Assembly (NCBI RefSeq): GCF_029625295.1
Contig: NZ_CP121112.1
Coordinates: 4,836,001 to 4,900,000, forward strand
Length of the DNA: 64,000 nucleotides
Direction of reading: 5' to 3'
Source of the DNA: Flavobacterium gyeonganense
GTDB lineage: Bacteria > Bacteroidota > Bacteroidia > Flavobacteriales > Flavobacteriaceae
Shown: positions 1 to 64,000 of the stretch, one piece after another
How positions within the stretch are numbered: the stretch's first letter is position 1
Layout of the letters: each line of letters begins with the position of its first letter
The notes under the pieces: generated by a model
What the model was told of the DNA's origin: nothing
The model's database searches: none
The model's input: the letters and a program-made list of their open reading frames with translations, nothing else
Translations under genes and position numbers: made by a program

Positions 1-22
1 AGCAACTTCTTTTTATAATGCA

Positions 23-106
23 CTACGCGTATTTATAATATTCCTGTCCTTTATCATGTACAATACGGATGTATTCTATTTCGCCTTCTGTTATGATATT
101 ATAAAA
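23..106 (-). other. C-terminal protein fragment, possibly RelE/ParE-like
   Basis: A 27-codon stretch open on the minus strand between two stops. It reads FYNIITEGEIEYIRIVHDKG and then a few residues to TAG. The pattern EIEYIRIVHDKG resembles the last strand and conserved R-I-x-H of RelE/ParE-type toxins, but no start codon or N-terminal part is visible upstream in any frame. It may be a remnant. The rest of 1-232 holds nothing else recognisable. Confidence 0.25.
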
Positions 107-232
107 TCAGATTTAGTTTGTTATTCATTAGGCATGAAACAATTAAATAAATAGTAACAGAGAAGTCTAACTAAATTCAGTTAACGTACATTTATTTTCT
201 CCTTAAATTCATCTTTCAAAATCATTTTTAAA

Positions 233-981
233 TCATTGTACGAAAAAAATGTTGTTTTCAATTGCAACCATACCATTAGGAAAGCCATAATTAAAAATAT
301 ATTCAATTCCTTTTTCATGAATAGAAAATGTATCCAGATTTTCTTTTTTAAATAAACTTTTTAAATGAGTCAATGATTGATATACATCCGAATTATTTAA
401 TTCGTTTTTATTTTCTTTATATGCTCTATTTAATCTATCTCTCAATATGGAGTTTATTTTTTTTAACAACTCTTGTATTTTACTTTCCTTAATAATATCA
501 TTGAATTGTAATATTTTATTATTTGGAATATCAAAATTATAATAATAAGAATCAATATTTATGCTTCCTGCGAGTGATTCATAGTTCATATTAATACTTA
601 ATATTTTAAAATTATTAAAAGTGACTTTATAATTTGAACCTATGAATCCACTGTAATTATTGCTATCATTACATTCTTTTTTACGCATTAGAATGGCCAT
701 ATTTATAAGATCATTTGGTCTTATACTTTTTTTTCTATGTCTAAATAATTTAAATAATCAGCACTTATAGAATTGTTGAAAAAATTAATTTCATTTTTAT
801 TTAATATATCCGGAAATTCAAAATAATATTTTTCATTATTACATTTAACAGAATCAATCATAGAATGAATTTCTATCACTGAATTTTTACCTGCTTGACT
901 TAAACAAGAGTCTACATTAAACAATATGAATATTAGTAGATAAATTGTTAGTTTAATTGTTTTTACAAAAACTATTTTCAT
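233..981 (-). pseudogene. Secreted hypothetical protein, frame broken in an A8 run
   Basis: As given this is two reading frames, 981-721 and 700-233. Adding one A to the A8 run (T run at 727-734 on the plus strand) joins them into one 249-residue protein with no other change. The N-terminus is a signal peptide with a hydrophobic core at about residues 8-29, ending in CLSQ, so the product should be exported. The C-terminal third contains SIHEKGIEYIFNYGFPNG, which faintly recalls the end of DUF3298-type domains; this is a weak resemblance only. The ATG overlaps the stop of the preceding gene (ATGA), so it is probably translationally coupled and last in the vgrG operon. Function unknown; an immunity or envelope accessory role is inferred from position. 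Confidence 0.6.
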
Positions 982-1924
982 TCGTTTTTATTTATAATTA
1001 AAACTTTAAGTATTTCCTCAATATTTACTGGTTTTCTATTTATCTCAGAAATCTTTAATTTGGATTGATATTTTTTATAATGATGTTTCGTTCCGTTAGA
1101 AAATATTTCCCTAATACCAATAATTGAATCAAATAAGTTTCTTTTGTTCTTATATAAATACTCATTTTCGGTAGCTCTTTCATTTATTGACCTATTTATA
1201 ATATATACATCATGTTTATTATTTTCTTTAACATGTATTTTACTGAAGAGGTTTTCTCCTGAAATATTTTTCAAAATCCCATTTTTATCATATTCATAAG
1301 TGAAATTGTAATTAAAAAATTGATCATCAGTTTGATAATTTTTATTTTTTATTTTTGCTTTAATAATCTTAAATCTTTTATCTTCGTTTTGATTCCTCCA
1401 ATTCTTATTTAGCGGATCTAGTGATTCCGCATAATCTCCATACCCATCTTTTAGAAAAAAAGTCAAATCTAAAACTGATTTCTCAACAAGTATTTTCTGT
1501 TTTAAAAAAATATAATATTCTTTGTTTACTTTATAAATATCATTGTTCACAATAATACTATTTTTATTATTAAAAGTAACTTTTATATCATTACCCATTG
1601 AACAAAAAAACGTTATTGATTGATTGTTTTTCTTTTTCGACCAAAAAGAAAATTTTTCCGGTTTTTCATTTGAATATTGATTTAATTTATATATAGTAAC
1701 TGTATCATTTTTTTGAGGAAAAACACCAATAAATTCCACAGATATTTTTCCTTCTCCTTTAGTATAAATGCTATCACCAAGATTATTATATGAATAATTA
1801 CCCTCATCAATATATGTATCTTTTACAAAGGCAATTATACAGTTAGAATTATTTTTTTTATTTTGGAACTACAATGGAATAGCAATAAACAAGTAATGCA
1901 AAGAATATTAATTATTTTTCTCAT
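978..1924 (-). pseudogene. Hypothetical lipoprotein, frame broken in an A8 run
   Basis: The gene starts at ATG 1924 with a lipoprotein signal peptide: MRKIINILCITC, then LLLFHCSS, with the lipid-modified Cys at about residue 18. As given the frame stops after about 30 codons. One extra A in the A8 run (T run 1852-1859) joins it to the long open frame that continues to 978, giving 315 residues. A simple open-frame search would find only residues 64 onward, starting at a GTG at 1739. The mature part is rich in Lys, Asn and Tyr and matches no family I recognise. Start and stop overlap the neighbouring genes by ATGA on both sides, so it belongs to the coupled vgrG-effector operon. A periplasmic immunity or accessory function is possible by context only. 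Confidence 0.6.
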
Positions 1925-2195
1925 TTTTTCATAGGTATTTCACTTGTTAGTCTTGTTTTTGTTCTTTTCCAAAATATACTTTTACCCGCACTAATCGTTC
2001 CTGAAATACCATAGGTTTGTTTTACACCTTTGATTGCACTTAGAACTTCTGGGTATCAATTTTTTTCGCAAAAAGAATTTAATACAATGTTTATCGCTAC
2101 TTTTGAAAAAAAGATCATTGACTTGTGTGTTATAATATTTCAGCAAATCTATTTCTCCCTTTTTGAGGATTGAAATTTTCAAAATAAAATTTCAT
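1921..2195 (-). pseudogene. Small hypothetical protein with frameshift and in-frame TGA
   Basis: Reading from ATG 2195 gives MKFYFENFNPQKGRNRFAE. One added A near 2138-2140 then continues through FFSKVAINIVLNSFCEK. The same frame carries one TGA at 2056-2058 and runs on through EVLSAIKGVKQTYGISG to a TGA that overlaps the next gene's ATG. The repaired gene has 91 codons. The start overlaps the previous gene by 17 nt. No signal peptide is visible, unlike its neighbours. The coupling at both ends suggests a real gene that is damaged or mis-sequenced. No family recognised. Because two separate lesions are needed, the reconstruction is less certain than for the other broken genes. Confidence 0.45.
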
Positions 2196-2625
2196 TTTTG
2201 TAAACCCATTGATTTTTTTTATTCCATTTTCCTCCACAATCAGATTGCATTCTATAAACTATTTTTGACTTTTTAATATCAATAATTACACAATTGTAAT
2301 TTTCATGCAGAACACTATCATTCTGTACATATGCATAACCTTTGATAATATTATCTAAAACAAAATACTTTTTGTTTTTTGATATCTTTATTTTTGCCCC
2401 ACTGTAATTACTTTCGTCAAAACCTGAAACTAATTTTAATTTACCTTTGTGTAATATTCTTGGGTTTGAATACAAATTATAGTTTTTATTATATTTTAGG
2501 AAGACTAATTCATAATCACTACTTATTTTTTGAGAAAGAGCATATTTAGCTAAAATCTTTTTTTGTGAAAATAAAAAATTTGAAAGCAGAGAGCATATTG
2601 TTAAAAGAAAAAGTTTTTTTATCAT
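2179..2625 (-). CDS. Secreted hypothetical protein, candidate T6SS immunity protein
   Basis: An intact 148-residue protein with a clear Sec signal peptide (MIKKLFLLTICSLLSNFLFSQ), so it acts in the periplasm or at the outer membrane. The mature domain is small, Lys- and Tyr-rich and probably beta-structured. It has two cysteines near residues 116 and 130, in NYNCVIID and SDCGGKW. It starts exactly at the stop of the effector candidate (TGA and ATG overlap at 2622-2625). A small exported protein coupled directly behind a vgrG-linked peptidoglycan-active effector is the usual position of a periplasmic immunity protein. That role is inferred from position and export signal, not from a recognised family. 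Confidence 0.6.
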   Translation of the reverse strand: MIKKLFLLTICSLLSNFLFSQKKILAKYALSQKISSDYELVFLKYNKNYNLYSNPRILHKGKLKLVSGFDESNYSGAKIKISKNKKYFVLDNIIKGYAYVQNDSVLHENYNCVIIDIKKSKIVYRMQSDCGGKWNKKNQWVYKNEILF

Positions 2626-4242
2626 AATTTAGATTTTAAATCATTATATCTTTTGGTTGCGCTTGTCATAGTATAAGAACCTTCACCTCTTAAAGGCCCA
2701 TAAATCTCTAATATTTCATCTTCGTAAGTTGAAAAATTGGTACCCCATTCTGATGGTATTTTTGAAACCTTTGGATTTTTTTAAAAAATGAATCTAAAGC
2801 CTCTCCAAAACAATCATCAACTTGTCCTGGTCTATTAACATCATTATCTAAAACTAAAGCTTTTCCTAAGTTAGAACTAATAAAAGCAGATATTTTCAAT
2901 GAATAGCCAGCTGGTTTTTTGTCTAATGAACTGTTTAATCGTTTAATAAAATCTTTAATTTGTATAATTTGATAATCACTATCTTTCATTAACCTTATAA
3001 TTGGCTCAATAGGTTCACAATTAACTTTTGTCTTAAATTTATTTTTTTCAAAACCTTCACGAATTTTATCTTTAAGTTCTTTACCTGATAAATCTTTATA
3101 TTTAGCTTTATATTTATAATTAGTGCTTATTACAATTCCTTTTTTATCTTTTTTTCCTTTTTTTCTTCTTCAACTTTCCAATTACAATTTTCTAAATACA
3201 GTATATATTTTTCCGGATAACTTTTTTTGAATTCCCAAAATTGAATTGGCAATTCACCGTAACCTTCGGGATTAATTGTTTTTTGCATAGCACCAGCTGT
3301 TAAAATTTCACTATCATAAGATTGTATAGAATCTAATTTCCCTTCATTTTCTGACATTGCTATTAAAATTGATTTTTCATCTATAGTTATAATACTATTT
3401 TTTATTAAATCATCCCATTTTGGAAAATCTTTTAAGGGTAATTCCCCCCAATAAGCAGGTCCATAAATACTTCCATATCTAGTACATTCAACTGTTTCTC
3501 GATATTTTTCACCACAATTACAATATTTAACCTCTAATCTTTCACCATCTTTGTTTATAAATTCTTTATTTTCTTCAAAGATCTTTAGTTGATAGGTTGC
3601 ATCAGCATTTTCAGCTTTAAAATAAAGGAAAGCATTTTTATCTGTTCGTTTATTGAATTTATCTATTAGAGTTTTTACATCTTCTTTGCTTTTGGGCTGA
3701 AGCGTAATTTCTTTAGCATAAGTATTAGGCGTAACAATTATGTCTTTATAAATTTCAAATTCAATCTTTGTTTTTTCTTCTTCTTCCACCAAGAATTTTA
3801 CAGGGTTATCATAAACTGCTTCAGTATTCGTAAGTTTGTTTTCATTGATTTCAACAGATAGTTTTCCTGTTGTTCCGTTGCAAGTTGCAACTACCCATAC
3901 TTTTTCTTTTATCTTGGCTTTTGTGATTTTTTTGAATGAAATTGAATCTCTTACTTTCTTTTTATAAGTTATTGTTACTTTTTCGCCTCCTTTAGCTTTT
4001 TCAAAATTTGTTTCAGCCTCATAATTGACTAAGTCCTCCTTTTTTATTTTCTGTTCTGTGACAAATCGTGCTTTTATCTTTTTTTTATTCTCTCCTTTTT
4101 TTGCTGTAATAACTTCTTCTGTATTTTCATAAACAGGGGTTAATATTCTTTTTGCAAAATATACAGCAGTTACTTCTGACATGTTTTCATCATTCATTAC
4201 TGGTGGTTGAAATCTAGGTTTTCCGAATTCTACGTTTGCCAT
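2622..4242 (-). pseudogene. T6SS effector candidate with lysozyme-like domain, two frameshifts
   Basis: As given this is split into 4242-3130 and 2989-2708. One added base in the A7 run at 3158-3164 and one at 2776-2782 give a continuous 540-residue protein ending at the TGA at 2622. The first 240 residues are Lys/Glu-rich and beta-type, with several repeats of an ITYKKKVRDS-like strand pattern, plausibly the part that docks on the VgrG spike. Residues about 290-345 contain SENEGKL, then a YDSEILTAGAMQ stretch and GYGELPIQFWEFKKSYP. This matches the E...YD...GAMQ layout of lysozyme-superfamily peptidoglycan hydrolases, with Glu300 as the likely catalytic acid. The C-terminal 170 residues are unrecognised. 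No signal peptide, as expected for a T6SS cargo. The enzyme assignment is by motif pattern only. Confidence 0.6.
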
Positions 4243-4248
4243 ATGTAT

Positions 4249-4416
4249 TTATTTATTACCTTTCATTTGAATTTTTTTATTTGAAATTAATTTCAAGTTT
4301 TCTTTTGTAGCTACAATTTCAACTTTTTCGGAAGTTTCTAAAAAAACCTGACTTTCACTAATGTAGTTGCCTTTAATTCTAACATATAAATTCTTTGCTA
4401 TTTTATTGATTGCCAT
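4249..4416 (-). CDS. Small vgrG-linked protein, 55 residues
   Basis: A short gene in the gap between vgrG and the effector candidate: MAINKIAKNLYVRIKGNYIS at the start and ISNKKIQMKGNK at the end. It lies 18 nt after the vgrG stop and 6 nt before the next start, in the same direction. The sequence alternates hydrophobic and polar residues (VFLETSEKVEIVATKENLKL), which suits a small beta-strand protein. It resembles the repetitive C-terminal beta-helix strands of VgrG. It may cap or extend the spike or act as an adaptor for the effector; both ideas are inferences. Compact spacing and sensible codon content argue that it is real. Confidence 0.6.
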   Translation of the reverse strand: MAINKIAKNLYVRIKGNYISESQVFLETSEKVEIVATKENLKLISNKKIQMKGNK

Positions 4417-4434
4417 AAAATGATTTTTTAAAGA

Positions 4435-6243
4435 TTAAAACATATTTGATTTTTCTGCACTGTTTACTTCAACAGTTTTTTGACTGCTTTCCAAAAGCAT
4501 ATTTTCTTTTGTACTAAATACAGTTAATTTCTCTGCATGTTGAGTAGATTGTAATGAACTTCGAATATGTTTTTGTTCAATAATCTCCGTTTTATTATTA
4601 GCACTCTCAGTAAAATCTCCGGCAGCTTTTTGAGAAATATCGTGACCCGCTGTTTGAGAAATATCTTTATTTGCAGAATTATCAATATTTTCTCCTGCAC
4701 TGACAGAAACATTTTTACCTGCGGTAATACTAACATTTTCCCCAGCCTTTACTGTAAAATTCTTTGGCGCACTCACATCTATGTTTCCCTGACCATCCAT
4801 CTTCCAGGTATTACCACTCGGATCTTCAATCAAAATACTTCCTTCACCGTCGTTCAAAATAAATTTGATTCCCGAGCGCGTATGAATTGCCTTCACATTA
4901 TTCTGACCATCTGCATAACCATTGGATTGGTTTCCATTGTAATGTGTTCCTAAAACATACGGATTCTGGGCATTATCGCCTTCAAAACCTACCAAAACCT
5001 CTTCACCGATTTCGGGAATAAAATAAAAGCCTTTTCCTGAACCTGAATGTGGCTGTATCATACGAAGCCACTCGCTTGAATTGTTTCCGCCTGCCCAATT
5101 GAATTGTACTTTTACACGTCCTAATCCTTCCGGATCGTTGTTGTCTTTTACTTTGGCTGGCTGTGTTTCGGCTTTGGCAAATACATTTACGTCTGTAAAA
5201 TGTGGTGCGGCAACATCTGCCGGAATGGCTTTGAAATTACAGGAGTAATTTCCATGAACCTGAGAAATATGTGTTACTTCTGTCACAATCAGTTCGTGCT
5301 CTACAGTCTGGTTTATGATGCTGAAAACCTGTCCAAGTCCTAACGGAAAATAAGAGGTTCCACTGTAATATACACTATTAGCGTCACTTCCTGCTGTTTG
5401 CAGTCTGACCATTTCTTCGATTTCTTCACTGTTTTGGGCATTCGTGGTATAAGCTCCATTATTCAAATCGTTTTGGGTAACGGTTCCCTGATTGTGTCCT
5501 ACAACGGCAGAAAAACTGTCTTTACTTCCTGCAGAAGTTCTTGCTGAAGCATTACGAATATTGGTTGCGCCATTGTAATCATAACCACCCAAAGAAATTT
5601 TATGGGAAGCCATGTTGGTCTGGATTTTAAAACCATGCAGCGAAGACCCGTTGATAAGTTTTATTTTACTGGTTTTGGTCTGTCCGAACTGCATTCGCAT
5701 TCCGTCAAAATAGAACCATTGCCCGTAACGTCTGGCCAATCGTTTTAAGAAATCAAAATTGGTTTCATTATATTGAGCCATGTATTTGAACTCCTGAAGA
5801 TAGGTGGATTTTATAGCATCTCTTTCATAGAATTCTCCCGGGCCTTCGGCTAAAATATCCAGTACAATATCATTCATCCCTCTTTGTTGGTAGGTTCTTG
5901 ATTTTTTCATGTCATCCAGAACGATAGTATGGCTGATCCCTTTAACATGTAATCCTTCGGCGCTGCCGTGAAGATCTATAGAAGATAATTCTGTTATGAT
6001 TCCTTTGCTCATCAACCTGATTCCGGTAAGGCTTTTAAAGGTAAAGATAACTTCATCTCCAAGATACGTTCGCAATGCCTTTGCCTGATCTGCCGGATTG
6101 ATGATCGCCTTGCCTGTGTATTGCCATACAAAAGAAAAATGATGGTGATCTGCCATCTTTTGTGACAGTTCTAAATTATGATAAACAACATTTTGGGTAA
6201 AGCTCCCTATGCTGATATGCACCTGTTCTGAAAAATGTCCCAT
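4435..6243 (-). CDS. vgrG: Type VI secretion system VgrG spike protein
   Basis: A 602-residue VgrG-family protein, the trimeric puncturing tip of the T6SS needle. The N-terminal part has the gp27-like fold region, including LARRYGQWFYFDGMRMQFGQ. The central OB-fold region carries the diagnostic DPEGLGRVKVQFNWAGG and EIGEEVLVGFEGDNAQNPYV. From about residue 470 it becomes a gp5-like beta-helix of short repeats such as ITAGKNVSVSAGEN. The protein ends soon after the helix without an extra effector domain, so cargo is probably the separate protein encoded downstream. It is the first gene of a minus-strand operon with a good promoter at 6280-6310. No sheath, Hcp or baseplate genes are in the window, so this is an isolated vgrG island. 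Confidence 0.93.
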   Translation of the reverse strand: MGHFSEQVHISIGSFTQNVVYHNLELSQKMADHHHFSFVWQYTGKAIINPADQAKALRTYLGDEVIFTFKSLTGIRLMSKGIITELSSIDLHGSAEGLHVKGISHTIVLDDMKKSRTYQQRGMNDIVLDILAEGPGEFYERDAIKSTYLQEFKYMAQYNETNFDFLKRLARRYGQWFYFDGMRMQFGQTKTSKIKLINGSSLHGFKIQTNMASHKISLGGYDYNGATNIRNASARTSAGSKDSFSAVVGHNQGTVTQNDLNNGAYTTNAQNSEEIEEMVRLQTAGSDANSVYYSGTSYFPLGLGQVFSIINQTVEHELIVTEVTHISQVHGNYSCNFKAIPADVAAPHFTDVNVFAKAETQPAKVKDNNDPEGLGRVKVQFNWAGGNNSSEWLRMIQPHSGSGKGFYFIPEIGEEVLVGFEGDNAQNPYVLGTHYNGNQSNGYADGQNNVKAIHTRSGIKFILNDGEGSILIEDPSGNTWKMDGQGNIDVSAPKNFTVKAGENVSITAGKNVSVSAGENIDNSANKDISQTAGHDISQKAAGDFTESANNKTEIIEQKHIRSSLQSTQHAEKLTVFSTKENMLLESSQKTVEVNSAEKSNMF

Positions 6244-6279
6244 AAATTATGCGTTGATATATTAAGTAAGAATTTTTTT

Positions 6280-6310
6280 CAAAAATAGAACTTAAAATTA
6301 ATTATCCAAA
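6280..6310 (-). promoter_or_regulatory. Probable vgrG promoter
   Basis: Read on the minus strand there is TTTG (6310-6307), a 19-nt spacer, and TATTTTTG (6287-6280). This matches the Bacteroidota housekeeping promoter, -33 TTTG and -7 TAnnTTTG. It leaves a leader of roughly 30 nt before the vgrG ATG at 6243. Confidence 0.6.
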
Positions 6311-6390
6311 TAAATCCTACAATAATTTACTTATATTTTTACATAAAAAATATACTCCGAATCATTTAATAATCTTTTATATAACTGCAT

Positions 6391-6422
6391 AAAAAAAGTT
6401 GCCAGAACAAAATCCTGACAAC
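6391..6422 (-). terminator. Intrinsic terminator after uxuA
   Basis: On the minus strand, GTTGTCAG pairs with CTGGCAAC (one G-U pair) around an AT-rich loop at 6398-6422, followed by seven T residues at 6397-6391. It lies 27 nt past the uxuA stop and separates the sugar operon from the vgrG promoter. Confidence 0.75.
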
Positions 6423-6448
6423 CTCTAATTTATTTTTATAGTATAATA

Positions 6449-7611
6449 TTAAAGCGATCGAATAATCCCTTCTTCAAGCCCTCTCAATTCGGCTAAACCT
6501 CTTAATCTTCCAATAGCAGAATAACCCGGATTGTTTACTTTTCCTAGATCATCCAGCATTTGATGTCCGTGGTCAGGACGGAACGGAATTGAAATATTAT
6601 GTTTTTTCTGAATCAGCAATAATTCTTTCATTACAGCATACATATCTGTATTTCCATCTAAATGATCAGCTTCAAAGAAATTTCCTTCTTCATCACTACG
6701 AACGTTTCTCAGGTGAATAAAATGAATTTTATCATCTAACTTTTTGACCATTTCCGGTAAGTCATTCGTTTCCTTAGCTCCTAAAGAACCAGTGCAAAAA
6801 CAAATTCCGTTTGATTTATAAGGAGCATTTGAAAGAATAAAATCATAGTCTTCCATTGAGTTTACAATTCTCGGCAATCCCAATATATCGAAAGGCGGGT
6901 CGTCAGGATGAATGGCCAATTGTACTCCGCACTCATCAGCAACAGGACAAATTTCGTTTAGAAAATAACTCAAATTGCTTCTTAACGCATCTCTGTCAAT
7001 ATTGTCATAAGCTTTCAAAGCATTACGCATCCATTCAACCGTAATCTTTTTTTCGCCAGGAATCCCGAACATTACCGTATCTGCTATTTCTTGTAATCGT
7101 TGCTCTGTAATCGTTGCAAAACGTTCCTTAGCTTTGGTTACAATATTTTCAGGAAAACTATTTTCGGCATTTTCTCTTTTAAAATATAAATATCAAAAAT
7201 CGCCAGATCTACCCAGTTGAAATACAAAGCTTCAGAACCATCCGGCATTACGTAATCCAGCTGTGTTCTTGTCCAGTCGTTAACCGGCATGAAATTATAG
7301 GTAATAATTTTGATGCCACAAGCTGCCACGTTACGGATGCTTTGTTTGTATTTTTCTATATATTCCTGAAAATTTCCACTTCTTGTTTTAATACTTTCGT
7401 GAACGGTAATACTTTCCACAACATCCCATGTCAGGCCGTATGCTTCAACTTCAGCTTTTCTTTTATTGATTTCTTCAACCGTCCATACATCTCCGTGAGG
7501 AACGTGATGTAGTGCTGTTACAATTCCGGTAGCGCCGGTTTGTTTTATATGCTGTAAACTTACCGGGTCATTTGGTCCGAACCATCTCCAGGTTTGTATC
7601 ATTCTTTTCAT
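6449..7611 (-). pseudogene. uxuA: Mannonate dehydratase UxuA, single-base frameshift
   Basis: UxuA removes water from D-mannonate to give 2-keto-3-deoxygluconate in the glucuronate branch of hexuronate catabolism. As given the gene is two frames, 7611-7138 and 7072-6449. Restoring one base near 7177-7184 joins them through [20 protein letters not shown] into a 387-residue protein, the usual UxuA length. Family features on both sides include [52 protein letters not shown] and FRPDHGHQML, the last three carrying metal ligands of the TIM barrel. It follows the SDR gene by 18 nt and is last in the operon. Conserved motifs on both halves argue for a functional gene and a sequence error, but a true mutation cannot be excluded. 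Confidence 0.85.
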
Positions 7612-7629
7612 ACTTTCTTTCTTAAAAAA

Positions 7630-8448
7630 TTATACACCACTAAAAATTGTAAAACCACCATCTATAGTCACTTTTGAACCTGTTGCAAATTTTGATGCAT
7701 CGCTTAGCAACCAAATTAAAGCTCCAATTAATTCGTCAGGATTTCCAAAACGTTTATAAGGTGTGTTTGCTATGATTAAATTGCCTCTTTCTGTTAAACT
7801 TCCGTCAGGATTAGTCAATAACGTACGGTTTTGTTCAGTTAAGAAAAAACCCGGAACGATAGAATTCATTCTGATTTTATCCCCATATCGTTTTGCCAGT
7901 TCCACAGAAAACCATTTGGTGTAAGAATCAATAGCTGATTTAGCCAGACTATATCCTAAAACTTTTGTTATAGCCTGTTCAGTTGCTACAGATGAAATAT
8001 TTACGATGCTTCCAAGACTTTCATTGTTTTTGATTACTTCTCCAAAAACCTGAGTAGGCAAAAGTGTTCCGAATAAATTCAGGTTCATCACTTTTTGCAA
8101 AGCATCCATATTAAGTTTAAAAATACCCTGATCTGACTGAATTACAGCATCCGGCATATTTCCGCCGGCAGCGTTTACCAAACCGTCAATTTTTCCGTAT
8201 TTTGAAAGAACAAGGTCACGTGCTTTTATCAGATCGCTTTCAATCGTTACATCTGCAATTAAAGCGATGGCTTGTCCACCGTTTTTAACAATTAATTCTG
8301 CTCTTTCATTGGCTACTTTTTCGTTTCTTCCCAAAACACCAACAATACCACCTGCTGCAGCTATACCGTTAACAAAGGCTTCACCTAGAACTCCGGTGGC
8401 ACCAGTAACAATGATTACTTTTCCTTCTAATGTAAAATCTGTTTTCAA
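7630..8448 (-). CDS. SDR-family D-mannonate oxidoreductase (fructuronate reductase)
   Basis: A 272-residue classical short-chain dehydrogenase/reductase. The NAD(P)-binding TGATGVLG motif is near residue 15, NAAGG lies in the central sheet, and the catalytic Ser-Tyr-Lys set is in VNISSV and YSLAK. The C-terminal substrate loop begins NSIVPGFFLTEQN. Flavobacteria and Bacteroides often have this SDR type directly beside uxuA, where it interconverts D-fructuronate and D-mannonate in place of the long-chain UxuB. The 18-nt gap to uxuA and the shared strand support that role. The exact substrate cannot be read from sequence alone. Confidence 0.8.
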   Translation of the reverse strand: MKTDFTLEGKVIIVTGATGVLGEAFVNGIAAAGGIVGVLGRNEKVANERAELIVKNGGQAIALIADVTIESDLIKARDLVLSKYGKIDGLVNAAGGNMPDAVIQSDQGIFKLNMDALQKVMNLNLFGTLLPTQVFGEVIKNNESLGSIVNISSVATEQAITKVLGYSLAKSAIDSYTKWFSVELAKRYGDKIRMNSIVPGFFLTEQNRTLLTNPDGSLTERGNLIIANTPYKRFGNPDELIGALIWLLSDASKFATGSKVTIDGGFTIFSGV

Positions 8449-8469
8449 TTTTTTTATCTTTTAGTTTTT

Positions 8470-9057
8470 TTAATCCAGCAAAAATACAATTAATCCTCTT
8501 GCGCCGTGTGCGCCCAACACTAAAGATTGTTCTATATCTGCTGTTTTTGAAGGTCCTGCAATAAAAGTCCCAAAACCGTACTCCAGATTACCAATTTTTT
8601 TGTAAGCCTGGTGCATCATTGGCAATATATCAATTTTATTAACGACAATAGCTAAATATTGCGCAATAAAAGGAGCAACTCTCTGCCCTAATAAATCATC
8701 CGTAACCCAGAGTGCACTGTTTTCTGCGACACCAAAATGAGCTTTTACAATTGCTAATTCAACATCTTGGAGTGTATGAGGATCATCATTTTTCCAATCC
8801 AGCGAAGCTACTTCGGCAAGTTCGGGAATGGTTGTAATTATTCTTCTGTCAAGCGCATAATTATTTCTCATAAAATCTAAAATTTCACTATAATTAGCCA
8901 CTTCAACACTTTCTCCACCAATGTTTTTCAAAACTGTTTTATAGGTTTCCAAAATATTCGGGTTTTCTGACCCTAAAACTTCTAAATCAGGCAAATCAGT
9001 CACAAAATCGGGCTGATTTTGTTTTATCTTTTTTAATATTTCTGCTTTACTGCTCAT
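8470..9057 (-). CDS. lutC: L-lactate utilization protein LutC (LUD domain)
   Basis: A 195-residue LUD-domain protein, one of three subunits of the iron-sulfur L-lactate dehydrogenase LutABC that oxidises L-lactate to pyruvate. The start chosen is ATG 9057 (MSSKAEILKKIKQNQPDF), which overlaps the lutB stop by 11 nt. A longer in-frame extension to 9144 lies wholly inside lutB and is unlikely. Family features include the late segment FIAGPSKTADIEQSLVLGAH followed by GARGLIVFLLD. The overlap indicates translational coupling with lutB. Confidence 0.88.
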   Translation of the reverse strand: MSSKAEILKKIKQNQPDFVTDLPDLEVLGSENPNILETYKTVLKNIGGESVEVANYSEILDFMRNNYALDRRIITTIPELAEVASLDWKNDDPHTLQDVELAIVKAHFGVAENSALWVTDDLLGQRVAPFIAQYLAIVVNKIDILPMMHQAYKKIGNLEYGFGTFIAGPSKTADIEQSLVLGAHGARGLIVFLLD

Positions 9058-10450
9058 TATCCTTAGCTTTAGATTCGCGTGAATTTTTCTTGTACCATTC
9101 CCTAAAAGATTCTTCGGGAACAGTTGGCATTTCACGCTGGTCATACCATTTGTTCATCTTATTATTTACTGCCGCAGGAATATTTTTCATCATGAATCTT
9201 CCTGATTTACCTGCGATATTGAAAATCGTTGGATTTGCCAAAACAGTTGCCATAGCTTTCATCGCTACTGTTTTTGCAGTTGGCGTATGGCCTTCTTTAA
9301 CCAATACCTGACGCCATTTGTACAATTGATCGTGAATATCGATTTTTACAGGACACACATTCGTACAAGAGCCACAAAGCGTACTGGCAAAAGGCAGGTC
9401 AGCATTTTTGCTCATGTCCAGATTAGGAGCTAAAATAGAACCTATTGGTCCTGCAACAGCATTATGATAACTATGACCGCCACTTCGTCTGTAAACAGGA
9501 CAGGTATTCATACAAGCTCCGCAACGGATACATTTTAAAGAATTTCTGAAATCTTCTCTTCCTAATTGTGTGCTTCTGCCATTATCAACAATCACAATAT
9601 GCATTTCTTGTCCATTTCTTGGTTTTTTAAAATGGCTTGAAAAAGTGGTGATTGGCTGACCAGTAGCACTTCTTGCTAACAATCTAAGAAAAACACCTAA
9701 ATGTTTACGCTGCGGAATCAGTTTTTCAAATCCCATGCAAGCAATGTGTACATCTGCGAGATGCGCACCCATATCTGCATTTCCTTCATTCGTGCATACT
9801 ACGAATTCTCCGGTTTCTGCAACGGCAAAATTTACCCCGGTTAAAGCAACTTTTCGGGTTAGGAAAGTATTTCTTAAACTTTGGCGTGCTGATTCGGTTA
9901 AATATTGCGGATTAAAATTTCCTTTTTCAGTCCCCAAATGTTCATGAAAAGTTTCACTTACATCTTCTTTTTTAAGGTGAATTGCCGGTAAAACGATATG
10001 ACTAGGTGGTTCTTTACGAAGCTGTACTATGTATTCTCCTAAGTCAGAATCTATAACTTCGATACCTTTTTCTGCCAGATAATCGTTTAAATGGCATTCT
10101 TCAGTAAGCATTGATTTTGATTTTACCATTTGCTTTACATCATGTTTTACCATTATCGAATGTACGATTTCATTATGCTCTTTTGCATCGGCTGCCCAGT
10201 GAACAGTTATTCCGTTTTTTTGAGCATTTTCTTCAAATTCAATCAAATAATCATGAATATTTGAGAGTACATTATGCTTAATTTGTGAAGCTGTTTCCCT
10301 TAGCAGTTCCCAATCCGGAATCTGGTGTGCGGCCTTATCTCGTTTTTCACGAACAAACCAGAGTGTTTCATCATGCCAGTTTACACGCTCTACATCTTTG
10401 TTAAAACGTGTCGCTGCTTCGCTATGTGGTATTGTTTTTTCTGAAGACAT
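9047..10450 (-). CDS. lutB: L-lactate utilization iron-sulfur protein LutB
   Basis: A 467-residue protein with an N-terminal LUD-like domain (GVNFAVAETGEFVVCTNEGN near residue 205) and a C-terminal ferredoxin-like domain. That domain has two 4Fe-4S motifs: CIRCGACMNTCPVY starting at Cys307 and CGSCTNVCPVKID starting at Cys359. LutB carries electrons between LutA, LutC and the quinone pool during oxidation of L-lactate. In this operon L-lactate is the expected product of the rhamnose aldolase-dehydrogenase fusion. The lutC gene overlaps its end. A GH28 gene sits 42 nt upstream between lutA and lutB, which is an unusual break in the lut order. Confidence 0.92.
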   Translation of the reverse strand: MSSEKTIPHSEAATRFNKDVERVNWHDETLWFVREKRDKAAHQIPDWELLRETASQIKHNVLSNIHDYLIEFEENAQKNGITVHWAADAKEHNEIVHSIMVKHDVKQMVKSKSMLTEECHLNDYLAEKGIEVIDSDLGEYIVQLRKEPPSHIVLPAIHLKKEDVSETFHEHLGTEKGNFNPQYLTESARQSLRNTFLTRKVALTGVNFAVAETGEFVVCTNEGNADMGAHLADVHIACMGFEKLIPQRKHLGVFLRLLARSATGQPITTFSSHFKKPRNGQEMHIVIVDNGRSTQLGREDFRNSLKCIRCGACMNTCPVYRRSGGHSYHNAVAGPIGSILAPNLDMSKNADLPFASTLCGSCTNVCPVKIDIHDQLYKWRQVLVKEGHTPTAKTVAMKAMATVLANPTIFNIAGKSGRFMMKNIPAAVNNKMNKWYDQREMPTVPEESFREWYKKNSRESKAKDNEQ

Positions 10451-10492
10451 TTCTTTACTACTTTAAATTAAATCCAATGGATAGATTTAGAA

Positions 10493-11863
10493 TCAATTTT
10501 TATTTACAAAATTCACGACATTTTCATGAATGTTCTGATTTTCTTTCACAACATCTGCATTTACATTTTTTAGAAAAACATTCTCTACAGGAAGTTCTTT
10601 CTGAGCTGAAATTTTCGAAATAAACTTCACATTTGTTGCTTTTACATTATCCAGATATATGTTTTTTATTGGCGTAAGCCTGCGCTCGATTGTTGGGACC
10701 AAAGTCCTCCATTGATATAATACATCTGTGTCGATTCCTAAAACTCCTGCGTCTATTTTTCCTGAAACAATATTGCTCATGTAAATATTGTTCACAAATC
10801 CGCCTCTGCGTTCATTTGTTTTTATGAATAGTAAATGATTCAGTTTTGCTCCATCTACAACGGTACAATTATCAATAAATACATTTTCTATTCCCCCTGA
10901 AAGTTCGCTTCCAATAGCTACTAACTGATGACCGTTTTTTACGGTACAATTACGAATAACAATGTTTTTTGAAGGTGTATTTAAGAGCCAGGCATTTTTT
11001 CCACAACCTGATTTTATGGCAATGGCATCATCTCCCTGATCAAAAACACAATTTTCAATTAGTACGTTTTGACTCATTTCAGGATCAACTCCGTCATTAT
11101 TGTATCCGTGTGCATAAACTTTCAGATTTCTAAGCACTACATCTTTGGATAAAAAAGTATGAATCGTCCAAAAAGGGCTGTTTTTAATCGTAACACCATC
11201 CATCAAAATATTTTCACAACGGTTAAACTGAATAAACTGTGGACGAAAACGTGCAGTGTCATTTGCCATTTGGCGCTCTTTCATCGGTTTGTTGTACGAT
11301 GCCAGATTATAAAGCATTTTAAAACTTTCCATATGTGATTTCGGACGGGTAAACCATTGTTTCCAGATGTCCATTTTTGCTTTCAGTTCCCCTTCACCTG
11401 TAATGGCAATGTTTTTACATTTGTAGGCATAAATTAATGGTGAATAATTGAAGCATTCGTATCCTTCCCATGTTGAGTTAACGGCAGGTAAATAATCATT
11501 CGGATCTTCAGAAAAAAGTAAAACTGCGCCTTTTTTTAAATGAAGGTTCACATTGCTTTTAAAGTGAAATTTCTTTGTCAGCCATTCTCCTTCCGGTATA
11601 ACGACAATTCCTCCTCCTGCTTTATTTGCTTTGGAAATAGCTTTATTTATTGCTTCAGAAGTTTTGTCTTTATTTCCCTGAATAGCTCCAAAATCAACAA
11701 TTGAAAATTCTTTGCACTTACTAAAATCCGGAATGTTTATAGCCGGCATTTCAAAAGGAGCTTTTACCACTACTTCTTTTAAAGTTACCAAAGACGTATC
11801 TTTTTTAAACGATAAAAAAATAAGCGAAAGCAATAATGCAAAACAGAGCGTTAATTTTTTCAT
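10493..11863 (-). CDS. Glycoside hydrolase family 28 (pectin/rhamnogalacturonan)
   Basis: A 456-residue secreted parallel beta-helix enzyme. An N-terminal hydrophobic signal (LTLCFALLLSLIFLSF) precedes the GH28 domain, which begins FSIVDFGAIQGNKDKTSEAI. Catalytic-region motifs are visible: NNDGVDPEMS (NxD), DQGDDAIAIKSG (the Asp pair), GHQLVAIGSELSGG in place of the GHG motif, and IKTNERRGG in place of RIK. GH28 enzymes hydrolyse galacturonic-acid linkages in homogalacturonan, xylogalacturonan or rhamnogalacturonan. The GHQ/IKTN variant is common among the bacterial, non-fungal subfamilies. It is embedded between lutA and lutB with gaps of 44 and 42 nt, so it is co-transcribed with intracellular catabolic genes. 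Confidence 0.88.
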   Translation of the reverse strand: MKKLTLCFALLLSLIFLSFKKDTSLVTLKEVVVKAPFEMPAINIPDFSKCKEFSIVDFGAIQGNKDKTSEAINKAISKANKAGGGIVVIPEGEWLTKKFHFKSNVNLHLKKGAVLLFSEDPNDYLPAVNSTWEGYECFNYSPLIYAYKCKNIAITGEGELKAKMDIWKQWFTRPKSHMESFKMLYNLASYNKPMKERQMANDTARFRPQFIQFNRCENILMDGVTIKNSPFWTIHTFLSKDVVLRNLKVYAHGYNNDGVDPEMSQNVLIENCVFDQGDDAIAIKSGCGKNAWLLNTPSKNIVIRNCTVKNGHQLVAIGSELSGGIENVFIDNCTVVDGAKLNHLLFIKTNERRGGFVNNIYMSNIVSGKIDAGVLGIDTDVLYQWRTLVPTIERRLTPIKNIYLDNVKATNVKFISKISAQKELPVENVFLKNVNADVVKENQNIHENVVNFVNKN

Positions 11864-11907
11864 TTTAAAGTAGTCTTTTTACAACTTAAAATCAGTAATT
11901 AAATAGT

Positions 11908-12638
11908 TTAGGTATTTAATATCTCAGCAATATGAATAGTTTTTATATGGCTTTTTTGTCTTTTCAGAATGCCCTCCAAATGCATCAGACAAGACATATC
12001 ACCACCTGTAATATAATCAACATCGTGTTTTTCATGATCTTTGATTCGGTCCTGCCCCATCTTTACAGAAACGGCTTCTTCCGTTACGCAAAAAGTACCT
12101 CCAAAACCACAGCATTCATCTTTTCTGCTTAACGAAACCAATTCCAGACCCTTTATTTTGCTTAATAATTCTCCCGGTTTAGAAAAAAAGGTGCATTTAA
12201 TTCGCTCATCTGCGAAAGCTTAAGGCCGCGTTGTCCGTGACAGCTTTGGTGCATTCCTACTTTGTGCGGAAAATTGCCTTCAATATGATCTACTTTAAGT
12301 ACATCGATAATAAATTCCGTTAATTCAAAAACTTTTTTTCGCATTTCTGCCGCCAGTTCTTCCTGTTTTTCATCATGCAAATGATCTTTGACGTGTAAAA
12401 CACAACTTCCTGAAGGACAAACGATATAATCAAATTCTGAAAAATTGGCTATAAAGTTAGCATCACAGCCTTTGGTTAAATGTGCATAACCACTATTTGC
12501 CATAGGCTGCCCGCAACAGGTTTGTTTCATCGGAAAACGGACATCGCATCCAAGTTTAATCAATAATTCATAGGTTGCAATTCCTACTTTAGGATAAAAT
12601 TGGTCAACGTAGCACGGTATAAAAAGTCCAACTCTCAT
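11908..12638 (-). pseudogene. lutA: L-lactate utilization protein LutA, single-base frameshift
   Basis: A CCG-domain (cysteine-rich) Fe-S oxidoreductase subunit of LutABC. From ATG 12638 (MRVGLFIPCYVDQFYPKVG) it reads to about 12162, and the rest of the family sequence continues in the next frame to 11908. One added T in the T7 run (A run 12183-12189 on the plus strand) restores ELNAPFFSKPGELLSK and a 243-residue protein of normal length. Both CCG motifs are present, CCGQPMANSGY and DECCGFGGTF, with SCHGQRGL between them. An upstream in-frame extension to 12701 is not needed. All expected cysteines are intact, which suggests a sequencing error rather than loss of function. Confidence 0.85.
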
Positions 12639-12709
12639 TTTGTAGTATTTTAATTTAACACTAGAAACATAATATTCATAGTCTAAAAAAAGACGTATCA
12701 CTCCTTGAA

Positions 12710-12826
12710 AAACACATAGCTGTGCGTAAAATGATTTGTCATTTATTTTAATCTTTAGTTCAAAAAACTATGTTCTATGTGTTTAAATATTTTTTCACGC
12801 AGATTTGTCAGATTGAGCAGATTTTT
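12710..12826. repeat. Inverted repeat and 9-bp triplicate in spacer
   Basis: In the 219-bp rhaB-lutA gap there are inverted 10-mers, AAACACATAG at 12710-12719 and CTATGTGTTT at 12775-12784. They are followed by three imperfect 9-bp units, CAGATTTGT, CAGATTGAG and CAGATTTTT, at 12800-12826. This looks like the low-grade interspersed spacer repeats found in flavobacterial genomes. No clear promoter was found for lutA. Confidence 0.45.
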
Positions 12827-12857
12827 TAATTATCATTTCTCAATTTTTAATTTCAAA

Positions 12858-14219
12858 TCAGTGTTTATAAAATTTCAAATCAATTAAATCATTCTGAATC
12901 GGTTTAGGATTCCAGTTTTGGTGAATTGCTAAAGCTGCACCTAAAGCACTTGCCTGAGCCATTGAAGCCGCATAAACTTCTACATCCGGGAAAGCTTCTG
13001 CCAGTAAATTCATAAAAATTGAATTTTTACTAAAACCACCATCCACAAAAATTTTCTTTACAGGGCTGTTATGAATCACTAAATTAGTTGAAAAAACTTG
13101 TTGTTCGACAAGATCCAGCATTAATTGATGATAAGCAATTTCATAGGTTTTAAAAGTAGATAGATCTCTTTTTTGAAAAGGACATTCCTTAAGAATATCA
13201 AAATCATATTTTTTAGGATAAACGATTTGAAAATTTACCGCTCTTAAATTCGATACAATTTTTTTATCAAAATAGACATTTTTAAAAGTATCAAAAGGTA
13301 CTTTGAAATGTTCAGCCAGTCTTTTTGCCTGAACTTCATGTTCGTTACCAGAAAACAAACGTGCTGCTTTTACTGGTTTTTCAGTGTATTGCATGTAACA
13401 CAAACAATCATTTTCAAGTTCTTCAAACGTTAATGGCTTATTGTTAAAAGGATTCAGGGAAATGCTCCAGGTTCCGGTTGACAATAAAACAAAAGGTTCT
13501 GTGAAGTTTATCGTGTAAGGAATAATTGCTGATGAACTATCATGCAAACCAATTCCGACAGCCAGATCATTTTCTTTTTTTATCACATCTTTTCCTGGAT
13601 GGATTGGTGGAAGTTTATCTTTAATACCTTCATTTTTCAGCCATTTGTGATACTTCATCTTTTTAAAATTCCAAAGATTTGTATGACATCCAATACTGGT
13701 AATATCGGTATAAGCTTCAGCAGTTAAAAGAAAACTTAAATATTGCGGTAAATGCAGGCAATATTTTACTTTTTCAAATAATTCCGGATTTTCTTCTTTT
13801 AGCCTGTAAATCTGCATTCCGGAATTCAGGCTTCCTAAAACAGGAGAAGCTGTTTTTACTGCAAAAACTTCTTCTCCTTTGTATTTTTTATAAAAACCAT
13901 TTTTCAGTTCTTCCGGATAATCTTTCAAATAATTGTATAAAGGCGTCAAAGAGTTGCCATCTTCATCAATATAAACAAAACTGGCTCCGTAAGTGCTGAA
14001 ATTTATAGCTTTCAGAACATAGTTATTCAGTTCTTTTATTTCTGATAATCGTTCGAGAATCCAGTTTTTTAATACTTCAATATCTTCGCAAGGAAAACCG
14101 TCTTCATCAACGGTTTCGTCCAGATTTACTGATTTTTCCCAAACGATTTTATAATTTTCATCAAATAAAAATACCTTTTTGTTGGTTTTACCAATATCAA
14201 AAATTGCAACTACGTTCAT
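12858..14219 (-). CDS. rhaB: L-rhamnulokinase-type FGGY carbohydrate kinase
   Basis: A 453-residue FGGY kinase expected to phosphorylate L-rhamnulose with ATP, giving L-rhamnulose 1-phosphate. The N-terminus carries the phosphate-1 motif FDIGKTNKKVFLFDE. The ATP-binding C-terminal domain contains VDGGFSKNSIFMNLLAEAFP followed by AASMAQASALGAALA. Length and these motifs fit the family. Sequence alone does not separate rhamnulokinase from fuculokinase. The flanking rhaI and rhaD genes make rhamnulose the expected substrate. It starts 107 nt after rhaI, across an AT-rich spacer with a hairpin. Confidence 0.85.
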   Translation of the reverse strand: MNVVAIFDIGKTNKKVFLFDENYKIVWEKSVNLDETVDEDGFPCEDIEVLKNWILERLSEIKELNNYVLKAINFSTYGASFVYIDEDGNSLTPLYNYLKDYPEELKNGFYKKYKGEEVFAVKTASPVLGSLNSGMQIYRLKEENPELFEKVKYCLHLPQYLSFLLTAEAYTDITSIGCHTNLWNFKKMKYHKWLKNEGIKDKLPPIHPGKDVIKKENDLAVGIGLHDSSSAIIPYTINFTEPFVLLSTGTWSISLNPFNNKPLTFEELENDCLCYMQYTEKPVKAARLFSGNEHEVQAKRLAEHFKVPFDTFKNVYFDKKIVSNLRAVNFQIVYPKKYDFDILKECPFQKRDLSTFKTYEIAYHQLMLDLVEQQVFSTNLVIHNSPVKKIFVDGGFSKNSIFMNLLAEAFPDVEVYAASMAQASALGAALAIHQNWNPKPIQNDLIDLKFYKH

Positions 14220-14269
14220 TTCTTTTTAATTATAAATTTTGAATTATAAATTATAAATTTTGAATTACA

Positions 14270-14315
14270 GAATTATGAGTTTAGCAAAATGTTTTTAGCT
14301 TACAACTCATAATTC
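14270..14315. repeat. Hairpin-forming AT-rich spacer repeat
   Basis: Perfect 12-bp inverted arms, GAATTATGAGTT (14270-14281) and AACTCATAATTC (14304-14315), lie between rhaI and rhaB, next to a directly repeated ATAAATTTTGAATTA unit. There is no T tract, so it is not a convincing terminator. It could act in mRNA processing or be a spacer repeat. Confidence 0.45.
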
Positions 14316-14326
14316 ATAACTTATAA

Positions 14327-15601
14327 TTACAATCCTGTGGCCATCGTTTTTAATCCTCTTTCGCCAATTAGATTTCCTCTAACATCAAGGTTTCTGTACA
14401 ACTCAACCGGGTTTAACGCTGCGCCTGAACGTAAACGAGCTTCAGCAACCAAAGCACGGACATCGGTGCGGAAAGCATTTTGAAGAATTTCCTGCGCTTT
14501 TACCACATCATTTTCTTCCTGAGCAATTTCTAATGCTTTTCTGTCAACTGAAAGCGCCTGAGCGTAAGCAATCATAATTGCTTCAACAGACTGCAACAAG
14601 TCTTCCAAAGGATCCTTTACGTTGTGTGAAGCATCAATCATCCATCCTAAATCTTTAGCATGATTCATTCCGCGAGCATCCATACCTTCAACCAATTCGT
14701 TAAAAATCAAGAATAACTGGTAAGGCTTTAAAGCTCCTGCAGTTAAATCGTCATCACCGTATTTTGAATCATTAAAGTGAAAACCTCCTAATTTATTATC
14801 CATAAGCAAGATCGAAACAATCTGCTCAATGTTAGCATTTGGCAAATGGTGACCTAAATCAACAAGCGTTTTTGCTTTATCTCCTAATTTCTGAACGTAT
14901 GAATAAGACTGTCCCCAATCAGCAACTGTCGTAGAGTAAAAGTTTGGTTCAGCACATTTGTATTCTAAAAACAATTTCCAGTCTGAAGGTAATGCATCAT
15001 AAATTTCTTCTAAACTTTCTAATGTATTTTGGTATGCTTTACGGAAGTTCAATTGTCCCGGGAAGTTAGAACCATCCGCTAACCAAACAGTCAATGAATC
15101 AGAACCTAATTCAATCCCATGCTTAATCACTTCAATATTGTGAGCAATAGCCTGTTTGCGAACTGCTTTGTTTACGTTTTGTAAAGAACCGTATTTATAA
15201 GTGTGCTCCGCACTTGCCTGATCCTGGAAAGTATTTGAATTCATAGCATCAAACTTCAATCCATGTTCTCCTGCAAGCGTTTTGATAGCATTATAATCTG
15301 TCGGGATGTCCCATGGAATATGCAAAGAAATGGCTCCAGAAGCATTGTTTAATTTATGAAGCAAACCTACATCTTCTATTTTTTCTTCCAATGAACGAGG
15401 TTCTCCTCCACCTGCAAAACGTCCGAATCTTGTTCCTCCTGTTCCTAAAGCCCAAGATGGGATTGCGATTTGAAAATCTATTAATTTTTGAATAATGGCT
15501 TCACTTTCTGCAATTTCTGAAGCTGTAAAAACCAATTTGTTCTGATGTTTTTTTAATAAACCATCATTATGAGATGCGATAGTGTTTGATTGAATTAACA
15601 T
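14327..15601 (-). CDS. rhaI: L-rhamnose isomerase
   Basis: A 424-residue sugar isomerase of the TIM-barrel type, interconverting L-rhamnose and L-rhamnulose. It includes SWALGTGGTRFGRF near the N-terminus, a metal-site segment at TLVDLGHHLPNANIEQIVS and GGFHFNDSKYGDDD. It belongs to the RhaI type found in Bacteroidota, rhizobia and Gram-positives, not the E. coli RhaA type. It has its own probable promoter at 15627-15655, just after a strong terminator that follows rhaD. Expression may therefore be partly uncoupled from rhaT-rhaD. Confidence 0.9.
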   Translation of the reverse strand: MLIQSNTIASHNDGLLKKHQNKLVFTASEIAESEAIIQKLIDFQIAIPSWALGTGGTRFGRFAGGGEPRSLEEKIEDVGLLHKLNNASGAISLHIPWDIPTDYNAIKTLAGEHGLKFDAMNSNTFQDQASAEHTYKYGSLQNVNKAVRKQAIAHNIEVIKHGIELGSDSLTVWLADGSNFPGQLNFRKAYQNTLESLEEIYDALPSDWKLFLEYKCAEPNFYSTTVADWGQSYSYVQKLGDKAKTLVDLGHHLPNANIEQIVSILLMDNKLGGFHFNDSKYGDDDLTAGALKPYQLFLIFNELVEGMDARGMNHAKDLGWMIDASHNVKDPLEDLLQSVEAIMIAYAQALSVDRKALEIAQEENDVVKAQEILQNAFRTDVRALVAEARLRSGAALNPVELYRNLDVRGNLIGERGLKTMATGL

Positions 15602-15626
15602 ACTTATTTATTTTTAAATAGGGTTT

Positions 15627-15655
15627 ACAATATAAAGCTATTTCTATAAACCAAA
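15627..15655 (-). promoter_or_regulatory. Probable rhaI promoter
   Basis: On the minus strand TTTG (15655-15652), a 17-nt spacer and TATATTGT (15634-15627) fit the Bacteroidota promoter pattern with imperfect last bases. The leader to the rhaI ATG would be about 20 nt. GGGTTT and AAACCC flank the element as short inverted repeats. Confidence 0.4.
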
Positions 15656-15734
15656 CCCTTGTTATAAGTTACTTTTTTGTGTTTTTTTTGTTTTTACAGT
15701 GTTTAGAAAATTTATTTAAAAATACGATTGTCAT

Positions 15735-15769
15735 AAAAAATCTAACGTCCGACAGAATCGAACGTTAGA
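15735..15769 (-). terminator. Intrinsic terminator after rhaD
   Basis: The minus strand forms an 11-bp stem, TCTAACGTTCG with CGGACGTTAGA (one G-U pair), around a 7-nt loop, followed by six T residues at 15740-15735. It lies about 45 nt after the rhaD stop and before the rhaI promoter, splitting the rhamnose cluster into two transcription units. Confidence 0.8.
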
Positions 15770-15815
15770 AAACAAAAACCACTTTGTTAAATAAACTTAA
15801 AAAAAACTAAACAAC

Positions 15816-17957
15816 TTATCTGTAAAAGCCCATTGTTACTCCGCCGTCTACATTCAGGGCATTTCCTGTTGATTTATTCAACAGACCTCCTACGAATGCG
15901 AAACATGCGTTTGCAATATCATCAGGCAATATAATTTCATTTAATAAGGTACGTTTCGCGTAGTAAGCAGGCAATTCTTCAACGGTAATGCCGTAAGCTT
16001 TTGCGCGACCTTCAGCCCATCCTCCAGACCAAATATTAGAATCTGAGATTACAGCATCAGGATTAACTGTGTTTACACGAATTTTATCAGCACCAAGTTC
16101 AGCAGCCATTAAGCGTGTTAAATGCGCCTGAGCTGCTTTTGCAGAACCGTATCCAGGATTGTTTGGACCTGCTACTACTGCATTTTTAGATACGATGTTT
16201 ACGATATCTCCTCCAAAACCTTGTTTACGCATTACTTCAATTCCGGCTTTAGAAACAATAAATTGTCCTTTAACCAAGATGTCATATAATCTATCCCACT
16301 CTTCAAGAGTATGCTCAGCGATAGATTTTGAAATACTGATACCAGCATTGTTCACAATAATATCAGCACCACCAAATGCAAGACAAGCAGCATCTAATGC
16401 TTTCTCTGTACTTACATCGTCAGTAACGTTTAATAATGTACTTGAAACAGCATCTTTACCAAATGCTTTGATAAATTCTGCTTTTGCACCTTCTAAACGC
16501 TCTTCATTGATATCGTTGATTACTACACAAGCTCCTTCTTCAGCAAATCTTTTAGCGATAGCTTTACCAATTCCACCAGCAGAACCTGTAACTAAAGCTA
16601 CTCTTCCTGAAAGTGCTTTTGGTTTTGGCATACGCTGTAATTTAGCTTCTTCTAACAACCAGTATTCGATATCAAAAGCTTCCTGGTGTGGCAAAGAAGT
16701 ATATTCAGAAACCGCTTCTGCACCTTTCATTACGTTAACAGCGTTGATATAATATTCAGATGCTAAACGCGCCATTGTTTTATCTTTGGCAAACGTAAAC
16801 ATACCAACTCCAGGATATAAAATTACAACTGGATTTGGATCACGCATTGCAGGCGAATTAGACTTTTTACAAGCATTGTAATAGTCTTTGTACATTGCTC
16901 TGTACGCTTCAAAAGCAGGAGTTAATTTTGCTTTTACTGCGGCTACATCTGATAAATCTTCGTTTGGATCTAATTCTAAAACTAAAGGACTGATCTTAGT
17001 ACGCAAAAAGTGATCCGGACAAGATGTTCCTAACGGAGCTAATTTTGACAAGTCATTAGAATTGATGAATTCCAAAACTCTTGCATCATCCGTATAATGA
17101 CCAATCATCTGACGTTCTGAAGAACAGAAACCTCTTAAAATCGGAGCCACTTTTGCCGCTTTTAATTTACGGTCAGCTTCTGGAAGACTGTCAATTTTTT
17201 TACCTCCAAAAACCGGACGTTTTTTTCCATAGTTGCTTTCTAAGTATTCAGCACATTTTTCTATAACTTCCAATGTGTTGATATAACTTTCGTAAGCAGT
17301 ATCTCCCCATGTAAATAAACCATGAGAACCTAACATGATACCACGTAATTTTTTTCCTTTTTTCTCCGCTTCTTCTAAACAGCTTCTCAATTGAAGCCCT
17401 AAATCGAAACCAGGACGCTGCCATCCTACCCAACCGATTTCTCCGTCGAATAATTCTTCAGTGATTTTTGCTCCGTCTTTTGCTGCAGCAATTGCAATAG
17501 CAGCATCAGGATGGAGGTGATCAATATGTTTAAACGGCAAGAAACCGTGTAAAGGTGTATCAATAGAAGGTGCTTTAGAAGCTAAATCAAAAATACAGTG
17601 GTTAAACAATTCAACCATTTCATCTTCAAACTCAATTCCTCTGTACACATTTTCAAGATTGCGTAATCTGTCTAAATATAACGCTGCACAACCTGATTTT
17701 GTTAATGTTCCGATATCTCCACCAGAACCTTTAATCCACATTACCTCTGAGCTTGCGCCTGTCAATGGGTCTTTATCTGTAATTTTAACTGAAGTGTTTC
17801 CTCCTCCATAATTAGTAAGTCTTAAATCCGCTCCTAATAAATTAGAGCGATAGATAAAAAGAGCTACTTCATCTCCTGCTAGTGCTGCAGCTTTAGCATC
17901 GTCCCAAAGATAGCTTACATGCTGAAAAGTCATATTGTTTGTGTTTATATTTGACAT
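15816..17957 (-). CDS. rhaD: Rhamnulose-1-phosphate aldolase / lactaldehyde dehydrogenase fusion
   Basis: A 713-residue bifunctional protein, also called RhaEW. The N-terminal two thirds is a class II aldolase/adducin-type domain with HGFLPFKHIDHLHPDAA and GSHGLFTWG, which supply zinc-binding histidines. It cleaves L-rhamnulose 1-phosphate to DHAP and L-lactaldehyde. From about residue 445 a short-chain dehydrogenase follows, with VTGSAGGIGKAIA for NAD binding and YGSAKAAQ holding the catalytic Tyr and Lys. It oxidises the lactaldehyde, most likely to L-lactate. The lutABC genes further along would then take L-lactate to pyruvate. It lies 20 nt after rhaT and ends at a terminator. Confidence 0.93.
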   Translation of the reverse strand: MSNINTNNMTFQHVSYLWDDAKAAALAGDEVALFIYRSNLLGADLRLTNYGGGNTSVKITDKDPLTGASSEVMWIKGSGGDIGTLTKSGCAALYLDRLRNLENVYRGIEFEDEMVELFNHCIFDLASKAPSIDTPLHGFLPFKHIDHLHPDAAIAIAAAKDGAKITEELFDGEIGWVGWQRPGFDLGLQLRSCLEEAEKKGKKLRGIMLGSHGLFTWGDTAYESYINTLEVIEKCAEYLESNYGKKRPVFGGKKIDSLPEADRKLKAAKVAPILRGFCSSERQMIGHYTDDARVLEFINSNDLSKLAPLGTSCPDHFLRTKISPLVLELDPNEDLSDVAAVKAKLTPAFEAYRAMYKDYYNACKKSNSPAMRDPNPVVILYPGVGMFTFAKDKTMARLASEYYINAVNVMKGAEAVSEYTSLPHQEAFDIEYWLLEEAKLQRMPKPKALSGRVALVTGSAGGIGKAIAKRFAEEGACVVINDINEERLEGAKAEFIKAFGKDAVSSTLLNVTDDVSTEKALDAACLAFGGADIIVNNAGISISKSIAEHTLEEWDRLYDILVKGQFIVSKAGIEVMRKQGFGGDIVNIVSKNAVVAGPNNPGYGSAKAAQAHLTRLMAAELGADKIRVNTVNPDAVISDSNIWSGGWAEGRAKAYGITVEELPAYYAKRTLLNEIILPDDIANACFAFVGGLLNKSTGNALNVDGGVTMGFYR

Positions 17958-17977
17958 TTTAATATATTAATTGATTA

Positions 17978-19048
17978 TTATAAAGAGTTCCCAATTCCGA
18001 CCACAACAATAGATAACATGATGAGTCCGATGCCCAACATAAAGGTGTTGAACGTTTTTTTAGTTACACCGGTCCATTCTTTCAGATAGAATCCCCAGAA
18101 GTTAGCGGTAAGTATGATAGTTGACATATGTAAAATCCATGAGCTGGCTCCATTTCCTAATTTACTTTCACCCATTCCGTAGAAGAAAAACTGAAGAAAC
18201 CACATGGTACCTGCAATCGCAGAAAAAAGTATATTTTTTGAAATAGGTGTTTTAGTATCTGTGTAATTACTAAAAGTTTTATTTTTAAAATTAAGATAAA
18301 TACACCATATAAAGTTTGTCGTTAATCCGCCCCAAAGTATAACGATGTAACTAACATTATTCTGAAACAGGAATTCCCCCTGATTTGGATGCATTACTTT
18401 CCATGCTTCATTAGCCACATCAGCCATTGGTTTTGCTGCTTCAATTCCGAAATTAAAGAAAGAGCTTAAAATACCGGATACAATAGCAATGATTAAACCT
18501 TTTACTAAACTAAAATCCTTGTCTTTATCTTCGTGCCCTGTTGCAAAATCTTTCTCTTTTAACATTCCGGCTTTTCCTAAAATGGCAATCCCAATGATAC
18601 ATATAAGTACACCAGCCAAAACCATTTGTCCACCTGGGTTAGCAAACATATCACTAATTGACTCTTTGCCTTCTACTGCATTGAAATTATAATAGATTGG
18701 CGGAATCAAAGCACCAAAAGCAGAACAAAATCCTAAAGTGATTGAATTTCCTAATGACATCCCTAAATAGCGAACACCCAATCCATAAGTCAGTCCTCCA
18801 ATTCCCCAAATCAGTCCCATTGTGTACGCTAACGCCTTAACTGATGGAGCAGCTGTAGCTATAATTTCAGTAAAATTCGGAATAGTCAAATAAGCAGCTA
18901 TTGGCGGTACAATCAGCCATGAGAAAAAACCTCCTATTAACCAGTAACTTTCCCAGGCCCAGTCTTTAACTTTTTTAAAAGGCATATAAAAACTGCCTGA
19001 AGAAAATCCTCCAATGGAGTGAAAAATAATTCCGAGTAATGATTCCAT
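17978..19048 (-). CDS. rhaT: L-rhamnose/proton symporter RhaT
   Basis: A 356-residue inner-membrane protein with about ten hydrophobic segments, of the RhaT family. The N-terminus LLGIIFHSIGGFSSGSFYMP and the motif YWLIGGFFSWLIVPPIAAYL are typical, as are the glycine-rich helices GLIWGIGGLTYGLGVRYLG. It imports L-rhamnose with protons. It is first in the minus-strand operon, and its promoter carries the shared 15-bp box at 19113-19127. Confidence 0.92.
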   Translation of the reverse strand: MESLLGIIFHSIGGFSSGSFYMPFKKVKDWAWESYWLIGGFFSWLIVPPIAAYLTIPNFTEIIATAAPSVKALAYTMGLIWGIGGLTYGLGVRYLGMSLGNSITLGFCSAFGALIPPIYYNFNAVEGKESISDMFANPGGQMVLAGVLICIIGIAILGKAGMLKEKDFATGHEDKDKDFSLVKGLIIAIVSGILSSFFNFGIEAAKPMADVANEAWKVMHPNQGEFLFQNNVSYIVILWGGLTTNFIWCIYLNFKNKTFSNYTDTKTPISKNILFSAIAGTMWFLQFFFYGMGESKLGNGASSWILHMSTIILTANFWGFYLKEWTGVTKKTFNTFMLGIGLIMLSIVVVGIGNSL

Positions 19049-19085
19049 TTAATTCTTTGTGGTTTAGTTGATAGTTATTGGTTTG

Positions 19086-19127
19086 GTAAAATAAGAGAAT
19101 GTAAAAAAGAAAACTATCCTGTACTGT
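19086..19127 (-). promoter_or_regulatory. rhaT promoter with CAGGA-type operator box
   Basis: On the minus strand the box CAGTACAGGATAGTT (19127-19113) is followed after 19 nt by TATTTTAC (19093-19086), an imperfect TAnnTTTG -7 element. No TTG is seen at -33. The box matches the consensus TAGTACAGGATACTA at 11 of 15 positions, including the whole AGTACAGGATA core. Being in the rhaT/GntR divergent region, it is a candidate binding site for the adjacent GntR-type regulator. Confidence 0.5.
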
Positions 19128-19328
19128 CCTTTCTCTAATTTATATTTATATTAAATCATAAATTATTGCGATAAGATTGGCTTTATTGCATTTTTTAAAT
19201 TTAAAATTCATATTTTAGCAAACGCATGAATATTTAATATCTTTTAAGTCTTTTTAAAGAAAATTATTACATATTATGCAATTATAATCCGGACTCTGCC
19301 ATAAAAGAGAAACTTTACTACACCAACC

Positions 19329-20369
19329 ATGATTAAGCTAATTAAAATAGATGAAGATTCAAGAGTACCAAAATATAAGCAAATTGTAGATTCTATTCTG
19401 CAAAATATTGCTAATGGTAACCTGAAAATAAATCAAAAGATTCCCTCCATAAATAACTTCAGTGAAGAGTTTTATATGTCCAGGGATACAGTTGAGAAAG
19501 CTTATAATATTTTAAAAGAACGGAAAATTATTTCTTCAATACGAGGAAAAGGATACTATATTACCAGAACAAAACTGGAATCTAAAGTCAATATTTTGTT
19601 TTTATTTAATAAACTGAGTGCTTATAAAATGAAAACCTACAGCTCTTTTATTAATACATTAGGAGCTAATGCGCATGTCGATTTGCATATCTATCATTGC
19701 GATGAAACTTTATTTTTAAATCTGCTCGATAAATTTGAAGGGGCGTACGATTATTATGTTATTACAACACACTTTAAAACAGATGAACTAAAACATTTGA
19801 GTTTTACTGATGAAGTTGCAAAAGCAATCCAGAGAATACCACAGGACAAGCTTGTTATTATGGATAACATCAAAATTGGATTAGGAAGTGAGGTTATCAA
19901 AATCTATCAGGATTTTGAAAATGATATATACAATGCCCTAAAAGAAGGACTTACCAAAATCACCAAATATAAAAGAGTAATTTTGGTCTATCCTGAGAAA
20001 GCTGTATATCCTTATCCAAGAAGAATTTTACATGGTTTTAGAAAATTTTGTGTTGAACATGAGATTAATTTTGAAATTCTAAGTGAAGTCTACGATGATA
20101 TGATCCTTAAAAAAGGAGATTTATTTATTACTATAGAAGAATCTGACCTTGTTAATTTAGTAAAACAAATCAGGGATGAGGAATATGTATTAGGAAGCGA
20201 TATAGGTGTTATATCTTACAATGATACTCCTTTAAAAGATTTACTTGGAATCACTGTCATGTCTACTGATTTTAATAAAATGGGGGAAATTGCCGCCAGA
20301 ATGATTTTAAACAAAGAAAAAGGAGAAATTAAAGTGCCATTTAATTTTATTGACAGACATTCTATATGA
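19329..20369 (+). CDS. GntR-family transcriptional regulator with sugar-binding domain
   Basis: A 346-residue regulator. Residues about 10-75 form a GntR-type winged helix-turn-helix (KYKQIVDSILQNIANG, then SMSRDTVEKAY-like recognition helix and IRGKGYYI wing). The rest resembles a LacI/periplasmic-binding-protein effector domain, as in AraR-type regulators, which bind free sugars. It is divergent from rhaT with a 280-bp spacer, so L-rhamnose or a rhamnose catabolite is the likely ligand. The rhamnose regulators best known from Bacteroides are AraC-type, so a GntR/LacI hybrid here is a different solution. Whether it activates or represses is not shown by the sequence. Confidence 0.88.
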   Translation: MIKLIKIDEDSRVPKYKQIVDSILQNIANGNLKINQKIPSINNFSEEFYMSRDTVEKAYNILKERKIISSIRGKGYYITRTKLESKVNILFLFNKLSAYKMKTYSSFINTLGANAHVDLHIYHCDETLFLNLLDKFEGAYDYYVITTHFKTDELKHLSFTDEVAKAIQRIPQDKLVIMDNIKIGLGSEVIKIYQDFENDIYNALKEGLTKITKYKRVILVYPEKAVYPYPRRILHGFRKFCVEHEINFEILSEVYDDMILKKGDLFITIEESDLVNLVKQIRDEEYVLGSDIGVISYNDTPLKDLLGITVMSTDFNKMGEIAARMILNKEKGEIKVPFNFIDRHSI

Positions 20370-20512
20370 CTCTAAAATTAGGCTGTAAATGTTAATTTTT
20401 AAATTTTGTTTTTTTTTATTTAGAACAAATATAAATAATATTTTATCTTTGCTCCGCTTTAACTCAATACCACCTGGATAATAAAATAATCCGTACAGGA
20501 GCTACATTATAG

Positions 20513-21112
20513 ATGAATATTAATACCAGTTTCGAATCCAATAAATTTAAATCTTTTAAAAAGGGAGAAGAAGCTGCGTTTAAATATTTCTATGATAAAT
20601 ACTTTCGTAGAATTACCTCTTTTAGTATTCAGTTCATTTACGATCAGGATGAGGCCGAAAATCTGGCACAGGAAGCTTTCATTAATTTATGGCAAAACAG
20701 GAAGGAAATTGAATCTATAAACGGAATTCAATCCTTTTTATACACCTATGCCAAATCGAAATGTCTGAACCTTATTCGTCATAATAAAGTTAAGGACAAA
20801 TTCAAAAACGATTTATTAAATCATAAAGAAAGAGAACTGGACATTGAAGTCTTAAATTCTATTCAGTTCGATACTTTAGAATTAACCGAATTAGAACGGA
20901 TAATTAATGAATCAATAAACGATTTACCTCCCAAAACACGCCAAGTTTTTATAAAAAAACGTTTTGAGAATAAAAAAAATGCTGAAATAGCAGAAGAAAT
21001 GCAGGTAAGCCTAAAAGCTGTAGAAGCCCATATGACAAAGGCTTTGAAAATTTTGAAGACAAAATTATCCGATTATTTATTTCTTATTTTTATTCTTATT
21101 TGTAATAATTAA
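20513..21112 (+). CDS. ECF-type RNA polymerase sigma factor
   Basis: A 199-residue extracytoplasmic-function sigma factor. The region-2 segment contains DQDEAENLAQEAFINLWQNR and the region-4 helix-turn-helix contains FENKKNAEIAEEMQVSLKAV. It is followed by a FecR-type anti-sigma gene and a SusC gene with an N-terminal STN domain. In this arrangement, glycan binding at the outer membrane is signalled through FecR to release the sigma factor. A TATCTTTG -7-like element lies at 20444-20451. The hydrophobic tail (LFLIFILICNN) is unusual but seen in some flavobacterial members. Confidence 0.92.
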   Translation: MNINTSFESNKFKSFKKGEEAAFKYFYDKYFRRITSFSIQFIYDQDEAENLAQEAFINLWQNRKEIESINGIQSFLYTYAKSKCLNLIRHNKVKDKFKNDLLNHKERELDIEVLNSIQFDTLELTELERIINESINDLPPKTRQVFIKKRFENKKNAEIAEEMQVSLKAVEAHMTKALKILKTKLSDYLFLIFILICNN

Positions 21113-21178
21113 AAATTAAACATAGGGTTTTTTATTTCTGAAGTGTACTTATGATAACGAGAAGTTTAAAACCCAATT

Positions 21179-22282
21179 ATGACATCAGAAATAATTTATA
21201 AGTATTTAACTAATGAAGCTTCAGAACAGGAAATTAAAAGCCTCTTTGAATGGATTGATGCCTCTGAAGAAAATAAAAAGCAGTTTATCCTAATAAAGAA
21301 GACTTGGGCTCTTACTGCCCTTTCTGAAAATATTTTAAATGATACTGCTCCGGCAATTAAAATTAAACCAAAAAATAAAGCTGCTAAATACTTGCAATAT
21401 GCTGCAGCATTTTTAGTACTGCTTGGATTAGGTAGAATTGCTTTTAATTTTAGTCAAAAAACAAAATCTTCAAAGGAAATTGTTCTTGAATTAGGAAACG
21501 GAAAGACAGAATATATCACAAAAAACAATCAAACCAATTTAGTTAATGACAAAGGTGAACTGATTGCCAGAAAACTTCCGGGACAAATTGTATACTTCGG
21601 AAGAACTAAAAACAATGAGATAATATATAACTTACTTAAAGTTCCTTATGGTAAAACATTTAAACTTACACTTTCAGATGGAACTATAGTAAACTTAAAC
21701 TCTGGAACTACTTTACGCTACCCAGAACAGTTTGGAGTTAATGGAAAAAGAATCGTTTATTTAACTGGTGAAGCTTTTTTTGAAGTTGCCAAAGACAAAG
21801 AACATCCTTTTATAGTCAATGCGAATCAGGCAGCTATTGAAGTTCTGGGTACGAAATTTAATGTAAGTGCTTATCCTGAAAATCCATCAGTTAACAGCGT
21901 TTTAGTTGAAGGAAGTATTCAGATGTATGAAACTGAAAACACCTCTAATGCAGTTTTACTGCAACCTAACCAGATGGCTACCTGGCAAAACAATTCGAGA
22001 AAAATTACCACAAAATCTGTTGATCCTTCTTTTTACTCAGCCTGGACAAAGGGTGAACTTACATTTAATGATACTCCTTTTTCGACCATCACTAAAATAA
22101 TTCAGCGAACTTATGATGTTGAGATTATTAATAAAAATTCAGATTTAGCCAAACAGAATTTTACAGGAACTATCAAAATCAGTGAATCTACTGTCCAAAA
22201 TATTTTAGAACTCTTAAAACATGATACCCCGTTTGAATACTCGATTCAGCAAAACACCATTACCATAACCAACCTTCCATAA
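21179..22282 (+). CDS. FecR-family anti-sigma factor
   Basis: A 367-residue protein with a cytoplasmic N-terminal segment that binds the sigma factor and one membrane helix around residues 75-90 (LQYAAAFLVLLGLGRIAF). The periplasmic FecR domain includes VPYGKTFKLTLSDGTIVNLN, TLRYPEQF and the GEAFFEVAKD signature. The last part is a DUF4974-like domain (FTGTIKISESTVQNILELLK). It transmits the signal from the STN domain of SusC to the sigma factor. It lies 66 nt after the sigma gene and 10 nt before susC. Confidence 0.92.
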   Translation: MTSEIIYKYLTNEASEQEIKSLFEWIDASEENKKQFILIKKTWALTALSENILNDTAPAIKIKPKNKAAKYLQYAAAFLVLLGLGRIAFNFSQKTKSSKEIVLELGNGKTEYITKNNQTNLVNDKGELIARKLPGQIVYFGRTKNNEIIYNLLKVPYGKTFKLTLSDGTIVNLNSGTTLRYPEQFGVNGKRIVYLTGEAFFEVAKDKEHPFIVNANQAAIEVLGTKFNVSAYPENPSVNSVLVEGSIQMYETENTSNAVLLQPNQMATWQNNSRKITTKSVDPSFYSAWTKGELTFNDTPFSTITKIIQRTYDVEIINKNSDLAKQNFTGTIKISESTVQNILELLKHDTPFEYSIQQNTITITNLP

Positions 22283-22292
22283 ACCATAAAAC

Positions 22293-25200
22293 ATGACATT
22301 TACGAAAAAAAATTCAAGAAAAATTATATTTTTCTTAGCTCTTCTCTTATTCTGTTTTAAAGGTTTTTCGCAAAAAAAGCCGATTACGTTACATTTCAAC
22401 AACGAACCTATAAACCTAATTATCAAGTCTATTGAAGACCAAACAGACTTCAGGATTATTTACAATGCAAAAAAAATTGATACAGATCAAAAAGCCACTA
22501 TCAATGTGAATAGTGCTTCCTTAGAAACTGTTTTAACAAAATTATTCAAAGGCAGAAATATTTCTTTTTACATTCAGAAAAAACAGGTTTTATTAACGAG
22601 TTCTGCTCCTGCTCCAACAGATAGTTCCGAGGAAGCAGAAAGAACAATCAAGGGAGTTGTACTGAATGCTAAAGATAAAACGCCTCTTCCCGGAGCAACA
22701 GTAATGGTCAAAGGAACCGGAAGAGGTGCTATAACGGATATTGACGGACGATTCTTTTACCAGCTAAAAGAAAAAAACATTGATAATGTGGTGCTTCAGG
22801 TTGTACTTCTCGGAATGGTAACTCAGGAGCAGGAAGTTGGAAGTAAAAACAATTTTACATTTTATATGGAAGAAGCTGTAGATGAACTGAATCCGGTTAT
22901 TATTACATCATCTTACGGAACAAAAAAATTAAAAGAAGAAATTGTAGGAAGTATTTCAACTATTACGGCAAAAGATATCCCTGTCCATCAAGCCTCAGAA
23001 AGTATTGATAAAATGCTGGAAGGGCAAATGGCTGGTGTTTTAGTTGAAAATACTTCTGGCGTTGGCGGACCTGTAAAAATTAATATTCGCGGACAAGGAA
23101 CTTTAAAACCTTTAAATGGAAATCTTATAAGTACATCATCACAGCCTCTGATTATTATTGATGGTATAATTATGACTGAAGAAACTGGTATTGATAATGG
23201 TTTCTTTACTGGAGTTGGAGCTGACGGTGAAACGTTATCAAACCCTCTGGCAAGAATCTCTCCGGATAATATTGAAAGTTTTACCGTATTGAAAGACGCT
23301 GCCGCAGTGGGTTTATATGGTGCAGATGGGGCAAATGGAGTAATCTTAATTACAACTAAAAAGGGAAAAAAAGGAAAAACTAAATTTAGTTTTTCTAATC
23401 AACTTGGAACGTCTACTGCTATTAATCAAATAAAATATTTAAACGGTGCTCAATATGCTGAACTTAGAAATGATTATTTAAAAAACACAACTGCAAATCA
23501 TGTCATGGTCCCTTATAACGGTATTAATACAAATTGGTTTGATTTATTAAATAATTCCGGAATTTACAACAAATATAATTTTAGCGTTTCAGGATCTACT
23601 TCAAAATTTTCTTATAATACAAATTTAACGTACTTAAATATAGATGAACCTCAATTGGGCAATACAACAAAACAATTGAATGGTGGAATAAATTTAGGAT
23701 TCAGAGCTTCAAAATGGGATATAAATCTATCCCTTAATCCTAGTTACATCAAAAAAGATGCTCCAAACATTTATTATGATTTTGCTTATTTACCCAATCT
23801 TTCACCATATAATGAAGACGGTACTTACTCTAAAGTGGGATTAAATGGTATAACTGGCGGAAATCCTCTGGCTGCAATTGAACAAAATAAAAATGTAACC
23901 GATTCATATGGGATATTAGGAAGTTTGAGTTTGGGATATGAACTAAATAAAAACATCAAATTTTCAACTTTATTTGGTATTGATTATAAAGATAAAACTC
24001 AGGATCGTTATTTTTCTGCTGAAAATGAAAGTGGTCAGGCCAATGGCTCTTTTACTTACGAAGGAAATATTTATCCGGCTTGGGGAAGACGTGTGATCAA
24101 TGAACGAAATTCAAGCAAATGGAACTGGCAGGGACAAGCATTATTTAATAAACAAATCAATCAAAACAATGCTATAGATGGTGTCATTGGATCTGAACTT
24201 TCTGAAGAAAGAACCAATTTTAACTATTCATCAGCCAGAGGTTTTACGAATCCAAATGTAATTAACGATATCGGGGATGCGATTCAGGATGACGACCTTT
24301 TAACTCCTTTAGTGGATGAATCCAAAGCAAGACAAGCTTTTGAAAGTGATATTAATTATAATTCGAGAGTTTCCTTCTTTACTCAAATCAATTATAATTA
24401 TAAGAAAAAGTATTATTTCTTAGGAAATATTAGACGTGATGAGAGTTCCGTTTTTGGAAACGATACAAATGTTGCCTTAAACAGTGGTGCAGGTCTGGCA
24501 TGGATTGCTAGTAATGAAGACTTTTTAAAATCAAGTTCCTGGATTGATTTTCTAAAACTAAAAGTAAGTTATGGTTCTACCGGTAATTCAAGAATTGGAT
24601 CATATAGGTCTAAGGGACTTTATAATATTTTGGAAAACGGTTACAATGGTGGTGAATATGCAATTCCGACCGATGCTCCTAATGGTAATTTAAAATGGGA
24701 AAAAAATAAAAAATTTAATGCTGGTGTAGATTTTAATGTTTTCAATACTATAGAATTAACATTAGAATATTATTATGATGATCTAAGTGATTTAATTACG
24801 GGAAGAGATATTCCAATAGAAGCCGGTTATGGATCTGTACAGCTAAATGCAGCAAGCATGTATAATAAAGGTTTTGAATTGAGTACTCGAATCAAATGGC
24901 TTCGAAAAGGTAAATTTAAATGGACAACTGCATTTAACGTATCAACTGTAGACAGTAAAGTAACTGATTTGGTAGGATTAGGAAGCGATTATTCTATATC
25001 GTCAATTGCGCTCGCTCAAAAAATTGGTTACAGCACCACAACAATATGGGGCGCTAAGTGGGCTGGAGTTGATCCTGCAACTGGAAGGGATTTGATAAAT
25101 AAAGGAGGTCAAATTTATGATGCGGCAGCCTACAACAGGACTTTTACGGCGGCAGATTGGGAACCTATTGGCGACTCACAGCCTAAAGCTTTTGGGGGTT

Positions 25201-25646
25201 TTAATAATAGTTTTTCTTTAAACAACAGTATTACATTAGGTATAACAGGAGCATTTCAATGGGGTGGAGATAAATTAGTTTCTGACCAGATTATTTCGAA
25301 ATATCAAACTACTTCTAACCGAAATATGTCTGTAAATGCTTTTGACTATTGGAGAAAACAGGGGGATGTTGTTTCTCAGCCAGCACCCGGCAATACCGCA
25401 TTACTACCTAATTTGGATAGGAATATTTATGATGCCACCTATATTAAAATCAGTAACATTAACTTAAGTTATAATGTTCCTGTAAAAAATACTTTTCTGG
25501 ATAACTTAACTGTTTTTGCAAATGTTTCAAACGCACTGTATTGGTATAAAGAAAAGAGTCCGTCAGGAATGAACGGTATTAGGGAATTCAGTTACACTTA
25601 TCCGCAAGCCAGAACTATTTCGTGTGGTATTAATACTAAATTTTAA
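22293..25646 (+). CDS. SusC-like TonB-dependent outer-membrane transporter with STN domain
   Basis: An 1117-residue SusC/RagA protein that imports oligosaccharides across the outer membrane. After the signal peptide (ends CFKGFSQ) there is an STN secretin/TonB N-terminal domain at about residues 30-105 (PITLHFNNEPINLIIKSIED). Next is a carboxypeptidase-D-like repeat (IKGVVLNAKDKTPLPGATVM), then the TonB plug (ESIDKMLEGQMAGVLVEN), then the 22-strand barrel ending in an aromatic-rich C-terminus. The STN domain is what a FecR/sigma pair needs for signalling, consistent with the two genes upstream. Location among rhamnogalacturonan enzymes suggests a pectin-derived oligosaccharide as substrate. 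Confidence 0.95.
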   Translation: MTFTKKNSRKIIFFLALLLFCFKGFSQKKPITLHFNNEPINLIIKSIEDQTDFRIIYNAKKIDTDQKATINVNSASLETVLTKLFKGRNISFYIQKKQVLLTSSAPAPTDSSEEAERTIKGVVLNAKDKTPLPGATVMVKGTGRGAITDIDGRFFYQLKEKNIDNVVLQVVLLGMVTQEQEVGSKNNFTFYMEEAVDELNPVIITSSYGTKKLKEEIVGSISTITAKDIPVHQASESIDKMLEGQMAGVLVENTSGVGGPVKINIRGQGTLKPLNGNLISTSSQPLIIIDGIIMTEETGIDNGFFTGVGADGETLSNPLARISPDNIESFTVLKDAAAVGLYGADGANGVILITTKKGKKGKTKFSFSNQLGTSTAINQIKYLNGAQYAELRNDYLKNTTANHVMVPYNGINTNWFDLLNNSGIYNKYNFSVSGSTSKFSYNTNLTYLNIDEPQLGNTTKQLNGGINLGFRASKWDINLSLNPSYIKKDAPNIYYDFAYLPNLSPYNEDGTYSKVGLNGITGGNPLAAIEQNKNVTDSYGILGSLSLGYELNKNIKFSTLFGIDYKDKTQDRYFSAENESGQANGSFTYEGNIYPAWGRRVINERNSSKWNWQGQALFNKQINQNNAIDGVIGSELSEERTNFNYSSARGFTNPNVINDIGDAIQDDDLLTPLVDESKARQAFESDINYNSRVSFFTQINYNYKKKYYFLGNIRRDESSVFGNDTNVALNSGAGLAWIASNEDFLKSSSWIDFLKLKVSYGSTGNSRIGSYRSKGLYNILENGYNGGEYAIPTDAPNGNLKWEKNKKFNAGVDFNVFNTIELTLEYYYDDLSDLITGRDIPIEAGYGSVQLNAASMYNKGFELSTRIKWLRKGKFKWTTAFNVSTVDSKVTDLVGLGSDYSISSIALAQKIGYSTTTIWGAKWAGVDPATGRDLINKGGQIYDAAAYNRTFTAADWEPIGDSQPKAFGGFNNSFSLNNSITLGITGAFQWGGDKLVSDQIISKYQTTSNRNMSVNAFDYWRKQGDVVSQPAPGNTALLPNLDRNIYDATYIKISNINLSYNVPVKNTFLDNLTVFANVSNALYWYKEKSPSGMNGIREFSYTYPQARTISCGINTKF

Positions 25647-25649
25647 AAG

Positions 25650-27128
25650 ATGAAATATTTAAAAACTTCCATAAGATTAAAATTTATAATGCTCTTTGCA
25701 ATAAGTTTTTTGCTGCAAAACTGTAGCGATTTTTTAGAACAAGAACCTGGAGACAAAACTTCTATTACAGAACAGCTAAAAGATAAAAAAGGGGTATTAA
25801 TGGCATTAAACGGCCTATACCTGACTCTTAAAAATAATGTGAGTGGTGAAATATTTTCTGTTTATCCAGATTTGCAAGGAGGCAATATAAAATTTAGCCC
25901 TTCTCTGGGATCAAGTACTAAAGGAGAAATTACTATTCCTGAAAACATTAAAGAAATATATTCTTTTGAAGATGAATCTGCTGACTCTAATTTTAAATTA
26001 TTCTATACAAGTGGCTACAGCATTATCAATCAAGCAAATCTTATTTTAGAATATACAGATGCAATAAATGATGCTACTGACGCAGAAAAGAGCCAAATAA
26101 AAGCTCAGGCTTTGACTATTAGGGCTTACATGCATTTTTTGCTAAGCGAAGTCTATAGTCAAAATTACGGATATACTCAGGATGCTTCTCATATGGGAAT
26201 TGTTTACAGTACCCACTCGATTAGTAACGGTATTACTTATCCTGCAAGGGAAACTGCTGCCAATACTTATTCTTTGATTATAAATGATCTTAAAACATCT
26301 CTGGATTTATATAGTAATACGGTTCTTTTCGATGGCCCTGCCTATTCTTATTTTAATAGTAACAGTACAAAAGCTTTGTTGGCCAGAGTTTATCTCTCTA
26401 AAAAGGATTGGAAAAATGCTTATGATACGGCAAATGATGTAATCGAAAATTCTGGTGTAAGCCTGATAAGTTCTGCTGATTATATTTCACAATGGGAAAA
26501 GATAGACCTACCTACATCAGAAACCTTATTAGAATTTTCTGTAACTAAAAATACCGATGGATCTTTTACCGGATCATTATCATCCTATTTTGGATATACT
26601 TTTGATACTAATTATGAAAGGTATACAGCATCGCAGGATTTGATTGATCTGTATGAAACCAATGATATTAGAAAACAGTTGTTTTTAGTAAAACCACTTT
26701 CTACATTGGTGAATTTACAACCGGTAATGCTTAACTATTATTTTACTAAAAAGTTCCAGGGAAATCCCGGATATGTGGCATTTAGGTTAAGTGAACAATA
26801 TTTAATAAGGGCCGAAGCATCAATAGGACTTAATAACCCGGAACAGGCAAAGAAAGATATTAATATTATAAGAGAAAGAGCAAACGCTGCTTTATTAACT
26901 ACTACAGATAATATTGCCGAAGCTTTGTTTCTGGAAAGAAGAAAAGAGCTTTGTTTTGAAGGGCACCTGTTTTTTGATATAGCAAGGAACAAAAAGGATA
27001 TTTCTCGTACTGATGGCTGCATATCGTTAAACTGCGGACTCACCTACCCATCACCTAAGTATGTATTACCAATACCACTAAATACTCTTTACGTTAACTC
27101 AAACTTAGAACAAAATGAATCATATTAA
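25650..27128 (+). CDS. SusD/RagB-like surface glycan-binding lipoprotein
   Basis: A 492-residue SusD-family lipoprotein forming the lid of the SusC transporter. The lipobox is LLQNC at about residues 21-25, followed by SDFLEQEPGD, the usual SusD start. TPR-like helices include AQALTIRAYMHFLLSEVYSQ and TKALLARVYLSKKDWKNAYD. The C-terminal RagB region contains IRAEASIGLN and ERRKELCFEGHLFFDIAR, ending in a YPSPKYVLPIPLNTL motif that matches the family. It starts 3 nt after susC and overlaps the next gene by 14 nt. Confidence 0.95.
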   Translation: MKYLKTSIRLKFIMLFAISFLLQNCSDFLEQEPGDKTSITEQLKDKKGVLMALNGLYLTLKNNVSGEIFSVYPDLQGGNIKFSPSLGSSTKGEITIPENIKEIYSFEDESADSNFKLFYTSGYSIINQANLILEYTDAINDATDAEKSQIKAQALTIRAYMHFLLSEVYSQNYGYTQDASHMGIVYSTHSISNGITYPARETAANTYSLIINDLKTSLDLYSNTVLFDGPAYSYFNSNSTKALLARVYLSKKDWKNAYDTANDVIENSGVSLISSADYISQWEKIDLPTSETLLEFSVTKNTDGSFTGSLSSYFGYTFDTNYERYTASQDLIDLYETNDIRKQLFLVKPLSTLVNLQPVMLNYYFTKKFQGNPGYVAFRLSEQYLIRAEASIGLNNPEQAKKDINIIRERANAALLTTTDNIAEALFLERRKELCFEGHLFFDIARNKKDISRTDGCISLNCGLTYPSPKYVLPIPLNTLYVNSNLEQNESY

Positions 27129-28587
27129 AATTATATCTGTATTAAGTATTGCTGTAACATTATTTACTGCTTGTTCTAAGGACGATTATAGATTAGACTC
27201 AAAAAACTTTGACCCTTTTATAAGGTTTAATTTATTAGTAAACTCTACTAGCAACGTTCCACTGGAATATCCATCTGTTAATACCGTTTTGGCTCCTGTA
27301 GTTAGTTTTGAAAACAAATCGGTAAAAACGTTAAAAGTACCGGTAACATTAAGTTCAATACCTTTAAAATCTGCTATTACAGCAAAATTTAGTGCTGTTA
27401 CTTCCGGAGATGTAAATAGTTTTAGTATAGAACCTACAAACGAATTACTTTTTGAAGGAAATAAATTAACCGATACCATTTTTCTTTCTTTTGAAAAAAG
27501 ATGGAAAGAAAAACAAACTATTACCTTAAAATTAGAAAGCACTTCTGATCCTGAAATTCATATTGGTAATTTAAATACATCTGTTTCAAATGACGTCCTA
27601 ACAATCACATTAGGCGAAGTGAGTACACCGTATTCATTGTCAGCAAATAGAATAGTTGTAAAAGGAGCTGCTGGCGAAAGAATTGACTTTAAAGTAAATT
27701 TTCCTAACGGATTTATTCCTTCAGAAATTGAAAATCTTGCTATTTTCAAATTTCTAAATGGCTTTGATTATTCTTTAACTCATGATGACTTTGGGGATAA
27801 CAGAAAATCAATTACCTATCACTTAACTCTTTTAGAAGATATTCAGGAAGACGATGTATATTATGAAACCAGCATTACACTTGTAAATGCAGGAGATTAT
27901 ATTGCTACGGGAACGAGTGTCTTACAAATCGTTAAACCTATAAAATCGAATCGTGATATTCTTGCAAATCCTGCTTCTAAATTCTATGATTTATCAAATC
28001 AATTTTACCTGACATATGGTGAAAACTGGTTTGATAGAAGTGGTACTTGTGCTTGGCAGGCTTTTAATGCTTTTACTTTTCCTGTGGTAGTAACAAAGGA
28101 TAATGAAAATGCTATCTTGTATAGTGACAAAGGAAACACAAACCCTAATGATGATGTTTACCATGATGCTTTTAAAATTGGGTTTAATGTATCTACCGGT
28201 ACTAATACAACCAATTCATTTAATCTAAAAAGATGGTTTTCTAACGAAAGTACTACTAGCGCAAACTCACCAGGATTTAATATTACATCAGCATTAGAAT
28301 TTTTTCCTGAAAACGGTAACAGCAAAACGAATGGAAAAGTTCTCGTAATTCCTCAATATATCACAATTACCGGAACGAATAAAAACAGCTATAGTATTGC
28401 AATTTCAGGTCAAGGAACTTACAAAGAAATTAGTACGGGTTTATTTGAAATTTCTTTTGAATTGAAATTAACCAACGATAAACTTTTTGGAGGAACAGTC
28501 TCTTCTCAATATAGGATTTACAATAATAAAGTTTATCCAACATTAGCACCTTTAAATGAATCTTGTCCTAAAGAAGTTACATTATAA
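27115..28587 (+). CDS. SusE-position surface lipoprotein, DUF1735-like
   Basis: A 490-residue lipoprotein with lipobox LFTAC and SKDD directly after the Cys, which fits the acidic surface-export signal of Bacteroidota lipoproteins. The mature protein is beta-rich with early Ig-like domains (VPVTLSSIPLKSAITAKFS) and a distinct C-terminal domain. It occupies the SusE-like slot after susD, where surface glycan-binding proteins are common, so binding of pectic glycans is inferred. It overlaps susD by 14 nt and is followed after 2 nt by the peroxidase gene. No catalytic motifs seen. Confidence 0.75.
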   Translation: MNHIKIISVLSIAVTLFTACSKDDYRLDSKNFDPFIRFNLLVNSTSNVPLEYPSVNTVLAPVVSFENKSVKTLKVPVTLSSIPLKSAITAKFSAVTSGDVNSFSIEPTNELLFEGNKLTDTIFLSFEKRWKEKQTITLKLESTSDPEIHIGNLNTSVSNDVLTITLGEVSTPYSLSANRIVVKGAAGERIDFKVNFPNGFIPSEIENLAIFKFLNGFDYSLTHDDFGDNRKSITYHLTLLEDIQEDDVYYETSITLVNAGDYIATGTSVLQIVKPIKSNRDILANPASKFYDLSNQFYLTYGENWFDRSGTCAWQAFNAFTFPVVVTKDNENAILYSDKGNTNPNDDVYHDAFKIGFNVSTGTNTTNSFNLKRWFSNESTTSANSPGFNITSALEFFPENGNSKTNGKVLVIPQYITITGTNKNSYSIAISGQGTYKEISTGLFEISFELKLTNDKLFGGTVSSQYRIYNNKVYPTLAPLNESCPKEVTL

Positions 28588-28589
28588 TT

Positions 28590-29738
28590 ATGAAATTAAA
28601 AAAATTAATAATACCCGTTTTACTGCTTTTGAGTTTAACAGCATACAAAAGCATCGAACAACCTGATTACATCGATATTACGGAATTACGAAAGCTATAT
28701 TCCAACGGAGATGCATCAAAATGGCCTGCTGCAGAATTGCATGAAAGCATAGACAAATCTAAATTTCAGGATATCGGTGTGCTCCCTGCAGTTCCTTATC
28801 CGGCTTACAACCCCTATTCTAAAGAAAAAGAAAGTCTTGGTAAAATATTATTTTTTGATCCTAGATTATCCAATAGCGGACAAATTGCCTGTGCTTCCTG
28901 CCACAATCCTGAACTGGGATGGACAGACAATTTAACCCGTTCTTTTGGCCACGACCGCCAGAACGGAAAACGAAATTCGATGACCATTTTAAATTCAGCT
29001 TACGCTACTTCCCTATTTTGGGATGGCCGAGCGAAGAGTTTAGAAGATCAGGCGCAATTTCCTGTTGGCGATCCTCTAGAAATGAATGAAAAACTAACGA
29101 TTGCAGTAAGCAAAATCGGAAAAATAAAAGGGTACAACCCTCTTTTTGAAGCTGCCTTTGGAGATAAAAAAGTGACCCTTGAACGAATTCAGTATGCCAT
29201 AGCAACATTCGAAAGATCCATTAACAGCCCAAAAAGCAAATTTGACCATTTCGTTAGCGGAAAATCAGAAGCTTACACAGACCAACAGGTAAAAGGACTG
29301 CACTTGTTCAGAACGAAAGCACAATGTATCAATTGCCACAATACACCTTATTTCAGCGACAATCAATTCCATAATGACGGACAGGTTTTATTCGGAACCA
29401 AAAATGAAGATTTCGGTCGCTATAATGTGACGAAAGACGTAAAAGATATTGGCAAATTCAGAACACCTACGCTTCGTGAAGTAGTCAACACAAGACCATG
29501 GATGCACCACGGACATTTCCCTACTTTACTGGATGTTGTAGAATTGTATAATCTTGGAAACCCATCTCCTGTTCAGAAAAAATATTTAGGAACAGCACGT
29601 GATACCTTAATTCCGAAAGTAGATCCAATGCTTAAGAAATTAAATTTAAGTAAAGAAGAAATTAGCGATCTTCTGGCTTTTATTGAAACTTTAAGCACGC
29701 CAACAAGAAGAATTATGACTCCGGAACTTCCTAAATAA
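28590..29738 (+). CDS. Di-haem cytochrome c peroxidase, MauG family
   Basis: A 382-residue exported protein with two c-type haem motifs, CASCHNPELG near residue 104 and CINCHNTPYF near residue 248. Other family segments are LGKILFFDPRLSNSGQIACA, RNSMTILNSAY, FWDGRAKSLEDQA and FRTPTLREVVNTRPWMHHG, the last containing a Met/His ligand region. Such enzymes reduce hydrogen peroxide or, as MauG, oxidise a partner protein. It is 2 nt after the SusE-position gene and ends just before a strong bidirectional terminator, so it belongs to the sus operon. Why a periplasmic di-haem peroxidase is co-expressed with a glycan importer is unclear. Confidence 0.93.
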   Translation: MKLKKLIIPVLLLLSLTAYKSIEQPDYIDITELRKLYSNGDASKWPAAELHESIDKSKFQDIGVLPAVPYPAYNPYSKEKESLGKILFFDPRLSNSGQIACASCHNPELGWTDNLTRSFGHDRQNGKRNSMTILNSAYATSLFWDGRAKSLEDQAQFPVGDPLEMNEKLTIAVSKIGKIKGYNPLFEAAFGDKKVTLERIQYAIATFERSINSPKSKFDHFVSGKSEAYTDQQVKGLHLFRTKAQCINCHNTPYFSDNQFHNDGQVLFGTKNEDFGRYNVTKDVKDIGKFRTPTLREVVNTRPWMHHGHFPTLLDVVELYNLGNPSPVQKKYLGTARDTLIPKVDPMLKKLNLSKEEISDLLAFIETLSTPTRRIMTPELPK

Positions 29739-29784
29739 AATAGCGATAAAAAGTTTGTTTTTTGCCCCAATAAATCACAAACCT

Positions 29785-29820
29785 AAAAAGTCCGTTTCAT
29801 GTATTTGAAACGGACTTTTT
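29785..29820. terminator. Bidirectional terminator between peroxidase and PL11
   Basis: A perfect 15-bp stem, AAAAAGTCCGTTTCA (29785-29799) and TGAAACGGACTTTTT (29806-29820), with a 6-nt loop. The arms provide T tracts in both directions. It separates the convergent peroxidase and PL11 genes. Confidence 0.92.
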
Positions 29821-29835
29821 TATTTATTTACAATC

Positions 29836-31686
29836 TTATTTCTTAGCAACCAGAACAATATTAGGTTTTGGAGCTGGCTGCATAGCGCTTCCAAAGTAAA
29901 AACCGGTATGAGGCGGCTGATTATACCCTACGTTTTGCCAGGCAATACTCAAACGATATTGCGGATCATGCATTAAAGTATATTGTTTTACATCTGTTGG
30001 AATGGTAGTCGAATAAATTCGTAATTCTTTATTGTCTTCGCTTCTTAAAATCAATTCTTCTCTCCAGTCGCCCAAAATATCAGCAGAAAGTGCCGGAGTT
30101 GATTTGGTGCCATTATTCGAAACCGCTCCTGTTGCCGTAAACAATCTGCCTTTGCCGTATTTGTCTATATAATTCGAGTTTAAAAGTTCCCTTGAAGTAT
30201 CGCCATCCCAATAAATAAGGAAATTAATAGATTTCGGGGCGTCGCCAATTTTGTTTCCTTTCATATCATATAAAAACGGAGAACCGGACCACCAGCATTG
30301 TGCACCTTTTCGGGTTGGATCTATGTTATCTGCTACACCGCGACCAACATCTTCATTCAAAGAATCGGTAAACAGAACTTTTCCGTCAGCGGCCGAAAAC
30401 ACAGCTACACCCGGACCTGTTGTTTTATTTTCAATTTCATGGATTCCAAAAGCTTCTAAACCTGGAATTTCTGGATCCAGATCCGAAACATGTAAAGCAT
30501 CGCCATGCCTAAAACCTGTTGTGTACAATCCTTTTCCGTTATCATCTACGCACATTGATCCATAGACGATTTCATCTTTTCCATCGTTATCAACATCAGC
30601 CACAGTTAATCCGTGATTCCCCATTCCGGAATACGGATTCTCAGCATCTTTACTATCGAAAACCCATCTTGAAGTCAGTTTTTTATTTTTAAAATCAAAT
30701 GCTGCTAAAACCGTTCTGCCGTAATATCCACGGCACATTACAACGCTTGGGTGGATCCCGTCTAAATAGGCAACACATGCTGTAAAACGGTCAATCCTAT
30801 TTCCTTTGGTATCGTTTCCTCCGCTTCCTCCATGTCCGCCCCAGCCTGCCAAATCACCACGCTCCGGAATATAATCCGTTGTTGTAACCAGTTTTCCGGT
30901 TCTTCCATCAAAAACAGAAAGATATTCAGAGCCTTTTAAAATCTTACCAAACGTTCCCGATTTTGGGTCTCTGTCTACCCAGTCTTTTGAAGCATCTCCA
31001 ACCACATTGCCCTGACTATCTGTAGTTCCGTCAGCAGTTTTGCAAACCAATTCTGAAATTCCGTCACCATCCAGATCATAGACCATAAACTGTGTATAAT
31101 GCGCGCCTTCGCGAATATTTTTACCTAAACTAATCTGCCATAAAAATTTTCCTTCTAAAGTATACGCCTGAAAAATAGGAGGATCAGTAATACCGGTATG
31201 TGAATTATCATGTCCTTTTCCGGTCATGTGAACTATTAAATCATACTTCCCGTCTCCATCCAAATCACCCGTAGAAAGATCATTCGGAATATAATCTTCA
31301 ACTGGTTTTATAGCTATAGATAAATAATTTTTATCAGGACTTGAAGCCGGAATTGTAAAACTCCCTTTTACATCTGTTTCTTTTCCTTTTAAAACCGTTT
31401 TTACAAACCAGGTATTTTCTTCTTTCTCATTGGCTTTGACATCAAGAAAATTAGTTGCTCCCGTTATCGGTTTGTCGTTTAATTTTATGGCTTTCTTAGA
31501 ACCGCTTTTTCGATATAAATTAAAAGCCAGATCATCAGCATCTGTTCCTAAAACACGCCAGCTGATAAAAAACTGTCCTTTGTCTTTTATGGCAATGACG
31601 CCACGGTCTAAACTTTCCATTTGTCTTTGGGCAAACAAAATTGAACCCGACAAAAGGAATAACGTTACTAAAATTTTATTTTTCAT
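29836..31686 (-). CDS. Rhamnogalacturonan lyase, PL11
   Basis: A 616-residue secreted polysaccharide lyase that cleaves the rhamnose-galacturonate bond of the rhamnogalacturonan I backbone. The start chosen is ATG 31686 (MKNKILVTLFLLSGSILFAQ), a clean signal peptide. An upstream extension to 31764 is rejected for that reason. PL11 signatures are RQMESLDRGVIAIKDKGQFF and the eight-bladed propeller with calcium-binding Asp-rich loops (DLDGDGKYDLI, DLDGDGISELV, DVDNDGKDEIV). Other matches are WVDRDPKSGTFGKI and the C-terminal HDPQYRLSIAWQNVGYNQPP. It is preceded upstream by a palindromic repeat element. Confidence 0.95.
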   Translation of the reverse strand: MKNKILVTLFLLSGSILFAQRQMESLDRGVIAIKDKGQFFISWRVLGTDADDLAFNLYRKSGSKKAIKLNDKPITGATNFLDVKANEKEENTWFVKTVLKGKETDVKGSFTIPASSPDKNYLSIAIKPVEDYIPNDLSTGDLDGDGKYDLIVHMTGKGHDNSHTGITDPPIFQAYTLEGKFLWQISLGKNIREGAHYTQFMVYDLDGDGISELVCKTADGTTDSQGNVVGDASKDWVDRDPKSGTFGKILKGSEYLSVFDGRTGKLVTTTDYIPERGDLAGWGGHGGSGGNDTKGNRIDRFTACVAYLDGIHPSVVMCRGYYGRTVLAAFDFKNKKLTSRWVFDSKDAENPYSGMGNHGLTVADVDNDGKDEIVYGSMCVDDNGKGLYTTGFRHGDALHVSDLDPEIPGLEAFGIHEIENKTTGPGVAVFSAADGKVLFTDSLNEDVGRGVADNIDPTRKGAQCWWSGSPFLYDMKGNKIGDAPKSINFLIYWDGDTSRELLNSNYIDKYGKGRLFTATGAVSNNGTKSTPALSADILGDWREELILRSEDNKELRIYSTTIPTDVKQYTLMHDPQYRLSIAWQNVGYNQPPHTGFYFGSAMQPAPKPNIVLVAKK

Positions 31687-31779
31687 AATTGGTTTTGGTT
31701 GGTAAAGTTTTATGCCTGTATAGACTCGTTTTAGCAAGAATGGTTTATTTTGAAATACTATCAATCTATAGTTTTCCTA

Positions 31780-31903
31780 TCATTTCGACGAAAGGAGACT
31801 CAAGCGATAGCGAAAAGGCAAAGCAAATCACATTAGAAATTCCACAAAGAAATGGTCAATCTTTGTCGAGTTACGTGTGTGATTTCTCCTCCGTCGAAAT
31901 GAC
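31780..31903. repeat. MITE-like palindromic repeat, copy 1
   Basis: The element starts TCATTTCGACGAAAGGAGA and ends TGTGATTTCTCCTCCGTCG followed by AAATGAC. The ends are inverted repeats and match those of the element at 42464-42550. The left arm is interrupted by about 26 bp (CTCAAGCGATAGCGAAAAGG and a few more) before AAATCACA resumes. It lies between the GH65-like gene and PL11 and carries no coding capacity. Confidence 0.8.
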
Positions 31904-31966
31904 AAACTAGGCTAAAAAACCAGACTTAGCACCTCAGAATCTTAGCAGCTTAACATCTTCAATAAA

Positions 31967-34162
31967 CTAAAACATCTTTTTAAATCCTTCGCTTTTTACT
32001 TTCCATGTTCCGTCTTTAGGAAACCCTGGGTTTTCAATTGTATTTCCCTCCCAGCCGGCACACATCATAGCAACCGCTGTCAATACACCTCCGTTACCCG
32101 GAAGATAAAGCGTTAGTCTTGGCGATTGGTAATTATGTCCGTTTTTTAAATACGTATTGGTCACTACATTCATAAAAAGAGCGTCAACTGCTTTTTCAGG
32201 CATTTGCAAACGGGCTGCTGACATTGCTGTCATTGGGAAGTCCCAACCCCAGGTTTTGTCCCATGACCAGGTATTCCAAACTAAATCAAAAGTATTTTTC
32301 ATGATTTTTTTATCCAGAAGAGAAGTCTCCGGAAGCATTCCGTAAGTCCCTAAAACTGATGGATGGTCGGTTTTAAACTCCGGATTGGTATAAGAATCAG
32401 TAGCGCTTTCTGTTGCCAGATAAACATCTTTAGCAATTGGTAAAGGTGATAATTTAGCCAAAACTGTTTCCCACTTTTCAGGCACTTTCTGGTTTAGTTT
32501 TTTCTTCCAGTTGATAGCTGTTTTTAAAGCCCAATTCCAATATGCCAGTTCATATGTTGGATTAAATGTTTCAATGGCTTTGAATCTTTCCTGCGCCGGA
32601 ATAATGCCCGGTCCTAAAACGTAACGATCATTTTTATTGTCATAATTAGCGAATGAAGCCATAAAATCTGCCGTAGCAAAAACACGCTCGCTGTATAAAT
32701 TTAAAGTTGCTGCTGTTGGTTTTGCCTGATAAATTAAGTCGGCGTAGGTAATGAAATGCGGTTGCTGCCAAATCAGGAATGCCCCAACCGATGACGGACT
32801 TTCATTTCCATCATAATCTGTCATTTTTTGCCATCTTGCGCCTTCAAAACCTTGTCTCTTGGCGATATTTTTAGCCTTTTCAAAAACTTTCTGATACCAC
32901 GGAAGGCTTTTTTCCAGTAATTCCGGTCTGTCCCAAAGTGCAAAATGTACACCATGCCACCAATGCATTTCTAAGTGTGGTTTCCCGAACCAGCTATTGT
33001 AAGTCAAACCCGTTTCCTGTGGCGGAACTTTTCCGGTACATTGCAATTTGGTAAGGTACTGGGAAAGGATTACGCGTCTTTCCAATTCATGTGCACGTTT
33101 GTCTGTACTTCCCGAAAAATCTACTGCTGCGCCACTTTTCCAAAAGGATTCCCAACCAGCGATACTGCTTTTTTCAATTGCTTGAAAAGAAGGAATTACA
33201 GATTTATTTTTATCTGTTTGAATGAATGAACAACTCAATTCAATTGTATTACTATTTGAAGGTTCTACAACAAAATAGTGTTTTGCTTTTTCTTTAATCG
33301 ATGCAGTTCCTTTCCATTTCAAATTAATATCATACGAAATACTGTCCATTACGTGTGTAATGGTAGCTTCTGATTTATTTTTGATTTTCAGATTGCTTTT
33401 ATAATCTTGTTTTCCTCCCCATTTTTTCCCCATCTCAGTCCCCGCAATAGCAACGGCTGAAATAGTTACATCCTGTTTTTCTTCCCATTTCGTACCCATA
33501 TCACCCCATAGTCCTGTTGGAAAAGGGATTCGAACACGAATTTTCAAACGCCCTTGTTGAATTAAATCTGATTCTACCTTAAAGCCTAAAGCATCTTTTG
33601 TCTGATCACAAGCAGTTATCACTTTCACAGAAATGTCTTCAACCTCAAAATAACTCTCAATTTTTCCTGTCCATAAATTCAGCTTTTGATTAATGGTTTT
33701 AATATCTTCCGGCTTTACCAAACTGCCGTCTTTTTTGGTGATTTCAAAACCTATATTTCCCAATTGCAATAAATGCGGGTTTTGACGAAACCATTCGACT
33801 GCTTCTTTTTTTCGTGCAGGTTCTTTAATTTGTGTTGAATATGAAATCTTACGACCATACTGATCTACGTCTTTTAGAGTCTCAGAAAACTTATAATTCT
33901 CAGTATTTTTATAACTGTCCCAACCCCATTCCGATTGCGTTCCAAGCGGAATCCCGTTTTGGTATTTTTCCGGAAAACTTTGCAATCCTGTAGCATCTAC
34001 CGTAAATGCAAAGCTCCCATTTCCAACGGTTAAAGAAGCTAAAGTATCTATTGCAGTAATTTGAACATTGTGTCTTGTTACCAATGCTTTCCTGTCTATT
34101 TTTTGTTGTGAAAACAAAGAAATCGACAACATCAAAAAAGACAGGGAGAATATTTTTTTCAT
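31967..34162 (-). CDS. Secreted GH65-like (alpha/alpha)6-barrel protein
   Basis: A 731-residue exported protein (signal peptide ends SISLFSQQ). The N-terminal half is a beta-sandwich with VGNGSFAFTVDATGLQSFPE. The C-terminal half has the helical-barrel segments NSWFGKPHLEMHWWHGVHFA, ARWQKMTDYDGNESPSSVGA and TWSWDKTWGWDFPMTAM. These resemble GH65-related bacterial glycosidases, in which His/Trp-rich loops line the active site. The exact activity is not evident. Context suggests removal of a side chain or reducing-end unit from pectic oligosaccharides. It is 160 nt after the DUF4450 gene and on the same strand. Confidence 0.7.
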   Translation of the reverse strand: MKKIFSLSFLMLSISLFSQQKIDRKALVTRHNVQITAIDTLASLTVGNGSFAFTVDATGLQSFPEKYQNGIPLGTQSEWGWDSYKNTENYKFSETLKDVDQYGRKISYSTQIKEPARKKEAVEWFRQNPHLLQLGNIGFEITKKDGSLVKPEDIKTINQKLNLWTGKIESYFEVEDISVKVITACDQTKDALGFKVESDLIQQGRLKIRVRIPFPTGLWGDMGTKWEEKQDVTISAVAIAGTEMGKKWGGKQDYKSNLKIKNKSEATITHVMDSISYDINLKWKGTASIKEKAKHYFVVEPSNSNTIELSCSFIQTDKNKSVIPSFQAIEKSSIAGWESFWKSGAAVDFSGSTDKRAHELERRVILSQYLTKLQCTGKVPPQETGLTYNSWFGKPHLEMHWWHGVHFALWDRPELLEKSLPWYQKVFEKAKNIAKRQGFEGARWQKMTDYDGNESPSSVGAFLIWQQPHFITYADLIYQAKPTAATLNLYSERVFATADFMASFANYDNKNDRYVLGPGIIPAQERFKAIETFNPTYELAYWNWALKTAINWKKKLNQKVPEKWETVLAKLSPLPIAKDVYLATESATDSYTNPEFKTDHPSVLGTYGMLPETSLLDKKIMKNTFDLVWNTWSWDKTWGWDFPMTAMSAARLQMPEKAVDALFMNVVTNTYLKNGHNYQSPRLTLYLPGNGGVLTAVAMMCAGWEGNTIENPGFPKDGTWKVKSEGFKKMF

Positions 34163-34322
34163 ATGTAGCTATTTATTATTTTTTTATTGGTCATGTGTAA
34201 TTTGCATATCTTCGATGGTATTTATAACCAACCTTTTAGTCATGCTCATTTCATATAGCAGTTAATTTATTTCGAGTTGATTGATATTGATTTTTGAAAT
34301 TGATATTGACATTGAATTCTTT

Positions 34323-37300
34323 TTATCTAATTAGAGTCGCACTCATCAGCCCAATAACCACATCATTGGCGATTGTTTTAACAGTAAGACTTTTCAAGGT
34401 TTTATTTTTGTTCAAAGACAAATCCAGAATTGTCCCTGCGCCACCATCAATTCCAAAATTAGAATATCCTTTTATAGTGGTAAAATCTTTGAAGGTTCTC
34501 GAAATTTCACCCGATTTCAGATAAACCCTTGGCGGTTTTGGAGCATCTGTTGTAAAGGCAAGTCCGTCAACAAAATAATCCTGTTCGATTGGCCACCAAT
34601 TTTCAGGATTTTTCAACTGTAAAATTTCAGAAGTACCATCTGTATAATTTACTTCAATTTCACCATTTACAATTCGGCTTTGCATTGGATTAGTCGTTCC
34701 TGCCAACATAAAATAAATATGCGAAGCTTTTCCGTTTAACGGAATATTGACACTTTTTGGAAAATTATCCCACTGAGATGTAAAAACAATATTTTTTTGA
34801 TTTTCATCAGAAGGAGTTTTGAAAACAATTCCTTCAGGAGTCGTAATTTCTCCATTTAACTTCGCTTTTTGACGTAGTCCTGAATCATCCAGTTTTACAG
34901 AAACATTTGGGTAACACCAATTTCCGATTCCGTTTGTCGGAAGCTGTAAAGTTACCGTTTGCGGTCTTGGAGACAAGTACTTTTCGTTAAAAACATCTGT
35001 CACTTTCGAATTAAAAAAAGAAGAAAGCAAAACTGATTCCTGTTTTTCTGAATTATTAAACGAAATATCCCAGTTGGTAAAAGTTACTTCTTTTATGATA
35101 TTTGAATCTGCTTTAACAGAGAATTTATTGGTTCCCGGAACTAACTTTTCAATTGGAATAACAATAGTTTCTTTCTGATTTATACCTAAAGAAATTTTCT
35201 GCTGATTATCTTTCGAGGAAGCATCAAAAACTACATTTCCTTCAATTTTACTTTCTGAGTTATTTTTCAGGGTGATTTCTATATTGTTGTTTCTTAACTG
35301 AATGCTTTCGTATTCAATTTTAGACTTTAAATCCACTTCAACAGGTTGCCACCATGCTACATCGCCTTGTTTTAACTGAATGAAAAAAGTTTTAGTCTTA
35401 TTACCATATACAATTGCCTGATAGTATTTATTTGTTTTTGAAACTTCGCTAAGAATAGACTGAGGATCATAAACCGAAACAATATCTGCTTTAGATGTTG
35501 TTATATTAAAAGATTCTCCTGCTGTTAAAGAAGTAATAGGTTTAATCTCTTCTAAAATATCACCTTTCCAGTTAATTTTCACCTCATAAGCAGTACTATA
35601 AGGTACTTCAATAGAGATTTTTGGATTGCCAATACTTTCCTGAATATTTTTCCAGTTAACTGTTTTTCCATTAACCGTTATATGCTGAATCCCTTCAAAA
35701 GGTGCGTTTAGAACTAATTTCAAATTCATTTTTGCTGCGAACTGATTTTTTATAAGATATGAATCAGTTTTGTTTTCTCTTTTAAAATCAATTGAAATAT
35801 CCGGAATATCTAAAGCTGCGTGATTCCATTTTGCAGGAAATCCAGGCTGAATCGTTAAAACTTCCGCCAAAGCATCAGGCTGGATACCAAAAAGCCCTTC
35901 TACCAAAGTTCTTGACGTCATTCCGATTGGATCTGCAAAATCACGGTATAATTCGCCTCTCATTGCATCCTGATATAAAAGCTGTTCAAAACCACCCGGA
36001 GAAGCGCCCAGATACATACTTTCGATCAACACACTTTCCCACATTTTAAATGCTTTTTCTGATTGACCTCCCTGCCAGAAAGCCAGCGATGTATGCAATT
36101 GTTCTGCCAGCGCCACATTATTAATAGACCATGTATAAGGCTGCCAATTGGTGGTGCTTATCGTATAAAGATCAGTTTTATCAAGTCCTTCTGCTGAAAT
36201 AGGGATATGCGGAATCTGCTTGTCCACATAACTCAGCATCTGATAACTCTCAAACGGATTCGATAATTCGGAATCGATAGTGTGGTAAATACTCCAGACA
36301 CCGGGAACATCATGCAATAATCTGTTTCCTAATGCGTCTTTATATTCTGCAAAAATGCCTTTTTTTGGAATCCAGAGCTGATCTTTCGAAGCTTTTAGGA
36401 TTTTATCCGCTTCTTTAACAAAAGGATTTTCATTCTGCTGAATCTTTTTGGCTACTTCAGCCACCGTTTTATTTGCATAAAAATTATAAGCCGAAGAATG
36501 TATTACACCGCCACCGCTGTATTGTAAAGCATCGCTCGCCCAAATTGTCGCATAAGCATCATAAAGTCCGTCATTATCCGGATCGAAATTTCTTTTTCCC
36601 AGTTTAAATGCCTTTGGATTGTGGGCCACATTTCTTTCATAAACGAAGTATCTCCCGTCCACTTAAAATGCCTCAGCATCTGGTCGAAAAAAACCAGGTT
36701 CATGTCATAATGATGCGCCACTGTATTTTTGTTAGGGTTCCGGCTGATGTAACCGCTGCTGAACATGGAGGTCCCCATAACTTCTTTCTGACGGGCAAAA
36801 TTGCGAACCGTATCCAAAACAATAGGACCGTTTTCAGGAGCTGTTACCTGCGAATTGCTGTAACTTGTAAAATGAGTTTTCGCACGATCATGCCAGCCTA
36901 AAGGATCAGCTGTATAAGCGCCACGCCACGCATTCAGGTACATGCGCCATGCAATAGCACCATGAAGGTAAGCCGGGCTTTCCCAAATTCCGTCAGCTGC
37001 TATTGAAAGTGCTGAACCTAATGTATTAATGTAAGGATCCGGAGTTACAACCTTTACTCTATTCGCCAAAAGATATGTTTCCTGAACCGATTTGTCATAC
37101 AATTGCGATAATCCTTTTTGAGAAACATCCGATTTTAAATCCTCGCTTGAAAACAGCCAAAACATTTCGCTTTTTGAAATGGCATTTTTTCCTGTAACAA
37201 GCGTCAGATTTTCAGGATTGGAACTGTACAATTCCAAAGGTGTCTTTTGCTGTTTTGGATTGGCTAACTTTATATCAGAACCCGGGAAGTAGCCTGTGAG

Positions 37301-37948
37301 TTTTTTGTTGTTACCTGTTTTCTCTTTATTGCTTTCAGAACCGTATTCCAGTAAAAAAGACTGTTTTTTTAGGGTATATTTATTATTGGTACAATATTCA
37401 GGCTGTAAATAAAACACCGACTCAGGGTCAGCACCAATATCGCCGTCACGACTGAATTTTTTCCCCGTTGCACCACCGTATGCCCAAACTAAATTCACTT
37501 TTTTAGGTACATTTTCCCCATAAACTTTTACAATAAAACCTTCTTTTTCTTTTAAGGCAACTACTTTTACAATTAGTTTTCCGTTATCTAAAATGGGGTC
37601 CTGAATTTCGTATTGTATCGTACCCAATACATATTTTGTGTCAATTTTTGAAGCCTCGGTAATCCATTTGCTGTCTTTGCCATTAACCAGACCGAGTTTA
37701 AAATTCCCGCCCATTCCCGGCATGTACATCGCAAATTCAGGTAAGTCCCCTGTCTCAACTCTAAAACCTGTATTCGAGCCATAAAGTGCCCTGTTGAATT
37801 TTCTGGCACCGTTTTTTAAAACAAAACTATTCCCTTCAGGAGCATAATGAATTTTACGCACAGCTTGTTTTTCCTGTCCTATAGTTAGCAAAGGACAGAG
37901 CAATAATAAGCCAATAAGGTTCGGGATGGTATTGTTTTTGGTTTTCAT
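34323..37948 (-). pseudogene. DUF4450 family secreted glycosidase-like protein, frameshifted
   Basis: As given this is two overlapping frames, 37948-36503 and 36662-34323. One added A in the A5 run (T run 36593-36597) joins them at HLNWEKRNFDPDNDGLYDAY and gives 1208 residues. The signal peptide is in IGLLLLCPLLTIGQ. The N-terminal DUF4450 region includes RKIHYAPEGNSFVLKNGARK and FNRALYGSNTGFRVETGD. The middle is a helical barrel (WRMYLNAWRGAYTADPLGWH, DNDGLYDAYATIWASDALQY) like other six-hairpin glycosidases. The C-terminus has beta-domains. Genes of this type recur in rhamnogalacturonan loci of Bacteroidota, but I know of no firm activity. The upstream region holds a degenerate copy of the shared operator box. 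Confidence 0.8.
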
Positions 37949-38037
37949 AAAATTTAATAATTCAGAGGCACATAATCACTATCAAATACCTAATGATTTT
38001 GATAATTTAAACGCAATTTCTCTGTTTTTTTATGGTA

Positions 38038-38052
38038 TCGCATCCTGTACCT
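38038..38052 (-). promoter_or_regulatory. Degenerate operator box upstream of DUF4450 gene
   Basis: On the minus strand AGGTACAGGATGCGA shares the GTACAGGAT core with the consensus box. At the expected 17-nt distance the sequence is GAAATTGC (38020-38013), a poor -7 element. The site faces the DUF4450 gene and lies about 50 bp from the perfect box that faces the opposite gene. Confidence 0.35.
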
Positions 38053-38103
38053 ACCTGATTTTTGCAATATCATAATTTATATTCTTTCATTTTTTTAACA
38101 TCA

Positions 38104-38143
38104 TAGTACAGGATACTATATAAAAATGTAACCGTTAGTTTTG
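38104..38143 (+). promoter_or_regulatory. Promoter with perfect palindromic operator box
   Basis: TAGTACAGGATACTA (38104-38118) has inverted TAGTA/TACTA arms around CAGGA. Exactly 17 nt later comes TAGTTTTG (38136-38143), a consensus TAnnTTTG -7 element. There is no TTG at -33. Transcription would begin near 38150, about 20 nt before the TTG start of the esterase gene. Confidence 0.6.
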
Positions 38144-38171
38144 AAAATACAATAATTTAAATAGAAAAACT

Positions 38172-39515
38172 TTGATAAACATTAAAACTTCTCTCTGTGC
38201 CATTTTTTGTTTTGTCTTACAGCTAAATCTGTTTGCTTTGAACAATAATTCTTCAGATAAGATAATACCACAGAAAACTACTGAAAGTAAATTGTTTAAT
38301 TTTGGAAATGCCTTAAAAAATAAAAAAGGAATATCCATAAATACTGCTTTGACTTATAATACAACAACAGGTTATGGTTTTGATATTAATTCGGCTTCGA
38401 ATGCAACAATCAATTCAAATACATTTTCTGCTGTTAAGCCAACTTACTTTTCCGTAAAACTTCCGGAGGGAAATTATCAAATTGAGGTTGTAATGGGAAG
38501 TTCTGAAAAACAGATAAATGTTACTATAAAAGCAGAATCCCGAAGATTGATGCTGGATCAGCTTTCAATTCAAAAAGGCAAACCGGTAACCAAAATTTTT
38601 AATGTAAATGTCAGAACTCCAAAAATTGATGACACTCAAAATGTTTCATTAAAAGACAGGGAAAAAGATATTTTGAACTGGGACGACAAACTCACACTGG
38701 AGTTTTTAGGAGACGTTGCAATTCAGAGTATAAAAATTACTCCAAAAGACAATTTAACTGTAGTTTATCTTGCCGGAGATTCAACGGTTACCGATCAGGA
38801 TGTAGAGCCTTGGGCTTCATGGGGACAGTTTATAACCAATTATTTTGACAATACAGTTGTGGTTGCCAATTATGCCGTTTCGGGTTCGGCACTGAGTTCT
38901 TTTAAAGGAGGAAATCGTTTAAAAAAAATTCTTTCATTAATAAAAAAAGGAGATTATTTATTTGTTGAATTCGGGCATAATGACGAAAAAATAAAGGGCG
39001 AAGGAAATGGAGCCTGGGGTTCTTACTCTACTCTGTTAGCCGAGTTTGTTCAGTCGGCCAAAGACAAAGGAGCTATCCCGGTTCTGGTAACCCCGACACA
39101 ACGTCGCGCTTTTAACGAAAATGGAACTTTAAAAGAAACTCATGGTGATTTTCCTGCTGCCATGAGAGCCGTTGCACAAAAAAACAATATTGCCCTTATT
39201 GACGTTACCAAAATGACAACCGAGTTATATGAAACCTGGGGTGACGAACCTTCCAGAAAAGCTTTTGTACAATATCCTGCAAATACTTTCCCGGGACAGG
39301 TAAAAGTTTTGGAGGACAATACTCATTTTAATAGTTTTGGAGCAAACGAAATTGCGCTATGTGTACTTAAAGGAATTCGCGAACTCGATATACCGTTAAA
39401 AAAGCAAATCCGAAAAGAAGTTCCAAATTACAATCCCAAAAAACCAAATTATATTTCGAACTGGACACTTCCTTTGAGTGACCGATTTGAAATTACTAAA
39501 CCAGATGGAAACTAA
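38172..39515 (+). CDS. Secreted SGNH hydrolase, rhamnogalacturonan acetylesterase-type
   Basis: A 447-residue exported esterase. Residues about 30-190 form an N-terminal beta-domain. The SGNH/GDSL domain begins VVYLAGDSTVTDQD with the nucleophile Ser in GDST, followed by block III FVEFGHNDEK (Asn) and the catalytic Asp/His in DNTHFNSFGANE. Enzymes of this type remove acetyl groups from galacturonate in rhamnogalacturonan I. The start is a TTG (38172): the frame has no ATG before the signal peptide INIKTSLCAIFCFVLQLNLF, and the promoter position fits this start. It is followed after 22 nt by a GH2 gene. Confidence 0.85.
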   Translation: MINIKTSLCAIFCFVLQLNLFALNNNSSDKIIPQKTTESKLFNFGNALKNKKGISINTALTYNTTTGYGFDINSASNATINSNTFSAVKPTYFSVKLPEGNYQIEVVMGSSEKQINVTIKAESRRLMLDQLSIQKGKPVTKIFNVNVRTPKIDDTQNVSLKDREKDILNWDDKLTLEFLGDVAIQSIKITPKDNLTVVYLAGDSTVTDQDVEPWASWGQFITNYFDNTVVVANYAVSGSALSSFKGGNRLKKILSLIKKGDYLFVEFGHNDEKIKGEGNGAWGSYSTLLAEFVQSAKDKGAIPVLVTPTQRRAFNENGTLKETHGDFPAAMRAVAQKNNIALIDVTKMTTELYETWGDEPSRKAFVQYPANTFPGQVKVLEDNTHFNSFGANEIALCVLKGIRELDIPLKKQIRKEVPNYNPKKPNYISNWTLPLSDRFEITKPDGN

Positions 39516-39537
39516 ACCATTATAGAAACACCTATTT

Positions 39538-42393
39538 ATGTTACTAAAAAAAACAATCCAAAACCTTACAATTGCTGCCGTAGCTTTATTTTCTTATCAA
39601 AACAGCGCAGCACAGCAAACGGATAAAGTTTATCTTTCCGGAAAAGATTTTGAACATCCTGTACAATGGGATTTTTATTGTACCGGAGGCAACAACAGCA
39701 AAACCTGGTCTAAGATAAATGTTCCTTCTCAATGGGAATTAGAAGGTTTTGGAGAATATACGTATGGAAGATGGTACAAAGAATTGAACCAAAAAGAGCC
39801 AAGCAAGGAAGAAGGTTTATACAAATATGAATTTGAAGTTCCTGCTGATTATAAAGACAAAGAAATTTTAATTGCGTTTGGCGGAGCCATGACCGATACC
39901 GAAGTGAAAATCAACGGAAAACTGGCCGGAGCCATTCATCAGGGTGGTTTTTACGAATTCAAATACGATATTTCATCTTTATTGAAATTCGGTTCTAAAA
40001 ACACTTTAGAAGTTCATGTTTGGAAACATTCTGCAAATAAATCGGTAAATGCAGCCGAAAGAAGAGCGGACTGGTGGCTTTTTGGCGGAATTTATCGTCC
40101 TGTATGGCTTGAAATTTCACCTAAAACACATATTGAGCATATTGCTGTAAATCCAAAAATGGATGGCTCGATTACTGTAAATTTAAATCTCAAAAACGTT
40201 TCTAAAAATGCTGTTTTAGAAGCCACTCTGAAAGGTTTAAATGGAGAAAAATTCGAAACTTTTACCTTTCCTGTAAAAGCAAAAAGCACTACAGCAACAA
40301 TTGCTGCTCAATGGAAAAACATCAAACCATGGAATCCGGAAAGTCCAAATTTATATGATCTGGAACTAGTTTTAAAACAAAACGGAAACATCGTTCACAA
40401 ATACGATAAACGAATTGGTTTCAGAACTTTAGAATTCAAAAAACAAGACGGAATCTATGTAAATGGCACCAAAATCGTGATGAAAGGTATCAACCGTCAC
40501 TCATTCTGGCCGGAAGGCGGACGAAGCACCAGCAAACGCATCAGCGAACTGGACGGTAAATTACTGAAAGACATGAATATGAATGCCGTGAGAGGACATT
40601 ATCCTCCTGACGAGCACTTTCTTGACGTTTGTGATTCATTAGGACTTTTTGTGCTGAACGAATTAGCAGGCTGGCAAAACTCTTATGATACTGAAACCGG
40701 AACCAAATTAGTTAAAGAAATGGTTGTACGAGATGTGAATCACCCATCAGTAATTATCTGGGATAATGGTAATGAAGGCGGTTGGAATTACAATGTTGAT
40801 AAAGTTTTTGAAGATAATGACCCACAAAAAAGAATTGTAATTCACCCTTGGGCTGACTTCAATGGGTGGGACACGCACCACTACCCGACTTATTTAACCG
40901 GAATGCATCGTTTTAATAATGGTGAAAATGTTTTTTTTCCAACCGAATTCATGCACGGAACCTACGACAACGGACACGGAGCTGCCCTTGAAGATTTCTG
41001 GACACGTTACAAACAAAGTCCGTTGTTTGCAGGAGGTTTCATGTGGGCAATGCTGGATGAAGCCGTATTTCGTTCTGACTGGACCGGAGATGCAAAATTC
41101 GACTCAAAAGGTTCATTGGCTGCGGATGGGATTTTAGGGCCGCACCGTGAAAAAGAAGGAAGCTACTATACCGTAAAAGAAGTCTGGGCGCCTGTTCAGT
41201 TTCAGCCAAAACAGGTTACTGCAGATTTTGATGGCTCTTTTTTAATTACAAACGACTATCTTTTCAGTAATCTGAATTCCTGCAGAATGGAATTTAAAGT
41301 ACTGAAATCTGATAATGATGTTTTATATACTAATGGAACTTCAAAGGAAATCAGTTCTGGAAAAATTGAAATTCCGAGTATTGATCCAGGTGAAACACGT
41401 AAAATTAAATTCGCTGTTCCTGCTAATTTTACTGAAGGAGATATTTTATCCCTTTCGGCTTATGATCAGTTTAATAAAGAAATTTATACCTGGACATGGC
41501 CAATTCATAAAGCGAAATATTATGCTGCTAAATTTTTAGCGGTTCAAAATACAAAAGCAAAAGCTTCTGGTGTAAAAACCGGAAATGAAATTACTTTAAA
41601 AGGAAGTGACGTTACAGTTGTTTTAGATGCAACAACCGGAGAAATTACTTCAGTTAAAAATGGAACGAATACAATTCCGTTAACCAATGGTCCAAGACCA
41701 ATCGGAATGAAAGCCAAATTAAAAGACATTCAGGTTTCACAGGAAGGCGATAAAGCGATTTGTAACGTAACTTATTCCGGTGGTTTGTCTTCTGTTAAAT
41801 GGATTATGGAGCCGGACGGAAGATTTAAAATGGAACTGATTGCTTTAAAGAATGCTTCAGGCGGTGAAGGTTTTGATGGTGCTTTTTTTGAAGATAAAAT
41901 CAGTGCATTCGGAATTACTTTTAGTTTTCCTGAAAAAGGAGTTACCGGAATGAAATGGTTTGGAAGAGGGCCTTATCATGTCTGGAAAAACAGAATTAAA
42001 GGAACTACTTACGGTATCTGGGAGAAAGATTATAACACAACTATAACGGGCGAAAGTTTTGAAAATCTGGTTTATCCTGAGTTTAAAGGTTATCACGCCA
42101 ATTTATTAGGGGCAAGCTTAAAAGCAGGAGCATCATCATTCAAAGTTTTCAGTGAATCTGATAATTTGTATTTGAGATTATTTACACCGGATTTACCTAA
42201 AAATGGCTTCGCCGGAAGTTATCCGCAGCCAGCATTTCCGGAAGGAGATATTTCGTTTATGTATGAAATTCCGGCTATGAGGGATTTTAAACCTTTGGAA
42301 CATCAGGGACCGGAAAGTCAGGCCACCAATATTCGCATCAAAAGCGGTGATGACGGAATCAAAATGAATTTATGGTTTGATTTTAGAAATTAA
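39538..42393 (+). CDS. Glycoside hydrolase family 2, beta-galactosidase-like
   Basis: A 951-residue secreted GH2 enzyme (signal peptide ends SYQNSAAQQ). Domains in order are the sugar-binding jelly roll (INVPSQWELEGFGEYTYGRW), Ig-like domains, and a TIM barrel starting near KGINRHSFWPEGG. The C-terminal beta-sandwich contains MKWFGRGPYHVWKNRIKGT, which is like LacZ domain 5. The acid/base is Glu413 in WDNGNEGGWN and the nucleophile is Glu470 in FPTEFMHG. It probably removes beta-linked galactose from rhamnogalacturonan side chains; other beta-glycosides are possible. It shares the 38136 promoter with the esterase upstream. Confidence 0.88.
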   Translation: MLLKKTIQNLTIAAVALFSYQNSAAQQTDKVYLSGKDFEHPVQWDFYCTGGNNSKTWSKINVPSQWELEGFGEYTYGRWYKELNQKEPSKEEGLYKYEFEVPADYKDKEILIAFGGAMTDTEVKINGKLAGAIHQGGFYEFKYDISSLLKFGSKNTLEVHVWKHSANKSVNAAERRADWWLFGGIYRPVWLEISPKTHIEHIAVNPKMDGSITVNLNLKNVSKNAVLEATLKGLNGEKFETFTFPVKAKSTTATIAAQWKNIKPWNPESPNLYDLELVLKQNGNIVHKYDKRIGFRTLEFKKQDGIYVNGTKIVMKGINRHSFWPEGGRSTSKRISELDGKLLKDMNMNAVRGHYPPDEHFLDVCDSLGLFVLNELAGWQNSYDTETGTKLVKEMVVRDVNHPSVIIWDNGNEGGWNYNVDKVFEDNDPQKRIVIHPWADFNGWDTHHYPTYLTGMHRFNNGENVFFPTEFMHGTYDNGHGAALEDFWTRYKQSPLFAGGFMWAMLDEAVFRSDWTGDAKFDSKGSLAADGILGPHREKEGSYYTVKEVWAPVQFQPKQVTADFDGSFLITNDYLFSNLNSCRMEFKVLKSDNDVLYTNGTSKEISSGKIEIPSIDPGETRKIKFAVPANFTEGDILSLSAYDQFNKEIYTWTWPIHKAKYYAAKFLAVQNTKAKASGVKTGNEITLKGSDVTVVLDATTGEITSVKNGTNTIPLTNGPRPIGMKAKLKDIQVSQEGDKAICNVTYSGGLSSVKWIMEPDGRFKMELIALKNASGGEGFDGAFFEDKISAFGITFSFPEKGVTGMKWFGRGPYHVWKNRIKGTTYGIWEKDYNTTITGESFENLVYPEFKGYHANLLGASLKAGASSFKVFSESDNLYLRLFTPDLPKNGFAGSYPQPAFPEGDISFMYEIPAMRDFKPLEHQGPESQATNIRIKSGDDGIKMNLWFDFRN

Positions 42394-42463
42394 AAATTTT
42401 GTTTCAGGATTTTCTTTGTTTCAGGTTTCAGGTTCGTTATCAACCAACCTGAACACAAAGTAT

Positions 42464-42550
42464 GTCATTTCGACGAAAGGAGAAATCACACTAGAAGCTC
42501 ACATTCAGTACTTACTCACAGGATGTGATTTCTCCTTTCGTTGAAATGAC
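42464..42550. repeat. MITE-like palindromic repeat, copy 2
   Basis: An 87-bp element with 27-bp terminal inverted repeats and one mismatch. The left end begins GTCATTTCGACGAAAGGAGA and then ATCACA, and the right end is its complement with GTTG for GTCG. The 33-bp centre is unrelated to copy 1. It sits between two same-strand pectin genes and could form a long hairpin in the mRNA. Confidence 0.88.
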
Positions 42551-42601
42551 AAAATTGAGAAAAATTACATTTTACATTTCACACAACACATTTCACACAA
42601 T

Positions 42602-44110
42602 ATGAAATCAATTAAAATAATTACAATACTTTTTTTAGGCTTCTTATTTTTAAATTTTACTTCAAAACAAAAAGACAAAAACAGACCCACTGTTTACACC
42701 GTAGGCGACTCAACTGTAAAAAACGGCAGAGGCGACGGATCCGGCGGACTTTGGGGATGGGGAGATTATATTGGGCAGTTTTTGGATACCACGAAAGTCA
42801 GAATCGAAAATCACGCTTTGGGAGGTACCAGCAGCAGAACTTTTCAGGATAAAGGTTTGTGGACAGCCGTTTTGAACAAACTAAAAAAAGGAGATTATGT
42901 CCTGATTCAGTTTGGACATAATGATGATGGCCCTTTAAACGATACCCTTCGCGCCAGAGGAACAATCAAAGGAATCGGAAACGAAACGCAGGAAATCGAC
43001 AACATGCTTACCAAAAAGCATGAAACGGTACATACCTACGGCTGGTACATTCAGAAAGTGGTTCAGGAAGCCAAATCAAAAGGTGCTATTCCTATAATTT
43101 GTTCTCCAATTCCAAGAAACGACTGGAAGGAAGGAAAAGTACCTCGCAATAATAAATCATACGGATTATGGGCTAAACAAATTGCTGAAAAGGAAAAGAT
43201 AACTTTCATCAATCTGAATGAAAAAATGGCTGTTGAAATGGAAAAGCTGGGAGAACAAAAAGTGACCGGCACTTATTTTTACAAAAAGGATCATACACAT
43301 CCCTCTGCAAAAGGGGCTGTGTTAGCCGCTTCGTTAATTGTTAATGAAATTAAAACAAGTAAAAATTCATTAAAAAAATTCATTTTGCAAAGCCCAAAGA
43401 TTGTACTTCCTGCAAAGAAAAAAGTATACTTAATCGGCGATTCGACTATGGCAAGCAATAATAATGAAAATGCTGTTGGCTGGGGAGTTGCTTTTCCGAA
43501 ATATTGTGACACTACCAGAATTGAAGTAATCAATAAGGCTCGTGGAGGAAGAAGTACGAGAACATTCGAAAAAGAAGGTCTATGGGATGCTGTAAAAAAT
43601 CAATTAAAACCAGGTGATTTTGTGATGATTCAGTTTGGTCATAATGATGCAGGCGCTGTTGATAAAGAAAAATTCAGAGGTTCATTAAAAGGTAACGGAG
43701 ATGAAACACAACAAGTAATTCGTGACAGTTTAACCGAAACCGTACATACTTTTGGCTGGTACATGCAGAAATTCATCAGAGAAGCCAAAGAAAAAGGCGC
43801 TGTTCCGATTGTTTTAAGCCAGACGCCAAGAAACGAATGGCCGAATGATAAAGTAGAACGCAGAACCGATACTTATGGAAACTGGTCGAAAATAGCTGCC
43901 GAAAGAGAAAAAGCGTTTTATATCGACCTCAATGAAATCGTAGCCCAAAAATACGAAGCTTTAGGCAAAGAAAAAGTAAAAGCGTTTTTCCCGAAAGATC
44001 ATACACACACAGGAGCTGAAGGTGCTGCTTTTAATGCGCTTACAGTTGCTGAAAGCCTTAAAAAAATAAAAGACTGCGCATTGAGGGAGTATATTGAAAT
44101 TCCAAAGTAA
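42602..44110 (+). CDS. Tandem SGNH rhamnogalacturonan acetylesterase (two domains)
   Basis: A 502-residue exported protein with two complete SGNH hydrolase domains. Domain 1 has PTVYTVGDSTVKNGRGDG, a GGTSSRTF block, LIQFGHNDDG and KDHTHPSAKGA. Domain 2 begins near residue 275 with KKVYLIGDSTMASNNNENAV, then GGRSTRTF, MIQFGHNDAG and KDHTHTGAEGA. Each has its own Ser, Gly, Asn and Asp/His set, so both may be active. They are recognisably related, which indicates duplication and fusion. Both resemble rhamnogalacturonan acetylesterases. Signal peptide is LGFLFLNFTS. No close promoter of the CAGGA type was found; expression may come through the repeat from the GH2 operon. Confidence 0.9.
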   Translation: MKSIKIITILFLGFLFLNFTSKQKDKNRPTVYTVGDSTVKNGRGDGSGGLWGWGDYIGQFLDTTKVRIENHALGGTSSRTFQDKGLWTAVLNKLKKGDYVLIQFGHNDDGPLNDTLRARGTIKGIGNETQEIDNMLTKKHETVHTYGWYIQKVVQEAKSKGAIPIICSPIPRNDWKEGKVPRNNKSYGLWAKQIAEKEKITFINLNEKMAVEMEKLGEQKVTGTYFYKKDHTHPSAKGAVLAASLIVNEIKTSKNSLKKFILQSPKIVLPAKKKVYLIGDSTMASNNNENAVGWGVAFPKYCDTTRIEVINKARGGRSTRTFEKEGLWDAVKNQLKPGDFVMIQFGHNDAGAVDKEKFRGSLKGNGDETQQVIRDSLTETVHTFGWYMQKFIREAKEKGAVPIVLSQTPRNEWPNDKVERRTDTYGNWSKIAAEREKAFYIDLNEIVAQKYEALGKEKVKAFFPKDHTHTGAEGAAFNALTVAESLKKIKDCALREYIEIPK

Positions 44111-44230
44111 GTTATATGGTATGTGAAATGTTAGATGTAAAATGTAGATGTGAAATTTTTGATAAAATTTAAGAATATAAATTACGTGAAGGTGGAATTT
44201 GCAGTTTTTCACTTTTCATTTTTAATACAT

Positions 44231-44258
44231 AAAAAAACCTCGTCTGTTGACGAGGTTT
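44231..44258. terminator. Terminator between convergent genes
   Basis: A perfect 10-bp stem, AAACCTCGTC and GACGAGGTTT, with a TGTT loop. On the minus strand it is followed by seven T residues (44237-44231), ending the small histone-like gene. It may also stop the plus-strand esterase transcript. Confidence 0.88.
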
Positions 44259-44276
44259 CTTTCTTTCAGTAGAATA

Positions 44277-44453
44277 TTATTTTTTTGATTCTTCGATAGA
44301 AACTTTTCTGAACTCTTTTAAAAGTTTTTCAATCTCTAAAGATGATTTACGTGCTCTTGCTCCTGCTGCTTTAACACCTTTTTCAGATAATGATTCAGAT
44401 TCTGTTTTGAATACTTCTAATTCAGCGTTGATTTTTACTAATAGATCTTTCAT
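44277..44453 (-). CDS. Small histone H1-like protein
   Basis: A 58-residue, Lys-rich, fully helical protein: MKDLLVKINAELEVF at the start and KAAGARARKSSLEIEKLLKE in the middle. Flavobacteria commonly carry such a protein, annotated as histone H1-like (Hc1 family), presumed to bind DNA non-specifically. The start chosen is ATG 44453; an extension to 44480 would run through the likely -7 element TATTTTTG (44485-44478). It is not related to pectin use and stands alone between terminator-bounded units. Confidence 0.85.
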   Translation of the reverse strand: MKDLLVKINAELEVFKTESESLSEKGVKAAGARARKSSLEIEKLLKEFRKVSIEESKK

Positions 44454-44651
44454 GCTTATATATGTTAAATTAAGTGGCAAAAATAAAAGTTTGCTCTATA
44501 GATAACGTAAGTTTAGTGTTAAAATTATCACAGTTTTTTGAGATTGAGTTACTATTCTTTTTTTTATGCTTTTCACTCCTAAAAACCAGCTAATTACAAA
44601 ATACGAAAACTTTATATTTCTAAATAATATTGCAAGTAGAACCCACAAAAC

Positions 44652-46031
44652 CTACTTAATTTTATCATAATTCACCTTTTTAGCATCTTTTTTAAATTGA
44701 TTTTCCAAGGCGATTTCCATTTTTTCGGCTACAGACTTCTCTTCCTGTATCAAATTTTTCCTCTCTTCAGGATCTTTTTCAATATTATAAAGTTCTAAAT
44801 CTGCAGGAGTATTGGCATGTCTGGTCCTGATTATTTTCCACGGCTTTTTAATTAAAGATTCCTGCAAATGACCTCTGACATAAATTTCCTGATCTGCTAT
44901 TGTTTTATTTTCTGAAATTACCGGCCAGAGATTTTTGCCTTCGATACTTTTCGGCAGATTGTTATCTCCTGCCAAAGACAAAATACCAGGCAATAAATCT
45001 ATTACCGAAATATAATTGTCATTCTTATATTTCTTCAAATGATCTTTCCAGTAAAATATACAGGGAACTCTTATTGCCCCTTCATAATTTGATGTTTTCC
45101 AGTCCCTGAGCGGTGTATTGTCTCCGAGGACAGTATTAGATGGATGAATTCCATTATATTCGTTTTTAGAGTCCCAATCATGCATAGCACCGTTATCACT
45201 CATAAAAATAACCAGCGTATTTTTATCCAGTTTTTGCTGTTTTAACTTCTCAAGCAATATCCCGATACAGTTATCCATATGGCTCATAGCCGCTGCATAA
45301 TCCCTGCGCGAACTGTCTTTAATAGAATTCATATACGGATCTTTCCATTTTTGTTCTTCCTGCAAAGGAAAATGCGGTGCACTGTAAGCTACCTCTAAAA
45401 AGAAGTTTTTCTTTGGGTCTCTTATTTCCGAAATCCATTTAATAGCTCCATTGGTAAGCAAGTCTGTTACATGACCCTTTTCTTCAATAAACTCACCATT
45501 TCGATACCAGCTTTTGTCTCCGTTTTTATACAAATGAGTGTACTGATCTAATTGTCCGTGAAGGAAACCATACGAATAATCAAATCCATAGGCTTTTGGT
45601 CCACTGCTCGGCTGTAACCCAAGATGCCATTTACCTATAAGTGCTGTCTGATAGTTATTTTTATACAATAGCTTTGGCAATGTTGGAATTGAATCCGGGA
45701 GTTTCAACTGACTTTTATCACTAATCGGAGCTACGATTCCCATACGGCTCGCCGGTTTTCCCGTAAACAAACTCGCCCTTGAAGGAGAACAGGTTGGATT
45801 GACATAAAACCGATCCATTTCTACTCCGTTTTTGGCCAGAAAATCAATGTTTGGCGTTTTTATTTCCGAACCGTGATACCCAACATCATTCCATCCCGCA
45901 TCATCAGCAATGATCAAAATGACATTCGGTTTTTCCAGTGAAGCCTTTTCATTCTTCTGACTATACGAAAATGAAAAGCAAAACGATAACAGTACTAACA
46001 ATTGCTTTTTTGTATTCATATTTTTGATCAT
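44652..46031 (-). CDS. Secreted sulfatase (S1 family, arylsulfatase-type)
   Basis: A 459-residue sulfatase. The signal peptide covers LLVLLSFCFSFSYSQ. The formylglycine motif CSPSRASLFTG has Cys81 as the residue to be modified. Metal ligands are in IIADDAGWNDVGYHGSEIKT and later in FMSDNGA. The ATG at 46031 overlaps the GH115 stop (ATGA), so the two are translationally coupled; a second ATG at 46019 is possible. Activation needs an anaerobic-type or other sulfatase-maturing enzyme encoded elsewhere. Plant pectin is not known to be sulfated, so the pairing with GH115 hints at a marine or algal glycan, or a side activity. Confidence 0.92.
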   Translation of the reverse strand: MIKNMNTKKQLLVLLSFCFSFSYSQKNEKASLEKPNVILIIADDAGWNDVGYHGSEIKTPNIDFLAKNGVEMDRFYVNPTCSPSRASLFTGKPASRMGIVAPISDKSQLKLPDSIPTLPKLLYKNNYQTALIGKWHLGLQPSSGPKAYGFDYSYGFLHGQLDQYTHLYKNGDKSWYRNGEFIEEKGHVTDLLTNGAIKWISEIRDPKKNFFLEVAYSAPHFPLQEEQKWKDPYMNSIKDSSRRDYAAAMSHMDNCIGILLEKLKQQKLDKNTLVIFMSDNGAMHDWDSKNEYNGIHPSNTVLGDNTPLRDWKTSNYEGAIRVPCIFYWKDHLKKYKNDNYISVIDLLPGILSLAGDNNLPKSIEGKNLWPVISENKTIADQEIYVRGHLQESLIKKPWKIIRTRHANTPADLELYNIEKDPEERKNLIQEEKSVAEKMEIALENQFKKDAKKVNYDKIK

Positions 46032-48496
46032 TTTAAAATTTGATTCATCTTGATTTTAGTATTAACAGTGATATAATCCAATACAATTCCTGTCTGATTT
46101 ACAGCAATCGTAATAGTATGCTTTCCTTTATTTGTGATCGAAAAAGGCAATTTTACAATGGCGCTGTTACGAAGCACATTTTCTTTCCAGGTTTTGTCGC
46201 GGTCTTTTGTATTGATTGAAAAGAACTGAGTTTTATTTCCATCAACCTGTACTTCAATCTGATGATCAAAATTGTTTGCATGCGTAGGCAATAAATGAAT
46301 TTCTATTTCGTAATCACCGGCTTTTTCAATTTCAAATTCATAAGAAACAGAAGGTTTTTCGGTTTTAAAATACCTTTGTTTTAACGGAAATAAAGTAATA
46401 GCATTATTACTATAGCCTAAACCGTTAATGGTTTTCCATTGGTATTCTTTGGATTCTTTTTTTAAAATAAACTGATTTCCCTTTATGATTTTTATTGCTT
46501 TTGAAGTTTCTTTAACTGATACTTCTTTTGAAAAATCGACTTTTTTTATAGAATCGAAAACAGGCAGATTTCTGGGACGCATTGCCATCATATGATTCCA
46601 TTTGCCTTTGCTCAGTTTCTCATTATAATAATCCGTCAGTTCTTTTATTTTGTTGTAGGCTTCATTAGATAATGTTTCATATTTTTTCTTCTCATTTACA
46701 TCTGAAGTCCTGCAAGCCAGATTCCAATATAAAAATTTATGGTTCATATAAGCCGCAGCTTCAATTGGGTAAATGACCAATTGAAAATAAGCATCTTCTC
46801 TTCCATCAGGAACAGCCGGACCGATACCTACAGCAACAGCAGAAGCCCACATCTCTACCTGGTCAATCAAATTATCGTAGGCTTTTATTCTTTCCTGACA
46901 TTCTTCTTCCGTAAAATCAGAAAACCTTATTTGCGTAGTGGGTTCTGTCTGACTCCATCCCATATATTCCGGCTTTCTGAGAAATGCCAGCCGGTAATAT
47001 TCTTCAAATACAGGACCTAAGTACTCTGCAATTTGGGGAGAAAACTCCCTTGTGAGCCAATCTCTCAAATATCGATTAATTCTATCCAATTTTATGCTGT
47101 TAATATCCCACGCCAAATCCAGAAAAAGTTCTGTATCGTATTCAGCAGGTTTTATGTCCCCTACATTTACAATCCACATTTTTTTAGCTCCGTTTTCATA
47201 CGCTTTGGTCATTTCATACCAAATCAAACCCGGTTGAGTTGTACTTAGCCAAAGATAATCATGAGGTCTTCCCCAATAACTGATGTGATAATAAACACCG
47301 CTTCCTCCTGCCCTTTTTTGTTCTTCTTCATTACTCAGACGACGGATATATCCGTAATTATCATCCGGCCAGACTAGCGTAATATCGTCCGGAACTTTTA
47401 GTCCGTTGTCGTATAATTCCAAAACTTCTTTATACGGAACAAATGCCTGTGGAATCTCTTTTAATGGCTTTTTAAAGGTGTTCGAAAGCATTTCACGCTG
47501 ATTCAGAATGATTTTTTCCACCATATTAATGGATTCTTTTAAATCTTTCGCGCCTTCCATTTTGCTGTCATGAACACCACGCATGCCTAAGGTCATAATC
47601 GTTTCGTTATTAGCCGATTTTAATTCGTCCAATCGATCCTGCCAGTATTTATCTACCTGTGTTTTATTGGTAAAATAATTATAATCTCCATGAATTTTCG
47701 GTTTCCACTCATCGACATTATTTCGAAGCATAGGTTCAGCGTGTGAAGAACCAATAACCATATGGTATTTTTGGGCCATTTCTTTATTCCCCGGAAGGGT
47801 AAAAAAACCTTTTGTAGAAGGATGCATAGCTGGCCAGATCGTGTTGGCTTTTAAACGTAATAATAACTGAAATATCTTCTCGTAAGTTTTGGGTCCTATG
47901 TTTCCAGCTTCCGATTCGAATGTTTTTTCTGCCCAGGGCTCTAATCCCCAGTCCTCATCATTTAAGAAGATTCCTCTGTATTGTACCGATGGTGATGAAA
48001 TGATACCTTTTTGTGGAAGCTGCAATGTTAGTTTTTCTTTTTTTATCGGATGAACATCTGCCCACCATTTCCATGGAGAAATTCCCAGACGCTCTGTAAT
48101 TTCAAAAATGGCATAAACTGTTCCTCTTACATCGCTTCCCGTAACCACAAGATTTTCCTTTTCTTTTTTGATGGAAAATTTCTCCCACTGACCAGACAAG
48201 TCTTTTGATTTTGATTTAAAAAGACCTGATGAAGCTTGTCCGATATAAATTCCTTTTTTAGAAATAGTTTGGGTTGGAACAATTTCGGGTCTTTTTCCGG
48301 TTATCTCTTTTACATCATCAGCCAATTCATTTAAAGCCCAAAGAATCAATGGATCAGTATTTTTATCAATGTAAATCGAAGCTGACTGATTTGCATCTGC
48401 AATTAAAAAATCAACTGAATTTTTATTTTGGCTATAAGAACTTACGCTTAAAAAAATGAGCGAAAGAAAAAATCCGGCATATAAATTTTTATTCAT
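46028..48496 (-). CDS. Glycoside hydrolase family 115 alpha-glucuronidase
   Basis: An 822-residue exported enzyme (signal ends SVSSYSQ). The GH115 pattern is present: GKRPEIVPTQ, then PSVQYRGIFLNDEDWGLEPW, ANTIWPAMHPSTKGFF, MVIGSSHAEPMLRNNVDEW and TLVWPDDNYGYIRRLSNEEE. The C-terminal part (residues about 680-820) is a beta-domain. GH115 releases glucuronic or 4-O-methylglucuronic acid from xylan and related glycans. In this locus glucuronate side groups of rhamnogalacturonan or arabinogalactan are plausible targets, and the uxuA branch would catabolise them. It is coupled to the sulfatase by a 4-bp overlap and preceded by a terminator. Confidence 0.93.
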   Translation of the reverse strand: MNKNLYAGFFLSLIFLSVSSYSQNKNSVDFLIADANQSASIYIDKNTDPLILWALNELADDVKEITGKRPEIVPTQTISKKGIYIGQASSGLFKSKSKDLSGQWEKFSIKKEKENLVVTGSDVRGTVYAIFEITERLGISPWKWWADVHPIKKEKLTLQLPQKGIISSPSVQYRGIFLNDEDWGLEPWAEKTFESEAGNIGPKTYEKIFQLLLRLKANTIWPAMHPSTKGFFTLPGNKEMAQKYHMVIGSSHAEPMLRNNVDEWKPKIHGDYNYFTNKTQVDKYWQDRLDELKSANNETIMTLGMRGVHDSKMEGAKDLKESINMVEKIILNQREMLSNTFKKPLKEIPQAFVPYKEVLELYDNGLKVPDDITLVWPDDNYGYIRRLSNEEEQKRAGGSGVYYHISYWGRPHDYLWLSTTQPGLIWYEMTKAYENGAKKMWIVNVGDIKPAEYDTELFLDLAWDINSIKLDRINRYLRDWLTREFSPQIAEYLGPVFEEYYRLAFLRKPEYMGWSQTEPTTQIRFSDFTEEECQERIKAYDNLIDQVEMWASAVAVGIGPAVPDGREDAYFQLVIYPIEAAAYMNHKFLYWNLACRTSDVNEKKKYETLSNEAYNKIKELTDYYNEKLSKGKWNHMMAMRPRNLPVFDSIKKVDFSKEVSVKETSKAIKIIKGNQFILKKESKEYQWKTINGLGYSNNAITLFPLKQRYFKTEKPSVSYEFEIEKAGDYEIEIHLLPTHANNFDHQIEVQVDGNKTQFFSINTKDRDKTWKENVLRNSAIVKLPFSITNKGKHTITIAVNQTGIVLDYITVNTKIKMNQILK

Positions 48497-48518
48497 TTTA
48501 AAATTATATTATATCTCT

Positions 48519-48569
48519 AAAAAACAAAAGTTCAAAGTTTACAACAAATTATGTTACAACTTTGAACTT
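48519..48569 (-). terminator. Intrinsic terminator after GH28 gene
   Basis: A 12-bp stem, AAGTTCAAAGTT and AACTTTGAACTT (48528-48539 and 48558-48569), is followed on the minus strand by a T-rich tract interrupted by one G. It separates the GH43-GH28 unit from GH115-sulfatase. Confidence 0.65.
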
Positions 48570-48594
48570 CCTGTCTTTAAATTATTATAAAAAA

Positions 48595-49923
48595 TTACTC
48601 AACTAACTGCTTATTGATACGCACATTTTTTAAGGTAATTCCATCTACAATACTTTTATCGATAGTTGCTTTCGTTGCTTCGATATTCAGGTTTTCAAAA
48701 GTAAAATTAGACAAACGAACATTTGGATCTTTTTCTACATTAAAAAATGTATCCGATTTCATATCAATGTTCTTTAAAGTTACGTGATCGCCATAAGACA
48801 ATGGAATATCAGGACGGCCTTTTAAATCAAAAAATTGCTTCCATGCCAATACAACAAGACAGTTTTTCGCCTGTCCTTTAATATCTTCTACTCTAATGTA
48901 CTCGTATCTTTGAGGTGTATCCGGTCTCATTTTTAACCAAAGCATTCTCGTGGCACCATCGATTTGGCAGTTACGCATAATTACATTTCTGTTGTGAATA
49001 GATTCACTTCCGTTTGTTAATGCCGAATGACAGAAACCAAATCGGCAATCTTCGATGATGATATTAGCATTTGGTCCATTATTTTTATCCTGATCTGCAT
49101 AAGGTCCTTTACCGCCTTTTAGTGCAATTGCATCATCATTTACAGACAAATAACATCCTTTCACTAATACATTCGTACAGATATCAACATCGATTGCATC
49201 TGTACTTGGAGCCTTAACTTCTAAATGCGGAGAGAAGATGTATAAATCTAATAGTTTTACATTATTACATTTATAAAAGTGATTTGTCCAGAAACCTGAA
49301 TTGATCAGTTTTACGTCCTGAAATTGCACGTTATTGGAATTCCATACAAAAACCAGTCTTGGTCTTGAAACCTCTAAATTGGTACATTTTGGATTGATTT
49401 TACGTCTTGCCCAAAAAGCTTCATAATATTTATAACCGTTTCCGTTGATGGTTCCTTTTCCAGAAATAGAAAAATTATCTACACCATACGCATTGACCAA
49501 AGCCGGAAAATAATCCAGGTTCTGACCTTCCATTCTTGAGGCCATAATTGGGTAATTGGCAATATCATCAGAACCTTTTAAAGTTCCTCCTTCAGCAACA
49601 TATAAACTTGTTTTAGGCTTAAAGAACAAAGCACCGCTCAGGAAAACCCCTTTTGGAATCACAATTACCCCTCCTCCGCTTTTGGCTGCTTTATCAATTA
49701 CCTTTTGAATCGCAACGGTCTGGATTTTGGTACTGTCTTTAGTAACTCCAAAATCTGTAATGGTATATTGTTTTCCTAAATCTTTCAATTGAAGTTTAGT
49801 GTAATCTTTAAACCATGGTGTAATGGCACTTCCATCAGGAAATGTATCGTTTTTATAATTTTGAGAAAATGCAGACTGGGAAATTCCCAAAATGCAGATT
49901 GCAAGTGTCAATAATCTTTTCAT
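48595..49923 (-). CDS. Glycoside hydrolase family 28, second copy
   Basis: A 442-residue secreted beta-helix polygalacturonase-type enzyme (signal peptide ends ISQSAFSQ). The domain begins YTITDFGVTKDSTKIQTVAI. Catalytic-region motifs are STDAIDVDICTN (NxD-equivalent), LSVNDDAIALKGGKG (Asp pair), FCHSALTNGSES in the GHG position and LKMRPDTPQRYEY in the RIK position. It is clearly diverged from the copy at 10493-11863, so the two probably cut different pectin linkages. It lies 17 nt after the GH43 gene in a short operon closed by a terminator. Confidence 0.88.
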   Translation of the reverse strand: MKRLLTLAICILGISQSAFSQNYKNDTFPDGSAITPWFKDYTKLQLKDLGKQYTITDFGVTKDSTKIQTVAIQKVIDKAAKSGGGVIVIPKGVFLSGALFFKPKTSLYVAEGGTLKGSDDIANYPIMASRMEGQNLDYFPALVNAYGVDNFSISGKGTINGNGYKYYEAFWARRKINPKCTNLEVSRPRLVFVWNSNNVQFQDVKLINSGFWTNHFYKCNNVKLLDLYIFSPHLEVKAPSTDAIDVDICTNVLVKGCYLSVNDDAIALKGGKGPYADQDKNNGPNANIIIEDCRFGFCHSALTNGSESIHNRNVIMRNCQIDGATRMLWLKMRPDTPQRYEYIRVEDIKGQAKNCLVVLAWKQFFDLKGRPDIPLSYGDHVTLKNIDMKSDTFFNVEKDPNVRLSNFTFENLNIEATKATIDKSIVDGITLKNVRINKQLVE

Positions 49924-49940
49924 TGTATCTTTTTTGGTTT

Positions 49941-51377
49941 TTAAATTTTATGAGGTTTAATTTTAATTTGACTGATAGAAATATAATATCCTGTGCTTCC
50001 GTAATTTGATTTTCTTTTATCTGACCAGTTTGGTCTTTCTCCTGTAACAGAAACGGTTAAATGATAATTGCTTTTTTTAAGCAACGGAGACCTGAAAACT
50101 TGTGTTTCGATTGAAAATTTGCTATACATGTCAACGAGGGCTGACACAATTACCTTGCCTTTTTTATCGGTTAAAACAACTTTAGCATACCCGTTTTCAG
50201 AACCAACTAAACTATACAATGCAATTTGCTCACCGGTAAAACTAACTGTAAACGAAGCATCTTTTTCATCAGATCTGCTTTCAGATGTTGTTTCTTTCCA
50301 ATTGCCTTTATATTGGATTTGTGTATCAGTATTTTTAATGATTTCGTCATTACTTTCTGCAACAGATGAAATTCCGGTTACAGTATCTAGTTGCCAGGCA
50401 TCCTGATAATCAGGAATCGAAAGTGACGTTCCTGAAATTACAAGTGGCTGCCAGATGTACGTTGCCGAAGAAGCCTGTTTAGGAAAAGACCATCTGTCAC
50501 CCATAAACATATACGTTATGCCTTTTGTGCCCTGAATTGGTAATACAAAAGTCGATTGTGAATTCCATGTCAGTGTTCTTTCCGGAGCGATTAAACCCTG
50601 AGATTGCCAGGGACCTTTTAATGAATTTGCAGTGTAATAATAATTATCGTTTTTCTCCCAGCTTGTTAAATGTGAACCGATAAAATAATACAATCCGTCT
50701 TTTTTAAGCATGGTTGGTGACTCAAATCCTGATGTAATATTTTCGTTTACTTTCTCTGTAACCGATTTAAAATCATCGCTTAGTTTGTAAATTTCTCCTC
50801 CGTGAACCAAAATATAACCGGAACCATCAGTATCCTGAAAAGTTCCCATATCCCATTTTTTTATCGGTTTGCCCTGATACAAAAGCGGACCTTTAAACTG
50901 ATACGGACCTTTAATGTTTTTTGAAACGGCATAACCAACAAACTGATCTTTGTATGTTAAAGTATCCGCATGCATGAAAATGATAAATTCCCCCGTTTTA
51001 GGGCATTTCATCACTTTTGGCCTTTCTCCAACCCGATTTGGCCCCAGCTTACCCGATTTTTGCTGAGGAAGCGCAATACTTTCAAATTTCCAGTTATACA
51101 AATCTTTGGAAGAATAACAATTAAATCCTGTAAAAGCATTGCTCATATCAGTATGAGCTTCACCAAAAAGATAAAATGTATCTTTTTCTTTAATTATATT
51201 GGCACCGTGAGCGCTCACAACATTTTGGTTTTGGTCGAACCAGGGTGTTCCGGAATAGATTGCATCCATTTTTCCCAGCTGTTGTGCAAATGAAACAGAA
51301 ATACCTATAAAAAGCATAATACTGTTTATAGTTACTTTTCTTAAATATTTAAAAATTGAATAATTATTTTGAGTCAT
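49941..51377 (-). CDS. Family 43 glycoside hydrolase, galactanase-like
   Basis: A 478-residue secreted five-bladed propeller enzyme. The signal peptide is SIMLFIGISVSFAQ. The N-terminal catalytic region reads AHGANIIKEKDTFYLFGEAH, FNCYSSKDLYNWKFESIALP, RPKVMKCPKTGEFIIFMHAD, MGTFQDTDGSGYILVHGGEI and GFESPTMLKKDGLYYFIGSH. This layout fits the GH43 subfamilies that act as exo-beta-1,3-galactanases. The C-terminal 130 residues form a CBM-like beta-domain (QIQYKGNWKETTSES). Its promoter contains a near-perfect copy of the shared box. It is first in the GH43-GH28 operon, divergent from a GH2 gene. Confidence 0.85.
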   Translation of the reverse strand: MTQNNYSIFKYLRKVTINSIMLFIGISVSFAQQLGKMDAIYSGTPWFDQNQNVVSAHGANIIKEKDTFYLFGEAHTDMSNAFTGFNCYSSKDLYNWKFESIALPQQKSGKLGPNRVGERPKVMKCPKTGEFIIFMHADTLTYKDQFVGYAVSKNIKGPYQFKGPLLYQGKPIKKWDMGTFQDTDGSGYILVHGGEIYKLSDDFKSVTEKVNENITSGFESPTMLKKDGLYYFIGSHLTSWEKNDNYYYTANSLKGPWQSQGLIAPERTLTWNSQSTFVLPIQGTKGITYMFMGDRWSFPKQASSATYIWQPLVISGTSLSIPDYQDAWQLDTVTGISSVAESNDEIIKNTDTQIQYKGNWKETTSESRSDEKDASFTVSFTGEQIALYSLVGSENGYAKVVLTDKKGKVIVSALVDMYSKFSIETQVFRSPLLKKSNYHLTVSVTGERPNWSDKRKSNYGSTGYYISISQIKIKPHKI

Positions 51378-51403
51378 TTTTACGATTCTAATTCAGAATG
51401 TAT

Positions 51404-51443
51404 CAAATTTATTCTATTCTTATTTTTTTTGTATCCTGTACTA
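51404..51443 (-). promoter_or_regulatory. GH43 promoter with operator box
   Basis: On the minus strand TAGTACAGGATACAA (51443-51429) is followed after exactly 17 nt by TAAATTTG (51411-51404), a consensus -7 element. There is no TTG at -33; the box occupies that place. The leader to the ATG at 51377 is about 20 nt. Confidence 0.6.
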
Positions 51444-51463
51444 TCTGTTATAACTGTTAAATA

Positions 51464-51514
51464 AAAACACAGGATGCTGCAGGATAACAATTCTGTCCCA
51501 TTCCGCTATTTTTA
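51464..51514 (+). promoter_or_regulatory. GH2 promoter with two CAGGAT repeats
   Basis: Two CAGGAT cores, at 51470 and 51480, are one helical turn apart. The second box, TGCTGCAGGATAACA (51475-51489), is followed after exactly 17 nt by TATTTTTA (51507-51514), a near-consensus -7 element. Orientation relative to transcription is the same as in the other promoters. Confidence 0.5.
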
Positions 51515-51532
51515 CTTTTATAAATCTTTTTT

Positions 51533-54432
51533 ATGATACAGAAATCCCGCTACATCTTCCTGTTAATGATTGTTTTATTTACGTTAAGCAGTTTTAAAAA
51601 TGATGAAATTAATCTCGAAGGCAACTGGCATTTTGAAATTGACCGAAACGATGAAGGAATAACCCAGAAATGGTATAACCGAAGTCTCACAGATGTTATA
51701 AAACTTCCCGGTTCTATGGCTGAATTTCTAAAGGGAGATGATATTACGCTCAAAACAAAATGGACAGGATCTATCTATGACAGTTCTTTTTATTTTATTC
51801 CGCGATTAGAAAAATACAGACAACCCGGAAATATACACATACCGTTTTGGCTGACACCTGCCAAACATTATGTGGGAGCGGCATGGTATCAGAAGGAAGT
51901 GAATGTCCCTGCAAATTGGAAAGGCAGACGCATTCTTCTTCATTTAGAAAGAGTCCATATAGAAACAAGGGTCTGGATAAACGACAAGGAAGTTGGTTTG
52001 CAAAACTCATTGGTAGCTCCTCATGTTTATGATTTAAGTACATTTCTTTCACCGGGGAAACAACGTATATCTATCCGGATTGATAACCGTATTACTAAAA
52101 TAAATATGGGTCCCGATTCCCATAGCGTTACGGATCACACACAGGGAAACTGGAATGGTATCATTGGTAAAATAGCTTTAGAATCATTATCGCCTGTTTA
52201 TATTGATGATGTTCAAATTTATCCGGATATAAAAAACAGAAAAGCACGTGTAAAAATCATTTTAAATAATAGCACAGCAAATGAATTTAATGGAAAGTTG
52301 TCCTTGTCTGCAAAAAGTTTCAACACCCCAAAATCAGACCAGACCAAAGAAATTACCAATCAGGTTACTATTTCTGGCGCTGACAGCAAAATTATTGAAA
52401 TAGAACTTCCGTTTGGAAAAGACATGCTGACCTGGGATGAATTTGATCCGGCTTTGTATCATCTGGCCGTAAAACTTAATGCTAAAGGAATACAATCTGA
52501 GAAAAAGGTTCAGTTTGGAATCCGTGAATTTAAAATAAAAGGAAATCAGTTTTTTATTAATGATGTTCCGGTGTTTCTTCGCGGAACGGTGCATAATTGC
52601 GAATTTCCATTAACCGGGTATCCTGCAACCACTGTAGAAGCCTGGGACGAAATTTTTAAAACCATCAAATCTTATGGGTTAAATCATGTTCGTTTTCATT
52701 CGTGGTGTCCTCCCGAAGCAGCTTTTATTGCTGCAGACAAAGCAGGAATCTATTTACAGCCAGAAGGACCAAGCTGGCCGAATCACGGTCCAAAAATAGG
52801 ATTAGGTCAGCCGATTGACCAATTCTTGTATGACGAAACTATACGAATGACAAAAGCATATGGCAATTATGCTTCATTTACAATGTTATCAGCCGGAAAT
52901 GAGCCTGCAGGAAAACAGGTAGAGTATCTGAATGCCTTTGTAGATTTTTGGAAAGCCAAAGATAGCAGAAGAGTTTACACCGGAATGTCCGTTGGCGGAA
53001 GCTGGCCAGTAGTCCCAAATGCAGAATACCAGTCGCGTGGCGGTGTAAGAGGTCTGAACTGGAATAAAATACCTGAAACAGAATCTGATTTCAGTACCGG
53101 AATTGCTGCTTTCAAAGTACCTTTTGTAGCACATGAAATAGGCCAATATTGTGTTTTTCCAAATTTTGAAGAAATACCAAAATACAAAGGCGTTTACAGG
53201 GCTAAAAATTTCGAGATGTTCAAACAGGATCTTCAAGACCATAATATGGCAGATCAGGCTAAAGACTTTTTGAATGCTTCCGGTAAACTGCAGGCTTTGT
53301 GTTATAAAAACGAAATTGAAAAAATTCTGAGAACTCCGGGATATGCAGGATTTCAGGCATTAGGCTTACAGGATTTTCCGGGTCAGGGAACGGCTTTAGT
53401 GGGCGTTTTAGATGCTTTTTTCAGGAAAAAGGATATACGTCAGCAAAAGAATATAAACGTTTTTGTAACGAAACAGTTCCTTTACTGAAAGTTCCAAAGT
53501 TTGTTTACGCCAATACCGAAATTTTAAAAGCCGAAATAGTACTTTTTCACTCCGGTAAAACTTCTTTGCAAAATGCGGTAATTAGCTGGACCTTAAAAAA
53601 TGAGAAGGGAATTGTTCTTTCTGAAGGAAATTTTGATCCTAAAACTTTCGAAAACGGAAACGGAATCTTCGTTGGAAACCTTACTTTCGAATTAAATAAA
53701 ATTAAAGAAGCATCTAAATTAAACTTTGAAGTAAAACTCAACAACACTCCTTTTATTAATGATTGGGACTTTTGGATTTATCCTGAAATTAAACCAGAAA
53801 TTACAAATTCCATTTACTACACTACTATTTTAGATGACAAAGCAAAAGAAGTTTTACAGAATGGAGGAAAGGTATTTTTGAATGCATCAGGCAAAGTTAT
53901 AAAAGGAAAAGAAGTTGAAATGCATTTTCTTCCGGTTTTCTGGAATACCTCATGGTTTAAAATGCGTCCGCCCCATGTTACCGGAATGCTGATACAGGAT
54001 AAAAGCCAAGCTTTTGCCAATTTCCCAACCAGTTTTCATAGTGACCTGCAGTGGTGGGAAATTCAAAATCGTTCACAGGTAATGAACCTTGAAGATTTTC
54101 CGGCAGATTTCCGCCCATTGGTTCAGCCTATCGATACCTGGTTTATGAACCGCAGACTAGCATTAATAATTGAAGCTAAAGTTGGGAAAGGAAAAATTAT
54201 TGTCAGCAGCGCCGATTTAGGTCCGGATTTGAAAAATAAACCTGCTGCAAAACAATTATTCATTTCCTTGCAGCAATACATGAATTCTGATGCTTTTAAT
54301 CCAAAAGAAGAATTGAGCTTTGATGTCTTAAACGATATTTTCGTGAGTCCTTCAAAAGAACAATTTAAAACTTTTACCAAAGACAGTCCAGATGAACTGA
54401 AACCGAATTCTAATCAGAACAAAGTAAAATAA
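51533..54432 (+). pseudogene. Glycoside hydrolase family 2-type enzyme, frameshifted
   Basis: As given the frame ends at 53488, and the remainder continues in another frame to 54432. One added base at the T6-C run (53416-53422) joins them as VLDAFFQEKGYTSAKEYKRF and gives 966 residues. Signal peptide: RYIFLLMIVLFTLSSF. The jelly-roll domain includes KHYVGAAWYQKEVNVPANWK, and the TIM barrel starts near FLRGTVHNCEFPLTG. Candidate acid/base is Glu457 in LSAGNEPAGK and nucleophile Glu535 in VAHEIGQY. Target is likely a beta-linked hexose or hexuronate of pectin side chains. It is divergent from the GH43 gene and shares the same box type in its promoter. Confidence 0.82.
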
Positions 54433-54482
54433 TACTTAAGTTATACTTTATATAAATACAATTAAAAACTTAATAAAGAAAT

Positions 54483-54521
54483 AATAAGCGATCATGAAAT
54501 AAATTTTTATAATCGCTTATT
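54483..54521. terminator. Hairpin between convergent genes
   Basis: A 10-bp stem, AATAAGCGAT (54483-54492) and ATCGCTTATT (54512-54521), lies between the convergent GH2 and PL22 genes. T tracts are weak on both sides, so termination is inferred mainly from position. Confidence 0.5.
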
Positions 54522-54568
54522 AGTATCTATCATGCTTAAAATTTTATTCTTCTGTTCAGTAATTCTAA

Positions 54569-55909
54569 TTATTTGACTTTTCTTTTCAGCCATTCTTTCG
54601 GTACATTCACAATACAAATATTCATTGTACGATTGTCTTCAGAAAGCATCGCCGACTGGATTTGAATTTTCGTTCCTTCCCTGTTAAACGTGGGATGAAT
54701 ATGATCAGCCGCAGTTGTTTTATGTCCTGTAGTAAGCATCATCATTTCGTTTGTGTTTCTGTCTATTAAATACAAACTTCTCGAAAAATCATCCCCTACT
54801 GCCCATCGTCCGTCTGCAGAACCATGTACATGCCACAATCCACTGCCGCTTTTGGTTTGTCCGGCAATAATCATTTCTCTGGTTCTGAGATTTAAAATTC
54901 CTAAGCCTGTTGGTTTTTCACGGGTTCCGGTATTGCCCCAATTGCTTTCCTGTCCGGGATTAACCGGATTTCTGATTTCTCCATTTTCAGTAATTTCTAC
55001 AGGAGCTTCTTTCTGAATATCAATTTTTCGATGCCCCATGATCGCTATTGCTACTTCATCTTTAGAAATTACGGCTTCATGCGTTACCCATTCAAAATCA
55101 GATTCGGGATACAAAGGTCGTAAACCTGTTCCGTCTGCCATAACCGTCCACGTTCTTTGAGGCGACTTTCCTCCCGTTTCCCAGCAAAAAACCAATTCAC
55201 CCGGATTCCAGATATTTGACTGGATATGCCCTACCTGAAATGGTACAGAAACGACATGTTTAAATTCACCTGTTTTTAAATTCATGCTGCTGATTCCGCC
55301 TGGTCCTGCTCCCATATTCCTTGGACCAATGCTTTTCTCTATTTTTACATTCGGATCTAAGTGTCTTCCTGCTTCTTCTTTTCCGATTCTGAAATAAATT
55401 CGTTCTTCATCCGCATCCAGAGCCATATCACCTGAAGCTCCCATTTCCGGATTGGTTACACCGCAAATTCGTTCGTAAGCAGCAATGGGTTTCATTTTTC
55501 CGTCCTGACTATCTTTAAAAACAGCTTCCAGATTTACCTCTATAATCTGCATTTTATCGCCTTCTCCTTTACGCATAAAATACAATTTCATGCTTTTTTG
55601 AGCCATGCATAAAGTTCCGCTGTAACCTCCTTCGGTAACCTGAACCATTACACCTGATTTTTCATTCACCGCCACTGCTTCGCCATTGGCTCTTTTGGTT
55701 CTGAATATCAGCCATTTTCCATCAGCTGTCCATTGTGGATGTGTTGGATAGGTTTTGGAATCTCCTGCTTGTTTGGTTGTCAAAAAAATCAATTCCTGAC
55801 CTGTAACAGGATCTTTGATTATCTTTTTTTCTGATGGAAAACGGGTACCAATCTGACTGAAAGAAGTCAGAGTTGCCAATAAAAAAATGACACTTAAATG
55901 GCTCTTCAT
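54569..55909 (-). CDS. Oligogalacturonate lyase-like protein, PL22
   Basis: A 446-residue seven-bladed propeller protein. The start chosen is ATG 55909 (MKSHLSVIFLLATLTSFSQ), a clean signal peptide 1 nt past the previous stop; a longer TTG-started form would lie inside the GH105 gene. PL22 segments include THPQWTADGKWLIFRTKRAN, VGHIQSNIWNPGELVFCWET, GLWHVHGSADGRWAVGDDF and ADHIHPTFNREG, which hold the metal-binding histidines. PL22 enzymes split unsaturated digalacturonate to monomers. Many family members are cytoplasmic; this one is exported, so its substrate may differ. Confidence 0.85.
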   Translation of the reverse strand: MKSHLSVIFLLATLTSFSQIGTRFPSEKKIIKDPVTGQELIFLTTKQAGDSKTYPTHPQWTADGKWLIFRTKRANGEAVAVNEKSGVMVQVTEGGYSGTLCMAQKSMKLYFMRKGEGDKMQIIEVNLEAVFKDSQDGKMKPIAAYERICGVTNPEMGASGDMALDADEERIYFRIGKEEAGRHLDPNVKIEKSIGPRNMGAGPGGISSMNLKTGEFKHVVSVPFQVGHIQSNIWNPGELVFCWETGGKSPQRTWTVMADGTGLRPLYPESDFEWVTHEAVISKDEVAIAIMGHRKIDIQKEAPVEITENGEIRNPVNPGQESNWGNTGTREKPTGLGILNLRTREMIIAGQTKSGSGLWHVHGSADGRWAVGDDFSRSLYLIDRNTNEMMMLTTGHKTTAADHIHPTFNREGTKIQIQSAMLSEDNRTMNICIVNVPKEWLKRKVK

Positions 55910-55910
55910 C

Positions 55911-57263
55911 TTATTTGTGTAAATTGTTTTTCCCTTCAACTTTTAACTGTATAGCGCTGTCGTTTATCTGAAACTGATTGTCTTTCAACAATAAAATCAC
56001 TTCGGCTCCAGCCAATAAAACCGGACCGTAACCATGAGCTGCAAAAACATTTATCGGACGATAATAGTAAAACGCAGGATCAAAACCCATTCCGGTTCCT
56101 ACACAGGTTCCTTCAACCTGACCTTTATCATTTACTTTCGAAGCAACAGCATTCCAACCCAATAAAACAGCAGGCCCATAGGTCATTTTATCGACGTATC
56201 CACGATTAATAGCTCTTGCTATTGAATACGTATAAATGGCAGTAGCAGAAGTTTCCAGATACGAATCATTTCTATCCAGTAACTGATGCCAAAATCCGGT
56301 TCCATGCTGATATCGCACTAATCCGGCAATATGCTTTTGAAGCTGTGCCAAGACCTGAGGGTATCCGGGATGATTTTTAGGTAAAACTTCAAGTAATTCC
56401 ACCATAGTCATTATTGCCCAGCCATTTGCCCTTGCCCAGTGAAACTGTGGATGCACTTCCATAGATTCAACCCAGCCGTGCATGTAAATTCCTTTTTGAT
56501 CGTTAAACATTCTTTTAGAAAACTGATTTACCTGTTTTACGGCATCATCGAAATATTGTGAATCACCTGTATAGGCCCCCATTTGAGCCAAAGCAGGCAC
56601 ACTCATAAACATATCATCCAGCCAAAGCGTATTGTCCTGAGGCCTGTTTCGTGCTAAAGTTCCGTCATTTAATCGAAACTGCTCCTTACTGATAAAATGG
56701 ATGTAATTATTAACTAAAGGATCTATATTGGCTTTTAAGCCATCTTTTTTGGCTTTGATAAAGGCAGCACAAAGCGCTCCGGCAAAATCTAATGCTTCCG
56801 GATGGAGCGTTTTAAGCATATCATTATCTTTGATGTTTTTTTCCTGAATATTTTCGGCAACGTCAGCGATTAACTGTATTCTCTTATTCGAATAATCTGC
56901 AAAATATTTTTCACCTGTAGCCTTAGAAGCTAAAAGCATTCCTGCGTATGTAACACCCCATTCATAACTGGTCAGCCTAAATGCTCCCGGTTCAAAAATG
57001 ATGTCTTCTTTGTTTTTTTTATAATCTTTAATTTCAGCTTTTGTTGTTGCATTTATAATTTTTGCAGCCGAATTTTTATCTAAAAAATTGTAAACTCTGT
57101 CCAATACCTCTTTTATATTTTTCTTTTGTGGAATGACATAAGGGGTTGGATAATCCGGCTGCATCAAATGTAATGGTGTTGTGGCATCATTAGTTTGGGC
57201 ATTTACCGAAGTAATTATTCCCAAAGCAAAAAGGGTAATAATTTTTGTTGCTTTATAGTTCAT
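55911..57263 (-). CDS. Unsaturated rhamnogalacturonyl hydrolase, GH105
   Basis: A 450-residue (alpha/alpha)6-barrel enzyme with a signal peptide (ITLFALGIITSVNAQ). GH105 hallmarks are LWLDDMFMSVPALAQMG, whose Asp pair hydrates the unsaturated uronate, and HFHWARANGWAIMT-type sequence (here PQFHWARANGWAIMTMVELL). YSIARAINRGYVD and the late CVGTGMGFDPAFYYYRP complete the site. It removes the unsaturated galacturonate left at the chain end by PL11. It follows the GH106 gene by 50 nt and precedes PL22 by 1 nt. Confidence 0.93.
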   Translation of the reverse strand: MNYKATKIITLFALGIITSVNAQTNDATTPLHLMQPDYPTPYVIPQKKNIKEVLDRVYNFLDKNSAAKIINATTKAEIKDYKKNKEDIIFEPGAFRLTSYEWGVTYAGMLLASKATGEKYFADYSNKRIQLIADVAENIQEKNIKDNDMLKTLHPEALDFAGALCAAFIKAKKDGLKANIDPLVNNYIHFISKEQFRLNDGTLARNRPQDNTLWLDDMFMSVPALAQMGAYTGDSQYFDDAVKQVNQFSKRMFNDQKGIYMHGWVESMEVHPQFHWARANGWAIMTMVELLEVLPKNHPGYPQVLAQLQKHIAGLVRYQHGTGFWHQLLDRNDSYLETSATAIYTYSIARAINRGYVDKMTYGPAVLLGWNAVASKVNDKGQVEGTCVGTGMGFDPAFYYYRPINVFAAHGYGPVLLAGAEVILLLKDNQFQINDSAIQLKVEGKNNLHK

Positions 57264-57313
57264 GGTTAGTATGTTAGTTGATATTATTGTTTATTGTTTA
57301 AAACATGAAAATT

Positions 57314-60300
57314 TTACTTACTATTTTTTAAATCCCAAATGTCTTCTATGCTTATCTGAACAGGTCCAATTAAGCCCGATTCTAATAATGGGGTATTCTT
57401 TTCAAAGAAATCTACTGTGCAAAAAGTAATACGATTTTTACTTGGACGTCGCGTTTTATTAATAACCCATTCCGGTATTTCCTGAAGGTTCCGTCCAATT
57501 ACCGGAGCAGGCTGAACATAAGGAAAGTCGCGAACAGGTCCCCAAACGCAATCTTCAGGTTCATTTTTATCACCTATCATTCGATTTGGCCAAAGGTTCG
57601 TAACTATTACTTGCAGTTCATTTTCTCCTGATTTGAAATAATCAGTTATATCTGCAGAAAATGGCGGCTTCCAGATCAAGGCGACTTTTTTCTGATTGAC
57701 TGTAACTGTGGCAACATTTTTAACTTTTCCTAAATCTAAGAAAACACGTTTATTATTTTTAAGTTGTTTCGAATTGATTTTAAATGATTTTTTATAAGTA
57801 ACAGTCCCTGAAAAAAAACGAATACCGGTATCTGTATGTAATGGCCATGAAATCAATTTATCAAAATAAGCTGAAGGTACTGCTCCGCGATTTGCTTCAA
57901 AACTAACATTCCAATTATCATTTAAAAAAAATGTTTCGGGTTCTTTACTTTGCTTTATCGTAGTTGTTTTATTGTCTTTAAAACTTACTTTGTAAATTCC
58001 TTTTTTATTCAAAATCAATTTATTATCACTTACTATGTGAAGTTTATTTTTTACATCGGCTCCATTTATCGATATTGCCCTAACCGGATTTGAATTACTT
58101 TCACTTTTTTTACGAAATACAATAAAACAGGAACCATTAGCTTCCAAATCAAGGGAAACTGAAGTTTGATTTTTATTGTTTTCCCAAATTAATACATCGG
58201 TCATTTTTCCGGATACAGGATCCCAAAGTTCCGGCTTCCTATCTTTTATTCTGAAGTTGATTCGGTATGATTTGCTCTCTGATGTTGGGTTGGAAATAAA
58301 GTAGTAATCTTCATTTTTATCATTTCGATGAATCCAATTAAGATCTTTTTCATTGTCTAACACTTCCACATCTTTTGAGATTTCTTCTAATGCCAAAACC
58401 TCTTGTGCGGAATAGCCGCTATATACTTTGCCTTTACCAATATTAAGTATCCTTTTTTCTGATTTTTTTCTCCAAATGACCCAAACAAACGTTCACTAAT
58501 ACTTTTTATTTCAAGAGTATTTTCAATTGATTTGTTTAAACCTGGACTTCCTGCAAATCCATTTCCAACAACAACAGCGCCATCGTTCACCAATTTTTCT
58601 ATTTTTCCGGCCAGTTCTGTTTCCAGCTTGCAATCGTTTGGCAGTATCAGTATTTTATAAGTCATACCATCAGGAAGTACTAACTTATTATCCTTAACGG
58701 AGAAACGCGTCAATAGTTCTTTTTCGTTGCAGATGTCTCCTTTATAGCCTCCCGGAATAAAGGTTTTCTTTTGTCTTGATAACTGTAAATAACATATATC
58801 GCTGACAAACAATCCTTTTTGAAGGAGAAGCTGACAGCGGGATACATATTGTATCCATTCCGCCGCTCCATGATCCCACCAGGTTTGTGATGGTCCGAAT
58901 TGTGTTCCCCACCATCCCATTGTCATTCCTGGTTTTAGGTGTGGCCACGGCTGATGCGCACTTGCATGGAGTACAAAAAGATTTACGCCTTCACAAAATG
59001 CCAGATCTCCGGTTGCTTTCAAATCGGCTAAATCATTTTGAAAAGCATATTGGGGTTGTCCGGTGAAAGCTTCTGCTGCCACAATTTTTTTTCCGTTGAC
59101 GTGCGCGTTGCTGGCAACAGGTAAAATAGAATCCCATCCCCAGGTTGCTGGTTTTGTCCAGAATTCGCACATTACCATATCACCAATTCCACGAATAGCC
59201 GTTTCATCGAAATTTTTCTTTCCCGTTCCATAAGGTTCACATAAAAATTCCAGTCCCGGAGTTTTATGTATTAATTGTTCAAGATAACCATAATAGTTAT
59301 CGGCATAAAGTTCATTGATAGTACGTTGCATATCATACTTGAAACGTTCTGTACTATCTTTTGACTCAATAGTATATCCTGCTTTAACCAAAAGCCAAGG
59401 AAGTAATTCATAGCCTCTGCGGTTTTTAAATTCTGCTGCCATTTTAGGAGTCCAGTCTTGAAAACCAGCTTCATAACTATCAATTTCGATTCGTTTGAAA
59501 GTTTTTCCACTATGTTTACCAGCCAAGTCTAATAGTTTTTTCGGATATAAAGCCCAAAATTTATCAAGGGCATTTCGGTTCATTTTGTCCACTTCCAAAC
59601 CTTGTCCGGAAACTGGAGCCGTCATATTCATTTCTCCTGTAGTGGTATGTCCAAAACGAAGTATTTCCCACTGCCCTTCCGGTAATGCTTTATTTAATCG
59701 GTCATCTTTATCAAGTCCGTCAGTAATAACAATTATATTCTCTTTCGTCAGATTCTCTTTTCCTTTTGGTATAGCAATCAGGCATATATCTTTATAATAA
59801 TTCCATTTAGCTTCAATTTCTGCTTTTGCGATAATACTCCCCTTAGCTGTTTTTCCGGAAACTGATGTTTTAGCCCAAATCAGTTTTTGCATGGAATCTT
59901 CTACCTTCAAGTCCGGAGCACCACTGGATGACCATCCGGGGTTGTTATGGGTTCCAAAATCCATACCTAATCGCTGGCATTCCTCTAATGAAAATTGCAT
60001 TAAGTCATTCCATTGATCTCCTAAAACAGTAATATTTGGATCGGTAATATCGGCTTCAGAACCACCTACCAAAAATTGCTGGACATTTTTTATACCTACT
60101 TTTTTAAATGCTTCCAAATCAGATGTAATTCCTTCTTTAGTAACACAGCCATTCATCCATTGCCATAAAATATAAGGAGTTGGTCCATTTGCATCTGCAA
60201 AATCTTTCGCTATTTGATCATCATCTGAATTATTATCCTTTATAATAAATGATGCATTTACTATCAAAATCGACAATAATAACATTAAAGCCAGTGCTTT

Positions 60301-60321
60301 TATAAAAAATTTAATTTTCAT
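57314..60321 (-). pseudogene. Alpha-L-rhamnosidase, GH106, frameshifted
   Basis: As given this is two frames, 60321-58387 and 58396-57314. One added A in the A7 run (T run 58463-58469) restores FGEKKSEKRILNIGKGKVYS and a 1002-residue protein. Signal segment: ALALMLLLSILIVNASF. GH106 signatures are PYILWQWMNGCVTKEGITSD, GTHNNPGWSSSGAPDLKVED, RIEIDSYEAGFQDWTPKM, MVMCEFWTKPATWGWDSILP and HASAHQPWPHLKPGMTMGWW. The C-terminal beta-domains end in the NLWPNRMIGD type segment. It releases alpha-linked L-rhamnose, feeding RhaT. All key segments are on the 5' fragment; the break lies near residue 620. Confidence 0.88.
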
Positions 60322-60355
60322 CTATTTTACCATTTAAAGGTTAAAAACGGTTAGA

Positions 60356-61639
60356 TTACTTATTGACAGTAACAGTAATTTTCGCAGAAAGCTGTTTCGC
60401 TAAACTGGTCACATAATTGCTAAAATAAGCTGAGTCTTTAAAGTTTTTATCAGCGCTCAATTCCCATCCAGCTATTGGATAATAACTAATTGGCTGGTTG
60501 TTTTTTGTACTTACTTTTATCAAATAAGAATTGGTCAGTTTGCCTGTTTTTGGAGCTTCGATATAACCTTTGTAAGCCTCTTTTGGAATAATTATAGCCG
60601 TTCCCAGAATCCACTGACGCTCATAGGTTAATTTATCATGAAGAATAAAACAAACATAATCACCTGAATCAACAACCTGCAACGGATTCTGATTATTAAT
60701 ATTCGAAAATGCAATAGTGAGTGTCTCATTCCCTTTAAGACCGTTTAAGGAAACAGTGTTTTTATATCCGTACATTCCAGGCCAGATTGAAGCCGTTTCC
60801 TGTACCTGATATTTGTTTCCTGAAGCCTGCCAGTTTTGATATTTATAACTTAAAACCGAATTTACCGGACCTTCGCTTACAATTTTGAAAGTCGTTTTTT
60901 CAACGTTATTTATCGTATCATTGATCAAAATTCCAAGTCTGTTGATTTCATTCCCAACAATTAATCCATAACCGCCTAATCCGGCTGAGGTTCCAACAGG
61001 AAAAATATCCCTTCCCCAATCGTGCATCTGATGGTAATTGTCTTCTACGGCACCTTTACTGTTGATACCTACATTTTCAGGTGTGATTCCGGGAGTTCTT
61101 TTACCAAAAACGTCTTTACAATTTCTTCCGTCCAGATAATGCCTAAAACCTACTTTATCATTTTCCCAGGTGGGGCCATCGGTCTGGTATTTTTGAAAAC
61201 CTAATTTTTTATACACCTGATTTGCCAACAAAACCTCTTCTGTTGCTGGCTGTACCGGCAAATTTTCTGCTTCTCTTTTTCCAAATCGGGCGCTGGTTTT
61301 CACAACATATTTAGGATCAACATCTGACCATTTCAGTTCAACTGTTTTCTTTTCTTTTGCAGAAAAATCAGCTACAAAAAACAATTCATCCCATTTTCCG
61401 TCACCATCGAGATCATTTACCTGAGCCGGAATGGTATCTGAATTCTGTAAAAGGATTGGAAAAGATTTTTCGCCACCTTTTGCCTTAAGCTTACTTCTTT
61501 TTATTAAAACCGCTTTTTGAGGCAATTCCAAATCCGAATTATTAGTTAAAACAATTTTAGCCGATTGTGATTTTTGAGCTTTACAACTTATAAAAATCAT
61601 AGCCGATAAAGCTATTGAAAGACAGAGTTTCGATTTCAT
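60356..61639 (-). CDS. DUF4861 family lipoprotein
   Basis: A 427-residue protein with a lipoprotein signal (ALSAMIFISC, Cys20). The DUF4861 pattern is visible: VLTNNSDLELPQKAVLIKRS, VNDLDGDGKWDELFFVADFS, GWELSADKNFKDSAYFSNYV, and a conserved YHQMHDWGRDIFPVGTSAGL core. Members recur in uronic-acid polysaccharide loci of Bacteroidota. The conserved His/Asp/Tyr core suggests an enzyme acting on pectic or other uronides, but I know of no settled activity. It sits 35 nt before GH106 in the same operon. Confidence 0.78.
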   Translation of the reverse strand: MKSKLCLSIALSAMIFISCKAQKSQSAKIVLTNNSDLELPQKAVLIKRSKLKAKGGEKSFPILLQNSDTIPAQVNDLDGDGKWDELFFVADFSAKEKKTVELKWSDVDPKYVVKTSARFGKREAENLPVQPATEEVLLANQVYKKLGFQKYQTDGPTWENDKVGFRHYLDGRNCKDVFGKRTPGITPENVGINSKGAVEDNYHQMHDWGRDIFPVGTSAGLGGYGLIVGNEINRLGILINDTINNVEKTTFKIVSEGPVNSVLSYKYQNWQASGNKYQVQETASIWPGMYGYKNTVSLNGLKGNETLTIAFSNINNQNPLQVVDSGDYVCFILHDKLTYERQWILGTAIIIPKEAYKGYIEAPKTGKLTNSYLIKVSTKNNQPISYYPIAGWELSADKNFKDSAYFSNYVTSLAKQLSAKITVTVNK

Positions 61640-61662
61640 TATTCTTATTTTTATTTTACTAC

Positions 61663-62745
61663 TTATTTTACGGCAACATCCCAGATTTTTGATAATCTTG
61701 ATTTTCCTTTTGGACCTGAAATATCTAAAACTACGATATATTTTCCGGCCTCTTTATATTCATGAACCGGATTTTTTTCTGATGAAAAATTCCCATCGCC
61801 AAAATCCCATTTATAAGATTCAATTTCGCCTACAGACTGATCGATGAAAGCTACCGTTCTTTTGTTTTTATCAATTACATTGAACGTCCATTTAGCATTG
61901 ATTTGCTTTTGGAATTGTTTTTCCAAAGGCATTAATTTAAACGGAAGACTGTAAGAAGCATTTCCATACATGGTATGTTCTTTGGACAGGTTCCAGAAAC
62001 CGTTGTTTTTTTCGTTATTTACATCATCATAATCAATGATTGCCCAGCAAAGTCCGATGTTTTTATTTTCCTCCAAAATTGATTCAACAGCTCTGGAAGG
62101 ATCGTTTCCTGCATAATCAAATGGCGTAATCCAAAATTCTAATGTCAGTTTTCCTGATTCTCCCGCTTTAAAATTATAATATGTAGCAGCATTTGCATAT
62201 GGCAGTTCCTTGATCCATGGTTGGCTTCCCCAGACTAATGTCCAGTCTTTACCTTCTGCAGGAGTAAAAATATGGTAGTTTTGCGCATGAACGCCGTGAT
62301 ATGAAAAATAGGCATCCATAGTATTTGTCAATGCTTTATTAGGGTGAAACCGGTCTATAAATGGTCCGCCCGACTGATCTGCATCAACAATCACTTCAAA
62401 TGTATCATTATGTAGTCCCGGAAGAGAAAAATCCCAATAATCATCATAAGCTTCATACAAAAAATAGAGACGGTTCAATCCTTTTACCCAGGCCACTTTT
62501 ACGCTTACATCTAAGTTTTTAGGATTTGCTTTTGCATGTTTTCCGCTGTCTTCCCATAGCTGATCCATTCCGACAATATAACTTTCAGGAACCATTTTCC
62601 AGTCGTCTGTTTTTCCGTCAATAGTTGGAATTTTATTCGCCGGAAACTGAAAAACTTTAAAAGTTCTGGCGTCTTGTGACCAGCATTGAAACAAAGTACA
62701 GAACAGTATCGTCAAAAAAAATGTATTTTTTATATAAAGTCTCAT
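61663..62745 (-). CDS. CBM9-like and PKD-domain secreted protein
   Basis: A 360-residue exported protein (signal in FFLTILFCTLFQCWSQ). Residues about 30-265 resemble the CBM9/DOMON-like sugar-binding beta-sandwich: IPTIDGKTDDWKMVPE, NRLYFLYEAYDDYWDFSLPG, NDTFEVIVDADQSGGPF. Residues about 285-355 form a PKD domain (YKWDFGDGNFSSEKNPVHEY). No type IX C-terminal sorting signal is evident. It probably binds pectic sugar at the cell surface or in the periplasm. It is 23 nt before DUF4861 and in the same operon. Confidence 0.8.
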   Translation of the reverse strand: MRLYIKNTFFLTILFCTLFQCWSQDARTFKVFQFPANKIPTIDGKTDDWKMVPESYIVGMDQLWEDSGKHAKANPKNLDVSVKVAWVKGLNRLYFLYEAYDDYWDFSLPGLHNDTFEVIVDADQSGGPFIDRFHPNKALTNTMDAYFSYHGVHAQNYHIFTPAEGKDWTLVWGSQPWIKELPYANAATYYNFKAGESGKLTLEFWITPFDYAGNDPSRAVESILEENKNIGLCWAIIDYDDVNNEKNNGFWNLSKEHTMYGNASYSLPFKLMPLEKQFQKQINAKWTFNVIDKNKRTVAFIDQSVGEIESYKWDFGDGNFSSEKNPVHEYKEAGKYIVVLDISGPKGKSRLSKIWDVAVK

Positions 62746-62813
62746 AAGTCTGTTTTATTTTTTTGTCTTTCCTGATCTAATTGGGATAAAAATATGACGA
62801 ATCACAAAAATAA

Positions 62814-63128
62814 TTAATCTAAATGAAAAACTTCCTTCAGACCAATTGCAACTGGAGAATTATCAGGATTAGTTTCCATAATATCACCCATATAAGCCCA
62901 CCATTTTTTTACAATAGGATGGTTCGGCAGAAGATCAAAGTCAAAATCAGCATTTATTTTTTGAACGGCAAAAAGTATGAGTGTTTCTTCATCCAGAAAA
63001 ATACTGTAATCCTGTATACCAGTTTCTGAAAGGAGGCTTGCTAATTCAGGCCAGATCTCGTCATGTCGCTTTTTATACTCCGCTTCGAAGCCCGGTTTTA
63101 ATTTCATTTTAAAAGCATTTCTTACCAT
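62814..63128 (-). CDS. rhaM: L-rhamnose mutarotase
   Basis: A 104-residue RhaM-family protein that interconverts the alpha and beta anomers of L-rhamnose, the second supplying the form used by the isomerase. The family pattern is complete: FKMKLKPGFEAEYKKRHDEI with the catalytic His22, WPELASLLSETGIQDYSIFL and HPIVKKWWAYMGDIMETNPD. It is cytoplasmic, yet lies among secreted-enzyme genes, which ties this operon to rhamnose use. It starts 137 nt after the GH43-like gene. Confidence 0.95.
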   Translation of the reverse strand: MVRNAFKMKLKPGFEAEYKKRHDEIWPELASLLSETGIQDYSIFLDEETLILFAVQKINADFDFDLLPNHPIVKKWWAYMGDIMETNPDNSPVAIGLKEVFHLD

Positions 63129-63265
63129 AATTTTTAATTTTTTAAAGAGTATTTTTCTAAGATATTTACATTATTTTGAAGATAAACGAAGAAATCATTT
63201 CAAATATCCCGCCTTTTGAAGCAGTAAATAAATACGTTTCTTTTCCGTTTTGAAATAATAAACAA

Positions 63266-64000
63266 TTAATGTTTTAGGCTAATCTTTACCGGTTTGTCTC
63301 TGTCACAGAATATCTCACCATTATTATATTCCAATTCAGCGACCTGTATCGAACTTCTTCTGGTTTCGAAATTGTCGATCCCTTTATTTTCAGGAATCCT
63401 TCCCGGATGTGTAAAGTAGAAAACATAGGCTCTGTCCTCATTTACAACAACATCTGCATGTCCGCCAATTACTTTATCATCTGTTCCCGTTCCCGGAATC
63501 TGAAGAATGTTTTGTTCCTGTCTTTTCCAGTTTATAAAATCATCTGAAGAAAAAACAGCAAGGCCTCTCCACGGATCTGTAATCATCCAGTTTTTTCCTT
63601 TCCATCTAAAAATTTTAGGTCCTTCTCCCCTGTCTTTTACCACTTTTTTTCCGCTGTCTGTCCAATGATACAAATCTTTACTTTCGGCATAATAAATTGA
63701 TTTTCCGTCATTTTCATTATTGTAGTACATACGCCAGTTTCCGTCAGGCAATTGAAAAACAGAAGCATCAATACAGCGTTCTGATGCGAGTTTTAGTTGT
63801 GATTCGAATTTCCAGTCAATTAGATTTTTACTTGTCAAATGCACAATATATCTCGGATGTTTCCAATCTTCAAAAATACCCGGAACAATTGTCAAATACA
63901 TATGGTATTTGTTTTTGTGCTTAATAACTTCCGGAGCCCAATACGTTACATCTTTAATGATATAATCGATATTACAGTTGGTTTTGTATTTCCAATGCGC
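63266..64000 (-). CDS. Family 43-like glycoside hydrolase, 5' end beyond window
   Basis: The open frame continues to the window edge (codons AHWKYKTNCNIDYIIKDVTY WAPEV at 64000 downward), so the N-terminus is missing. An internal ATG at 63901 is not the start. At least 244 residues are visible. GH43/GH32-type propeller motifs are VTYWAPEVIKHKNKYHMYLT, CIDASVFQLPDGNWRMYYNN with the Asp, EGPKIFRWKGKNWMITDPWR with the catalytic-type Glu, and VIGGHADVVVNEDRAYVFYF. It likely acts on an arabinose-, xylose- or galactose-containing side chain. It is the most upstream gene seen in the PL22-rhaM operon. Confidence 0.8.
   Translation of the reverse strand, partial: AHWKYKTNCNIDYIIKDVTYWAPEVIKHKNKYHMYLTIVPGIFEDWKHPRYIVHLTSKNLIDWKFESQLKLASERCIDASVFQLPDGNWRMYYNNENDGKSIYYAESKDLYHWTDSGKKVVKDRGEGPKIFRWKGKNWMITDPWRGLAVFSSDDFINWKRQEQNILQIPGTGTDDKVIGGHADVVVNEDRAYVFYFTHPGRIPENKGIDNFETRRSSIQVAELEYNNGEIFCDRDKPVKISLKH

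Follow-up and report, generated by a model that had tools for sequence, protein, structure and literature searches.

The gene analysed here encodes a MauG/MbnH-like di-haem enzyme and is the last of six genes on one strand, in the order ECF sigma factor, FecR, SusC, SusD, SusE-position lipoprotein (termed SusEx) and MauG. It lies in a window of 64,000 nucleotides from Flavobacterium gyeonganense (contig NZ_CP121112.1), the features of which are listed in Table 1. The six genes probably form a self-contained operon for TonB-dependent uptake of an iron source, repressed by Fur and tuned by FecI/FecR, to which the enzyme would contribute a periplasmic oxidase. The initial annotation had described a MauG-like di-haem protein closing a SusCD operon for glycan import, with a link to pectin; the protein and its place in the operon were confirmed, while glycan import and the pectin link were not. 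A SusCD pair is commonly taken as the sign of a glycan importer; in the operon described here, SusCD is accompanied by a Fur-type site and a MauG-type oxidase, and members of this oxidase subfamily also stand beside other TonB transporters. If the iron reading is right, a set of SusCD systems of environmental Bacteroidota imports an iron source by means of haem-peroxide chemistry outside the cytoplasm, and a large group of proteins annotated merely as cytochrome c peroxidases acquires a testable role.

Table 1. Features of the operon and of its downstream flank, in window coordinates.
Feature	Position	Strand	Basis or remark
Fur-box-like site ATTTAGAACAAATATAAAT	20418..20436	+	15/19 to Riemerella consensus
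TATCTTTG, fits flavobacterial -7 element	20444..20451	+	directly after Fur-type site
ECF sigma factor, FecI type (TIGR02985)	20513..21112	+	Pfam, NCBIfam
FecR-type anti-sigma factor	21179..22282	+	Pfam
SusC/RagA TonB-dependent transporter with STN signalling domain	22293..25646	+	Pfam, NCBIfam
SusD/RagB lipoprotein	25650..27128	+	Pfam
SusE-position lipoprotein SusEx	27115..28587	+	lipobox, predicted structure; no Pfam match
MauG/MbnH-type di-haem enzyme, TonB-linked subfamily	28590..29738	+	Pfam, NCBIfam, PDB matches, alignment
First haem c motif CASCH (C101-H105)	28890..28904	+	translation, alignment
Second haem c motif CINCH (C246-H250)	29325..29339	+	translation, alignment
Tyr320 codon	29547..29549	+	alignment; Tyr in 6e1c, Met in 4aal
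Intrinsic-terminator-like hairpin	29785..29820	+	15-pair stem, T-rich tail
RGL11	29836-31764		flank; Pfam
GDSL esterase-like	38172-39515, 42602-44110		flank
GH2	39538-42393		flank
GH115	46028-48496		flank
GH43	49941-51377		flank

The open reading frame, called and translated from the 64-kb window, starts with ATG and encodes 382 amino acids. Its CCP_MauG (PF03150) match of 187.3 bits (curated cut-off 25.6) and its two CXXCH motifs place the protein in the CCP_MauG superfamily, in agreement with the initial annotation. The best NCBIfam models were MauG (TIGR03791, 233.6 bits against a cut-off of 443.85) and then MbnH (TIGR04039, 217.6 bits against 362.85), and since both scores fell below cut-off neither name was adopted. 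Relatives in the PDB were di-haem peroxidases, the 'di-heme enzyme' 6e1c and MauG. The C-terminal third alone gave as its top PDB match 6e1c (E 1e-14), which we take to be MbnH. Alignment of this third with PDB chains placed Tyr320 opposite a Tyr in 6e1c and a Met in the peroxidase 4aal, presumably the distal ligand of the second haem in the one and a haem ligand in the other. Tyr320 thus stands at the MbnH-type second-haem distal position, where bacterial cytochrome c peroxidases have Met, and judged by this alignment the protein is MauG/MbnH-like. Invariant in 16 diverse members of its subfamily were Tyr320, both haem motifs, Trp144, Gln154 and Glu164, with Pro158 nearly so; these residues give the spacing W-10-Q-4-P-6-E (W144, Q154, P158, E164). 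The same spacing, the same fold family and the ligand-position Tyr are found in MauG, on residue numbers that we assume to be the corresponding ones. The case differs from MauG in the TIGR03791 score and in the absence of a methylamine dehydrogenase gene from the operon. The N-terminus is signal-peptide-like and lacks a lipobox; as c-type haem attachment occurs outside the cytoplasm, the enzyme should be exported to the periplasm.

A profile of the enzyme's subfamily was run against 395 genomes sampled evenly across the phylum. At least 435 bits were reached by 25 loci in 23 genomes, and the next match scored 295 bits. Most of the lower-scoring matches started near profile column 62, which indicates that the subfamily has an N-terminal segment of its own (Y37 and W45-P46 invariant in the 16 members). 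In a tree of 104 rows, made by a quick method without bootstrap, it was set apart from five control CCPs with an SH-aLRT of 97. Profile and tree agree in setting off a separate subfamily to which the enzyme belongs.

Among the best 80 of 574 relatives from named genomes, 78 loci were scored for a TonB-dependent transporter (TBDT) gene, which was found upstream in the same run at 58. These comprised 22 SusC-SusD(-SusEx)-MauG loci, 33 TBDT-DUF4876-DUF6850-MauG loci (including L131 and L156, where TBDT-DUF4876-DUF6850 directly precedes the enzyme) and three TBDT-MauG loci, two of them from Helicobacter and one from Pseudoalteromonas, in which DUF4920 and PepSY genes separate transporter and enzyme. 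Four of the scored loci had displaced or divergent partner genes and were kept outside the 58 (L127, L094, L129, L154). No TBDT was nearby at 16 of the 78, ten of which were from Chryseobacterium or Bergeyella. No ORF for the enzyme was called at L136 and L147, which lay outside the 78; on a second reading L136 (as L252) had a TBDT immediately upstream and L147 (as L250) had none. Controls were 23 loci of other CCP_MauG genes, namely 22 from every fourth listed row and a further one, the second CCP encoded in this genome. All except L173 and L191 were scored, and none of these 21 had a TBDT in the preceding run. Around members from outside Bacteroidota, 19 loci were read manually: at 11 a TBDT-like protein was encoded upstream, either adjacent or with one small ORF in between (the call for L238 rests on likeness to the L239 protein), five had the enzyme inside a protein of 800-1020 aa, and three had neither. 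Several Helicobacter loci consisted of TBDT and MauG alone, with no lipoprotein beside the pair.

The long proteins (L234, L235, L236, L237 and L245) came from genomes of the same taxonomic order as the Pseudoalteromonas match. A Pfam scan of three of them (L234, L236, L245) showed MauG fused to Lcl_C domains, and directly before the MauG-bearing gene of L234 and L235 lay a gene for a separate Lcl_C protein; this type of fusion may indicate the enzyme's partner. At L236:3742-5847, a PhoX phosphatase gene precedes the fusion. The MauG-like F. johnsoniae gene Fjoh_2477 is listed with PhoX as induced by phosphate starvation, in a different gene context (PMC8115612, Table 1, in the part available).

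The operon itself is conserved as a unit. All six genes were found in the same order at 19 further loci of the genus (L033-L039, L059-L070), that is at 20 of 20 with the window. Two nucleotides separate the end of SusEx (28587) from the start of MauG (28590) and the terminator-like hairpin follows, as initially annotated; the gap is 2 to 222 nt in Flavobacterium orthologues L079-L089, and order and direction are conserved while the 2-nt spacing is not. The pairing is not peculiar to this genome. Counting this genome, 21 of 199 relative genomes had a SusEx match, and in every one the best MauG match adjoined SusEx in the same orientation, so that the pairing exceeds chance. The even phylum sample held SusEx in 10 of 395 genomes, with an adjacent subfamily MauG in 10/10, in a scan that scored four candidates per genome and may have missed SusEx copies without MauG.

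The enzyme's partners beside the transporter differ between loci, being SusD/SusEx, DUF4876/DUF6850 or none. In the 395-genome sample a subfamily MauG lay beside DUF4876 at 8 of 47 loci (distinct genes counted from 53 rows) and was absent at 39, so that the enzyme is an optional addition to DUF4876 operons in this sample. Hybrid operons of the order sigma-FecR-TBDT-DUF4876-DUF6850-MauG were seen in Sphingobacterium (L099, L100), their MauG falling inside the SusCD-type clade of the tree. In Chryseobacterium and relatives (L104-L111, L122) the SusCD-clade enzyme stood alone with no TBDT beside it, and the sister loci L094 and L129 kept SusC-SusD and lacked SusEx. One genome (G020) with four long enzyme copies had two full TBDT-lipoprotein-barrel-MauG units in tandem (L049).

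SusEx has a lipobox with Cys20, followed by SKDD, and could not be named from Pfam. Its predicted structure (pLDDT 84 and 88.7) consists of two Ig/Calx-beta-like domains and a C-terminal barrel-like domain. The N-terminal Calx-beta-like domains of the model gave a best VIA Z of 12.6 over 105 residues at 2.2 A. The predicted C-terminal domain alone had no Foldseek match at E<=0.001; its VIA Z against barrels (OmpA, OprF and streptavidin, with 3n91 at Z 6.8 and 4qni, an 'auxiliary nutrient binding protein', at Z 6.4) was 6-7, too weak for a family name. Although the barrel matches are weak, the predicted build is that of an auxiliary surface-binding protein. Homology of SusEx to DUF4876 or DUF6850 was considered and rejected, hhalign having aligned the signal peptide only, or 7 columns.

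The sequence TANNTTTG was taken to be the flavobacterial -7 element, and the matching octamer of the window directly follows the Fur-type site, which itself is directly upstream of the sigma gene. Sites were scored out of 19 against the published, EMSA-backed Riemerella Fur box ATTTAGAATTATTCTAAAT (PMC5609570, the available part of which also mentions -7/-33 promoters), with a threshold of at least 15/19. Judged by sequence, the operon promoter carries a Fur box. The threshold was reached by 45 of 70 operon upstreams (SusCD- and DUF4876-type, Bacteroidota) as against 15 of the 249 further upstream regions taken from these loci, some of the 15 sitting in gaps shared with the operon (Fisher p 5e-24, a value that overstates independence because the loci are related). 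By type, the counts were 21/29 for SusCD, 24/41 for DUF4876 and 0/3 for TBDT-only loci (Helicobacter, Pseudoalteromonas). When close Flavobacterium orthologues were left out, 7 of 15 SusCD-type upstreams still reached it (p 4e-5, with independence again overstated by kinship). Scores were 16-17/19 in the close orthologues L079-L089, L193 and L194 and 13/19 in the more distant same-genus L035, and the site was kept in Pedobacter and Sphingobacterium promoters whose remaining sequence differs. Upstream of loci from Gammaproteobacteria, Helicobacter and Brevundimonas, matches to the classical Fur consensus for the most part did not exceed those in shuffled sequence; L241 scored 15/19 (0/300 shuffles as high) and L252 13/19 (2/300).

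Across the 5.1 Mb genome the degenerate Fur pattern had two exact matches, one being 20418-20436; with up to two mismatches there were 57 matches, against 16 for the reversed pattern. The other exact site (G000:C1:1687371-1687389, L221:2472) precedes an ORF of 118 aa that contains CCESC as a motif and has no match in Pfam. Near other good sites (13 stretches, from which ten proteins were scanned by Pfam, two without a match) were TonB receptors, one of them with an HmuY-like neighbour (25.4 bits, where the cut-off is 27), as well as a PLP decarboxylase and a class V aminotransferase, a gene set such as an iron regulon would have.

The iron reading draws on this site, on the FecI/FecR pair and STN domain, and on the behaviour of relatives. 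According to the available part of PMC10434189, related DUF4876/TBDT operons rank with the genes that respond most strongly to iron starvation in P. gingivalis and B. thetaiotaomicron, iron depletion inducing PG1019-22 20.8-214.5-fold and BT3625-33 36.7-128-fold. The passages at hand from other sources report that, when hemin conditions are compared, a DUF4876 gene of P. gingivalis changes together with HmuY (PMC10470040), and that iron depletion induces SusCD systems of F. johnsoniae, without naming which (PMC8115612). A listing of PG_1019/PG_1020 among the genes changed in a mutant (PMC10101095) carries no weight in this reading. Several findings weigh against iron. The window's own site scores 15/19 only, none of the three Helicobacter and Pseudoalteromonas loci reached that score, and 16 of the 78 scored loci among the best 80 relatives had no TBDT nearby. 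Iron starvation is an odd time at which to produce a two-haem enzyme, and its absence at 39 of 47 loci means that the enzyme is dispensable for the related DUF4876 uptake.

On the iron reading, SusC with its STN domain, SusD and the surface lipoprotein SusEx would import an iron-carrying compound. The di-haem enzyme would react with peroxide to give high-valent haem, a chemistry expected from a Tyr that, as in MauG and MbnH, occupies the ligand position of the second haem, and the substrate that it oxidises would be large or tightly bound. Its target would most likely be the imported carrier, oxidation of which could loosen the iron in the periplasm. Two targets fit, the imported cargo or a partner protein, and the cargo is placed somewhat ahead. 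Transporter and oxidase are constant while the lipoproteins switch, and several Helicobacter loci have TBDT-MauG alone, which favours cargo or transporter; for the CCP genes of Fus-type clusters, moreover, it has been proposed that iron is freed from imported protein by a redox step (PMC6793856). The earlier suggestion that the enzyme oxidises a partner was kept as a less likely alternative: a residue of SusEx, or of SusC/SusD, would be oxidised (for example Trp to kynurenine) to form a metal or carrier site, as has been proposed for CorB/CorA and SACCP/MopE. It would account for the constant company of SusEx and the adjacent enzyme (21/21 and 10/10 SusEx-bearing genomes) and for the closeness of the C-terminal third to 6e1c. 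Trp130, 305, 314 and 374 were invariant in 21 aligned SusEx sequences and Trp314 was kept in 24 of 26, short forms included; the exceptions, Tyr in L091 and Thr in L127, speak against such a role, as do the lack of an invariant His marking a copper site in the 21 sequences, the unrelated lipoproteins of DUF4876/DUF6850 operons and the Helicobacter pair without any. Kynurenine occurs in CorA/MopE, surface metal-binding proteins encoded beside MauG-like genes whose products are the closest relatives of the enzyme to have been characterised (PMC3912023 and PMC3621798, in the passages available). A broader version appears doubtful, namely that the subfamily is the dedicated catalytic part of TonB iron importers in several phyla and that its SusCD form oxidises SusEx, plausibly at Trp314, to give a receptor needing haem-catalysed maturation.

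There is a general link between peroxide stress and the import of iron, and a member of the CCP_MauG family might be an ordinary di-haem peroxidase that shields the importer or its iron cargo from Fenton chemistry. This is unlikely, given Tyr where cytochrome c peroxidases have Met, the 0/21 TBDT link of other CCP_MauG proteins of the phylum, and the lack of an electron-donor gene among the six operon genes by Pfam. Use of pectin or of feruloylated glycans, as initially annotated, is very improbable. Flanking pectin genes are present in this genome; at same-genus loci, such flanks (RhaT/GntR and RGL11 neighbours) were seen at 2 of 20 only, the window and L033. Pfam found no CAZyme gene among the six (SusEx having no match), so the operon does not qualify as a polysaccharide utilisation locus, and its Fur-type site and FecI/FecR-type regulators likewise disagree with glycan import. 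A pectin role was accordingly rejected on the Fur-type site and on synteny conserved without pectin flanks, and nothing pointed to feruloyl chemistry.

Parts of this arrangement are already known in other forms, as association of TBDT with CCP genes and as MauG-type enzymes near metal importers. In MbnH/MbnP, CorB/CorA and SACCP/MopE of methanotrophs, as far as the sources at hand describe them, a MauG-like di-haem enzyme is likewise encoded beside a partner protein; MbnH resembles the operon further in the Tyr at the same position (6e1c) and in a gene near TonB transporters. These systems differ in serving copper, where iron is suggested here, and no Pfam or NCBIfam family joins SusEx to MbnP, CorA or MopE. 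Copper represses CorA/MopE (PMC3621798 and PMC3912023, available parts). Fus-type TonB clusters share a TBDT and, at the family level, a CCP gene, which occurs where the FusC protease is absent; they are not SusCD systems, and the redox release of an iron cofactor proposed for them is a reduction (PMC6793856, in part). The operons of TBDT and DUF4876 that Bacteroidales use in iron starvation (PG1019-22, BT3631-33) belong to the same phylum, and DUF4876 and TBDT are partners of the enzyme in sister operons; in the available text (PMC10434189) no MauG gene is named, and DUF4876 is unrelated to SusEx. Searches of an openly licensed library yielded no description of a SusEx-bearing SusCD-MauG operon, its Fur-type site or the delimited subfamily, and the available portions of PMC9331221, PMC6610971 and PMC8638967 do not mention a SusCD-MauG pairing. 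Downstream of the operon, the window holds a plant cell-wall cluster from 29836 to 51377 (Table 1).
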